Under the pieces are notes generated by a model that saw only the letters and a program-made list of their open reading frames with translations, was not told where the DNA came from and did not search any database. The position numbers and the translations under genes are program-made. From Astropecten irregularis (lineage: Eukaryota > Echinodermata > Asteroidea > Paxillosida > Astropectinidae): a stretch of DNA of 64,000 nt. Below, in pieces: positions 1-64,000 of the stretch (its first letter is position 1; the number at the start of each line of letters is the position of its first letter). The DNA lies in NCBI GenBank assembly GCA_963971285.1, contig OZ020244.1, positions 21,080,001 to 21,144,000 of the forward strand. Reading direction: 5' to 3'.

Positions 1-71
1 GCACGTTGAGGTCGTCCTTCTTCCAGGACTTGTACATGATGCGGCGACCTTTTGGGATGGAACTGACCTCT
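1..71 (-). CDS. TRPV: TRPV C-terminal exon, cut by window edge
   Basis: The acceptor CACACAG ends at base 72. One base completes a Gly codon from the previous exon (GG/A), then the frame reads EVSSIPKGRRIMYKSWKKDD to the window edge. Basic, cytoplasmic C-terminal tail; the stop codon is not in this window. Confidence 0.75.
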
Positions 72-3000
72 CTGTGTGGACACAAATACCGACAAACATG
101 AAGAGGGTTATTTCCTCTGACAAACCTCTGCAAATCTCTTATCACACAACATGGACGAGGCTTGGGATTTGTTCTCAATTCCGAGATGTATTACCAAAAA
201 CCAGGACTGTTTGAAAGGACACCTGCCACCCAAAAATCTCCTGTCTCCCTGTTAATTTTCCCCGACAAGCATGGAGAAATGTATCTGGTGATCTATGACA
301 TGCTGCAGAATCCTCCATTAGTGGGAGATTTTCAATTCAATGGGAGACTTTTGAGCTTGGTCTTCAGCTTGATAGCGCACGCGCACAACAGCACGCGCCG
401 CTCACAATTGTGTGTGCATGCTCAGAGCTAGCAAAAAACAGACTTCGGTCTGCTGCCGCCAACGCTTCAAAAGTCTCCCATTCAATTCAATGACATTTAT
501 TTCCACAGTATGGGGGCAACATCCTAAAAGCCAACGCTTGTGTCGAATGTGCCGTAACATATAAAGACAGGACAAGACAAAATATTACTTAAGTTACAGC
601 TAGTGATACTTATACCTTTTTCCCTAAAAAAATCTTGCAAAGTAACGTGAAACAATCCACTGTCAAACAGATACTGATGTGTGACATCTCTTGTATGTTT
701 TAGCATGATAGGTTGAAGTATTGTTCATTTAACACTTCTACCAATGACAAGGGTGCAATGTTACCTGATCGGAGGGACAATTTCTACACACAAATATAAG
801 TTGCTTGAGAATCCTTTCCCTACCAACTCTTGGCAGTCCTGAGAACTCTGAAGTAAAAGTTGTAATTGCAAGTAATATAAAAACTGCAGCAAACTGCTCG
901 TCAGCCAAAATACTGACCTGAAACTTATAAAATGCTTGGAGTTGGGAGTTAGGAGGGCCTGACGTGTTAAATCCTATCGAGTAAGTTGTAAATTTTTGAA
1001 CATATCCATCCTTCCCTGAAACTCACCCCTGTGATGATGGCTCTTCAGGAATGTTGATCTGCACTGCCTTTCCTGCTGTACCATTGGTGTCATCTGTCAT
1101 CTGTACCAAGCCCCGTTTGAAGGCATCTCGGTAAGGCATACGCATCGTGGTCGAGTAAGCGTTCTGGTACTTGGCTAGCTTGCCCTTGGGGATAGACCTC
1201 TCAATGTTCAGGACCAACATGGCCCACTGGAAAACCAAAAACAAAAACGGTTATTCTCAACATCTGACAAAATCTAAAACATTTCTTAGATGTGAGTTTG
1301 GTGTTTTTTCGCCAATTTTTGAAGATACCTACACCTATTACTTATTCATGTTCCCTAATTTACAAGGTCCCAAATCTTATTCATGCTGGAAACGATCAAG
1401 GATTCCGAAGTTTGGATTTTACAAGTAAAGCTTAATCACTGACATCCATTTTGAACTGCAAACTTCTGCAATTTCTTACCGGTTATTTCGTCAAATAAGG
1501 AAACAAATTTTTAATTTTCAAAAATCATGCTGAAAGAAAATGACAAAATGGTAATTGTACAATTATAGATATGACATAGCACATTTCTCCTTGTTGACAA
1601 AGTCATGTGAGCGGTGCTGATGTTCGCTCATTTATTAGTAAATAACAGTTTGCTACAGCATTAGGCATATTGGAATTAATGGCTGCAGCTACGGCTATGG
1701 CATAGTCACTTATCAGTCTGTCGTACGTCAGCAAAGAGGCAGAGGCTGTGCATAGTGATGCCAAATAAGCAACAGCCATAGCACTATCCGTAGCCGTTAC
1801 TTGGAATCTATTAAGTACCTGTCTCTTCCATTCCATCTTAGATCGTTCCTCCACCTGCTGGTATGTCTTAGCCATCATAGCAATCAGCATGTTGACCAGT
1901 AACCACGGTAACAGCAGCATGAAGATGAAAAACAGGAAACTGGACAGCCAGCCGATGCGTGAGTGACCAAACACGTCGTACTGCATACAAGCGAGACGAA
2001 AATTCAGGCCGGATTAATTGTGTGCAATTCACAAGCTGGAGCAGCTTATTTCTATTTCTTGCATCTTGGGTATTTTGTGGACGGATGCAGCCTGGCTGTG
2101 CCAATGGGAGACTTTGGAGAACCGGTCTTCAAGTCAACAGCGCACGCACGCGAAAAACAACGCGCTCATGCTCACAATTGTGCAAGCATTGTTTGCGCAT
2201 GCGCTGTTGACTCAAGACCGACTCTCCAAAGTCTCCCATTTTATGTGTCTTTGTGCAATGTCTGTAGTCTGACTGTAACAGTGTTTATGAAGAATTTTCA
2301 AAATGTGTAGATGGCATACACAGATATTTTTTTTAGGCTGCACTGCAACAAGGTACAGGTACTTTAAAATCATTGAGAAATAACATAACACATAACATCA
2401 TACCATTTCTGAGATTAAAGCACTGCAAATGTTGCGTGTACCGGGTATCTTAAATGATACTTTTAATATGAGTATGTGAGTGGTTTCATTGCTTCTGACT
2501 GCAAAACAAACAAAGATAATTGACTACCATACTTGAGACACTGCCAACATAGGGCTGAATAGCTCAGTTGGTAGAGTACTGGTACAGTATTCTGTGGGTG
2601 ACAGGATCAAGTCCAATGGAACAGGTGGGGACAATTACGAACACATTACAACCCACTAACCGGAAAATCTCCAAAGGCCATGAGGAAGGCCATGAGGAAG
2701 GAGCCGTTCCACGTCTGAAAATCCTCTCCAACCCCTGGCTCCACGCCTTTGAACAGGTAGTAGAAGGCCTCTCCAAAGATGATGATGAATATGACGTAGA
2801 TGATGGCAAACCGGCTGACATCTCCTTTGGTCATCTTGCCTATCATGACGATCAACGGCCCCAGCTTCTCATTGCCTCTGTAGAACAACAGAGGGCAGCA
2901 GATAATAAATGACAATAACGATAATAATGTGGACTTATGAACCAAGCATCTACAACGAACATCATTAATCATCACCTCTCATCAGGCCCTTAAAGCATTC

Positions 3001-6000
3001 ATTGTACCACCTCAGTTCCCTGTGGTGTATACAACCCAAAATGCTGCTATTCAGTACGACAGTTTATGCCAACGAAACAACCTGATCTACCCTCACTAGA
3101 GGGCAGCCTGGTCTACCCACTTTTTTTCTAACTGATTTACCCACACAGGTATCGTACCTGTTTGTATTTCTCAATTGATTAACCAGTTCAATATTTTTGT
3201 TGCAAACCACCTCTGAGAATCAGGTGCCAATTTCATGATGATCGCTAAAGCCCAAATCCATTGCTCAACGAAAAATTGCAACGCAAAGTAATGATAAATT
3301 TTCCGTTTAGCGATGGATTTGGGCTTTAGCAATGATCGCAAAGCATTAGTGAAATCGGCCCCTGATTTAACATTTAATGCAATTTAACATTTCACAGAGT
3401 CTTTACCTGTAGAAGAACAAGATGTAGGAGAAGGAGAATGGCATGATGATAATAAGAAGAATGTCTTCAACTTCCCTCAGGCCAAGAATCCGTAGTGGCA
3501 CACAGACGTACAGCATCAAGATGGCACACATGAAGAGACCCTTGAATGGAAGGGCGTACTGGAGAGAGAAGCAAAAAGGATGAAATATTAAACAGAGAAG
3601 ATGAAGCCTTCAAGAATATGCATTGTGGAAACAAGCAGCACTGATCAGGAGTGGATCCAGGATTTTCCAAAGGGGGGGGTGGTGGAAATAAAATGAGGCA
3701 ATTCTATAGCGACGGATGCATTTCGGGGCGATCAAAACGAGCCAATATTGTCTCCCCCCCTTTTTCTTCTCTTTTTGAGTCTTTCTGCCTCCCTATATAT
3801 TGTTTTTTTCCTCTTTCTTTCTCCTCTCTTTTCTTTTTCTTTCTTTTTGCTGGAAGAAAAGGGGGGGGGGGCGTGCAAACCCCAATCCTCCCCCCCCCCT
3901 GGATCCGTCCCTGCTGATGGAAGGTTTTTTAAGGCGCCGTCTCGAAATTGACTGCCCGTCCGCGACGCGTTCTTTCTGCGGGATCCTGCAGACTTTTTTA
4001 ACAAAAGAGCCCTTGACAACCCGTTCCAGCACGGCCAGAACGCTTCATTTAAATAACAATGGGTATGAATATGCGCGATCTTCCGCGGACCCGCCGGTCC
4101 AACAATGCTGGCTGACAAGTCATTTAAATATGAATAGTTCGTTGAAGATCGTCTGTTTGCAAAACTTAACTAGCGAAACCGCAACAATTTTGCAACATTT
4201 TGAACCACCAACGCTGAAACCAGGAGGGCAAAAACTGTACCAAACCACTGCAAAGGTTTATTCACAGGCAGGGAATTAATTGTTGGGGAGCAAAAATAAT
4301 GCAGGTCGCCGAGAAAATGGTCAGGCAAGTCGCCGAAAAACGTATTTTCGGACGGGGAAATAATAGTTTGACAAGAAAAATAATGCAGGTCGCAGAGAAA
4401 ATGGTCGGCCAAGTCACCGAAAAACGTATTTTCAGACGGGGAAATAATAGTTTGACTAGAAAAATAATGCAGGTCGCCGAGAAAATGGTCGGCCAAGTCG
4501 CCGAAAAACGTATTTTCAGACGGGGAAATCATTATAGTTTGACGAGAAAAATAATGCAGGTCGCCGAGAAAATGGTCAGCCAAGTCGCCGAAAAACGTAT
4601 TTTCAGCTGGGAATAATAGTAGTTTGAACGAGAAAAATAATGCAGGTCGCCGAGAAAATGGTCAGCCAAGTCGCCGAAAAACGTATTTTCAGCCGGGGAA
4701 TAATAGTAGTTTGAACGAGAAAAATAATGCAGGTCGCAGAGAAAATGGTCGGCCAAGTCCCCGAAAAACGTATTTTCGTGTAAAAATACACCACCATGTG
4801 CGCGATCACATCACTGTTTCCGGAGCACATCAATACACGTAACCCCTCTCGGCTACACGCATGCGCAATGTCCATTTTGGGGGTCGTCTTATTGACTTCC
4901 AATTTGGGACTTCCCCGTGAGCACGCAATCGACGAGCACGCAATCGTATTTTAGTCAGCTACCCGGGTTATTGTTGCGAGTATAGTGTTTGACAAAGTGA
5001 TATTGATAACGGGAACAAGACGGATACAAATCTGTGGCAAGTGCACATAACCCAGCACGTGCAGGCTGGACTATAATAGACGAATGCTGCAGTATACGAT
5101 ACAAATTATACAAAATAAACAGCCATCTATATCATTGTTTAAAAGAGGAGTACTGTAAATCTATACTGAATAGCTAGTACATGGATGAATCATCGTTTCT
5201 ACCAGAAGTGGATTTAATATTTGTGATCTGTTTTCCACAATAGTATTTATATTTACTACATGGAGATCGTCACGGGTGATGCAACGGCATGCATTTTCGG
5301 GATTACTAGCACATAGCATGGAGCTATTACATGTAGTAGGCCTACGCACAAATTATCTCGCTGGGTGAGTCTGATGTAACTTGGCCCTAAATTGACTTTT
5401 ATCTTCTATGATGGATTCCTAAATATACCTGGTAACGACCCAGTAATATACATTGCAAAATGGCGATAGTGCCACCAACGCAATGCTCCGGTTAAAAAAA
5501 AGAAGGACCTATGATGTACTGCGATTTTTAAAAAAGAGCTATGACGATGAGTAGGCATTATGGCCTTTTTAACATCGTGCAATTATTTTCAATAAATTAG
5601 TTTGGTACCGTACGGTAAATATCCATTTAATACTAATGTATTTCATTGTTGTTTTAATAATTGCAGATGACAAGCCGCAGTTGTCTCAGTGTAGCTCCAG
5701 CGCCGAGAGAAACGACCGTCGCTGTACTTTTAATATTTCATAAAGTGTAAACATCACGACAGCCTGCTACGTGGCCGACCATCCATCACAGAACATGATC
5801 TGAAAAATATCAACTTTGAAATGGACATGCCTAAATTTGCTTAAAAGAGAATTGTTTATTTTTATACAAAGTATGCCTATAATTATGTTATATAAACACG
5901 TATAGGCCCTACCTGCTCTATGGTTCTTTTATGAAGTGTTTTTACGAATGGTGCAAAATTATTTGGAAAAGCATGATCAACCAAACTTAATTAAGTAAAA

Positions 6001-9000
6001 GTTTGTATGCCGCAACAGAGACGGTCTAATTGAAAAGAAATTATTATTTTACTTGTATAAAAAAAAAACAAATTCTGAAAAAAAAACTGTTGTTTCTGTA
6101 AATTGTTGTGTGTCGTCCTTCATGTTTATAATATACACAAATTCCCGGTAGGCAATGTGCCATTGTCGAAATTATTTAATGGCCATTGCTGTAGATAAAA
6201 TATCATTACTTTTTGGTTGTTTTGGCAGTAATCCCGTTTTTGTAAAGACAACGGGATAATATATAGCAAAATCAGAAAAATGGTACCAAGTCCCAGGCTC
6301 AAAGTAGAAAATACCGTGATTAGTAGATTACTGACGGGAATTAATGGTCTGGGGAATTAAAAGAAGATAATGCAGGTCACAGACAAAATAACACGGTCAG
6401 CCACGTCCCTAGTACCACCTCCCTAAAACAACCGATATAATTATCGGCCGGGAATTAATTGTTAGTGTGGTGAGAAATAATGCAAATCGTAAATAAAACG
6501 GTACGAAAGTCCCTTGAAAAAGTATAATGTCCCAGCCAGGGGAATTGTTTGGGTATTCAGAAAATAATGCACTTCGCAAAGAAAATTGCACCCAAAGTCC
6601 CAGGCTGAAAGCATTCCTTGCTCGGGAATCGGGCTACATTAATATGTAGAAGCTTGTTGGTATGCCGGACCTTCAGTGTATATTCCAAGCTGGGGATCAG
6701 TGGGGAATCATTTCTGGGGAGAGAAAAATAATGTGCACGTTCGTGCAAAGTTCTTAAGAATTTTGCAGTGGTGCGTCTTCCTGCGTTCCGCCCGGACGGA
6801 TTCATGAGGTCTTCTCAAGGTATGTTTATTCATTGGCATCATTGTTGCGCTAACAAAAGCACACGGCTGGTCTAGCTCATTAAACTCGCCGTGCTTGAGA
6901 GCACACACCCGTCCAGTCTGCAGAATCACGGACTCCTTGGCAACTGCAGACTCTCCGTGCGGAACGCAGACAGAACGCGAATAAACGGGCTGTCAATTTC
7001 GAGACGGCGCCTAACTCATTGCAGTGGCAGCTATATATGCTCTAGTTATGTTGATGGTAAAGGCTGTGGTGTTTAGGTATAGCCTAGGATAGCAGGTCTG
7101 GTAGGACACACTACTCACTAATCACCAGCACATTTATCTCTACATTACATTGTAAAGGGCCTTTCACACTACAAAATTAAACTGTTCTTGTGATCGTACT
7201 CACCAGACTTTTGCAATAATCCAGCAGGGATCCCCTTGATCTGATCTCGATCATCTCTACCACTGTCTTAGCCACACAGCCAACGATGACACACACCTCG
7301 GTAAAATAGCGAATCTGAAACAAAAATGCCCCCACCATAATAATTAGATGGTTACACAGCTCCACTTCCATCAAAAACTTCAGTCCACATCCCGTCCCAC
7401 TGACTGTCAGTTGGACCCACCTGAGCCCAATTACATGAATTATTTTCTGATAACGCGCTGTCATATTCATCCTGCAGAAAGTTCTTGATTAGTGGCGTAA
7501 CGATAAAGACAACTCTTCCGGACGGTAATATGCTAACGTTAATGGATTCCATGAAATTGGGCCGTGGCTAATGCCAAGTAACAGGGTTCATTTTGAGATA
7601 CAGTTTGTCATTGGTGAGCATTTGCATGTGATGAATCTGCATAGATCTCAATTCATTCAGGTTCATGTATGACCAAATCTGCTTAAGACTGATTTTCATT
7701 TTGCGGCCCAATTCACCTCCACCCATAGGAGCCACTTCTACTTCCAGTTCCGTCAGAGATATTTCTTGTCCATTGAGAGCTATTCCCTCCCTGAGGTTAA
7801 CTAACCACAGTCACAGATCAAGGACCACAACTTACCTTTGTGACATTATCATCTCCGGACAGCAAATCTCCCTTGGGTCTCAATGAGACAGATATACTCA
7901 GAAGCAGCAGATGTAGACAAGCCCAAACAAACTTGAACATGAAACGAAACTGTAAGAAACAAATGCAAATTGTGCATTGAATCAATGGCAGACAGAGAAC
8001 ATGGGCCCATTTCACAGCTCACCTGCTTATTACCACAAAAATTTACTTACCATTAAATTTCTATCTTAATGAAACCAGGATTAACAACAAAGTTTCCATG
8101 TGTTGTGTATCACTTGTGATTGTTCTTTGGCTGTTGTTCGCTGAACAAGAATATCAAAAGGGAATTGACAATGGTGGTTTATTTTATTGAGCAAGACATT
8201 TGGTGCTAAGCTGTTTTTTGTGCTTAACAGCTCCATGAAATTGGCCCCAGCTGAGAACAGAGTAGACCAACTGTATTATGACAGAAAACATGAGGATGAA
8301 GAAAGAAAAAAGAAATCAGTCTTGTCCTAATGATGAATCAACTTTTTAATTAAAAAAGGTGCCATTCAATGTTCAAGTGTGTGCTAGCCTTTGGGAGTAT
8401 GTAAAAGTAATGGGACAATAGAAAAGACAATGACCTATCATCAAACAAGGCTGATTGCAGTTGGGTGTGTATAGTGTTGTACGCTGGACTTCCAAGATGC
8501 GACAGTTTAACAAGACAAGACCCTGATCCATGCTGATTTGTTGGAGACTCACCCTAGCATATCTCTTCCATTTTTCCTGTAGTAGATGGTTAATGACCTG
8601 TCCCTCCAGCATCCTCAGATGTTGGGGGTCGTCCTTCTTAATGATTGTCCTCAGAGCTGAATGCTTGTCTGAATAAAAAAGAAATACAGAAATGAAAATG
8701 AAACTAAAGAAGGGGCCTTCATGGAGTGACATCTCCACGCAACTTTCGGAATAAAGCAGAGTGCTGACACAACATGATAGCAGGGTTTAAACTGCTCACA
8801 TGAAAAATGACTGGTACTAGAGGTTTTTTCTTCTTCATTTTTTATGAAAAAGGTGACTGAACAGAAGCTCGGCTCTTTAGGATATCGATCTTGAGAAATG
8901 TGATAAGTTTGGAGAAATTATTGAGGGGAATGAAAGTCAAGGAAGCTGCACTTTTGATGGATGGACGGTAAATAGCTCCTCGATCAAAATCTCTGGATCT

Positions 9001-12000
9001 GAAGCAAGTTTTACAAAATGCAAAACCAGATATTTCATTGCAAAAGTCACAAACTCTCATAAATTTATGAGTTGAATGACAACGATGGACAGCATCAAAT
9101 GGTGCATTTCAATTCTACCGGAACTTTTGATTATTGGTTCTGAATATGTTCTTCAAAAATATGTGGTCACTACACTTCACATGATATTAAGGAGGTGTTG
9201 CAACTCACTGAGCTCTCCGCCCTCTCCGATAGTATCAAGCATGCCGAGGGGGTACGCCACGTAGGCCAGGTTCCCGTAGGCCCACTGGGTCTCGCTGGCC
9301 AGGTCCAGTAGGCGGGCGAAGAGCTCATTGCGGCCCAGGCGGTAGGACAGCTCCAGGGGGGTCAGCCCCGCCTTGTTGGGGATGTGGTAGTTGGCCGGCA
9401 TCTTGCTATGGCAGATGACGTGCTTGAACATCATCTAGATGTGGTGTCAGAAGTGGGATAAACAATATGCATGCTAACAAAATGTTTTGGGAAATGTCTG
9501 GTGCCACTTAGAGATCTTGAGGTGTACAACCTCCCACATTTCAGCTAGGTACCCCCATATTTACAACCAGCTAGATTTTCATACAAAAACAAAACAAAAC
9601 AACATCCATGCCTTAGAGGTGAAAACATCAGGAAATCCCTTTTAACATTTGTATAAATCAAAATAATCAGCTTTGGTTACTTCTGATTCATTTGGTCATA
9701 AATTTATCAAATTTGAACATGTGTAACACTGAGTTCGCCTTCCTTCTCTCTGATCCCTGAGCAACAATGTGTGAGCATTGACTCTATTCCTACCTTCTGA
9801 TTGTGGATGATGATCATGTGCACCACCGTGTTCCCGTACGAGTCCTTGGCGTTGGGGTTGACCTGTCCTTGTCCTGGCCTCTTCTTCAGGCTCTCCTCAA
9901 TCAGATAGTCATAGATCTCCGTGCTGCCAACGCTGGCTGCAAATGCCAGGCAGTACTCTCCGTAGTAGACCTCGCCCTCATAGTTGGGCTGCTTGAGCTT
10001 GATCTGCTTGGGGTCCTTGAGGTCGTTGGGTCGGAAGAAGCGGCCGGTGGCCCGTCGGTCCAGCTCAGCGTTGTACTGGCCGACGAGCAGCCGGACTGAT
10101 TCGAGGTCCTTGTTGACAATTGCCATATGCACTGCATTCTCACCTTTAAATAAAGAACACCAAATTCTAGTTATAGATTAATTGAATATGACTCACTCAA
10201 AAGAAAGCAATCCTGGATTATGTACATCACTCTAGTCTAAACTTTTCCCAATCCTCCCACAGACAAAGGGTGTTACTTGTATACAAGTATATAAATACTT
10301 ACTGCTTGGGCAGATATTTGAACCCAAGTTGAACTTTTTAGTACTTAAGTTAACGTCCTGCTATTTATTAAAATAGTAGGTCCTTCAGACCTGTAAATAT
10401 CATAGATAACCACAATATAAACAAGTATTCTCTAGAGTATTCTTCTCCTGAAGACGGCCAGTGCACTAATGGCTGGAACATCAAGTTAACTAGCTCTTTT
10501 CAGAGTCACCCCATATATTCACAAAAGACTTAAATATATTGTGTCACGCATGGTATTACCGCAAAACCTATAAATTTATGTACTTCCGTCATGCTTACAT
10601 GTAGCCTTAAATCTATCTTATCAAGTTTTCTGTTCTGTTTTTCTTTTTGATCAACAACCTTTGCCCTGAGGAGGCTACTCTTCCCTAAAGCCACCCAACC
10701 ACTGCATCCTCTTGCTCTCCAACTCACCGTAATATTCTGAGCCCTCGTAGATGTCCAGCGCCAATTTAGGATAGGTCTCCAGGAGAAAGCGGGCGATCTC
10801 CTGGTGCATCTTGGTGTTGTTCAGGTAGCAGAGGTGTAGGATGGTCTCGCCGACCTCACCACGCTTGGATAGGTCCCAGCAGGCCTTGTGCTCGGTGAAG
10901 CGGTTAATGGCCTGCTGCTGGTACTCATGAAACTCCAACATCAGCTCCTGGTCCGACATGGTGTCCAAGATTTTCTTCTGTGTAGTCCGAGGAAAGTAGC
11001 AAATAACAATAGATAATAATGACTACCAGTAATTGTGCTAAAATGCATTAGTTACAGGATTGGTAATTACCCAAACAGAAATGTTCACCGATTTACGATA
11101 TGAAGATGGTGCTGGTAGACACCTACCGTTATGATATTTCAACTTGAAATGGTGTATTTATCCAGAAATTTGTAAAACAACGACCGTAAACAGTTTTGAT
11201 CTGGGGGTAAGATTAAAACCATTCTTTATGTTTTATCTAGAAAAATTAAGTTGGGTTTTCGCTACTTTCTCCTCACTCGGATGTCCCATTGAGCTCAAAA
11301 TTTCAAAGGTTTATTATTTCATATACATGTTTGATCAGACCAAAAGTGCGAGTGCTTTTCTGTGACCTTTACCAATCATGTATTATATACCTTTAACAGG
11401 TGTCTCTATGAGGTAAGGAACACCAATACAGCCCCCTTTGATGCGGCAGAATGTAATAATACTTTCCCAATTGTTAGAAGTATATCATTTATGTTGCATG
11501 CCATTACAATGCCATTGCTTTTTTAAGACCTTTGATATTTTTCTTTGAGAATTACCTTTTTGTCATCCACAGTGTTTTTCCGGTACTGGATGTAGTCCCA
11601 CTCATTAATGACTTTTCCTCTGCCTTCCTCATATAGATACGGACCCACCTCCTTCCTGATCATCGCCTGGAACTCAGCATCACTCTTCCTGTTTCGATAG
11701 CTGCAAGTCAAAACCCAACAATCAATTTGAGAGTGTAAATCGCTAAACAAGATATACAAAAGACATACAAACTGAAACATTCCTTCCTATGGAATAATTA
11801 AGGAAATCCAAGACAGTCCCCTGACTTCAAATGAAGACTCTTGAATGAAATTTTGAGCTTTGACTGAGTCCTGGTTTTCGGTTGAGAACTTGAGACACAA
11901 AATAAAAGATCAACAGTTTTCATTCTTCTGGAGGTGGTCCGAACATAGTGGCTGGAACTGCGAGAAATTCCCACCTCCCGTTCTGTCAGAACCAATTATC

Positions 12001-12166
12001 TCCCGAGAAAAGACACTCACCCTTCGACCAGCTTCCCCTGACCGCTGAAGAAGATGAGGTCATAGACTGAGTTCTTGATCTCGTTCTGCTTACGCCACTC
12101 CGAGTCGTCCGACTCCATCAGCCCCTGATTGCAGCACACCAAGTACTTCCTCATGGTACTGCCCAT
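1..12166 (-). CDS. TRPV: TRPV cation channel, Inactive/OCR-like (13 coding exons, 3' end outside window)
   Basis: Ankyrin-repeat, six-transmembrane cation channel of the invertebrate TRPV class (Drosophila Inactive, C. elegans OCR), which acts in mechanosensory and chemosensory ciliated neurons. Coding exons on the minus strand, 5' to 3': 12166-12021, 11700-11556, 10977-10728, 10143-9794, 9434-9209, 8668-8553, 7949-7836, 7314-7204, 3558-3407, 2877-2661, 1980-1819, 1226-1027, 71-1. All junctions have AG/GT and matching phases, giving at least 753 residues. Residues 1-372 hold the N-terminus and ankyrin repeats (GETILHLC, GENAVHMAI, YYGEYCLAFAA, GNTVVHM). TM1 is in the exon at 7836, TM2 at 7204, TM3-TM4 at 3407, TM5 and pore at 2661, TM6 at 1819. 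The start ATG follows an in-frame TGA about 35 nt upstream. The blocks YPLGMLDTI and LLQEKWKRYAR favour Inactive over Nanchung. The family call is firm; the subfamily call is inference. Confidence 0.9.
340..481. mobile_element. Palindromic ATGGGAGAC MITE, copy 1
   Basis: Ends ATGGGAGACTTTTGAG and its reverse complement; TCAATTCA flanks both sides, an 8-bp duplication fitting a hAT-like origin. The centre is rich in alternating purine-pyrimidine (GCGCACGCGCAC). Confidence 0.8.
1819..1980 (-). CDS. TRPV: TRPV TM6 exon
   Basis: Exactly 54 codons, phase 0 at both ends. The helix FLFFIFMLLLPWLLVNMLIA is followed by MMAKTYQQVEERSKMEWKRQ, the conserved TM6 and TRP-domain start (compare NMLIAMM in vertebrate TRPVs). 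It continues in the exon at 1226 with WAMLVLNIERSIPKGK. Confidence 0.92.
2104..2239. mobile_element. Palindromic ATGGGAGAC MITE, copy 2
   Basis: Near-perfect palindrome of about 136 bp in the TRPV intron between the pore and TM6 exons; core contains CACAATTGTG and GCGCATGCGC. Confidence 0.85.
2430..2640 (+). mobile_element. tRNA-derived SINE, copy A
   Basis: Contains GTGGTTTCATTGCTTCTGAC, then a tRNA-like part GGGCTGAATAGCTCAGTTGG (A box) and a decayed B box (GGATCAAGTCC). It ends about 20 bp from the donor of the TRPV pore exon, on the opposite strand. Confidence 0.7.
2661..2877 (-). CDS. TRPV: TRPV TM5 and pore-loop exon
   Basis: Residues about 537-609. The split codon AG/A joins the preceding exon as FFYRGNEKLGP, matching the TM4-TM5 linker of TRPV channels. 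A hydrophobic helix (RFAIIYVIFIIIFGEAFYY) is followed by the pore segment FLMAFLMAFGDFP, with GDF in the selectivity-filter position. The donor at 2660/2659 is phase 0 and leads to YDVFGHSR in the TM6 exon. A tRNA-derived SINE ends about 20 nt past this donor. Confidence 0.9.
3222..3363. mobile_element. MITE with CCAATTTCA-type ends
   Basis: Inverted ends CAGGTGCCAATTTCA and TGAAATCGGCCCCTG, with inner arms GCTAAAGCCCAAATCCAT. About 140 bp, in the TRPV intron next to the TM3-TM4 exon. Confidence 0.7.
3646..3913. mobile_element. MITE with GGATCCAGG termini and 5-bp duplication
   Basis: Inverted ends CAGGAGTGGATCCAGG and CCTGGATCCGTCCCTG, flanked by CTGAT on both sides (3641-3645 and 3914-3918). 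The interior is a run-rich G/C and T/C stretch with no gene. It ends 19 bp from the larger element at 3933, inside the TRPV intron. Confidence 0.75.
4296..4780. repeat. Tandem array, six copies of an 84-87 bp unit
   Basis: The phrase AATAATGCAGGTCGC recurs at spacings of 84, 84, 87, 86 and 87 bp; each unit also has GAGAAAATGGTC and CCGAAAAACGTATTTTC. Because 84 is a multiple of three, long open frames run through it; these are by-products, not genes. Confidence 0.9.
6340..6740. repeat. Degenerate copies of the 84-bp unit
   Basis: At least four diverged units (AATAATGCA followed by TCGCAAA-like and AAAGTCCC-like segments) in the right part of the same transposon, showing the array once extended across much of the element. 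Confidence 0.65.
7573..7811 (-). other. Protein-like open stretch inside a TRPV intron
   Basis: After a TGA the minus strand is open for about 79 codons (LREGIALNGQEISLTELEVE, then APMGGGELGRKMKISLK and on) to TAG. Composition looks coding but it is not TRPV sequence; the flanking TM1 and TM2 exons join in phase without it. Unrecognised: a cassette exon, foreign exon remnant or chance. Confidence 0.3.
8003..8248. mobile_element. GGCCAATTTCA MITE (AAGCACAAA family), TRPV intron copy
   Basis: Diverged copy with ends GGGCCCATTTCAC and TGAAATTGGCCCC; interior includes GTGATTGTTCTTTGGCTG shared with all other copies. Confidence 0.8.
9794..10977 (-). CDS. TRPV: TRPV ankyrin-repeat exons
   Basis: Two exons (10977-10728 and 10143-9794) carry the core of the ankyrin domain, about residues 98-297. 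They are joined in phase 1: TAC-G at the upstream donor plus GT-GAG at the acceptor gives YYGENAVHMAI. The run WDLSKRGEVGETILHLCYLN followed by a PKLALDIYEG segment is characteristic of invertebrate TRPV N-termini. GC content is clearly higher than in the flanking introns. Confidence 0.9.
11046..11398. mobile_element. GTACAGGATTGG MITE family, TRPV intron copy
   Basis: Ends GTTACAGGATTGGTAAT and the inverted ACCAATCATGTATTATA; internal GATGGTGCTGGTAGA and GTTTTGATCTGGGGGTAAG segments recur in copies elsewhere in the window. Confidence 0.7.
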
Positions 12167-12701
12167 CTTGTCTCCACAGGTCTCAGTGTCTCATTGGAAA
12201 ACTTGAAGGCAATTCGTGGATTTACTGTCTCTTTTGATGTTTCCGATGCTAACCATCAACTCAGTTCTCTTGCTGACTCCATGGTTCTCTAACAATCTTG
12301 TCCGCAGATTTGAAAGTACATACTGCAAGTTTCAAATTGAAAAATACAAAATTGCTATAAAACCGGTCAAGGAATACCTTAATAGAACTGCAATATACAC
12401 ACATTGGTAAGCAGGAAGAATGGGTTAATGGCCACATACAATTTAATATGACCTTCAGAGAAGTTAAAACTACATACCGTGTTGAAGGGAAAATAGCATT
12501 AATCACAAGCAAAAAATTACACGTTGGTGAAATGTGGTGAAAAGATAAACTAATTTTTTTCAGAGGGAATGATTTTGTGGTAAGTTAGGCCTATTTGTTT
12601 GTGCTCCATGGAATTCACCCAAGCTTGTGTTGTGTTTGAATATCTCTGAATATATTTCTAACTTACACATAAATGCCCAAAATGATGACGCACGCATGTC
12701 A

Positions 12702-12836
12702 ATGGGAGACTTTTGGAGAGTCGGTCTTGAGTCAACAGCCCACGCACACCATGCTTGCGCAATTGTGAGCATGCGCGCGTTGTATTGCACGTGCGTGCAC
12801 TGTTGACTCAAGACTGACTCTCCAAAAGTCTTCCAT
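12702..12836. mobile_element. Palindromic ATGGGAGAC MITE, copy 3
   Basis: Same family, upstream of the TRPV start; inner arms GAGTCGGTCTTGAGTCAAC and the inverted counterpart. Confidence 0.85.
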
Positions 12837-14311
12837 TTGATACTTTTCAAATTAACATAAAAAAAACTGTCCATTTTTTGACATTTTACATAAAATGTTC
12901 AATTATTTTTGTGTGTTGATGATTAATGGTGATATGATGTATTTGGTACACAATTTACAGTATGCCTACTGAATAATTATGTTTCAAAATCTAAAGGAAA
13001 ATTACAGTGTGTATATTAAATTTGTCCACGTCAGCAGAAAATTCCACTGTGCAATACACACAATTGCCTTATATACAATGACATCATTGTTCTAACAGTA
13101 ACTGATGACCATTAATTACTAAGATGACTAATTTACATACAAATGAAAGCTGTCAAGTTTGGATTTAACCCACCACTTAATAAAAATCAATGTCAGCCGG
13201 TAATGTACAGCACAGCATTAGCCTAATACCGTTCAATTTAATTAATTGCTACTGTAGATGTACATGTAAGCCTGCATCTCCAAGTAAGGTACAAGTAGAA
13301 AATAAATATAATACAATTGGCAACTGCCCACGAGTCAGCAATTTCATTTCATTTGAACATTTCATTTATTATTTCACAGGGCAAGCAAAAGAAGGCACAA
13401 TACAAACAGGAAAATAAACAAAATGACAAAACTATAAACAGTAAAAGTACAGTACATTAAATCCTTCAATTGATGAAATCCTTCAGTGAATTGCTATCAC
13501 AATGATTGGACTTTTCATGAAGATTTATTATATCTCTAATATTTACTTTTTTTCAAATATAAGCCAAAAGGACACTGCATTAATTCATACGATGACAACC
13601 CTCGCCTTGTAAGATGTGATATTGAGGTTCAGTTACACTCTAAATGTCACTGAATCGCAAATAATTGCAAACGTGTACATGTCAATCATTTGTGTTTGTT
13701 TTATTCCTTATTTCCATCCCTTGTTTAATTAAAAACCATATTTTTACCTCTAGTTTGATTGATGCTGTATTCTCTATTCAAGTATGCTAAACAAAGTCCA
13801 TGAAGATGATGTATGCATACAGGCCTACGCAGTACATAGAGTACAATGTACATGTACAATTTTACATCATGTATACACGTATGCACAGGGTGCATAAGAT
13901 GATATGGGTAATTTACAGTGAATCAGTATATTGTGTATTTCTATACGTACCATTACAAATCTTTCATGGGGCTTTACATATGAAATATCCCCTCTGAATG
14001 GTATTTTGTCATATTACAGGGTGACACTTTGTACGATTCCCTAGAATCTTACCATGACAGCATACAGTATTTTTCATAAATCCCTGCCAAATGCCCACCG
14101 TGTTCATTGAGGCGTAGAAGGTAACTTAGCAACACACAACCATCAATATGATGGTACATGTACACTGCATACACATGTACAGTATTATTGACTTTATAGT
14201 GTGTAAGGCCAAGGTTATACATAATGACAAGGGTTCATTGGTAACTGTCACACGCACACAAAACTATAGACAGGGCTGTCTACACGTTTGCATTGAACTC
14301 ATTATCATTTG

Positions 14312-14435
14312 ATCATCAAATAACCACAAGGGAAACTGACTGAATTTTAAAGTCTTTGAAAAGTGAGCAAAGAAAAATTGATTCAAAAGCGGGATTCCAA
14401 CTGGCGACCTCCTGAATATCGTACATGTACAGGCG
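14312..14435 (-). mobile_element. 5'-truncated SINE with 14-bp target duplication
   Basis: Minus-strand copy running from just before the B box (GGTCGCCAGTTGGAATCCCG) to the tail CAGTTTCCCTTGTGGT. CTCATTATCATTTG flanks both sides exactly (14298-14311, 14436-14449), the mark of LINE-driven insertion. Confidence 0.9.
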
Positions 14436-14452
14436 CTCATTATCATTTGCTT

Positions 14453-14562
14453 GGAATTAGGAGGGCCTGACGTGTTTTGATCCTTGCAGGATCTCTAAAG
14501 GAAATGTTTAGCCTTTGAGAAAGACTAGTATCAAACAATTAGGCCCTCCTTATTAAGCATTT
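14453..14562. mobile_element. GGAGGGCCTGACG hairpin element, copy 1
   Basis: Arms TTAGGAGGGCCTGACGTG and the imperfect inverse ending AGGCCCTCCTTA; adjacent to the SINE at 14312. Confidence 0.65.
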
Positions 14563-14936
14563 AATTTCAGGTCATTATTTTTGGATGATGATTATCATTT
14601 GGAAATTTTAACAGTGGTGCACAATCCAACCAGAACACACATAGAAAAATATATACAAGTCCTATACTTTGTATACATTTTTTATCTGTGTAGCTGAATT
14701 TTTTACAAGTTATATACAATGTATACATTTTTTTTACTGTGTGCAATATTACTGCACAGTGAACTTGGTGGCAAATTACACAATTACCTACTGATGGGCA
14801 CCTATGGGGAAAATGCCTCTTTTGAAGGGTTTTAACTTTTTCCTGAATTGTCATAATTTGTCAGCATAAAATACATAATTAAATGAAATTGGGTGTTTCC
14901 ATTATTTGACTGTTGTTGCTCCTCCCTACACATCAA

Positions 14937-15046
14937 GGGCCTGTTTGTTTCAGACGAATCCTGCGGATCTGGATCCCATTTTAGCGTACCCTGCATAGGA
15001 GAAGGATCCCAAAATATCGGATCCTTTGCGTGAAACAAACAGGCCC
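14937..15046. mobile_element. GGGCCTGTTTGTTT MITE, copy upstream of TRPV
   Basis: 110 bp, ends GGGCCTGTTTGTTTCA and TGAAACAAACAGGCCC, a perfect terminal match of 16 bp. Confidence 0.85.
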
Positions 15047-15191
15047 CATGTGTAACATTTAATTGTTGTCATGTTTTTATCCACTCAAGAAGTGAAATGA
15101 CACATGAGAAAGATTCATCAATAAAATGAAAATGAGAAAATTATTGTTGTTTTTTATCACTAATTGTTGTTTTTAGCTGGTAGATATCGCA

Positions 15192-15315
15192 ATGGGAGAC
15201 TTTTGAGAACCAGTCTTCAAGTCAACAGCACATGTGCACGCAATTGTGAGCATGCGCGCGTTGTGTTGCGCGTGCGCTGTTCAGACTTGAAGACCGGTTC
15301 TTAAAAGTCTCCCAT
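15192..15315. mobile_element. Palindromic ATGGGAGAC MITE, copy 4
   Basis: 124 bp, arms AACCAGTCTTCAAGTC and GACTTGAAGACCGGTT, core GCATGCGCGC. Confidence 0.85.
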
Positions 15316-16140
15316 TAAAGAATTACAAATGAATTGAACAGTTTCAATCGCACACATTTCAAGACGTTAATTGTCAGCTCTGAAATATTATTCGATGACA
15401 GCTGGACTGTTCCATTACACTCGGCTTCACCTCCGGTGAAATAGAATCAGATGACTGGGATTTATGAAGGCATGATATAAAGACCGTATTATTTATTACC
15501 GTACTAACTAAAACTGCATACAAAAACAGGATTCTTCTATTCTTCAATAAATACATGTGAATAAGAAAAGTAGCCAAAATTACAACCAGTCAAGGCAATG
15601 ATGAATGCTTGAATCGATCATAATGGTAGGAAAAGATTCCATGCTTGAATGATGAATGATGAATGCTTTAATACAAACTACTTAAACCAGCTAGCAGGGG
15701 TAGAAATAATGCTTTGTTGCTAAGCCTATATAATTATGAGAAATCTGTGAAGATTATGAACAATCTGTAGGCCCCTTATAAAACTTTTTTTTTTTTGTAC
15801 CTCCACCAGTGTCCACGCGTAACCCCAAAAATAAAAGTACAAGCTGAAACGCAACTCCTTTTACTTCAAGGTGGCCTCTTTTTAGCAGGGGCCTACATAA
15901 CATTGCTGCTGTCAGCATTGTCAGTTACAAGCAACAAGTGGATCGGAACTACAGGTGCTTATCCCTTGCAGCAGTAACGAGTGTTTGTTGCTACTGACCT
16001 GAAAACAAGAAACGAAAGTGAACCTAGCTAGTATGTGGCATGTCATGATGTGGGCCCTACCTTCTTCAGAAATTCCGTCAGTTTTCTGTCTGTACATCAA
16101 GTCATCCACCACGGTGACTCCACATAGGAAAAACTGATGA

Positions 16141-16545
16141 AATATCACTCAGGTTTTCATGGATTGCGCTGTTCGTTCCTGAAACTCTCCGACTAACCAA
16201 CAGGACAAGGAAGGCACTGTACGTAGCTAGCTATCAAGCGCTAGGGATGCACGGCAGTTCGATCGCACACGATACAAAGCTGCAGCCAAACATGCACAAC
16301 TCGTACTCGTAGTCACGCACGCTTGTCTAACAGTGGAGTTGACTGCCTGCCCGACTGCCTCGGCTCATAGAGGGCGTGTTTACAAAACTCGCTCTGGCAT
16401 GCTGCTGTACATGTATCACATCACATCGCACTCAAAACCCACGGCAAGCACCAATAAAAGCTTCAACCTCAACAAGTTGGTAAATGCCTGGACATATTGT
16501 TTCAGTAGAGAAGCCTGTGATTCATGATTAATTGCTCTTCTTTTG
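16141..16545. promoter_or_regulatory. Likely PUS7L promoter region, possibly bidirectional
   Basis: CpG-containing, repeat-free stretch immediately before the PUS7L start, in contrast to the AT-rich surroundings. On the opposite strand a short open segment (about 16097-16062, MYRQKTDGISEE) ends in a plausible donor GAAG/GTAGGG, so a divergent transcript, perhaps a 5' exon of the TRPV gene, is possible. No core promoter motif is decisive. Confidence 0.35.
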
Positions 16546-16627
16546 TTAGAAAATTGAACAAAATACAGATGAAACTTTCAGAGTAGGCGTTGGCTCTCTC
16601 TTCAGTTTCAAAAGAATTGGTGTTAAG

Positions 16628-19600
16628 ATGAGCTTGGAGGAGGGGAGTGCTGTCAAAGATCCTCCAAGATGCAAGTTTGGGATGGACGTCTTCTTGTCTT
16701 GCCACAAAGGTTTCCATGGGCTAGTCAAGACTAGACCAGAAGACTTTAGGGTTACGGAAATAAACGTTACGGGCAAGTTGGTTCAGCTTGAGGGAGCTGA
16801 AGAGCAGATGGTTGCTCCGTCGGATGACATTTTGATAACTCCCCAGTTGCATGTTGACGCAGGGTCAGTGGAAGTTCAAACAGAATACAGATCCAAAGTT
16901 GGCATCTCTGATTTACGGTGTGTAAATCCAGCAAACACAAGTATTTCAACGGGAGCAGGGGACCAGTTATTTTATGACGATTTGACGGAGCTTGATAAGC
17001 TAAGGCCTATCCTGAACAGTATAATCGGAGCAGAGCTAGTGGATGGTCTGCAAACCTACTCCAATCAAGAGCTCATTCGAAATGATGTCGCCTCTTCAGA
17101 TAGTGCTTCTGCTGCAGGATCCAGTAGTATTTCTTCAAGTCTGAAGATTCAGAATGCCTCATCAGAAGATGACAACTCATCAGAGATGGAGAGCCAGTTT
17201 GATCTAGGTGAACTAAATGAGAAGGATAACCGAGCAACAGTCCACAAAGCAGTTCAGTGCCTCTACCCTCACCTGAAGACTGCTGCATTCAGACTTGACG
17301 GTGCCCTCTCTGTTCATGTCTCAACAAACCCAACCTATTGGGATTTCAGAAAGCTACTGACCAGTCAGCAAACGCAAAGACTTCTCCGATTTGCAGGTTC
17401 CAAGTTCTCAACCAGGACAGTCTCGTTAGGTACAGAAGGGGCTGATTCCAAAGAGAAGAGAACGGCGATTCACCGACTGGTTTCCAAGCATTTTGGAAAG
17501 TTCTTGGTGACCAAAACAGTCTTGGCAGAGAATAGCAAGCTGCAGGAGGTGACTGTACGATTCAGGGACAGGTACATTTCCAAGGAAGGTAGAGGTGTGA
17601 AGAGGAAAGCAGTCACAGAGGAAAGTAACTCATCTGGCTCTGTTTACACTGGTGAGAATTGCATTGTGGGTGCATTCAATTCCTTGCTTGAACTTGCACT
17701 TGAAGGAATTCAATAATGACAGATTTGTCTAGATCTAGTGGGCGGAGCCATGATGATTACTCTTCAATAGGGCTCCGCGCTCGAGCTATTTATAAAATAC
17801 GCCCTTTGTATTGAGACTATTGACAGCTATAGTTACTTGGATGTTCGGACAAACTTCACGTTTATACATGTAAGTTAGTAGGGCCACGTGCAACTTGTTT
17901 GTCCGAACATCTGAATGTGACGTCAGTCTTGAGTGCAGAGCCCTATTGATTGAAGTTGGCATAGAACTCCATCTCCATGTAATTTGGATCTAAGCAAGTT
18001 TGCCTAATTAATTGTTGATGAGGGAGAATGACAGAAAAAGTACAAGAGGACCAGTTTACTTTGTGGGTCCTTGTTTCTCACTTGTTTGTTGTAATAAAAA
18101 ATGAACAGTTTCCTTTAAAAGCCTTTATAGAACTTAAGATTATCCTTTAATCTCGTCATAGGGCCATAAAGCCGTGGTAATGGTAACCCTAAATTTTACC
18201 CTGGTTCCATCTAATTACACTACCTGCGATAAGATTGAGGGTAGCCTGGTGCAATAGACCTTGCATCAATGTCACCTCATTAGGTTCAAGGGTTAATTGC
18301 AACCAATGAGCAGTCGCCAGTTGCTTCACAGGCCTGGACGTCTGTATAGGTGAGAGAATTAGCCATAGGTGAGAGAATTAGCCATGACCTCTGTGGGTCT
18401 TGGCCTTGATTCCCCTTGGAAATTTCCCTCTGCCATTTTCATCTACCTGTGGAAGTACTCCCTTATGCATGGCCTTGTCCCTTCAAGAATCAAACTTCCA
18501 GGCCAGAATTCAGCAAGCTAGTGGAGTTGAATATTATTTCAATGTAGCTTGGGTGGAACTTCCATGGACCGGAAGGGCTGGTGGCTGCCTCTCTCACCCA
18601 TGATTCTACCCAAATGATTGCAAATTAATCCTCAAGTCTCCTGTATATCTTATTGCCAGGATTCACATTGAAGAAGGAGAACCTAGAGACATTAGACACT
18701 CTGCAGCAACTTGCACGGACATTGAGAGTTCAGCCCTCAGACTTCAGTTATGCTGGGGTGAAAGACAAGAAGGCCATCACGCTCCAGTCGGTTGCAGTCA
18801 AGGGCATCAGTCACGAAAGGTGGATAATCAATTGATCAACCTGTTCTTTTGTTTTAAGATGATTTCACCTGTCATTGGTGCATTGGCCAATTGTAATTGT
18901 GTCCGTCTGATAAGAATGTTCGCACAATTTCATATTAGGTTTGGCGGACTTTGGCCAATTAATTGTTATACCTTCTTTAGATTTATAAGGATGCAGCCGA
19001 AGCAAGACAATGGAAGGGTTAGGCTGAACAATATTACCTTTTGCTAAAGTTTTGTGAACTGGCTTAAAATTTAGTGTGCTGTACATATGCATGCACAAGA
19101 TTTGCAGCATTACACAATTCACAACTAGCTCTAATTGTACAGTGTATGGTAACTTTCAGTTTTGGAATGATTTAGTGCCTTTATGCCATTCTAACCCATA
19201 ATGATTTGTCTATGAGGATAATTTGTATTGTTGGCTACACTAGACTAGATTCCTTCAGAATACCAAATTATTCTGAAAAGTTGTGTAAATGAATGTTTTA
19301 TTTTTTGTTTAGATTCAAGCAGATTTTTCAGGATGTGAATCTACCAGGTGTTGCCATTGGCAACGTCCATCCCCGCACGACACCCATTCGTACTGGAGAC
19401 CTGGAAGGCAATAGCTTTGAACTACTCATCCGTGACGTCTGTTTCAATGAAGATCTCCACCGGAAGGATACAGAGGAGAGAGCCCTCTTGTGTCAGGAAA
19501 TTGACAGTTGTTTCAACTCTGTCAAGGTATTTTTTTTTTTTTTTTTAACAAACTCAAACAGAATATACAAAATTGACCTTTATTCCTGTGGAGTTCCCCG

Positions 19601-21901
19601 CTTAATATCAACACTTCTGTGCTTACTGTGTGAGTCAACCCTGCAAGCTGTTCATCTTTGGCTATGGCAAGTTTGCATTCCTTGCTACTAATCTGTGGAA
19701 GATGCAATCAAGTGCATAATTTGTTGCAGTATCATCATTGATTTCTTGCTTTGAGTGAATACAAGAAATTTGGTAGTAGACCCCCTCCCCCTCCCCCCAT
19801 ACACAAACCATGGCTGGTCTAGTATTCCAAGGAGTATGTTTTGCTCAGTGGCCTAAGTAAATGTTATTTGTATGTCTATGTATTTTTTGGCTGTTGCATC
19901 TTAACCTCCAGGAAAGGGGATTTGTGAACTACTTTGGAGAGCAAAGATTTGGGCAGTCATGTGACAGTGACAGCCATTCAGCTGCCATTGGACTTTCCAT
20001 GTTATCAGGGCAATATGTAAGTTATCATCCAATAAAACTTGATTTCTCTTTTGGGTCTGATTCAGTCAAGCTGTTATCTGTGGTCACTCAATGACCAAGG
20101 ATGGGACAAGAATTAGGACATGGGGTTTTGAGCTTCAAGGAGCTTGTCTTTCAGCATAGTTTCTCTGATAAACTTTGGCTATTCCTGCTCCTTGATGTTG
20201 AATGAGAAGCTCTGCTAATTAAGAGCTTTTCCACTGTATCTCTGTGGAGCTTGATCTTTTTTGTTGCAGATTCCCTGTAACAATGAAAACTCACAATCTC
20301 GAACCCAAGAGCTTTTCTGTTCTTGTATCCTACTTACCATTGAATGTCTTTAACCTTGGTTTTTCCCTATACAAAATTTCCTGTGAATTAAGTATAGCTT
20401 TACAAGTTTGAGCCAATTTTATAGAGCTGCAAAGCACACCAATTTGCCAAGTCCAGCTTGGAATGGAAATTCTTGATCAACTAATAGTTGTCACTGGATA
20501 CCAGTGTCTTGGCTAAAAATGTGCCGAGTGATATCTTTTGCTTGACTGCTCTAAGCACTTGTTTGACATATTGTTTTTATTCCAATTGAACATTGTAGGA
20601 AGCTGCTGTCCGCCATATTCTAGCCCCTGGAGATGCAAAAAATGACCCTGTCAACGCAGCCAAGCGCCACTTTCAAACAACGCAAAATCCAAAGGAGGCC
20701 CTTGCACTTATGCCCAATTACAAGTCCCGTGAGTGCCTCGTTCTGAAAGCACTGCACCGGCACGGACTGGAAAGGGACGGGTGTGTGAGGGCGCTGTTCA
20801 GCATACCGCACGCCATGCGGCAGTTCTACATCCACGCCTTCTGCAGTTTAGTGTGGAACACCATGGCTAGCAGACGGTTGCAGTCTTATGGATACAAGGT
20901 TGTTGCAGGGGACCTGGTGCTAATTGGAGACGAGAAACAGGATATCAGGGACAAGGTGTGGTCATTACTTCATACTTTAAGAGGTTTCCCAAGGGAATGG
21001 ATGTGCATATGCATACATGGGGCTATCCATAATCATTTTAACTTATGTGTGACAAGAATACAAAATCTGGCCATGTCTGAACTTTTGGCTTCTGTTTTAA
21101 ATTACACATTTGCCTATGGAAGCAGCTGCACCATCTTCCACAACACAACTGATGATCGATGTAACTGTTGGGTCCAGTCCCCTCTCTGTTTTACTGTGAG
21201 AGGCAACAAATTCCATAAGCAAGGAATCTTTAGTTACAGTAAGTTTATTCATGACATTGGGCCCATTCTTAATTCAGATATGTGTCATTTTACCCAAACA
21301 GATTCTGGAGGTTACCGAAGCAGACGTGCAAGCAGAAACCTACTCCATCCGGGATGTAGTCCTGCCGTTGCCAGGCAACAGCATCCAGTATCCAGGCAAC
21401 CGAGTTGGAGCTGCATACAAAGAGTACATGGAGGAGGCAGGCTTGGGTCTGTGCACATACCGTGTGACTGAACTTCAGCTGAACATACCAGGGAATTACC
21501 GTCGACTGATACAGTGGCCCAAAGATCTAGAGTGGGACTTGGAGCTCCTGTGCGATGGTGATGTCTTGTCGCACGAAGAGAAAACAGACCAAGTAGATAG
21601 TAATCCTAAACACCAAGAAACTGGTCAAATTTTTAAGAGCAACAGAGGTGGTCCCACGATGCTCACTGCACCAAATGATTCTCAGGACCCACTAGAACCC
21701 GATGCCAAAAAATGTCACACAATCTCTCCAAAAGACAAGAATTTTCAGGAAAGGACAGGGAACGATACACCCAGGGAATGGTTTAATGATGAGCATGCTC
21801 TTCGTCAAGCCTCTGCAAAAGTGGCAAACCTGAGAGTCAAGTTCACATTGCCACCTTCAACATATGCCACAGTATTTTTGAGGGAGCTTATGAAAACATG
21901 A
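16628..21901 (+). CDS. PUS7L: PUS7L, TruD-family tRNA/mRNA pseudouridine synthase
   Basis: Converts uridine to pseudouridine in RNA. Coding exons: 16628-17651, 18660-18819, 19313-19526, 19912-20016, 20599-20955, 21302-21901, all GT-AG and phase-consistent, giving about 819 residues (vertebrate PUS7L is near 700; the excess is mainly a Ser-rich, acidic stretch around residues 150-190). Visible landmarks: GFHGLVKTRPEDFRVTEI near residue 30 (PUS7-like N-terminal motif); SDFSYAGVKDKKAIT with the probable catalytic Asp near residue 377; NYFGEQRFG near 472, the TruD N-Y-F-G-Q-R-F-G type motif; and a C-terminal insert and tail ending FTLPPSTYATVFLRELMKT, the usual TruD end. The start follows an in-frame TAG at 16547. 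The exon 1 donor is set by the join YTG/FTLKKEN, resembling vertebrate YTCFTLCKEN. AATAAA lies at 21974. Confidence 0.93.
17757..17958. mobile_element. Nested-hairpin element in PUS7L intron 1
   Basis: Outer arms CAATAGGGCTC and GAGCCCTATTG; inner arms GATGTTCGGACAAACTT and its reverse complement. It begins about 105 bp after the exon 1 donor. Confidence 0.65.
18660..18819 (+). CDS. PUS7L: PUS7L catalytic-aspartate exon
   Basis: Starts with GA completing a Gly codon and ends with AG of an Arg codon. It encodes the TruD motif II region, YAGVKDKKAIT; the Asp in G-x-K-D is the nucleophile in E. coli TruD (family knowledge). The donor AG/GTGGAT is weak, but the join HER/FKQIF keeps frame and similarity. 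Confidence 0.9.
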
Positions 21902-22682
21902 TGCTTTGGAATTGTGTTGATAATCACCAAGAAACTAATTTTTTTTTTTAACAGATCAAAATTCTTTCAAAGAAATAAATCCTTTATATTTGAGTGGATA
22001 TGTTGTCGGGTTAAAAAAAAACATCAAACTGAATTAAGCATAAGCAGAATTTTATAATTCATAAATTATTTGCTTCCCAAGTCCCTAGCCTGCACCAATT
22101 TAAGTTTAAAAGGCTATTGAAGGAGAAGGCTGTATTGGGGAGAGAGGAGAAATAGTCTGTCACACTTGAGGCAAGAAATAAATTTGGCAAAGTAGAAAAT
22201 AATCAGGAATCAGTTGTGTTTGAATGATTACCCATTTTCGGTCCATTGCCTTAAAAATTACCCACCCAAAAAGAAACAGTCTTTCAAGAATCAAGCCCTT
22301 TGCAAATCATCTGACGTTATGGCGAGCAAAATAAATTTGATGGAAGTAGATACTGGTTGAACCCAGGACCTGGGATAAATGTTTTATCAGTTGCATTAAT
22401 TGGCTTGTTTTCATTGGACATGCACATTCGAAATGGCAATAGTCTCATGCGACTTGGGGGCCAGCTCTTGCACAGTAACATCCATCTCTGGACTGGTCTG
22501 GTGCCTTAATGCCATTCTCACCCATTGTAAACAGTGTTAACTTTTGGAGTTGCCCACCTTTGTACTGTATGTACCAGTAATTAGGCATTAACTTGCCCCA
22601 AGATCATGTGATATGGCAACAATCATGTCATTTATCTAGGGAACTCAAATGATGGCTTTGAAGCTTTAACCAGTTGAAGAAA

Positions 22683-22804
22683 GGGCCTGTTTTGTTTTAG
22701 CATGCGATCAGTGATCTTGCAGATCTAAGTCCCGTATAGGATACTCTAAAATGGGATTCGGATCAGCAGGATCACTGATCTCGTTGCATGAAACAAACGG
22801 GCCC
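22683..22804. mobile_element. GGGCCTGTTTGTTT MITE, copy in PUS7L 3' flank
   Basis: Ends GGGCCTGTTTTGTTT and AAACAAACGGGCCC, interior ATGGGATTCGGATC. Terminal sequence style suggests a hAT derivative; duplication not clear. Confidence 0.75.
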
Positions 22805-23460
22805 AAAATTAACCGTATGATAATAAATCACATCTCATGAAAGAATGATGTTAGGCTACTTGGCAATTTATTTCAATTTGTACAAAAAAAATTATTAACT
22901 CCAGAAAATCATGTATTTTCTTTCCCAAAGAATCTTCATTCTAAAATCCATCATGTTTACTAAACATAGCCTACCTGTTAAATACCATTATTTCTAACAT
23001 TTAAGTAAAACTCCTTAAACTTACATGAAAAAGGTTCTTTTTTTAATACCGGTACCTGAATATGTTGATAAAAAAAGACTACATGTTACTAAATAAATGC
23101 ATTTTCAAAATGTGCTCAATACATTGGAGAATAACCTATTTTCTCTCATCACTCTTGTAATTGGTACATGGTGCAAATGGAATTAGTGATGAATATGCGT
23201 ATAGGCCTTTCCAAGCAGGCTTATTGTGGTCAAGATGAACTGCAGCCACTAACTGGGTACCCTACCGCTACCATCGAAATGATCGAATGCAAATCTTTGA
23301 CCAATTAGTTGTATACCATCACTTGAGCATGAGTTAGACAAACACCAGCTTCCCATCTGTGGCCAACATCATCTGAACCATTACACTAATCTACAGCTCT
23401 AGTTGGAAAGGTTTATAAAGATTATAAAAAATACACGTTTACAAAATAAAAACAAAACCA

Positions 23461-23592
23461 ATGGGAGACTTTTGGAGAGTCAGTCTTGAGTGCGCACGCA
23501 CGCGCAATACAACGCGCGCATGCTCACAATTGCGCAAGTATGGTCTGCGCGTGCGCTGTTGACTCAAGACCAACTCTCCAAAAGTCTCCCAT
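23461..23592. mobile_element. Palindromic ATGGGAGAC MITE, copy 5
   Basis: 132 bp between the convergent PUS7L and BRK1 3' ends; a long hairpin in either transcript if read through. Confidence 0.85.
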
Positions 23593-24043
23593 TAAGATCA
23601 TCAACTATTAAGAATGACTTTGGCGAACCAGAACAGGACAGTATTCAATTCAGAATTTGTAAGGAAGCAGAACAAATAATAAGTTAAGATATGGGTTTTG
23701 GAAAATGCTGCTCAGTATATCGGGTCACGGCACCTGTTTGTGACCTCTATAAAAAGGTTGACCCATTAATACCTTGGGTATCAGCCATTTGTTTGGTTTC
23801 CTGAAGGCACTACAAAAGGGAATATAACAAAGGCCTCCTAGGCCATGGGCACCAGTCTATTTGGATCACCGAAGTTCCTTGTCGCATGAAACAAGATGGC
23901 CGGCTTGCTGCAATGGAGATGATTTCTACATCCATAAGGAGATGCAGACAATAGCTAGCATTATCTGGACTACATTCAGTATTATATACAGCTCTGTACA
24001 GTTGAGATTCTATTCACTAACAGCATCAACTTCAACCGGAGAC

Positions 24044-26973
24044 TCATGTTAGTGTTTCTCCCTTGGTCACCTATGGGGAAAATGATGAAAACCAATAAGT
24101 TGCAAAAATAGTGGTTAACTTATAATAAAATAAATTAAACAGAACCCCATGCACCGTTCTCAGGTTCCAGCATTGCTGCGTGTATCCATGAAATGATCCT
24201 TGGGGTGTGGCGGTGTGTGCGTGGTTTCATGGCTTCTGACTGCCAAACGAACAAAGATAATTGACTTCTGGGGTCACCACCAACGTAGGGCTGGATGGTT
24301 CAGTTGATAGAGCGCCTGTATAGTATTCAGGAGGTCGCCGGTTTGAATCCCGCTCCAGTCAATTCTTATTTGTTCACTTTTCAGTCAGTTTCCATTGTGG
24401 TAATTTGATGACTAAATAGAACACAACCGAATGGATATCAAAGTGCCATCTGACAGCACAATGCGTGAGACTTGGTAGCTCTGCAGCTTCAGGGGTTGAC
24501 TAGGGTGATAGGTGCATGAGGACAAACCTTGACTTTTCACAACAAATGGTAGGTGCTCAAATACTACTGACAGAATTTCAACAGCAGTATGTGTGTGGTT
24601 TCATGGCTTCTGACAGCCAGATGAACAAAGACAATTGACTATTAGAAACACCACCAACATAGAGCTGGGTAGCTCAGTTTGTAAGAGCTCTGATGTCGAT
24701 TTCACGAAGCCCTGCGATCGATCGTAACTCGAGTTGTGAAGGAACCCATCGTAGGGGGCCTATCCCACGTAGGGCTTCAATGCATCAAAAGTCCTACGAT
24801 TGATAGTAAGTTACGAAGAGTTTGGTGAAATCGACCCCTGGAATGGTAATCCGGAGGTCGCTGGTTCGAATCCCGCTCCAGTCAATTTTTCTTTGTACAC
24901 TTTTCAAAGAATTCCAACAATTCTGAAGTTCTGTTTGATGAGACTCACCCTAGCTTCCAGGTACTCAATCTGTCTCTCCAGTGATGTCAGCTTCTCATTC
25001 AACATGGCTAGTCTAGATCGACATGACGTGTCTATTATGCACAGAAAGAACAAACAAACCACACCGGTAATCCTGAATCGCCAAGGTACAAGGAAACTAG
25101 CTGTCAGATCCTGGCTGGTAGGTTAGTGCCCCTGGGGGTTTGAATAACTTGAATTAGTGATTGAATGAGCTGTAAAATGCTACTAACGAACAGTTGATAA
25201 ATATTCAGGATAAATATTCAGGAGGGGGGGGGGACATTATTGTAAAATATTTAGTAAGGGATGAGTACTATCAAGAAAGGGTCTGGCACAATATGTAAAA
25301 AGTGATTCTAGTTGAAATATCAGAATGGCAAGACTGGTGCTAAATACCACAGATTACCACAGGGAAAATGGATCATAAATGACGTATTATCACACAAACC
25401 ATACTGTGATGTGCATGAACTGTGAAAATAAGCTTACCAAAAGAAATCCATTTGTGGTAAACTGTGGTATGCACTATGCAGGTGGGTTATGGTTCAGAGT
25501 ATCATTGTCACATCCCAACTGTGGCCAATGCTCCAACTGTGTCAGCACAGTTGGGCCTACCCAACTTGTTGGGCGCAAACGATGCAGGTGTGGGATGGTC
25601 ATAAAATAATTTTCTATAGATTACCAATCCTCATTCAATTCTGAAAATGGAAAAGTGCTGGCTAAAAACTTGTTTTCTTGGCAACTGACTTCATTTGGCT
25701 TGCATACAACGGGGATCTCACGATAATTATAGACAATTCCTCTTCAATGTCCGCATTTTGTTTGGCCAAACACAAACATGAGGGTAAGGGTGTACAAGCA
25801 GGTCCGATACCTATAAAGGAAATATAACTGTATTGTCTGTCTGTTTTGAAGTTTGCAACAAACAGGTAAGAAAATTGTATTTTTACTCTGAAATGTTGCA
25901 CAAAATTCTTCTATCTGGGGATTTAAGGACTCAGGAACATTTGCTGAAAGTAAAAAATATCATTTTGGAACAGTTGAAACTATTAAGTTGTTTGTATTCC
26001 CTTTACAGGTATCGGACCTGCTTGTACACCGTTACCAACATGAGATAGGCCTATAAAACAGCTATAGGTCTACCTAGCAAAGTTTGCTCTCTGTTCAAAT
26101 CGAATACATGTACATGTACATAGTTTTGGGGGTTATACTGATTGCTGCAGAGGTAAAAGTGTACGTTTGTGCCCAGCCCAACTTAAGTTGAGTATGTCCA
26201 ACTGTGTCCGTTACAGTTGGGCATGACTCAGACAAAGGTGGGGCTGCCCCGAAACACAGTTATGGGGCAGAGGCATCGTTGGGACGTAACATCATTACCA
26301 GTAATCATTCGTAACCTACACTGTACAATTCTCAGTCTTACCATGTACTCACAGTCACATTAGACATATATGTTTACCCCAACTTAGTCTCAGTTTTACA
26401 TAGTTGCGATGATCGTAACCCTAGGTCTGACATGGGGACTGGGTCCCCATGCCATAGGTCACAATTAGTCATCGCAACTAAGTTTTACAAAAACTAAGGT
26501 TACTCCGTGGGTAATTACAACTTTCGGGAACCCCCATCATATCCTTATCACATGCACATGTGCAAGGGAACATATTCAGGGTCGTTCCAGCGTGTGGTAA
26601 ATTACACAAAGGGGTCCCAAACTTTCGCCCCTCCTTCCTTGGGCCCAATGACTTTTCGTGGTGGCATTATTAAATTTTCTGAGTGGTTAAAACAACAGTC
26701 GATTGATTGAGCCTTCTAGTTCTAGAATTGGCTAACCCACACACTCAAGTCTCTCCCCTCTTTAAAAAAAAAATTGCCATTTATTTTGTAATGTAGGCTA
26801 CATGTGAAAACTAATGTAAGGCCAGGCTACATTATTTTTTTACCAAATGAATTGAGAAAGTCGGCAATCTTCTTGATGTTTGTTGTTATGACTTCGATGT
26901 ACTCCCTGTTCACCCAGTCCTCCTGAATCTGTTGCTGGACTGTCGACTGAGGTGCTTGTCGCATTCGGGACAT
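24044..26973 (-). CDS. BRK1: BRK1 (BRICK1/HSPC300), WAVE regulatory complex subunit
   Basis: Small coiled-coil subunit of the SCAR/WAVE complex, which activates Arp2/3-driven actin branching. Three coding exons on the minus strand: 26973-26844, 25031-24949 and 24070-24044, total 79 residues (human 75). Exon 1 reads [20 protein letters not shown] then IADFLNSF; the split Asp codon G/AC leads to [20 protein letters not shown] then IEYLEAR; the last exon is only eight codons plus stop, VTKGETLT, matching the known C-terminus. An in-frame upstream ATG exists at 27039, but the one at 26973 gives the family's usual N-terminal length. Intron 1 carries an hAT-like MITE (25783-26036). Convergent with PUS7L. 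Confidence 0.95.
24170..24410 (+). mobile_element. tRNA-derived SINE, copy B (best preserved)
   Basis: The tRNA-like part is 24289-24360: acceptor arms GGCTGG and CCAGTC pair, A box TGGTTCAGTTG, B box GGTTTGAATCC. A conserved block (GTGGTTTCATGGCTTCTGAC) precedes the tRNA part, and the tail TTCAGTCAGTTTCCATTGTG follows it. Lies between BRK1 exons 2 and 3. Confidence 0.8.
24590..24905 (+). mobile_element. tRNA-derived SINE, copy C, split by a MITE
   Basis: The head and A box (GGTAGCTCAGTTTG) lie before 24692 and the B box (GGTTCGAATCC) after 24839; the sequence between is an unrelated inverted-repeat element. Confidence 0.8.
24693..24838. mobile_element. MITE nested in SINE copy C
   Basis: Ends GTCGATTTCAC and GTGAAATCGAC; internal AGGGCTTC and CCTACGAT arms also pair. 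Its place inside the SINE dates it as younger than that SINE copy. Confidence 0.75.
25783..26036. mobile_element. hAT-like MITE with perfect 8-bp duplication (BRK1 intron 1)
   Basis: 254 bp. Ends GGTAAGGGTGTACAAGCAGG and the inverse CCTGCTTGTACACCGTTACC; AACATGAG flanks both sides exactly (25775-25782, 26037-26044). Confidence 0.9.
26380..26505. repeat. Imperfect inverted repeat in BRK1 intron 1
   Basis: Arms TAGTTGCGATGA and TCATCGCAACTA with further paired TTTTACAT/AAACTAAGG-like ends and a central CATGGGGACTGGGTCCCCATG palindrome. Probably another short transposon. Confidence 0.6.
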
Positions 26974-27368
26974 TTTGACCCAATTCTGGAAGTGATTTTG
27001 ACAGGCTAAACAACAGTTTCTTACACAACAACACAGCATGCAGCACTTCCTGGTCGGCCGATCAAATACGCCAACTGCACGTTTATATATTTCCTAATGT
27101 TCACCCTAGATGCCTGTGCCGCGCAATTCCATTTGACCATAGAAAGCGCCCTGCAATTTTTGGTCCAATCAAAAGTACCGTTTGATTTATGCGGTGTAGC
27201 GTTAATGGTTTCGTGTTATTATAACGTGTATTTGGTGCTCATCTTGTCGCAAACGGACGCCGCTGAAGTCAGATTGTGGTTCTGTCGAGATAGACTAGGA
27301 TATCTGGTTATTTTAATAAATTGAAATAAATTACCATTGGAGGGAACGTGTGACACGATTTCTGTCAG

Positions 27369-27413
27369 TAGAAGAAGGAGCACCGAAGCCTTATACATTC
27401 AAGTATGATTCAG
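27369..27413 (+). other. Candidate orphan coding exon
   Basis: The acceptor GATTTCTGTCAG ends at 27368 and the donor CAG/GTATGG follows 27413. Between them one frame reads VEEGAPKPYTFKYDS with phase 1 at the exit. It lies just upstream (divergent side) of BRK1. A possible partner is the segment at 32308-32396, which enters in the matching phase. Family not recognised; could be chance. Confidence 0.25.
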
Positions 27414-27600
27414 GTATGGTTTGCATGAAATTTGCTCCAGTGATTAAGTGGCTGACATAATGACTGGCGAGCTCGAGCATCATATTTTGATATTGACAGA
27501 CGGCCCTCTATTGCGCAGTCACAGTCACACTGACTGTATAGTGTATGCATGTATCATCTTAGAGAAAGGAAACAGTCCTTTGGGCCTAGTAGTTAGTACG

Positions 27601-27841
27601 GGTGCCAACTCGGTCCGTAACCAACTCGGTCCGAGTCAACTCGGTCCATGACCAACTCAGTCCGAAGCCAACTCGGTCTGTGACCAACTCGGTCCGTGGC
27701 CAACTCGGTCCGTGGCCAACTCGGTCCGAGGCCAACTCGGTCTGTGACCAACTCGGTCCGTGGCCAACTCGGTCCGTGGCCAACTCGGTCCGAGGCCAAC
27801 TCGGTCCGTGACCAACTCGGTCCGTAACCAACTCGGTCCCA
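27601..27841. repeat. 16-bp minisatellite, left arm (about 15 units)
   Basis: CAACTCGGTCCG followed by a variable 4-base spacer (TGGC, TGAC, AGGC, TAAC). Spurious frames with a 16-residue repeat arise from it on both strands. Confidence 0.95.
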
Positions 27842-29398
27842 ATGGGAAAACGTAGCCTGCAGTCATCGGTTTCCGATGGGATAACGGGAAAACTTCTATA
27901 AAACAGAAACGAAATAAAATTTCAGAAAATCACTTCACTAACTTTGAACTGGACACTTCCAGATTATACTCTGTAAAAATCCTCGAAGTTGAAGTCTTTT
28001 CTTTGGAAATATTGTCCGTCATATACAGCGACATCGATTCCGCTATGTAAACAAAGCGTCACCAGTTTTCGATAACTTGGTTGTGCGGCAAAGTTCGTTG
28101 ACATCGGAGTAGCTATGGCGTGCCAAGTCACTCAAAAATTGATGAAATATTGTCCTGACTTGATTTGATCGAACTGGGTCGATAGAGTTATTTATAAAAG
28201 GTCCTGAAACGGTTTTGATTCAAAGATCGTGAATGATAAATTATTTTTTATAAATAAATGGTTGAATCAACAAAATGAGAATTTGGTACAGATCATGGTA
28301 GGTAAAATTATTATCACAACATTTTTATAATATATGGCATCATAATGAGAGGCCTAAACGTGGATAGCTTAAGTTCATCAGCTTAGCAAAGTTTCAAATT
28401 AAAAAGAGAAAAATAAAATTATGGCACTTCGATTTGAGAAAGACTTTAACACTTTTGTTACATTGGCATGCCATAAAAACCCAGATCGCACTGGGATCAC
28501 GTGACCTGCCGTCTGACATCGGAAGAATGAAAGTTGTTCGAGCAGACGACAGTTTAGTTTGAAATATTTGACCACAGATTGTGTCTTTTATAAACGTTTG
28601 AACATTAGCCTTAAAATGCATTAGTAATCTATACCCAAAATTACATAGTTTTTTACTTTTGAGTATCAGTCACAACTGAAAACTTTATTCTCAATATTCT
28701 GAATGTTGGAGATAGCCCTGAGTGTAGTCATCACTTCAGGCATACTGATCACGAAGTATCACGCACGGTCTCGCGGTAAATGGGAATCAAATTTCGTCAT
28801 CGAAAACATATGTCCATCGGAAACTCATGACCGGACGATACACAAACAAGAATCCAGTTTGCAGCAGCAGTGTACAACATGATGTAGGCTACTTGCATTA
28901 ATGTTTTTTAATGTCATCATAACATCTGTTTTGCTTGTGGCTGAAACTGTGAAGAAATAAATTATGTCTTATTATGTTGATACCATAATTATTTGATAAA
29001 ATGGCACAATACAATTTTAATTAAAATATCAATTAAATTATACACAAAGTCAATTGCCTTGTGAAAACGTATTTTTTATGTTTAAAATTAATAAATCAAT
29101 TAGTGAATAATAATGATGATTGTTTTGTGTTTTGTGTTTTTTATTTTTTAGCCTTGTTTTAATTAATCTGTGTATATATATAAGATTTATAATTGGCAGG
29201 TGTTTGGGAAGGCACGTCTTTTGATGACAGGTTTTTTTTACTTTTTGTCATCCCTGGGCAGCACCTGGCAATGTATTTTTTATTCTTATAATGTTTTAAA
29301 GATAATAAATGAATAAATAAATAAATAGGCCTAAATAAATACGTACTCGTTTTGCTGCAACAAAATTACCAGACGTTTTTGCATGCATTATCCCATAG

Positions 29399-29575
29399 GG
29401 ACCGAGTTGGTCACGGACCGAGTTGGTCACGGACCGAGTTGGTCACGGACCGAGTTGGCCTCGGACCGAGTTGGTTACGGACCGAGTTGGTCATGGAGTG
29501 GACTGAGTTGGTTACGGACCGAGTTGGTCACGGACCGAGTTGCCTCGGACCGAGTTGGTTACGGACCGAGTTGAC
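29399..29575. repeat. 16-bp minisatellite, right arm (about 11 units)
   Basis: The inverse unit ACCGAGTTGGTCACGG with the same spacer variation, one expanded unit (TCATGGAGTGG) and one deleted unit (GTTGCCTCGG). Confidence 0.95.
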
Positions 29576-29602
29576 CTAAAACCGTTAGTACAGTGTACTT
29601 TG

Positions 29603-29955
29603 AATGTCAGACAAGTCGACCACAGGACAGTCATTAACTCAAGACAAGTCGACTAAAGATAACTTGACTCCGAGACAAGTCAACTCCATCTCTTCCGATG
29701 CGATGAACGGTGTACGTGTATGCGACATACAATGTAAAAAATGTATCTGAATATAAAATAACAAAGTTGCACCCGCGCATCACTTTGGCAGAGAAGGAGT
29801 CGACTTCACTTGTCTCGGAGTCGAGTTGTCTTTACGGTCGAGCTGTCTCGGAGTCGAGTTGTCTTTGAGGGCATTCTGTACATCTTGGAGTTGGGTTGTC
29901 TTTGCGGTCAAGCTGTCTCGAGTCAAGTTGTCCTGCGGTCAACTTATCTGACATT
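29603..29955. mobile_element. Second, smaller foldback element
   Basis: Left arm 29603-29688 starts AATGTCAGACAAGTCGACC; right arm 29794-29955 ends GGTCAACTTATCTGACATT. The arms consist of 16-17 bp units such as GACAACTCGACTCCGA and GACAGCTCGACCGTAAA. It starts 11 bp after the target duplication of the first foldback element. Its own duplication is not apparent. Confidence 0.75.
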
Positions 29956-30102
29956 CGTTTTAGCCCATTTTCATGATTTACACAAGTTCTTGTTTATGTT
30001 ACATCTAGATCTGGCCAAACATACCTATAGCCCTGATATTAAAGGTCGGTTCATACTTGTAATGAATGAATGAATAAATGAAGAGATGAAAATTATACTC
30101 AC

Positions 30103-30217
30103 AGACCTGCTTATTCACAGCATACGCACAACGCAGCACGGTGGTCTGTTTCGCAGTGTCTGTGCTGCAGTTAAGAACGTGCACTGTACTGAAAGTGGGC
30201 GTCTTTGTGACCAGCAT
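30103..30217 (-). other. Candidate orphan first coding exon
   Basis: ATG at 30217, 38 open codons with GC-rich third positions (MLVTKTPTFSTVHVLNCSTD and on), and a strong donor GTGAGT after 30103. No family recognised and no partner exon found downstream on the minus strand. Confidence 0.25.
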
Positions 30218-30677
30218 TTGAAAATGAAAAGATTGTAGGCACCAATTTGATCCGTATTCGCACAAGTTAAAATATTTCAACATAGCTGCCGGATGTTCTG
30301 GTTCATATTCACGAATGTCAAATTTGTATATTTTATATAAAATAAAATCTCACCCTGGCTATATAAATAATATGATAAAATTCCAATTCCATCAAATAAG
30401 ATGGTCAAGGTGCTCATTTCTACATTGTACACATAGCTCAATAACAAAGAAACAATCAATACATGTATACATAGTGTACAAACAAATTATTAACAATGTC
30501 AATGCAGATTACTTGAAACAGGAGGAGAACAAGAATGTCTTAAGGCTTTTCTTAAACAGATCAACACTAATAATTTGACAAATACAGCTGAATGTTATGT
30601 AGGCAATAGTTCAATACAAATTTGTGCCATAAAAAGTGTCACATGTATTGCATGGATGCTGTATATGTTCATACATT

Positions 30678-30906
30678 ATCCAGAAATTAGTCAGAAAACA
30701 GTTTTGATCTCGGGGTAAGATTAAAACCATTCTTTATGATTTATAAGAAAAATTGAGACAGGTCTTCGCTATTTTCTGGTGACTCAGATTTCCTATTGAG
30801 CTCAAATTTTCACAGGTTTATTATTTCATGTACATGCTGGATCAGCCAAAGTGTGAGTGCTGTTCTGCGACCTTTACCAATCATGTATTATACATGTACC
30901 TTTAAT
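30678..30906. mobile_element. GTACAGGATTGG family, truncated copy
   Basis: Matches the 11046 copy from the GTTTTGATCT segment to the ACCAATCATGTATTATA end; the left part is missing. Confidence 0.65.
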
Positions 30907-31819
30907 TACAGGTACTCACATGTAGTTCTGTCTTCACTCTAATTAGTCTACACAAAGTAAGAGTATGGAGCAGGTGCAAGCTAGGCATGTTAATAAGTTG
31001 TGTAACATAGCAACGGTTGTCAGGAAACCCATGTTCATTTACGTAATTATGAAATGGAATTTAGGTTTGAGAAGATTGAAAAACAAATTTTTAGGCGAAC
31101 AAATTTGGTAAGGTTGTGAATATTGAAAACAGGTCTACAAAACGTGTTTTATATAATAATTTTTGTTTTGTTAGTGTCTTGTTTTTGCAGTGTATTGCAC
31201 ATCAACACGAGTTAGATTATGTTGCCATGCAATTTTAAATAACATTTGCCACATGATGGGGTGATGTGGTTTGGTCATCACTATCCACCATATTGGATGG
31301 CAGTTTCTATGTTTTGTTTTGTTTTGTTTTATTTATTTGGTTTTTTTTTCTCCTTGTGGAGAACTTACACACATTCTCTTTATAAAAACAATGAGCGAGT
31401 ATAGTACATCAAATCAAGTGGTGAATATACTTCTCGCCGTAGGACAGCATCTACCCTTTTTGTTTAAATGGTGCAGTTTGGTAACTTTGTTTAAATATCA
31501 CTCAGTCTGATGTGAAATACAAAATTGATCAAACAGGGTATCTATCCATTTCGATATTGAATTTGAATAAATCCTACTTGGCCCAGCTGTCTTGGTGGTC
31601 TACTTTGTTGGATGTCTGTGCTAGTAACTGGAACTGGAGGATTTGCATGTTTTCGGTTCAGATCCGAGCCAAGCCAAGCAGGGCTGCGAATCTCTGTCTC
31701 ATGCACTCAGAAACATCACGATCAGAGACCATACACTATACACTATTACAGTGTTGAGTGTTAATACTCATGTTTTTTTTAAAAGCTGACAAAGCCTTAT
31801 TTGAATAATTCCACCAGAT

Positions 31820-32008
31820 TAAAAGTACGTACAGTACAGGATTGGTAACATACCCAAACAGAAAAATTAAAGTCGGGTTTTTGCTAATTTCTCTTGACTC
31901 AAATGTCTGATTGAGCTCAAATGTTCACGAACCTGTGTGTTATTTTATGTACCGGTATCAGACGAAGTGCGAGTGCTGTTATGTGATCATAACCAATCGT
32001 GCATTATA
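31820..32008. mobile_element. GTACAGGATTGG family, internally deleted copy
   Basis: Has both ends (GTACAGTACAGGATTGGTAA and AACCAATCGTGCATTATA) but lacks the middle. Confidence 0.7.
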
Positions 32009-32112
32009 CCATAGAGCTAAATGCAAGATTTATGACATTGTTTCTCTTGTGGCAAAGAGATAAATGTACATATTATAATCTTTTTATGGGTGGATATTTA
32101 CAGGTGTTATTC

Positions 32113-32140
32113 AAAGAAAGAAAGAAAGAAAGAAAGAAAG
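32113..32140. repeat. (GAAA)n microsatellite
   Basis: Seven uninterrupted AAAG units. Confidence 0.95.
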
Positions 32141-32307
32141 GCCTTTTCACTCTTGGAACATAATTGATTGATCTGAAGTAATACGTGGCTACTTTATCTA
32201 CATGTACACTGTACATACGTTTACATGAACAGGGACGCTTTTAGTTTGTTACAGATATTGCCTCAACCTGATGGAATGATGGAATAAAAAAAAGGTGTCA
32301 CTATCAG

Positions 32308-32396
32308 GCGTCTGTATGCTTGTCGCCTTGGCACATATTGCTGGGAAGATAGATACTGTCTACAGGAAGTCTCAGTATGACTTTGTCCTTGCCTAA
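32308..32396 (+). other. Candidate orphan terminal exon
   Basis: After TGTCACTATCAG the frame reads VCMLVALAHIAGKIDTVYRK, then SQYDFVLA and TAA. The entry phase fits the exon candidate at 27369-27413, and the foldback elements would then sit in its intron. The polypyrimidine tract is weak and the family is not recognised. Confidence 0.22.
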
Positions 32397-33127
32397 AGTG
32401 AATGCCGCATCTACTCAGATTGGCGGAATTGCAGAAATGCTTGGGACTGCAATAACAAATGCTGTGTAAACACAGTGCGGGTACATTTCTGCTACATGCG
32501 GTTATTAAAAAAGACCTGGCATATACAGCATATATGTGCTTACTGCACCTATACACGTTTCTATTCTGAATTCTGATCATGCAGTTCCGATTGACCTAAA
32601 ACCTAAAATTGAGAAATGAATTTTGTCAAACAGTGATACCGACCGTTGTGTGAAAATCATACCTGTAATTGTATTCTTGTATTCTTGTTGAATCCAAAGT
32701 GAAAGACAGTGTTATTTATGGAATACAGTTATACCTTTTGGGGTGACAAGATTTTAAAATTACATCTGTCCTCCCGGTAGCATAATGTAATGTGTCATTT
32801 ACAATAATTTATTATGGATGTAGGCTTCATAGTACATAGATAGATCTGCAATTAAAATTAAAGCACCTGTCAAGCTGTACTGTGGAAATAGGTTTGATCT
32901 ATATTTTACAGTAATCAAGAGCCTTACATAAAGTAACACAACCCTTGAGTAGAAATATAATGGTGCACATCAACATGCACCACAATATATCTATGGCTCA
33001 AGGGTTGCATAAGGTGCTTATCATTAATGTCTTTGATCATTATGTCACTGGACCAGTAAGCAGTCCTGAAACCATCTCAGCTTACTGGAAATAATACATC
33101 AGGCCCAACTATATTGTATCAAATTAA

Positions 33128-33247
33128 GGGCCTGTTAGTTTAGCGCAAAGGATCCCAGATTTAGAGATCCACCTCCTTTGCAGGGTACACTAAAATGGGA
33201 TCCGGATCCGCAAAGTTTGTGATCCTGTGCATTAAACAAACAGGCAC
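33128..33247. mobile_element. GGGCCTGTTTGTTT MITE, third copy
   Basis: Ends GGGCCTGTTAGTTTA and TAAACAAACAGGC; interior contains two ATGGGATCC-like boxes as in the other copies. Confidence 0.75.
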
Positions 33248-34224
33248 AAAGCCATCTCTAGCTACCCTCATCACAGGTACTCATACAATACTCATGGGTG
33301 TAGTAGAGAAGCAATAGGGGACAAAGTGTCTTGCCTAAGGATGCATGTAAGCACCACCAACTCATGGCTGGACTCAAACCCACTAGATATTGAGTATCAC
33401 TCAGCCTTGATTTCAAAGGAACACCCAGTCTTAATTGGCACTTTTGCAAAACAAAATGCTATATGGCTTATTCTTATGTCGTCATACTTAAGAGTGAACA
33501 TGTACACTGTCAAATTAAAATAAGGCCGTTTCAAAATGACTTTGTTATTGCTTGAATTTACACACACCTGTCCAAGTGTCAATTAAAGCTGCTGCATCCA
33601 CTTCCCAAAGACTTGAATCGGTGGTTCCAAGGCCATAATCTAGTGGGCAATGCAAACCCAGCCTATCTAAATGACAATTATTGCAACCTCTTCTCTTAAG
33701 CTTAAATTGTTTTTCTTTGAAACAAGCCCGCATACAAATCAAGATGGACAGCTAGACCAATTAGGATAAAAGCAAATTAGAGGACAGAGCATAGTGGCAT
33801 ATTGAATATAAATTGCAAATCAGCTGTTAGTTAGTGTATAAGGAGGGCTAATGGGCATTTACTGTAGTGCTAGCTTTACAAAGATACATGTATGCAGACT
33901 AGCGTTCATAAAATAAATCACTTAAGAGAAACTTTACATGCAGTGTGTACGCAGTTAAGGACAAAATCTGCTTGTTAAATGTAAATTGTTGAGTTCTGTT
34001 GATCACCATTCGTTTTGCGAGAGGCATTCCATTAGAAAATTGAATTGTTGAGGGGGCCCTTTAAACATAGAGCAAGGTCTTCCCATCCATCGCAAAGGCT
34101 AGGGCAATGGAGTTCATTGCCTCCGTATTTTCTTTGAAATTACTCCCATTTTAAATCAATACAAGTAATAAACTGCTGCAAACGAATAATGGCCAGAATA
34201 ATGGCCTGAAATGTATAAAATGCT

Positions 34225-34330
34225 TTGAGTTAGGAGGGCCTGGTGCATTTCAATCCTAGCAGGATCTTTGTCGAAGGCTATCGATAAAGATCCTGCTAGG
34301 ATCAAAATGCGTCAGGCCCTCCTAACTCAA
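34225..34330. mobile_element. GGAGGGCCTGACG hairpin element, near-perfect copy
   Basis: 106 bp that folds almost completely on itself: TTGAGTTAGGAGGGCCTG pairs with CAGGCCCTCCTAACTCAA and TCCTAGCAGGATCTTT with AAAGATCCTGCTAGGA. Partial copies at about 941-990 and 46760-46812. Confidence 0.85.
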
Positions 34331-35812
34331 CCAATTTTATAAATCGTTAATAATCACATGCTGACAATTTCTTTTGCCAAGTTGGATCCTGTCATTATAC
34401 TAAATGATAAACACATTGATTAATTAATGCACAATTTGCAAACATTAGTCTTTTGAAAAAAAAATCCCTTAAATTTTAATCATTTTTAAAAGATAAAATT
34501 GTGTCTTTACAACAGTAGTTGATATCACAGCCTGTACATGTATACATGTATGTACAGTATGTGAAGAATTGAGCATTAAAAGGTTTTTTTAATGTCTTTT
34601 TGCGGATCGCCTTTTTCTTGCCTCCACATTTGAAACCCTCACAAGAATTCAGAATTGAACTTCATCATCTCCTGGTTGCAGAAAGAGCACTTAGGTCAGT
34701 TACTCAGCAAGCTGAGGACAAATTAATTGATTGATTTCACGGCTCAGTGAAGCGGGCTCTTGAATTGCACACTGTTCCCACAAGAGGACTTGAGCCCACC
34801 TGCGTAAAGTAATTCGTCTTTCACCAGCCGTCCGAGTCTTTTCAGCATTTCTACAAATCTCACTCTATCTGGCCTGTTGTCTACTGCTGACTGTGAGTGA
34901 CGCGTGCTGTCGGGAAGATCAAAACATCCACGAAGAAAGAGGCTCCATTGGGGAGGACTCTCTACATTGTATACTATACATGTGCAATTGTGTATTGATT
35001 GCAGTTTAGATGACGGTGCCTTGCATTTTGCAAAGATGCAAGCCTAGAATTTGTTCTGTGAACCGAGGCAAGGCCTTGTCTCTTCTGCATGGGCCACCTC
35101 ATCTGAAAAATCTAATTCTGTCTAGGTGCAAATTAATACACCCAGCATGCCCAGGCACCAAGGCCATGCATGACTGCTTTGAAATTCCACGTTACCAGTC
35201 TTAAAAAGTAACTTTAACTGTAATTTTGGGGTTTGATTCTTGCCTTGTATTAGAGACAAGGTTCAGTATTTCTGAGGTCACAGTGATACACTGAATCAGT
35301 GTCGGGTAGTTTATGTCAAGCCCTACTCTGAAGAACAACCATATACATGTATCTGAACATCAACGACTTTTTAAAGGTACAGTACAGGATTGGAAATATA
35401 ATATTTTAAGAAATAAGAAATAATATTTTACAACTGTCAAAAAAAGAAAGAAATTCGAGAATTTCTTTTCACATTTCTTAATTTAATTTTGAAGCATGAG
35501 TGTAAAAGAAGCCACTATAAGAAATCAATTACAAGAAATATTTAATTTAATTTAGATTTATTTATCTCTTTGATATACAGGAAGGAGATGACTATAAAAT
35601 GATGGAATTGCTACAAACCCCTCCCATGTGAAGATCAAAATACCGTTGCTATGACAACATCGGTACCAACTAACAAATAGGTAAGAATTTCTTCAATTTT
35701 ATTTTCTTTCAGCTATGATTGAAGTCCTTTGGCTGCAATGATTAGTAGGAGATTATGTTTTCATTAATTTGTCATCATCTTACATTAATTAATTATGATC
35801 AAGGGGCCAATT

Positions 35813-36020
35813 TCACACAGCTGCTTAGCGCCTTAATGGGTTAACAACCAAATTTCCATGTGTTGTGTATCACTTGCAATTGTTCTTTGGCTGTTGTTCG
35901 CTGACCATGAATATCAAATCAAATTTTCAGTGGTGGTTTATTTGTTTTACTGAGCAAGCCATTTTTGTGCTAAGCATTTTTTTGTGCTTAGCATTTTTTT
36001 TTGTGAATGAAATTGGCCCC
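35813..36020. mobile_element. GGCCAATTTCA MITE
   Basis: Ends GGGGCCAATTTCAC and GAAATTGGCCCC, interior GTGTATCACTTGCAATTG. Confidence 0.85.
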
Positions 36021-38225
36021 AGCCTGGAATTCTTGGCTCCAAATTGTGAAAGTTGCATTATGATGTACGTACATGCTAAATGTGGAAGGACAGATACGTT
36101 TTTATCTTGAAATTTCTGATCTAGCTGAAATGTGACAAACACCAAATCTTGAGACTTGAACTTGTAATGAGAGATGCTTTCCTGCAGAGCAGCTTTCACA
36201 AATACCAATCAGCGCATTATGTTTCGGTCGCATGATTTCACTTGTCTTGTTGCCACGACAACCAAAAATCACTCAGTCATGTCGTCGTCAAGTTTCCTCC
36301 GATATGAAAAGACTTCAGAACCCAGCCGTTTGAGAAAAATTGGCAGAGTCTGCATTGCCCCCACGTTCTCTTTTGTTTTCTTTGATTTCAATGGGAGTAG
36401 TTTCGCAATTTTAATGTTGTCGAGGGAAAGTGGGAAGCGATCAAATTTCTACTTGATTTTGTTCTGTTGATTGAACAGCACTGGCTTGCGGAGGGCTGGA
36501 GCCCTTACTCTGTGGGAAAGCTGATAACCATCATTTTATATCAGTGCTCTTGAGTGGAAAATTTTGTTAGTTGTGTGCACCTACGACCTTTGAGTGTGGT
36601 TGTGCACAGGTGTATGTACTTCATGCAGTCCTTACACGAATGTGAATGGGTCCTCCCAATTCTTACCAATTTCACTGATGCACCTGTCATAAGGGAAGAC
36701 AGGCTGATGTAGTGTCACTTCCTCCCAATTCTTACCAATTTCACCGATGCATCTACACCTGTCATAATTAAGGGAAGACAGACTGATGTAGTGTCACTTT
36801 TATTGACTTCCATGAGTACTAATTGGCTTTGGTTGTAATCCAACTTGTGCCAACATGTTAAGTTTTTCAGTGATTCAGTCCTTATCCAATTTGTTGGGTT
36901 CGACACCTGCAGATTACATTATTACAAGATTATAGTGGGGAATCAGAACTGATTCTAAAATCAAAATATGAAAGATGCCACAATGACATGCATGCATCAA
37001 GTAACGGACGTGGTACATTGTACACGTACATTTTACATTTGATTAATTTGTTACTTTGTGGTGAATTCAATTTTCCAAGTTGTGGCTTTGGGCCAGCCAT
37101 GGTAATCGTTGTATATTATTATAGTTTGCATCCTTGAGCAAGGCACTTTGTCCTCACTGCTTCACACTGCTCAATCAGTAAAATACATTAGATAACCTGT
37201 GATGAGGCTGAAGTCACAATGCAGATAACTTTATATTTATAACTACACTGGTGCCAATTTCAACTGCTTTGTGCAAAATGTAGCCATACCTCGAGCTGAG
37301 GCTGGGGGGCTGGAGATGGTCACAGAAGGAAAAGCTGTAAGAGCTCAATGATCAATTGAGATTGACAAAGACAAAGACAATGGGATCCCATTAAGGATCT
37401 CATAGAATTGCTATATTGTTATTGTTGTTATAAGCACTCTGCTTGACAAAGAGAAATTTGAGCTCCATTACCTGAGATGGAGAGATGATCTTAATTCATG
37501 TGTACGTGCAAGATTTGTTTTCTCTGTGGAGTGGCTATCCCTAACCTGTAATTTAATTGGGTCACCTGTGCTTGTATCAGGTAGTGTTGCATATCCCCTA
37601 GGATTGTTTCTGTTTCTATAGTTTTTCAGTATACATGTAGATGTCTTACTGAAAGGATGTCTTAATACAGAAATTTGTAGCACCCACTTGCATGTTAGTC
37701 TTCTCTCAGCGCACCTGCCGGACTCCAATCATGGCTAAAATATGTAAACCTACACAAATGAGTTTTGTTTGATTTGTAAATTATACAGATGTTTTTCATT
37801 CATCATGTGCTTGCTATTTTTGTGAGTGTGCAGGCCCGCGTGCATTAAAGGTTTACACAGTAATCATTGAGTAATATTCACTGAAAAATCCATATATTCT
37901 GTGCGTGTGTAGTGACATATTATTGACCACACTCTGCAGTCACCATATTTTTAAAAAAAGTACCTTGCATCTAAAAATAGCATCTGCCGTTGGCCTAGTT
38001 CAATTTCTATCCATGATGGTTATACGTGACCTAAAAGATTCATGAAGAATCATCAGAGTATTTTCAAGTGAGAGATAGAGTCATACTATGGCATTGTTTG
38101 AACGGCTTGACTACTTCTTGACATATACAGTTGGCTATGTATTATAAATTCAATCTCACAGCCAGATATACAAATGTATGGAAGTTGGACAAATCTTAAT
38201 TTGATGAAGGCACTGCAATGGATAT

Positions 38226-38486
38226 TGGGTGTTTACAAAACAGAGGCTCAGGCTCCGTCTCGGGCTCAGGCTCCGGCTCCATTTCGTGAATCCATTCTGA
38301 AATGACTGGTATCAAAATAGAGGCTTTTGGCTGGGGTTCTGAAGTAGATTATCTGATACCTGATTATTTGATAAGGAAAACAGAGCTTCAGCTTCCTTGA
38401 AAAGCCACAACCTATATTTTCAGCATATGGATGTCAGAGCTAGAGCCTGAGCCTAAGCCTTTAAGCCTCTGTTGCGTAAACACCCA
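38226..38486. mobile_element. AGGCTCAGGCTCCG MITE, copy 1
   Basis: Ends TGGGTGTTTAC and GTAAACACCCA with inner AGAGGCTCAGGCTC / GAGCCTGAGCCTAAG arms; the interior includes ACCTATATTTTCAGCATATG. Confidence 0.8.
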
Positions 38487-39661
38487 TATTTTGACCTCTG
38501 ATCGATTGACTCTGCATTCAAAGTGCGAGCCACCAATTAGTTCAGATGTGGCCATTTTGGTTCATCTCAGAATATTGCCTAACTACATGTTATTGTAATG
38601 TAAGTTATTGAATGAAGTAAGTTTACATGTAACTTGATAGTACTTTGAGTGTCTTTTTATTTGAATGTAAGAATACAGCCGGTATTACTTGCTCATATAC
38701 ACTTAAAAAGTAAAAAAAAAAACATTAATACTTGTAAGACATGTAAGAACAATTTGAACAGTACTTTAAACTGCAAGAGGTACTTTAAACTGCAAGAGGT
38801 ACTAGCATTGAACAAAATGTGATTTGACACAAAATCCCCGGATGTCAGACAAATATTGTCTCACACACGTAGTGTACAGTGTACATGTACATGGACGCGC
38901 ACACCCACACACGTTTGCATGGTTGCAATGTTTGTCTGAGATCCGGTGCTATTTTTAGCGCAAGTGTGGAGCGCTATTCACTGGATGTGCTGGATATGTG
39001 CAGAAATGTTGACACACATTTATAAACTGATGTACATTGTAAGATTAGTATCGATGGCTAAATATAGCTCCAGTCCAGTTCAGTTCCTACCTTGGAACAC
39101 GTTTTTAACAACATACTTAAAAGCAAATCAATATTCAGCTCTTAAAAAAGTGATATGCTGTTTTCTAATACGTGTACAATTACTACTCTTCCTCCTTGTG
39201 GGTTTGTGCAGTAAATTGTGCTTAAATTGCTTTTTTCCTAAAATGATGTTTTTTCAAAGTTTTCATGCACATGCCACATTGAAAATTATTTTTTTTTAAA
39301 GCTCTTAGTCTGGGATGCCAATGCCATTGTCACCTACTTTGCAAAAACAACTCTGTACACACCACCTCATGCATAGCATCCAGCTGTATGCCCATTGTAC
39401 GTGAAATGTACCTTATGTAGGGCCGTTTAATACAGTCTGTCCAGACAAGAGGCTTTCAACACTTCCACTAAAGAAAGATGGGGGAAGAAAATCAATGGAT
39501 TGAGCAGCGAGAAAAAGCAGCTGGATTTTCGAGAATCATCAAATGTTTTGCATTGATTTCTAAGACGTGTCAGAAGTTACATGGTCGGTCATGATTTGGA
39601 TGGTGCATGTACAGGGTGTACATAGTACCTCACAGCATACACTTGTCCAAATTTGGAATCA

Positions 39662-39996
39662 GGGGCCAAATTTGATAGAGCTACTTTAACACCAAAATTT
39701 GCTTTAAAGCACTTAAAAGTAAAAGTTGAAACCAGTAAATAGAATCAGTTTGCAAGCCAAAACTCTTTGTAAGTGTTATGCTCAGCAAATAATGGCCAAT
39801 TACAAGTCAAAAGCAGTAAATATCACTTGGAAATTTGATGGGTAATCCTGTTTGACCAAGGAAGACTTTTTATGCTTTTAAAAGCAAATAAAAGAAATAG
39901 GCCCCTAATGTAGGAGTGTGATTATAAACTATGCAAATGTCGAAAACTGGAAAAGCAAATTGTGTGCTTAAAAAGCAGCTCTATGAAATTGGGCCC
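39662..39996. mobile_element. GGCCAAATTTGATAGAGC MITE subfamily
   Basis: Ends GGGGCCAAATTTGATAGAG and CTCTATGAAATTGGGCCC with the interior AATGGCCAATTACAAGTC; related ends but different interior from the AAGCACAAA family. Confidence 0.75.
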
Positions 39997-40578
39997 TAAA
40001 TGTGGAAGTGTGATTATAGATGCAAATCTGGAAATGTGGTGCATAAGCCTAAATATGTATTTCACAAGTTGCCAAATTTAGGCTGCTGATTTACAAGTTC
40101 ACCTCATGAATTTGAATTGTGTTTTCTCATGAATTTGAATTGTTTTTTCATCAAGCCGTGTTTTTTTCCCAATGCTATATTACATGTAAATGGAAATCAC
40201 ACTGTATCTAAGCACAAAATAAATCTTGAAGCAGTGTTATGAAATAGTCCCAGGTTGGAAACTTATAAGAGTTATGTACTTTGTTAACCTGACCTGCACT
40301 GTACTGTTGAACATGTTGAAGGGAAAACATGCATGGCCCCCCCTATCATTCCACCTGAAGCTCAGTGTTGACGTACAGTTAAGAACAAGAAAGTCTTCTC
40401 TGTGGAATTCACTTTAATCTCACAACCCAAACACCTTCCCTCTTTAAGCCATCTATCATCCGTGGCTGATGATGTTTGGTCAGACTGGCTCGGCATAATA
40501 CTCAGTGTTTACACATCACTGATGAAGATCTCCTCGCTCAAAGTCTGTTTTTTAAGAAAAGGGAGGAGGCCATGCCCA

Positions 40579-40822
40579 GGGGCCAATTTCGTGGAGCTGC
40601 TAAGCACACGAATTTGCTTAGCACAAAAATGTCTTGCCCAATAAAACAAACCACCGTTAAAAATGTCATTAAATGATATTCATGGTCAGCGAACAACAGC
40701 CAAAGAACAATCACAAACAAAACACAACACATGGAAATTTGGTTGTTAACCGTGTTTTTATTAAGACAGAAATGTCATGCTTAGCATATTTTTGTGCTAA
40801 GCAACGCCTTGAAATTGGCCCC
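40579..40822. mobile_element. GGCCAATTTCA MITE
   Basis: 244 bp, ends GGGGCCAATTTCGTGG and TTGAAATTGGCCCC, inner TGCTAAGCAC arms also inverted. Confidence 0.9.
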
Positions 40823-41229
40823 AGGCCTCAGTCTCATGCACGAGAAGAATCTGGCAATCTCAACCTGCCGGTCTGAGAAGTACATCATGCAGTCAGGTAG
40901 AATATCTTACGCGCCTTTTAAGAAGTAGAATAAGAACCGGTACTTAAGAGACTGTCCAAGCCTTGTCTACTTATTTTATCGTATCTAAATGTAAAATCGG
41001 CTCTGCAGAGATGCACGCATATAATACATACATGTACACACATCTCTCCTTCTATCCATTCAAGCTGATTGCGGATATAAAATGGGTCTCTTGTGAAGTC
41101 CATTGTATATTAACTTTCCTCTTTGATGTTCATGAATGGCTTCCTCCGTGCATGCGATGTACATGGATGTACATGTACATGTAGGTGTTCACTCTCACCT
41201 CCTTGAACATTTACGTCTGTTTGAGTCCT

Positions 41230-41470
41230 GGGGCCAATTTCACGGCGCTGCTAAGCACAAAAATTTACTTAGCACAAAAATGTCTTGCCCAATAAAACAA
41301 ACCACAGTTAAAAATTCCATTTGATGTTCATGGTCAGTCAACAACAGCCAAAGAACAATCACAAGTGATACACAACACATGGACATTCGGTTGTTAACCC
41401 AGTTTTTATTAAGACTGAAATGTCATGCTTAGCAAATTTGTGTGCTTAGCAGCGCCGTGAAATTGGCCCC
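41230..41470. mobile_element. GGCCAATTTCA MITE
   Basis: 241 bp; both termini match exactly over GGGGCCAATTTCACGGCG, a likely recent copy. Confidence 0.9.
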
Positions 41471-41771
41471 TGATCAGTTGGAGAAGCAGAAAGCTGTCCA
41501 AGATGTTGAGAAATCAGTACAAGACTTCACTTTAAGACATGCGGGACTTGGAACACGTGAATATTTTTACTAGTTTCAAAGAGGACACTTTTTGAAATGC
41601 GCATAAATTTTGCTGACACATGTCCGGTCACCATTGCTTATAACATTTGTAGTTGATCTCTATGACTACGTGTATGTATTCATTTCTTCTTTTTTAAGTG
41701 TCTTTCTTGGTTAATACAAAAATCTAACTGGGAAAGCCAGCATGTCCCAGTGGATGCATAATGTTAACAGA

Positions 41772-42142
41772 TTTTGATTCTAAAGGTAACTTCATACTTT
41801 GGATTTTGCCAAAGGAATACTGATTCTTGGGCAAAGATATCAAGAAAGATACAATAACAGCCATCTGTGAAATTTCCAGTCCCACACAGCGCCCACTTTT
41901 TGAGAAAACAGGTAAAAACGCTAGCATTATTTTCAAATCTATTCGGAAATCAAAACTGTTATTGGTCTTTGATTGAAATCTTTTCTTGATACATACACCA
42001 TAAATACACCATTGCAGGAAGAGCAATTTTAATGGTACATGTTTCTACCATCACCGTCTTTATACCCTGTATAAAGTTATCTAGGTAAATCTGTGAAGAT
42101 TTCTGTTTTGGTACAGTATGCTAGCAAAGTATGATGTTACCT
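41772..42142. mobile_element. AAAGGTAACATCATACTTTG MITE subfamily copy
   Basis: Ends AAAGGTAACTTCATACTTTG and CAAAGTATGATGTTACCTTT; shares interior boxes with the GTACAGGATTGG family. Confidence 0.75.
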
Positions 42143-42270
42143 TTAAATTTAATTTTAATTTTAAATTATAGCATGTATGTATGTATGTTGGTGAAGTGTA
42201 TGATGTGATTGAAGCCTGCTTATATTGAATTGCATGCTTGAATTTCAACACACTATTTAAAGTAAACAAC

Positions 42271-42293
42271 CAGCCCCCCCCCCCCCCCCCCCA
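42271..42293. repeat. Poly-C tract
   Basis: About 20 consecutive C, followed by CAACCC; prone to length error. Confidence 0.9.
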
Positions 42294-42326
42294 ACCCTCG
42301 GGAAAAAAAAACTGCCCATTTCATCA

Positions 42327-42744
42327 GGGGCCAATTTCATGGAGCTGCTATGCACACAAATTTGCTTAGCACAAAAGTGTCTTGCCCAATAAAACAAACC
42401 GCCGTTAAAAATTTCATTTGATATTCATGGTCAGCGAACAACAGCCAAAAGAACAATCACAAACGAAACACAACACATGGAAATTTGGTTGTTAACCCTG
42501 TTTTTATTAAGACAGAAATGTCATGCTTAGCATATTTTTGTGCTAAGCAGCGCCTTGAAATTGGCCCAAAGGAACAGCCAAAGGACATTCACAAGCGATA
42601 CACAACACATGGACATTTGGTTGTTAACCCTGTTTTTATTAATCATCAAATAACCACAATGGAAACAGACTGAATTTTATTATAGAGACAGAAATGTCAT
42701 GCTTAGCAAATTTTTGTGCTAAGCAGCGCCGTGAAATTGGCCCC
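42327..42744. mobile_element. GGCCAATTTCA MITE tandem pair
   Basis: A complete copy (42327-42567) is followed by the 3' two-thirds of another (about 42570-42744). The second contains the SINE tail insertion at 42640. Confidence 0.85.
42640..42674 (-). mobile_element. SINE tail-only insertion inside a MITE
   Basis: About 35 bp of the SINE tail (AACCACAATGGAAACAGACT on the plus strand) interrupts a GGCCAATTTCA MITE, with TTTTATTA on both sides. Confidence 0.75.
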
Positions 42745-44369
42745 AGGTTTGTCAAAGGACATATTGAAGTCATGTGAAATTGAAAAAGCACAGCGAAACA
42801 AATTCGCCTATTTTGGTCTTTTTTTTTTATCATCAAAATATCCAGGGGCTGAATCTTTGATTGTGCACACAGACTGAGCTATATACACGATCAGTCCTAT
42901 GATAGATATTCCTACTAAAATGAGAATGCCTGAGATAATAACAGATGATTATCATTATCAGTGATACTCAGAGATCTCTATCTAAGCCAGGTAATGGGCG
43001 TTGACAGTGTCTGGTAATCAGTTACCATGGAAATCAGTGCTGGATGAAGAAGCGGAGTCTGCAGAAAGCGGAAAGAGATATTATCATTAGCCCTCTTTAG
43101 TATAAGATGGTCAGCATTGAGATGGCAAACATGTTTGCTTGATGCTTGGGCTGTTTGATAGGCTGACCCATCCCATGACAATCCATCTCATTATGTAGTT
43201 GACATTAAGCCAAGGGTATTTTATGAATAAAATAATCCTAGCTTTACTCTTAGTCTTATCTTAGAGATCTCTTTATTCAGTTCGGCTTGTCATCATAAGG
43301 TCAATTTTAATTTGATACAAAGTGCGGAACATGTGTAGTATATGCTGTATATTTATGTATAAATCCATAAGGAGTAGTGTGGTTTCGTATCCAGTGCAAA
43401 ATGCGGTGGTCGCTATGACACATGGGGCGCACATTGCATTATTCACAACGTGAAATTAATTATAGATGCATATCATGCGCAAGACGGCAAAGAAAGGGGG
43501 CGCAGGAGGAACATCGAGCAGTAATACTGTATCTTCCCACATATTTGTGATGTTTGATACATCGTTCATCACAAATTAACAAATATCTGCGCAGTTTTGT
43601 TTTGCAATGTTTGCACATGTATGCATGCATTACATGTACATGTATAATGACGTATAAGTTTGATAATTATAACAATACATCGTACATCACAAATCTGCGC
43701 ACATTTTACTTTGTGTGTTTTTATAGTAACGTGATTTTTTTCTGAATAATCTTTGTTTGCTTTAGTTTACGACAATTAGAAATCAAGTGAAATGTACACA
43801 AAAAGTTATTAAACAGTTGTCAACTGTCACGAAAAGTGCTATAACAGTATGCAGTTAGTGGTTGTGATTCGCCCATAATGTCATGTGTCATGGCAGCCAC
43901 AAAAATGCATAAGGACACTGTTGAGAGAGTTCCATATCTTGAAGTGAAAATTTGACATGTATGGTGACCACTGACCAGAGACAACTTAACAAAGGGCATC
44001 ATGATTTCCTTTAATATTATTTTTACTACACATGTGCAGTATAATTATAAGAAGATGAGAAAGATATGTATGGAAACCATCAGTATCCCAATTGATCTGA
44101 TATAAAAGGTAAATTAATTGCCACTTTTCAAGGACAAGTACTAGGAGCCTTCCTAGCAAATTTCTGTTCAGAAACCGGCCTACAGTACGTTTTGTGAGAA
44201 TGAAAGAAAAAATTCATCCATCCATCATGTGTTATTACAGAGAAGTTTGGATCAAACATTCGACTGCATGCAGCTCAGACTTGATTAATTTCTGCCGTTT
44301 GAAGTCTTTTTTTTATTATCAATCAAATAACCACAAGGGAAACTGACTGGATTAATTTCTCAAGTTACA

Positions 44370-44605
44370 GCATTGCTAATGCTGCACGTATTTTAAACGA
44401 TTCTTGGGATATAGCGGTATGTGAGTGGTTTCATGGCTTCTGACTGCCAAATGAACAAAGATAATTGACTATTATAGGGACATTGCCAACATACATACAA
44501 TAGGACTGGATATAGCTCAGTTGGTAGAGTGCCAGTACGGTATTCCAGGGGTCACTGGTTTGAATCCCGCTCTCTGTCAATTTGTCTTTGATCACTTTTT
44601 TTTAT
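44370..44605 (+). mobile_element. tRNA-derived SINE, copy D
   Basis: Same order as copy B: GTGGTTTCATGGCTTCTGAC, A box TAGCTCAGTTGG, B box GGTTTGAATCC. A reversed tail fragment (CAAATAACCACAAGGGAAAC) lies just upstream at about 44325. Confidence 0.8.
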
Positions 44606-45629
44606 TGTCAGATTTGCTTGTGCGGTTGCAAGAGAATAATTGGGAAAGGTCTGCATTGGCATCTTCTGATAATACTCCCTGATGTGTGGCATGTCTGAAC
44701 ATGAAATTTATGAGGATGAAGTTGGCACAATTACTTTTTAATTTATATTTTTTATCAAAAACTTTTTTACTGTGCAGAGTAAGTGATTTGGTTTAACTCT
44801 TGCCACAGACGATGTTAGCATTTGGCTGCATGTGCCTTCTATTGCACCAGCGATGATCAATACTACAGCTGCCTTCGTGGTGATATTTTATTAAATTTGA
44901 GCAGCCAGGAATCGATCGGAATGACTAGATGTACTTTTCCTTTTGTCCGATGCGTGTGAAGCGTACCTTGCAAAGTGTTGGAAAACAGTCTGCTTAAGCT
45001 ATTCTGATAGTCGAAGACCTTGTAGAGTCGTCGCGCGCATATGAACCTTTATCAAGGAGATGATGGCAATGTAGTCCTATGATCTCTGTTACTTGTAAAC
45101 CCAAACTGGGAACAACATGCAGGCCAAGCGGCTTGCTGCATGAAAGCATGTTGCCTACGCCAATAATCTTTTTTGGCGCCTTGCAACTTTTCATCATTTC
45201 GTAGGCACCAACCACTTGCTCTTTTTATACCCAGTGTCACCACTACTATTATTCATCAGTAACTCGGCGAGCTCATAAACCGAGAGGAAACACTCAGAGC
45301 AGACATGCAGGTGACAGGTTTAAGGGCTTGAATACAAGTGTAGGAGTGGTGTTTGCTTTTTTTTGTGCACATGGGCAGACAGAATGTCGTCACTTGAAAC
45401 CGTCTTGGTACTGTTTGATTATTCACTTTCTTTATACAGTATTCCTGCAAGCATATCCGGTTGGGGTTGTGTGTTCCATGTGTAGAATTGTTTCCAGTAT
45501 GATGCAGAAGTGATTCAAGAAGTGACTCACTGAGTAAGAGGAAAACGTACGTGTTACTGAAACCCTTAGTTATTCCGTCAACCATCAACAGTTACTTTTG
45601 GCTGCTGCACTACTTGTTGTGTTTTACTT

Positions 45630-45868
45630 ACAGTACAGGATTTAACATGCTCACGGATTTACGTATAACTTTCAGGGTATGAATTAAGATGGTGCTGGTA
45701 GAAACATACTGTTAAAATATTTCCGCCTGAAATGCTGTATTTAGCAAGAAATTAGTAAACAAAGCCCGAAAACATTTTTGATCTCGGGGTAAGATCAAAA
45801 CCATTCTTGGTTTTTTATAAGAAAAATTGAGTCAGGTTTTCGCTATTTTCTCGTGACTAAGATGTCCA
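45630..45868. mobile_element. GTACAGGATTGG family, right-truncated copy
   Basis: Begins ACAGTACAGGATT and breaks off at GTGACTAAGATGTCC, just before a palindromic MITE. Confidence 0.65.
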
Positions 45869-45924
45869 CATCTATGCGACGCGTCACAGGTACTACGCAT
45901 TGCAAATCGAGTGGCCCCAGGTTA

Positions 45925-46058
45925 ATGGGAGACTTTGAGAACCGGTCTTCAAGTCGACAGCGCACGCGCACGCAATTGTGAGCATAGCATGCGCGGGTTG
46001 TTCTGTGCCTGCGCTGTTGTGCGTGCGCTGTTGACTTGCGGTCCTCAAAGTCTCCCAT
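45925..46058. mobile_element. Palindromic ATGGGAGAC MITE, copy 6
   Basis: 134 bp with a small internal duplication of the GTGCGCGCTGTT-like segment near the right arm. It lies directly after a truncated copy of the GTACAGGATTGG family. Confidence 0.8.
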
Positions 46059-47569
46059 AACATGCCAATTTACAATGCTTCATGTCATCTGAGGTGTGTT
46101 CAAGAGGGTTTTTTATGAAAAGGCATGGAGAGTAAATTATTTATACAAAGAAAAAAAATATTGTCCAAAAGTATCTGCTATGTGGCAGTTTAAAATTAAA
46201 GCAATAGATTTAGTTAACTGGTAAACGAAGTCCAATTATTTAAGAGTTAACTAGGAACTGTTTGCATGTTTATTCCGTATCAGTTGATCATAAAAAACAA
46301 CAAACTTATCTATTTTGATGAATGCACTTTGACCTTTAAAAGAGTTAAATCAGTAATTTATGACGTGGGCAGTACAGAGAAGGAGTCGACCATCATGCTT
46401 CAAGAAACTCATTAATTTCTGTCTGGGGAACAGGAATCTAGACTTACATTCAGAGGACGGTGCCGGTGAGGCGTTGCTGATGTGTGTGGCATTTCTTGCA
46501 GGACTAAAGCTGTGATTGTTAATAGAAGGGACTGATTTGTGTGGCCCTAGTTTGTATTGTATAATATTGCAAAATATATCAGGGAAATGCTTGTCGTATG
46601 TAATTTGATCTCCATTTGGTCAGCTGAACCTATTCCTTGGCCATTGAATACAATTCTAATCTGTATTCATTGAACCTCCGCCCCTTGTTCTAATCCTCTC
46701 ATCCATTCATGTGTATATCTTTACGTTACATGCGTGTTCTTGTCCTCTTGTCTTTTAGACTTTGATAAAGATCCTGCTATGATCAAAATGCCAGGCCTTC
46801 CTATGTCCAAGCATTTAAAGCAATTCAATAGCTTATTTTCCATAGAAAGAATTGTACAATCACTGATACGTGTGCATTTAAGGACTGCATAACTCTGGCT
46901 ATTGAAAATATCCACTGATCTTTGTATAAAGACATAGGTGGCTAATTATTGGCCATTGAGAGTATTGAAATGTATCCACTAATTTGCATATGAGGACAGC
47001 ATATATTATGCTTGATAACAAGTGAGGGAATTGTATAAATGAAGGCAAATGATCAGATGAAGGCGCTTTGATCTTCTTGTAAAGGCGCTTTATACATTGT
47101 GTAAATGTCAGTTAAATTAAACACCATGTCTTGAACCATATGATGACGTTTCCATATAAACTTAGCCATGTACAATGAACATGCATAGTAGACACATCAG
47201 AAGCACTCGTTGCCCGCCGGCACTCTGTCAATCTTCAAATATTGGACAATTTTTAATTCATATAATGAAATGGCTCCACTTTACATCCTCTTCTAACTGT
47301 TTACAATGCAGAGGTCATCAGCCTACACAATATATATTACCCAACTCGAATGCTGATGTAAATGTAATAATGTTTGTGCGCTAAGATTAAATATAGAGGT
47401 ATCCTTAGTTTTACTTGCTGAATTAGCTAATTGGCATTCAGTCATTATACAGTGTACTGTATACAGTACAGAGATCAGCGTGCGAGTGCCATGACCCCGT
47501 CGTTTTATTCAAGTGTTGGACTGGTATGAAGTCTAATGTCTTCCCACTTGGCGGGCAGGCAAGGCGGCC

Positions 47570-47705
47570 GAGTGTACAGTATATATACTGAGTATCTGAT
47601 ATTCGCATTGTTCATTTGCCAGAAGTGATCGGGCCGGCAGCCGGAGCTGGGAGATCTATCGCAGACCACAATCACACAGCAGCTAGCACATCACAGCACT
47701 GCAAG
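47570..47705 (+). promoter_or_regulatory. Possible RD3 promoter and 5' UTR exon
   Basis: A TATATATA motif at 47580-47587 lies in a locally GC-rich stretch. About 30 bases downstream begins a segment that ends in CACTGCAAG/GTATTT, a good donor, at 47705. The RD3 coding exon opens with an acceptor at 50099, so a noncoding first exon must lie upstream on this strand. The pairing is inference; no transcript evidence is visible. Confidence 0.3.
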
Positions 47706-48125
47706 GTATTTTGATTAACGTTTCATTGATACATGTACATCACACTCTGAGATTCGATTCCTTGACTGTATGCACACCTCATCTGGTGTGCTAAAGACTT
47801 GTTTTCTTTCCGCTAGTGTTTTCACCTGGTTGGTTCTGGCGGGCAGTATTACAGGACTTTTCACACATTGCCAATCTTGTATTTCTCTTAGATATAGTCA
47901 CTCTCGCTGGCAGTTTGTTTGTTGTTCTAGGCTTTGGTTCTTGGCATGTATATGTTGGATTTCAATGTTGACGTACAGAATATACAGTGGAGTTTAATTT
48001 GGTGATTGAAATCAGCCTGAGAATAGATGTATTCCAACATCAAGTTCGTATTTAAGTCACTGTTTGATGTACGTGTAGATTTTTACTAGAATCTGAAAAT
48101 GAACCTGGTCACAAAATCTAATATC

Positions 48126-48502
48126 TTAAAGGTATAATACATGTACATGATTGGTAAAGGACACAAAACAGCACTCACACTTCTGAGCCAGCATGTACAT
48201 GAAAAAATAAACCTGTGAAGATTTTGAGCTCAATCGGACATCTGAGTCACAAGAAAGTAGCGAAAAATCAACTAAATGTTTTGTATAAAACATAAAGAAT
48301 GGTTAAAAAAAAATTGATCTTAACCTGAGATCAAAACTGTTTTCAGTCTTTGCTTAATTGCTAAGTAATTTCTGGATAAATACATCATTTCAGTGGTATG
48401 TTTCTACCAGCATGATCTTTATATCCTGAAAGTAATACGTAAATCAGTAAACATTTCTGTTTGGGTATATGTTACCAATCCTGTACTGTGCCTTTAATAT
48501 TT
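48126..48502. mobile_element. GTACAGGATTGG family, full-length reversed copy
   Basis: Opposite orientation to the 11046 copy; ends ACATGATTGGTAAAGG and CCAATCCTGTACTGTGCC. The best full-length representative here. It lies between the proposed RD3 5' exon and the RD3 coding exon. Confidence 0.75.
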
Positions 48503-50116
48503 GAATTGCAAAATACAGTACAGGTGAAATTTGAAGTGGCTGCCCCAAAATTGGAGTCCTTTAATTAATTTAAGTTTCTTGGAAAAACAAAAAAAGAAAG
48601 GGAAAGATTGACATTTTCTATCTAGGATTCAGGTGAATCCAGTGGGTTGAATATGAGGCGGCAATGCTGATTGATTGGAAATTCCAGTGTCAGTATGTTG
48701 AGAGTGGAATACAAAAATGTAGTTTCTGATATGTAAACAGCAGATTGACATTGTCTGTGTGGCAGTGTAGTCATGATGATACACACACACCAGGCATTTT
48801 GATATGCAGGAATAAGAAAAGGGTAAAGTACGACATAAATTATTCTGCATATCAGTTTACTTTGGAAAATCACAAATAGTGAAGTAGTGGGAGGAAAAGA
48901 ATCATGTCCATGGCATTTTGATTATAGCTTTGGTCATCCTGCGTACGTGATGGGTATAAGGCTTGGTTGGATCTATTTATATGTAGCCCTCTCGTTTGGG
49001 TCGTTCACCCTCCGATGGACTAGCTAAGCTTACAAATGCAGCATCTTTTCCATCAAGAAGATGACATTTTTTGGTTTCAAGCCGTCGGCAAATAGCAGTG
49101 CTGTCCAGTCTGCCATTGGTGCAGCTGCAGACCACATGGAGCCACGTACAACATACTGCGGACAAATTATTAAACATGAGTATTGAGTACAATGCGAGCA
49201 CATATAAAGAACATTCTGTTCGTGCTGATCGTTTTTGCTGATTGCCAGTCGGTCAATATTCCAGCGGGAAAAATTAATTGCAATGATTATCCTCAGGGAA
49301 TTCAAGTGGGGGTGGATATTCTTATAGTGATGGTAATATTGTTTTTTTATTGGATGAAGTTTTTGAGCTTGTATTATTTTAGAACACACTGGCATTTGAC
49401 AATTTTGAAATGCAGTATACTTAGTTTGCACACGTTTTAGGTAAACCCAGGTTGTCTTTATCTGTTAATGTGTACTGAGCATTCTTTTTATTGCTCAAGT
49501 TTGTGATTTGACTCAAGTTTAATAATGATAATAAACAATATTTCTATAGCGCCTTTTACAAACGTTTCAAGGTGCTTGAGTTTGGCTTAAGTTAGAATTT
49601 TGACGCAACTTGGCTTGTATAGCAAGTGTAGACTGACTCATATTGAGCAAATGACTGAATTTGAGTCTCTGAAGGAGATTTGATCTTAAAATCATATTAC
49701 TGTCCTTTGAAAACATAGGAAAACAAATACATACATGTACAGTGACTTCTGAGATGTTAGTAGCTCATGCTTGTCTTTATATCACAGGCTAAATTCTCAT
49801 AGTATCACTCATATTGTCTTTCATACTGTCACTCATTGAGCTGTCTCTGATTGGGACTGTCATCTCCATTTGAGTAATAGTTAGAAGAGTTCAGGTCTGA
49901 AATTGAGTTGAAATTTTGAGCGACTTCACGTTAATGTTTTGATGTAAATGTTTCAATGTCTTGATTCAACTTAGTCATAAAGAAAACGTAATGACTCATT
50001 ACAACACTTTGTTAGAATCTCCTGTCAAGCTGGCGAGTGTTAAATATCAAAAACAAAAACCAAAAGTTACTAATGATTTTTTTGTTTCTTCATGCTCAGA
50101 GAATCACGGCTTCCAG

Positions 50117-50716
50117 ATGACTATGCCACTGACCTCCCTGTTCCGCGGCAGTGAAAACAAACTGACGGAGAAGAATGAGGCCAGCGTGGTCAGGGACTGC
50201 CTGATAACCGAACTTGAATATCAGATGAAGGATAGGCAACACGCCCAGTGGCAACAGGAGGAGGACCGGAAGAAGAAGCTAGGCGTGGCCGATTACAGCT
50301 GGCTGGTCAGCACTCCGCCCAAGTATTATACCCCGCCCCAACTGCAGATGCTGCAGCTGGAGGAGCTGTGCGGCGATGTGCGGTCCACGGAGACCGGGCG
50401 CATCATCAACCGCTTCAGGGACATCCTTGTCAGGGAACCCAAAGTAGAGGAGATGCCCCTCCTCCTGAGAGCAGTGATGCACCAGATCATCCAAGAGCGT
50501 CCTCCCGAGGAGACGTTGAGCGAATGGGTGGTCAAAAGGACTACGAGTTTATCCCGGATGAGGAATAATGTCCGCGTGTCACCGATGACCACGGAGACTG
50601 ATAATCAGGCCACGCAGCGATCACTGAGCATGCCGGAATTCAGCACCAGGACGCGGACGGTGCCGCCCAGAAGCCTTGCCGAGTTTTGCACAAACATTGA
50701 CGATCTTCCTGTTTGA
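50117..50716 (+). CDS. RD3: RD3-family protein (retinal degeneration 3-like)
   Basis: About 199 residues in one exon (vertebrate RD3 about 195). Family marks in order: VRDCLITELEYQM (residues 24-37), a polar charged helix, ADYSWLVSTPP (58-68), LQLEELCGDV, IINRFRDILVREPKVEEMPL, a charged linker, VRVSPM, and RSLSMPEF near the C-terminus, the counterpart of the SMPEF end of vertebrate RD3. In vertebrate photoreceptors RD3 binds and inhibits retinal guanylate cyclases and controls their transport; the role in this animal is inferred only. The acceptor TTCTTCATGCTCAG ends at 50099, so at least one upstream noncoding exon is expected. The first ATG after it is at 50117, a second at 50123. GC content rises sharply over the coding part. 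Confidence 0.9.
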   Translation: MTMPLTSLFRGSENKLTEKNEASVVRDCLITELEYQMKDRQHAQWQQEEDRKKKLGVADYSWLVSTPPKYYTPPQLQMLQLEELCGDVRSTETGRIINRFRDILVREPKVEEMPLLLRAVMHQIIQERPPEETLSEWVVKRTTSLSRMRNNVRVSPMTTETDNQATQRSLSMPEFSTRTRTVPPRSLAEFCTNIDDLPV

Positions 50717-52411
50717 CAGGTTGTGTCTCACTTTCTATGAAACATCTTACTTTATATAGTCAGCCATTTGACATTGCCAGTTTAGGAATGAAGCTTCCGA
50801 TTATTGAACGTGGGCTGCACACTCCAACTTCTCAACATGGGGATACTATCTGAGTGATCTGGAGCTAACAGCACCAACAATATGTAAATTGTACAGGACC
50901 ACTTCTCATCAGTATCATCAACAAAATATCTGTTTAGTCTTCAACATTCTGATGTATGTAGAGACTAATCAGTGGTAAAGTGCCCGTTATAATATAATAT
51001 AAACTAACTCGGAAATTTCATTTATTACTCGTATCGGACATTTTATGTTTGAAACATGTATTATCAACTGTTTATTATTGTGCATTTTGTTCTGAATACT
51101 TATTGGGATCACCTTCGGGTATAACCTTGGCTTTAGTCCAGGAACTCAGTGTGTCAAACTCAAATTTGTCCAACTCTTGTTTTCACCAATGACATGCAAA
51201 TATTTCATCTGCTTTTTTACATGTCAATTGCTGGTGTCATCATATTTGTACATTTGTATACTTTAATATCATAACAGGGGAATACTTCCAAAATTAAGAA
51301 TAACTAAAAGAAAAGCATCAAACAACTCTTGTATTTATAAAAAAATTGTAAATATTTATCCCACTACTGTAATTGGCGGTCTTTCCGCTTTTGGATGTGA
51401 TGAATACACAGATTAAACAGGTTGTCTAAAACTGCAAAATGGCGGTCAGAAGTATGCCTACTAGACATGTACATGTACCTCGGGCTAAAATCATTTTCAC
51501 AAACTGACTGAAGAAGACAATTCCTCATTTCACTTGAACTTCCATTTAACAAACAGAAAATCAGAAGAAAAAAATTCTTTCAAATGTAGGCATAGCAGCT
51601 ATTGAAAAGACAACATTTTGTTTGGTTTTGCCTTGTTTTGTCTTGTCTCGCTTTTTGTTTGGTCTAAAACATGTCCATGCTTATTTGATAAATGGTTTGC
51701 ATTTACATCAACATGTAAAGCTACTCGTGTACACTGCAATGCTTTGTGTAGATTTTATCAATCATGTTCATACAGTGTCTTATGCTGGTAACTGACTTCA
51801 AATTTAAACACAACGTGTACATAAGGCTTTCCATACGTGTATCAAAGAGTTATCAATCATGCGCATGTACAATTGTATGTGCCTTGTTAATTTTTTCAGA
51901 TGAAGTTAAGTCACGTTTCACTGTTGTGGTTTCCATCTTTAGGGAAAACATGCTTTGGAATGAATTGTTTCATCAATGTAGTTTTAATACATAATTACCA
52001 AAATACCATATGTTTGGAAGATAGGACTATTTCTATAGTGCCATGCATAGACTTGATTTAAACCTTAAGGAATTTCTAAATACCCTTCAAACCAATGAAC
52101 TTGAAATTGACTTTGAAAATGTGTCTGTAAAAGGATTCATGAGCATGATAAAGAAGAAACTGTAGGATAGATGAAATAACCTTGATTCAAATAATGTCCG
52201 ATTTGGGTTTTTTGGTGTTTCCAGCCCATGTACTGTATCCCTTATGTGAAACATCATTGTCTGTTTCGTGAGCCTAAGTTACAAAATGGGTGTTTCCTAT
52301 CTAAATTCATGAAATACTATGAACATTAGGTACCGGTTTTCAGTAAAATGGACCTCAGTGACGTCTTGTCTACTGTACAGTTAATGTTTTTCGAAACAGA
52401 CATTGCTAGCC

Positions 52412-52630
52412 AGGGGCCATTCTCAAGCTCGACTCCGACTCCAGCTCCATTTTGTGAATCCATTCTAAAAGACGGGCATCAAAATAGAGACTTTTGGCTG
52501 TGGTTCAGAAGTAGATTCTCTGGTTTGAAAAAGAAAGCAGAGCTTCAGATTCAATAAAAAACCAAAACCTATATTTTCAGCATATGGATGGCAGAGACGA
52601 AGCCGGAGCCTGAGCCGAGCTTTGAGAAAG
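52412..52630. mobile_element. AGGCTCAGGCTCCG MITE, copy 2
   Basis: Interior as in copy 1 (AGACTTTTGGCTGTGGTTC); ends diverged. Confidence 0.7.
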
Positions 52631-53324
52631 GACTCAATCCTCATAATGATTTCATACATGTACAATGTATGTACAATGTTTTATATTACAGTGTTCTTCG
52701 CACTACACTTGCATGGAAACAAGTTCTTACTGCTAAGTCATGAAGTTTTTTGGAAAATCTCTGCCGCCTGTCTTCAAATTTTAATGTGTCTGAATGGTTT
52801 ACAATTAAAGTGCTGTAATGTAAATGCTGTCCTGTCATTGTTATTCTTATCAATCTAAATTGATTTGTCTTTAGTCAAACAGCAAAAATGAAACAGGATT
52901 TGAACCTGCTACCTACAGATTGCCGTATCAGTGCTGTATCAGTGCTTTGCTAACTCAGGTACTGAGCCTTGCATTTGCAATGTCCCAAATTGTCGACCAA
53001 CTTTTGCTTTAGTTCCCATCTAAAACCTTTCCAATTCAATTCAATTCACATTTATTTTCATTCTGTACAGGGTAATTGAATTGCAAGAAACAACAATAAA
53101 CATGAAAATGTACAATAATTGCCAGCACAGCATGCCTGAAAAATTGTAATTGTAAATCAAAATGACTTGCGATTGTCTACAAAATTGTTGACATTTTTCC
53201 TCTGTCTGGAAAAGAAGTGAGGTGTCAATTTACAATTTTGGTTCACTCAATTGGGTAAAGTACATTATTTGAGGTTAATATATGATCCTCTACATGATGG
53301 CTATTTAATTATTTTCTGTATATT

Positions 53325-53660
53325 AAAGGTAATATCATAATGTGGTAGGAAAACAAAACAGAAATGTTAACAGATTTACCCATAACTTACAGGGTATAAA
53401 GATGGTGCTGGTAGAAACGTACCGTTAAAATTTTTCTGCCTGAAATGCTGTATTTATCAAGAAATTGGTAAAAGCAACGACCAAAAATATTTTTGATCTT
53501 TAAAAGATAAAAAAATTATTGTGAAAAGATTAAAGAAATTCCGTGGGAGTTTTTCACTAATTTCTCAAAAAGTGGGCACCGTATGGGACTGAAAATTTCA
53601 CTTTTGCTCATGAATCTGCATTTCTGTGATAAAAATCAAAGTATGATATTACCTTTGAAC
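53325..53660. mobile_element. AAAGGTAACATCATACTTTG MITE, second copy
   Basis: Ends AAAGGTAATATCATAATG and CAAAGTATGATATTACCTTT; interior GATGGTGCTGGTAGAAACG. Confidence 0.75.
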
Positions 53661-55479
53661 ATTTGAAGAGGGGGAAAATAGAAGAAATCCAGCCACATCC
53701 AGACACCACATCCAACAAGTACTAATACCACATAATACATCTGTCATGGAAAGATTCCATGTTTACATGATTAATACCTCTGCATGTTATTTCCTCCTCC
53801 CATGAAAAAAAAGGAAGTTCCTCTCTCTTGATTGATAGGTTTCCATTCTTGCTTCATAAAATTCAATCCTTTGATCCACTTATGTTCCGCCAGACACAAA
53901 CACAATTTCAACTGCGTATTAAAGATTCATGCCAGTTGTTTGATAACAGAACCCTAATATACTGCGCTCATATAAATTTATCATTCATCCAAACAAATTG
54001 ATAAAAAGGCCCGTCTCTTTTGGGAAATGCTGCCCGATTCATTGTTTGTATTTTGCATTGAGGGGTATGATAATGAATCCTGCAGCCTCGATGAAATTAA
54101 TGTATGAAAGCTTGGAGAGTGCATGTAGGACTCACCTTTGGGCCCCATGGGAACTTGGTGATGCACCTTTTTCAATAATGATTCATTTACACGATGAAAC
54201 CTTAATGGAATTACGGAGACACTTTACGACTAATTTTAGAAAAAAGCTCCCAGGCGGACTATCTGCAGAGGTTCATTACTGCACACGTTATAAGGTTTGA
54301 CTCCCGCAATTAATACTTTGCATGTGCCATTGGGTATGGGAGGGGTAATTGTCGGGGACACTTTGTAATCTTGTGCAAATAAGATTGAGTATCGGGCTAA
54401 TGAATACTTAAATATCTCGCTTGACTCTTGCATGTTTTTATGTAGGATCCATGCACATTGTGAATTTTATAGCAGTATTTTTATCTTGGGAATATTGGTG
54501 TTTTTAACACAGAACAGAATTATACAGCGTATTTCATCTTTTGTTTAAAGGGTCTTGAATTGGGTACAGAGGTAAATTACATTGCTTTGGGGTCGTATCT
54601 GAAGTCTTTATGAGGATTCTGCATTTGGTAAATATTTCAGAGAAATGAAATATGAAATGTATTTTGGTCTTCTGCTAAGCTGTGATGAAATCGAAGCCTT
54701 AATCTTTTCAGCTCCACAGGTTGGGACCCAAATCACAGAATTGCTTAGTTAGTAAGAAGCAGTTTTTTGCAGATTTGTTTATGCACATTTTTCTGCTATA
54801 GCAAGCAGAGAACTGTCGCTTATCGTTAAGCAGAGCCATGAAATTGGCCTCCGAGCGGCAACATACACATCTCAGAGTATGGTTTGGTTTATTAGTTACC
54901 AAGCAAAATGTTCAAAATGTGTGTATGGTATATGGTTTCCATACCGCATGGGTATCACGTTTATTTCCCTAGGCAAAGAAACTTAAAAGGCGATTTTTGT
55001 TTCTCTTGGCCCGGCAGGAGCAACTTGAAGACCCGACAGCCACCAACGAATCTTAATTACGATCACGACTGCTGCTGAGGCTGCCTGGTGGAGCATGTAC
55101 TCCAGCGGCATGTTAGGTTACGAGAATGCTGCCTCGAGCTAGATAGATTGCAGATAATGAGAAGTTATTGGGAGTGACTGGTCGGGTGCTCGCAATAACA
55201 GCACCACATATAAATGCTAATCATCAACGTCATTATTATTCCTCTGACTTACTGACTTCAGCATCAAGGCAGTCAAGTATTTATTCTAAGATAAGACCCC
55301 AAGGATTGTTATCTCCACACTTCTGCCTCCACGTTGTTGTCTTGCACTGGGTTTTGAGTGGAGTCAGTGAAAAGACAAGGTTATCTACCCGCTGATCAGA
55401 GGCAAGGAAGTTCATTGAGCATCCTTTTTGGGTTTTAGTTTTACATTTAAGTACATGTATGTAGTATCATTCTTTGGTA

Positions 55480-55800
55480 GCATACCGTAACAGAAATCTT
55501 CACAGATTTACCTATAACTTACAGGGTATAAAGATGGTGATGGTAGAAACATACCATTAACATTTTTCTGCCTTAAATGCTGCATTAAATTATCCAGCAA
55601 AACCAGTGACCAAAATTATTTTTGATCTTTTAAAGAAAAGACTTAAGAAATACTGTGGCCGCTTTTCATTGTTTTCTCAAAAAGTGGGCATCGTATGGAA
55701 TTGAAATTTTGACAGATGACTGTGAATGTATCTATCTTGATATTTCTGCCCATTAATCTGTATTTTTTGACAAAAACTAAAGTATGACATTGCATTTAAC
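55480..55800. mobile_element. AAAGGTAACATCATACTTTG MITE, third copy
   Basis: Same interior (GATGGTGATGGTAGAAAC) and the right end AAAGTATGACATTGC; the left end is eroded. Confidence 0.65.
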
Positions 55801-57422
55801 TTCTAATATCACCATGGTATAACAGTGCCACTTCAAGGGTTGTCATGAAAATGAAACAGACTGTTCAAAGATGTTAAATCACTCTTGTGATTTTACTTAC
55901 CGGTAGTTTTTTTTTTTTTTCTATTTCCTTATTTATTTATTTATTCATGTATTTACTATTATGATTATTTATAATTTCACAAATTACAAAAAAAATGTAT
56001 CTATACATGGTACTTTTAATGCTTTTTAATGTCAAGGTCTTACATGGCACATTTGGCACTTCTTTTTAATATAAAATCCACATGAATGAAGACTGAAATC
56101 GAAGGCGGAGTACTTGAAGACTTTGTCCAGGAACCACTGCAATGCCAGACAGTCTTTCCGCCTGGCCAGCCTGCCCGCCCGTCCACCCATCCAGCGGCTT
56201 TTCACCAGGAGAGCATTCAGCGAGCATGCATTGTGTCCAAGGACCAGTATAATTGTCTGAAAGCGTTCAAATTGTATTAAAGATTCAAGGCATTCAGTGC
56301 GGAACTGGGGCTGACTGAGCCTAGAGTGCCACAAATGTTAAGATCAAAGACGGTACGGAAGACAAAGAAAGGCTCTGGTGGATCGGAAAACTTCACAATT
56401 GAGCATATTTTAAAGTGTTTTTCGGAAATATGTGCACCATAATATTTCTACTCGAGGGTTTAGTTTGGCGCTTATTATTATTATCTTTGTTCATTGTGTC
56501 ATTGGAGCAGTTAACGGTCCTGAAACCCTGATAACTGCACAATTAATTGCTTTCAAATGTTATTTTTTCATCATGGTTCACATTAATGAATTGCAATGCA
56601 TGTTGTGCTGAAACAAGTGCCAGACAATTCATTTTTGAGAGTTATTTTTAAGATCTTCCCATTGTGAACTCACCTCATTTGACATTTACCAGTCTCGTGG
56701 AAAATGCTACCTAAAATGTCAAACATACATGTATGTGCACTTTTCTGTGAAACCAGTTCAGTACGAGTTCACAGTAGGTAGTTCTCTTTTGACTACCATT
56801 AAATCATTATTTGTATTTATCGTGTCACTTTGTGTTTACGACACAGTTTTGAGGGGAGAACAATATTAAAGGGAGCCATTTTTTTGTATGACTACATACA
56901 ACATGTACATTTGCACAAGTGATACCACAAATCAAATTGAGAAAGTTCCTTTCAAACCTATGGCCATATTAACTCTGAAGGCCAGAAATTGTCTGTTTGA
57001 AATGTTGACCAAAAATTTCCTATTAAACCTATAGGCTATAATTAAGCCTTCTACTAACGTGTAAGAACCAGTGGCTGACATCCTTCATCTGATGGTACAG
57101 TGCCGTATTTGCATGGCTCGTAATGAATTTGCAATACTGAAAATGTCAAATTTACTGGCACCCTTAAGGAGCACTCCTCTATTGCAAAGAATATATCTTT
57201 AATTAACCGTTGGGCATTACCACTCCACGCAGCAGGATGAACATTGTGTACCTAATTATTTATATAAAGATGCTTTTGGCTGCTTTGAATCAAGTATGCA
57301 AAGGGCTTGGAATAATATTAATGGAGTCTGTTACGGGCCCTAGCTGCATGGCGCCTTCGTGGCAGATTTTTCATTTGTTTTAGTAACAAAGACTCCAATT
57401 AAGTCAGCAGACATATAACCAT

Positions 57423-57680
57423 GGGCCAATTTCATAGAGCTTCTTAAGCACCAAAATTTGCTTAAGCACCAAAAAACCTTGGTTAATGAAATCAGTATGC
57501 CAGCCAAAACTCCTTTTGAATGTTAAGCTCAGCAAACAATGGCCGAATACATTAAAAATGTATACGTCAAAAGCAGTAAACATCACATGAAAATTTGGTT
57601 GGTTATCTTGTTTGACATAGGAAGACTTTTCATGCTTAAGCAAATTTTATGCTTATAAGCAGCTCTATGAAATTGGCCCT
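57423..57680. mobile_element. GGCCAAATTTGATAGAGC subfamily, second copy
   Basis: Ends GGGCCAATTTCATAGAGC and GCTCTATGAAATTGGCCC; shares GCCAGCCAAAACTCCTTTTG-type interior with the 39662 copy. Confidence 0.8.
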
Positions 57681-57819
57681 GCTTCAGTCGGACTTCAGTC
57701 AAGTTTATTATTAAAATCTGAAATTCATTCTGCTACTTTGCCTTGGCCAATCATGATAATTCCAATCATAGTGACTGATAAATATCTGTGTCATTTCACC
57801 GGGTTGGGACAAGATTTGT

Positions 57820-58212
57820 TAAAGGGCATGTACAACATTGGTAAAGGTGACAAAGGAGCTGCAGGCTGCTCATAATTTAATTTGGCATTCAATAAGAATA
57901 AACCTGTGAAATTTTCAGCTCAATTATTATTGGAAGCTGTAGAAAACGCTGAAAAACCATTGCAATTGTCACGCCAAATTGTGTGGGAATAGCTGTCTCA
58001 TTTTTCATCTTGCTATTAGATAAAAAAATGTTTTGATTGGTGTTTGGTTTTACTGGGTTTTTTTTTTATAATTTTATTTTTTAGGCAGAAGAATTTTCAC
58101 AGTATGTTTCTGGCATTACTGTCTTTATACCCTGTAAGTTAAATATGTAAATATGTGAACATGATAGTTTCTGTTTTGGTTTGTGACCAATGTTGTACTT
58201 GCCCTTTAAAAG
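57820..58212. mobile_element. AAAGGGCATGTACAACATTGG MITE
   Basis: Ends AAAGGGCATGTACAACATTG and CAATGTTGTACTTGCCCTTT, a near-perfect inverted repeat related to the GTACAGGATTGG group. Confidence 0.8.
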
Positions 58213-58492
58213 GCATACTGTGTATTATCTTGTGTTGTGAGTGTGTAGCTTTCATGTTTGTTTTTAATTAGAATGCAGAAGTTAATCAGCGTCTGTACCA
58301 TTGTAGGAAGATGAACAAATCTTAATTAGCAGTCGTGGCTAAAGAATAACAATAGGACACTAAGTACACTCATGGCTAGAATGAAACACATTGTTTGAAA
58401 TATTGTCCCAATGTATTGTTATGTCATTATGTGACATTTGGCTAATTACACTCAGTCAGGCACTCAGTCAGTTGAGTTTAGGATGTACATGA

Positions 58493-58732
58493 CTTCAGAG
58501 GCCTTTTCCAAACCTCGGCTCCAGCTCAGGCTCCGGCCTCATCTCTGTCATCTATATGATGAAAATATAGGTTGTGGTTTTTCATTCAAGCTGAAGCTCT
58601 GTTTTCTTTTTCAAACCAGAGAATCTAATTCTGGATCGCAGCCAAAAGCATTTATTTTGATACCCGTTAACGGATTCACGACATGGAGCCGGAGGCTGAG
58701 CCGAAGCCGAGGTTTGGAAAAGGCCCCTGATG
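58493..58732. mobile_element. AGGCTCAGGCTCCG MITE, copy 3 (reversed)
   Basis: Ends AGAGGCCTTTTCCAAACCTC and GAGGTTTGGAAAAGGCCCCT; the interior is in reverse orientation. Confidence 0.75.
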
Positions 58733-58971
58733 TTGCTTTAGGGAGTGGAGAGCCACTTGAATGAGGCCCTTGTGTTTCAGAGTCTAATTGTCCAATCCTT
58801 CTTAATTTGAATATTTTGGACGCCACATTATGGTTATTATGCGCCCAGACATAGACGCTTTCTTGGATAGCCAACATATGGGATTTCATGCATTTCTCAT
58901 TATACTTTCTCTGCACATTTTTGTTCTATCCGCAAAAGTGCCCATGGGATAATGGTGTTTGCATTTCTGAG

Positions 58972-59164
58972 CAGTGGCGTCACCAGACTTTTGGAGCTGG
59001 GGGGGCACAAGGGGGGCACTAGCAATTTATGGGGGGGCAAACTTTTTATATATTATATTTTCTTTTCACCAACCCAAATTTCAAATGGGGGGGCACGAGG
59101 GGGGGCACAAGGTTTTCCAGGGGGGGCACGTGCCCCCCCTGGCCCCCCCTTGGCGACGCCACTG
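58972..59164. mobile_element. G-run MITE with CAGTGGCGTC ends
   Basis: 193 bp with inverted ends CAGTGGCGTC/GACGCCACTG. Flanks TTTCTGAG and TCTCTGAG match in 7 of 8 bases, consistent with an 8-bp duplication. The interior carries several runs of six or seven G and a CACGTG-centred palindrome. Confidence 0.85.
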
Positions 59165-61780
59165 TCTCTGAGCAACTTGAAGACAAATCCTTTTCCCCTA
59201 CTGACGGTCTTGACCTTTTTCCACCAAGGCGATCGAGTGCATGTAAAGATCAGCCTTTGTTTGCAATGGAGGAAGCCATTGGCCACATACTGCCAGGGAG
59301 GTAGAGGATATGTTTGCACAAAGACTAGGAGACTGTTCCTGAGACATCTTAAAGCTAATTATGTTAACATTATTTTTTCCTGTATCATCATTCAATTATT
59401 ATCATGCTTGCTGTAAAAATGTTTTCACATTGCAAACCTATTTTCTTTGTATGTGTACAGTGCCCTGAAACAGGATTACCCTTAGCAAAATATCGAGCCT
59501 TGCATATAAATTTTACTTGTCATTCTTATTATATGATGGCTTTTCTTAAGACTTTCATTTCGTGCTCATGTTTTGTGTCTCTTTACAACACAGACTGTTA
59601 TTTGGTTTTTATTGCAAAGCTGAAACCCCTTTTTGAAAAGGGAATTCAATTTGGTTAATTCCGTCCCTTGACATGTAGAGAGGGCCTTTCAGACGATCGA
59701 TGCATTGGATGCAAATCACAAAAGATGATCGAGGAGCATGCGTCACTTTTTGTTTATCACTACATTTCAAATTTGCCTCTTGTTTCTTTTTTTTTTCAGA
59801 GATGACAGATCAAGGATTTGATAGCTCGCAGGATGAAGGATGTATTTTACATTTCAACCGAGCAGGCTTAGATGCCGTCCCTTGCGTATTATTCGCAGTG
59901 TTTTTTTTTTCCTTTTATCATTCCACTTCTTCGGAGTCGCTCATCTATCTTGCCATCCGGTAAATGAATAATTGCTACGTAGCTATAGAAGGAGGAGAAG
60001 GATAGTATGTCCACCAGGCAGTGATAAATTTACTGATATTTAATTGCTTCTCTCTAGTTGTTGTGACAACTGGCCAGTAAAGCTACAAGATTGACCATCC
60101 AGTATGGAGGAAACATCAGACTTTTAGAGGTTTGAGGTCTGGATGGGCTTTTAGTTTTTTAGATGTCATTTTCCAAGGAAAGGCAATTTGTCCATTAAAT
60201 AAGAAAAAAAGTGAACATACAAAGAGCAAGAAAAGAACCTTTTCTTGTAGAGGATGTACTGATATGTTCCATGGCACCTCTGTCTTTTTAGGAAAATATG
60301 TGTCATTCTATTTTATTTCATTGTAATGACTTCTAATTACACTGGATTGTTTTCCCTTTTTTAAAGCTATTTTTCAAATGTTCTGGCCCCAAACCAGTTT
60401 TGGTCCCTAATTTGGTGCTACCCAAAAAGACCTATTATACTTTCTATGGGAATGAGATGTTACCGGCATGCCAAAATGAATAGCAAACCAATTCTGAGAA
60501 TAGTTATGAACTCTGAAAATGTTAAAGAAATATTCAAATTTTGGCAAATTCTGACCTAGTAGTTTACAGGTAACATTAATTGTCCATGACTTATTCGTGC
60601 CAACTTCTTATAACTCCTTTAAATTCTAAATGAGCTCTTTTAGAGGACGATGTGAGTACATGTTGTCCAGTGAGAAATTTGGGGTAGTAATTAAGAGGCA
60701 CATGGCTTGAATAAGTTTTCAATTTATAGAAGACAACATTTTAATTAAAATTCCACATGAATCAATACTTATCATAAATATAAAAAAAAAGAAATATCAG
60801 GATTTTCAAGAGTTAGGAATAATTTTTGTTATGCATTGATAAATTTTCCAAGTATATCTAATTTAAACAAAGAAAACCATAAATGTTTCTGATTAATGAC
60901 ATTTTCAATTGTCCTAGTTATTAGATTTTAAACCATATACAGTGGAATGCCAGCCACTCTAACAAACTCTGCTATACCAAACATTTGACTATATAAAATG
61001 AATATCATTCAATGTCTCCTAACTTTTGTGTACTAAACATTCTGAACATTAGGGGTTTTTAAATCACTATTACAAATGATCACTATAACTGACAATTTCT
61101 GTATTGACAATGTTTCACCAAGTGACAAAAACTGGAAAATCCACATTCGGTAAAATTTGAGATTTTTACAGAGTTTTAATGTTTGTTGGACACGGAACTT
61201 TTCTCCATTTTTATAATAAAAATGTTGATTTTTAATAGGAGAAGAGCTTGCTGATGAACATAAATTAACGGATGACAGTTTTCATAAAACAAAACACATG
61301 TTATTTTAAAACCTGTATCTGAGTCTAGGTTTTGATGTTCTCACAGAGTAACAAAACTGACAATTTTTTAAAAATAATTTGATTTAAAATTACACATGAA
61401 TTACAGCACATCACGTTCATACAGAAAAGCTCCTGGTAAGCCTGCAACTTTTCCATTAAAAAACTAAGAGAGTGGAGTGAAATATGCAACTAACCTCAAA
61501 CATCAATTTCACCTGGATTAAGAGTTTCTGCCATATTTTAGAAAAACAACTCTAATATACTAGCTGCCCTGCCCTACACTCCTACTGAATGAAATTAAGC
61601 ACTTGATTCTTTTAAAAACAAAAGCAAGGGGAATACAAATATCTTTCAGGTCTGTTTACAAGAAACTCACTCTGGCAACTTAAGTCAACTTGAGGGATTT
61701 GGTGAAACAGGTCATAAAAACAAAATCCTATTTTTGTTTTTGGGGATGGAACAAGGGCGAACAATTTAAATTACTCAGCA

Positions 61781-62023
61781 GGGACCAATTTCATAAAACT
61801 GTTAATCACAAAAATTTGCTAAGCATGACATTTCTGTCTTAATAAAAACAGGGTTAACAACCAAATTTCCAAGTGTAGTGTATCACTTGTGATTGTTCTT
61901 TGGCGGTTCAGTTCGCTGACCATGAATATCAAATGGAATTTTCAATAGTGGTTTGTTTTATTGGGCGATACATTTTTGTGCTAAGCAAATTTGTGTGCTT
62001 AACAGTTTTATGAAATTGGCCCC
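61781..62023. mobile_element. GGCCAATTTCA MITE
   Basis: Ends GGGACCAATTTCATAAA and TTTATGAAATTGGCCCC. Confidence 0.85.
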
Positions 62024-62424
62024 TGTTGAAATCTAGATGTTTGGCGTTCCATTTTGGAATGCATTCAGGGAAAATGCAATTTTGATTAAAATCTAATCAA
62101 ATTAAAATTATCAAATTGTCCTCCAGGGTAGTATCATCAAATATCAGTCAATTAGTCGAGAGCAATCTCTAAATCACATCCACTGGCACTGGTTGTTCGA
62201 AAGACGGGGTTTCTTATTCAATGAAGTCATTCATGGAGGAAATATTACTCAAGCCAAAATATTCAACCTAAGCAAACAAAACTGGCAGAGATTCAGTCAC
62301 TGATATAATTAGGTTTGGTCACGGTTTTGAATTTTATCTTTATTACAATAGAGATTTGCTGGTTACATAGCTAAAATGCACCATGTATCTTACTTATCAT
62401 TCACCATACAAAGTAATACTAATC

Positions 62425-62565
62425 TAATGTCCATGTTTTGTGTATCGCTTGTGATTGTTCTTTGGCTGTTGTTTGCTGACCATGAATATCAAATGAAATT
62501 TTTAACGGTGGTTTGTTTTATTGGTCAAGACATTTTTGTGCTTAGCAGCTCCATGAAATTGGCCC
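62425..62565. mobile_element. GGCCAATTTCA MITE, 5'-truncated
   Basis: Right half only, from GTGATTGTTCTTTGGCTG to CATGAAATTGGCCC. Confidence 0.75.
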
Positions 62566-62599
62566 TAGTACATTCATGGTTGTTATTGCCAATTCTAAT

Positions 62600-62661
62600 T
62601 TGCAACACAATCTGCCTTGAATAACACAATCTGCCTTGAATAACACAATCTGCCTTGAATA
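62600..62661. repeat. Three tandem copies of a 19-bp unit
   Basis: AACACAATCTGCCTTGAAT is repeated three times without change before decaying. Confidence 0.95.
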
Positions 62662-63075
62662 ATACTTAAGTAGTGGAGGAAGTATTTCAATAGAGAATTT
62701 TTATTCAATGCCTGTTTTAAATATGATAAAATGAAAACTATGCTTTATTTGTTAAAAGATGAAAAGCAGCATAGGAAATCCTGCTGAAAATCTCAACATT
62801 TATAAACCGTTTCCCGAATGACCTAGTTTTTACAATTGGGAAACACTCTCCCTTCAACAAATGAAAATATGTTTACATAAAGATTTTTCATAATATTTCC
62901 TGAGAGATGGGTAAAAGACATGCCAAGACTTCCTGATGATACTTGCGTGCTCCAAAATTCCGGTTCAGGAAGATAATCTAGAATTACCATGGGATTTTGT
63001 GCTTCTCGGAATGGCACGCACGAGTCTCATTACACACACATAGCACACAAACACACACACGGTTCATTTAAGTTA

Positions 63076-63397
63076 GGCCTAAAAAAAAATTGTTGTGTTG
63101 CCCTCAAATGAAAAAATTAAAATTTTGGGTCGGTCGGTCGATTTTTTCTGGGCAGACTTTCAAACATTTAAGAATAAATACAGGATGTATGGTCACCAGG
63201 GCTTATAAATCAACGGTCTTGGGACGTTTTGAGGAGACACGCTTTTTAACTGCTAAATCTTACATTTTCTGTCAAAATGGTGAGTTTTTATACTTTAGGA
63301 CTCAGAGAAAAGAAAAAAGAAAAAAAAATCCCGACCTTAAGTTTTGGCATTTTACGGTCGGTCGCTAAGGGCAACACAACAATTTTTTTTTTAGGCC
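63076..63397. mobile_element. Harbinger-like MITE, TTA duplication
   Basis: Ends GGCCTAAAAAAAAATTG and its inverse, extending through TTGTTGTGTTGCCCT; TTA on both sides (63073-63075, 63398-63400). Inner GTCGGTCGGTCG and CGGTCGGTCGC arms. Confidence 0.85.
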
Positions 63398-64000
63398 TTA
63401 TCAGGTCTCTAGCACTCTCAATTTTCCTCCACGAGAACGATTCCTGATTTGTAAAATCCCATCAAGTACATCGGAGCAACTATCTTTTAAAATGATCAAC
63501 GTACGAACACGAGACACATTTCATTACACACTCGGTTGCCTGTGAATTTAGGAAGAGATTTAACGGCTGATTAGGAGATACAGGACTTCGCTTGGCCGGC
63601 AATTTGAGAAGCGTATCATTTGGCAGTCAATTATTTTTTGCTATTTGGGGGGAGTTCACTGGAGCATTTCAGACAATGATGTTGTCTCATTGTATGCAAA
63701 TAAATCACTACACTCTTTAGAATAACATTATTTTACCGATTTAAGAGTCATTTACCATAGAAATAAATAAGGTTTTGAGAAATGGAGTATGAACTGAACA
63801 ATGAATATATTGTTAATCAACAGAAATTAAGTAATTGTGACTAGGGTCAGGGTCATAATTCCGTTTTAATTATACATTTGTTTTAAATTTTAAATCATAC
63901 AAATAATTTCTTCTCAATGATTCAGTCATACTTGAAATTAATATAAATATGAAAATTCCAATGATTTATGGTGGATAGTTGCATGGTGAACTAAATTTGT

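Follow-up and report, generated by a model that had tools for sequence, protein, structure and literature searches.

The TU elements of sea urchins have inverted ends whose outer domain consists of tandem units of about 15 bp, and they are flanked by 8-bp duplications. They resemble the starfish element reported here in layout and in the length of the duplication. Other parallels can be drawn from published accounts. The Tm1 elements of the nematode Meloidogyne, which belong to the Mutator/Phantom group, share with the present element unlike terminal motifs (7 bp long in Tm1), unequal arrays of short units (about 14 bp, mostly 14 bp, with the unit CGATTCAGTATCCGC), an inner motif, nested insertions and a preponderance of non-autonomous copies, and one Tm1 copy class encodes a Phantom-class MULE protein; they differ in their nematode host, in the letters of their units and in their duplications, which are mostly of 9 bp (8-10) (PMC3169594). 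Tetris of Drosophila virilis has the same foldback build with a non-coding middle, no autonomous copy of it was found, and its three complete copies have duplications of 8-9 bp, but its inverted ends reach 1,735 bp with TIR-220 repeats and its host is a fly (PMC4079207). The Galileo elements of Drosophila, members of the P superfamily, also have long ends with internal repeats (PMC3573991, PMC3688188), which hold secondary sites for the THAP domain of the transposase (PMC3688188); they are set apart by duplications of 7 bp and, in one subfamily, by a repeat of about 210 bp (PMC3573991, PMC3688188). Finally, Merlin elements have a conserved terminal 5'-GG and duplications of 8 or 9 bp, and in some of them the ends match very imperfectly and tandem repeats are present internally (PMC8101967), which recalls the GG termini, 8-bp duplications and arrays found here, although Merlin is not defined by long minisatellite arms.

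The element of Astropecten irregularis combines long inverted ends, composed of short units in tandem, with target duplications and a dispersed distribution, the features by which the foldback class is recognised, and its standing as a foldback transposon family, of a kind already known, is well supported. It is very probably a non-autonomous DNA transposon of foldback build that moves by cut and paste. The mobile unit is about 1 kb long, with an A end that opens on GGGTGCCAGT and a B end that opens on GGTTTCAGGT, each followed by an array of 16-bp units and a short inner motif, CCTATGGGAAAA.

The window copy and its nested insertion

The window is the whole stretch of DNA that was analysed, 64 kb in length (C1:21080001-21144000). 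Within it, positions 27600-29583 constitute a 1984-bp element with GTTAGTAC immediately outside each border (27592-27599 and 29584-29591, both plus strand), an exact agreement that bears out the intact 8-bp target duplication proposed in the initial annotation. When 200000 pairs of positions were drawn at random from the window, 1167 had an 8-mer in common within 14 nt of the two points. On the left, the A terminus GGGTGC (27600-27605, plus strand), which is four nucleotides (CAGT) short of the GGGTGCCAGT of the 16 other complete copies, leads into the left or A arm of 15 units of CAACTCGGTCCGTGRC (27606-27839, plus strand) and then into a non-tandem inner stretch of the inverted repeat, CAATGGGAAAACG (27840-27852, plus strand). 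On the right, the corresponding inner part reads CTATGGGATAATG on the minus strand (29386-29398) and is followed by the right or B arm of 11 inverted units (29399-29573, minus strand) and by the B terminus GGTTTTAGGT (29574-29583, minus strand). Paired inverted arrays of a 16-bp unit, as first described, are thus present at these coordinates. With up to one mismatch, AACTCGGTCC has 26 matches in the 64-kb window, all of them within the element (15 on the plus and 11 on the minus strand), against a mean of 1.53 in shuffled sequence.

The centre of the window copy (27841-29398; 33% GC) is itself composite. Bases from about 13 to about 1001 of this centre have 39 scored counterparts elsewhere, the best of 874 first-look candidates, with 98-99% identity along about 990 bp. 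The repeat responsible, at 27855-28838 and unrelated to the foldback element, occurs in none of the 16 other complete copies, where the corresponding empty site reads CGTACACA or close variants of it. Since the site is uninterrupted in those copies, the insert can be delimited as 984 bp with a duplication of TA, of which the left copy lies at 27853-27854 and the right copy at 28839-28840 (both plus strand); the foldback element's own core, AT-rich and non-coding, occupies 28841-29385. Seven other copies of the insert were fetched, four of which could be read at both ends; three of these have TA on both sides and the fourth (L054) has an altered right end. Near its ends, the nested repeat also has weak inverted repeats that match at 16 of 18 nt. 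Most simply, it entered the window copy after the foldback element had landed. The view that the whole 2 kb moved as one unit is not supported; the structure is a foldback element of about 1 kb with a 984-bp guest that is absent from all 16 other complete copies. Extra sequence is present in L035, L048, L049 and the window copy, and none of it is common to them (L035 having been compared in part).

The centre had also been described as about 1.5 kb of non-coding DNA. The second half of this description stands, as no plausible coding frame was found: stop-to-stop frames there do not exceed 91 aa, and a Pfam scan of 10 of the 16 frames that reach 40 aa yielded a single match, an implausible one (E-value 0.095). 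The first half does not, as 984 bp of that centre belong to the nested foreign repeat.

The window contains several other repeats. A 254-bp MITE at 25783-26036 has 42-nt inverted ends (GGTAAGGGTGTACAA...) and an exact 8-bp duplication, AACATGAG. A similarity between its termini and those of the foldback element, promising to the eye, was rejected as unconvincing: the local alignment score was reached by 383 of 5000 dinucleotide shuffles and by 200 of about 20000 random window 44-mers. For the end-to-end comparison the figures were 248 of 5000 for the shuffles and 12 of about 20000 for window 29-mers. A MITE-like family of near-palindromes, about 126-138 bp long and with ends similar to AATGGGAGACTTTTG, is represented at 2103-2240, 12701-12837, 15191-15316, 23460-23593 and 45925-46058, and an inverted-ended family of about 245 bp, with ends like CAGGGGCCAATTTC, at 40577-40821, 41227-41470, 42325-42567, 61782-62032, 7997-8254 and 35838-36020. 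A tRNA-Thr match at 24289-24361 lies within a stretch that is repeated at 44357-44599 and partly at 2472-2592, and is perhaps a tRNA-derived SINE. Positions 4292-4777 hold 5.7 tandem copies of an 87-bp unit in a single orientation. Pfam matches to host genes (1603-2010, 9710-10177, 16550-21898, 49943-50713) comprise ion-channel and ankyrin exons on the minus strand and PUS7L/TruD and RD3 on the plus strand.

Copies elsewhere, target duplications and termini

In the host genome (475.7 Mb in 168 contigs) CCAACTCGGTCCGTG has 892 exact matches in forward and 840 in reverse orientation, whereas its reversed control has none in the same 475.7 Mb. The first 100 listed places of CCAACTCGGTCCGTG, all on C1 below 29.9 Mb, resolve into 20 loci, the window included; every sampled locus holds an exact 15-mer, so that loci lacking one were missed. 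Complete copies were chosen by patterns for both termini, after an unpatterned look had revealed those termini. Complete inverted pairs were present at 17 of the 20 loci (the window copy and 16 others), as the initial annotation had anticipated, and the single-orientation satellites that it had named as the contrary outcome did not emerge: a single arm was found at three loci, of which L044 and L045 retain 263 and 209 nt of the core and L033 none. Over the roughly 10 kb examined at each of these three loci and at L035, the only trace of a second arm is the pair of units in L035, and all else consists of stray single matches. Two extrapolations, one based on the density of loci (20 in 29.8 Mb) and one on the five exact matches that a locus holds, put the estimated size of the family at roughly 320-350 copies.

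The complete copies are rather uniform. Thirteen of the 17 measure 923-1018 bp, and in 14 the core is identical to the majority string at 0.950-0.994, the outliers being the window copy (0.949), L048 (0.880) and L035 (0.820 over 161 nt). Pairwise core differences (120 pairs, L035 excluded) have a minimum of 1.3%, a median of 5.6% and a maximum of 38%, this last value being that of L048 against the window copy, both of which bear inserts, so that misalignment is likely. A scan of IMG/VR with two adjoining units gave no match. In the literature searched, CCAACTCGGTCC occurred only in an unrelated bacterial paper, and no description of the family was found in the portions of the literature covered, Repbase and subscription journals being outside the scope of that search.

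At fixed borders, an exact 8-bp duplication flanks 16 of the 17 complete copies (window included), in 16 different words, so that other copies do have target duplications of their own, as the initial annotation had proposed to check. When the length tested was 6, 7, 9 or 10 bp, the count was 0 of 17 in each case. None of 272 pairs of flanks taken from different copies agreed over 8 bp, and borders displaced by up to 20 yielded at best 4 duplications in 17. The exception, L032, has no duplication at its borders; a 7-mer, CCATACA, which takes in the last base of its terminus B, is found again on the left side, 10 bp further out. Among the duplications, T occupies position 3 in 11 of 16, too few for a target preference to be called. 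A palindromic target preference, which seemed present in L031 and L049, was rejected (mean 5.81 over 16 sites against 5.58 over 1500 controls, p about 0.25).

The termini are equally constant. All complete copies but the window copy, which lacks CAGT, have GGGTGCCAGT as terminus A (16 of 17), and terminus B is GGTTTCAGGT in 15 of 17, with L036 reading GGCTTCAGGT; GG begins both ends in all 17. The two termini agree with each other at only 6 of 10 positions, and the element is thus polar.

The arms and the order of their units

In the window copy, the second unit of either arm has 15 nt, and the inner motif with which the arrays close, CWATGGGAWAA, is common to the two; the arms therefore correspond from edge to edge and are more than a pair of arrays built of similar units. 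Between these edges they differ in detail, as one unit of the B arm is 21 nt long and a block of four units is present twice in the A arm. The edges are also well conserved across the family: in arm A, unit 1 is identical in all 17 complete copies and the same 15-nt unit 2 is found in 14, and in arm B the corresponding figures are 14 of 17 for unit 1 and 13 of 17 for unit 2. When the unit variants are lettered, their order recurs among copies, roughly as a-e-b-x-c-c-c-d-b-a-b in arm A and a-e-b-a-m-a-d-a-c-b in arm B, so the order differs between the two arms but is common to both at both edges. L035 (whose B arm consists of two units only), L036, L048 and L049 deviate most from the prevailing order. 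Because the order recurs from copy to copy, the arrays appear to travel with the element and not to be of local origin, and because a four-unit block has been doubled in arm A of the window copy, they do change by blocks. The prevailing picture is that of arrays mainly inherited along with the element.

These observations bear on whether the arrays are ordinary minisatellites that lie in inverted pairs by happenstance, the duplication having arisen by chance. Unit number does vary between arms and copies (the A arms of complete copies hold 7-15 units), and the doubled block in the window copy is what slippage would produce; on the other hand, inverted pairs that have a common core and common termini make up 17 of the 20 loci, exact 8-bp duplications flank 16 of the 17 complete copies, and unit-variant order recurs between loci. 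We accordingly give the minisatellite explanation practically no credence, as it is refuted by the family-wide duplications; a minisatellite at a single locus is likewise rejected, given the dispersed complete copies. The same counts uphold the original suggestion that the arrays are transposon ends.

The unit itself resembles half a palindrome, judging from its letters: the made-up AACTCGGTCCGAGTT equals its own complement at 14 of 15 positions, and four common real units do so at 6-10 of 15. A second, more degenerate foldback-like structure, at 29602-29956, starts ten bases past the right duplication of the window copy. It has inverted termini, GAATGTCAGA...TCTGACATTC, and inverted arms of 16/17-nt units such as AGACAACTCGACTCCG, in which the half-sites AACTCG...CGAG of the main element recur, set 4 apart and not 3. 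Outside the main element, AACTCG-N(2-6)-CGAG occurs in the window only at 29602-29956 (two matches, forming one tandem pair, of a motif picked post hoc), and no target duplication was seen there by eye. By this resemblance the structure may be a distant relative of the main element. A more far-reaching proposal, which we regard as unlikely, is that the arms are position-coded; if selection keeps them so, they would be no product of slippage but an ordered, polar, multi-site platform for assembly of the transposase, and 29602-29956 would be a second lineage with a shifted code.

Candidate transposases and significance of the family

Given the borders and the established biology of elements with terminal inverted repeats, cut-and-paste by a trans-acting transposase is the natural reading of the family. 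The transposase would be encoded by another element and act in trans; by analogy with Galileo, whose long-end repeats bind the THAP domain of its transposase (PMC3688188), it may bind the units, with many sites at each end. It would then bring both ends together and excise the element at its GG termini, and the target would be cut with a stagger of 8 bp, which would generate the 8-bp duplication. The core of the window copy has received an insertion of a TA-duplicating element. The compact cores of the other copies, at 614-644 nt, are too short to hold a transposase, and none was seen in a complete copy, the frames listed being those of the window copy.

Which superfamily might supply the enzyme can be weighed from the termini and duplications. 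A Merlin (IS1016-type) transposase is a tentative candidate, possible although not probable: GG at both ends in 17 of 17 copies and 8-bp duplications in 16 of 17 agree with the terminal signature and duplication length of that group, but GG is a signature of two bases, and we know of no Merlin foldback. That a Mutator/Phantom-type transposase mobilises the element, as is supposed for Tm1 of root-knot nematodes, is only slightly less likely. The plan of Tm1 is the same, with unlike short termini, unit arrays, an inner motif and a mostly non-coding middle, and 8 bp falls inside the 8-10 bp range of Phantom duplications (PMC6446971); the unit sequence, however, is unlike that of Tm1, and the duplications are of 8 bp in 16 of 17 copies and of 9 bp in none, as against mostly 9 bp in Tm1.

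Both the hAT and the P superfamilies produce 8-bp duplications, a length that fits, and hAT elements have termini CA or TA and a target pattern nTnnnnAn. Here the termini are GG, letters that fit neither superfamily, and the hAT pattern is only weakly seen, with T at position 2 in 8 and A at position 7 in 6 of the 16 duplications. For the P superfamily, Galileo offers a precedent of foldback build, but its duplications are of 7 bp (PMC3573991), a length found in 0 of 17 copies here. Movement by a hAT- or P-type transposase is, on balance, distinctly unlikely.

One further lead comes from L033, where an intact A terminus and six units give way to sequence that does not resemble the usual core. 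About 0.6 kb inside this terminus, and on its strand, are two frames of 277 and 316 aa (L033/L060; L060:7511-9376, minus strand), the longer of which has a DUF4218 match (E 5e-5) that, at 23.6 bits, is below the Pfam cut-off of 27. DUF4218 accompanies CACTA-kind transposases, and CACTA duplications, at 2-3 bp, are shorter than 8. Matches in the other frames are weak or implausible, a DUF4806 match at 0.13 in a further frame of the neighbourhood standing behind implausible better ones. The roughly 10 kb inside the A end of L033 contain neither a B terminus, even with 3 mismatches allowed, nor an inverted unit nor a second flanking 8-mer, so that the neighbourhood of element and frames may be coincidence; L033 may be what is left of a larger copy, now broken, or a fragment of one end next to a gene with no relation to it. 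The frames are possibly the trace of an autonomous element, but that a DUF4218-bearing transposase of this sort moves the family seems improbable. Beside a one-armed family copy, L059 has a 653-aa frame, starting at about 3.5 kb, which we take to resemble a retrotransposon integrase.

Whichever transposase is involved, the family adds to the known foldback elements a well-preserved animal example, probably of hundreds of copies, with exact borders and duplications, and its nested insert comes with its empty site. No new kind of system is opened by these findings, but the recurring order of unit variants provides material for asking why foldback ends retain arrays.
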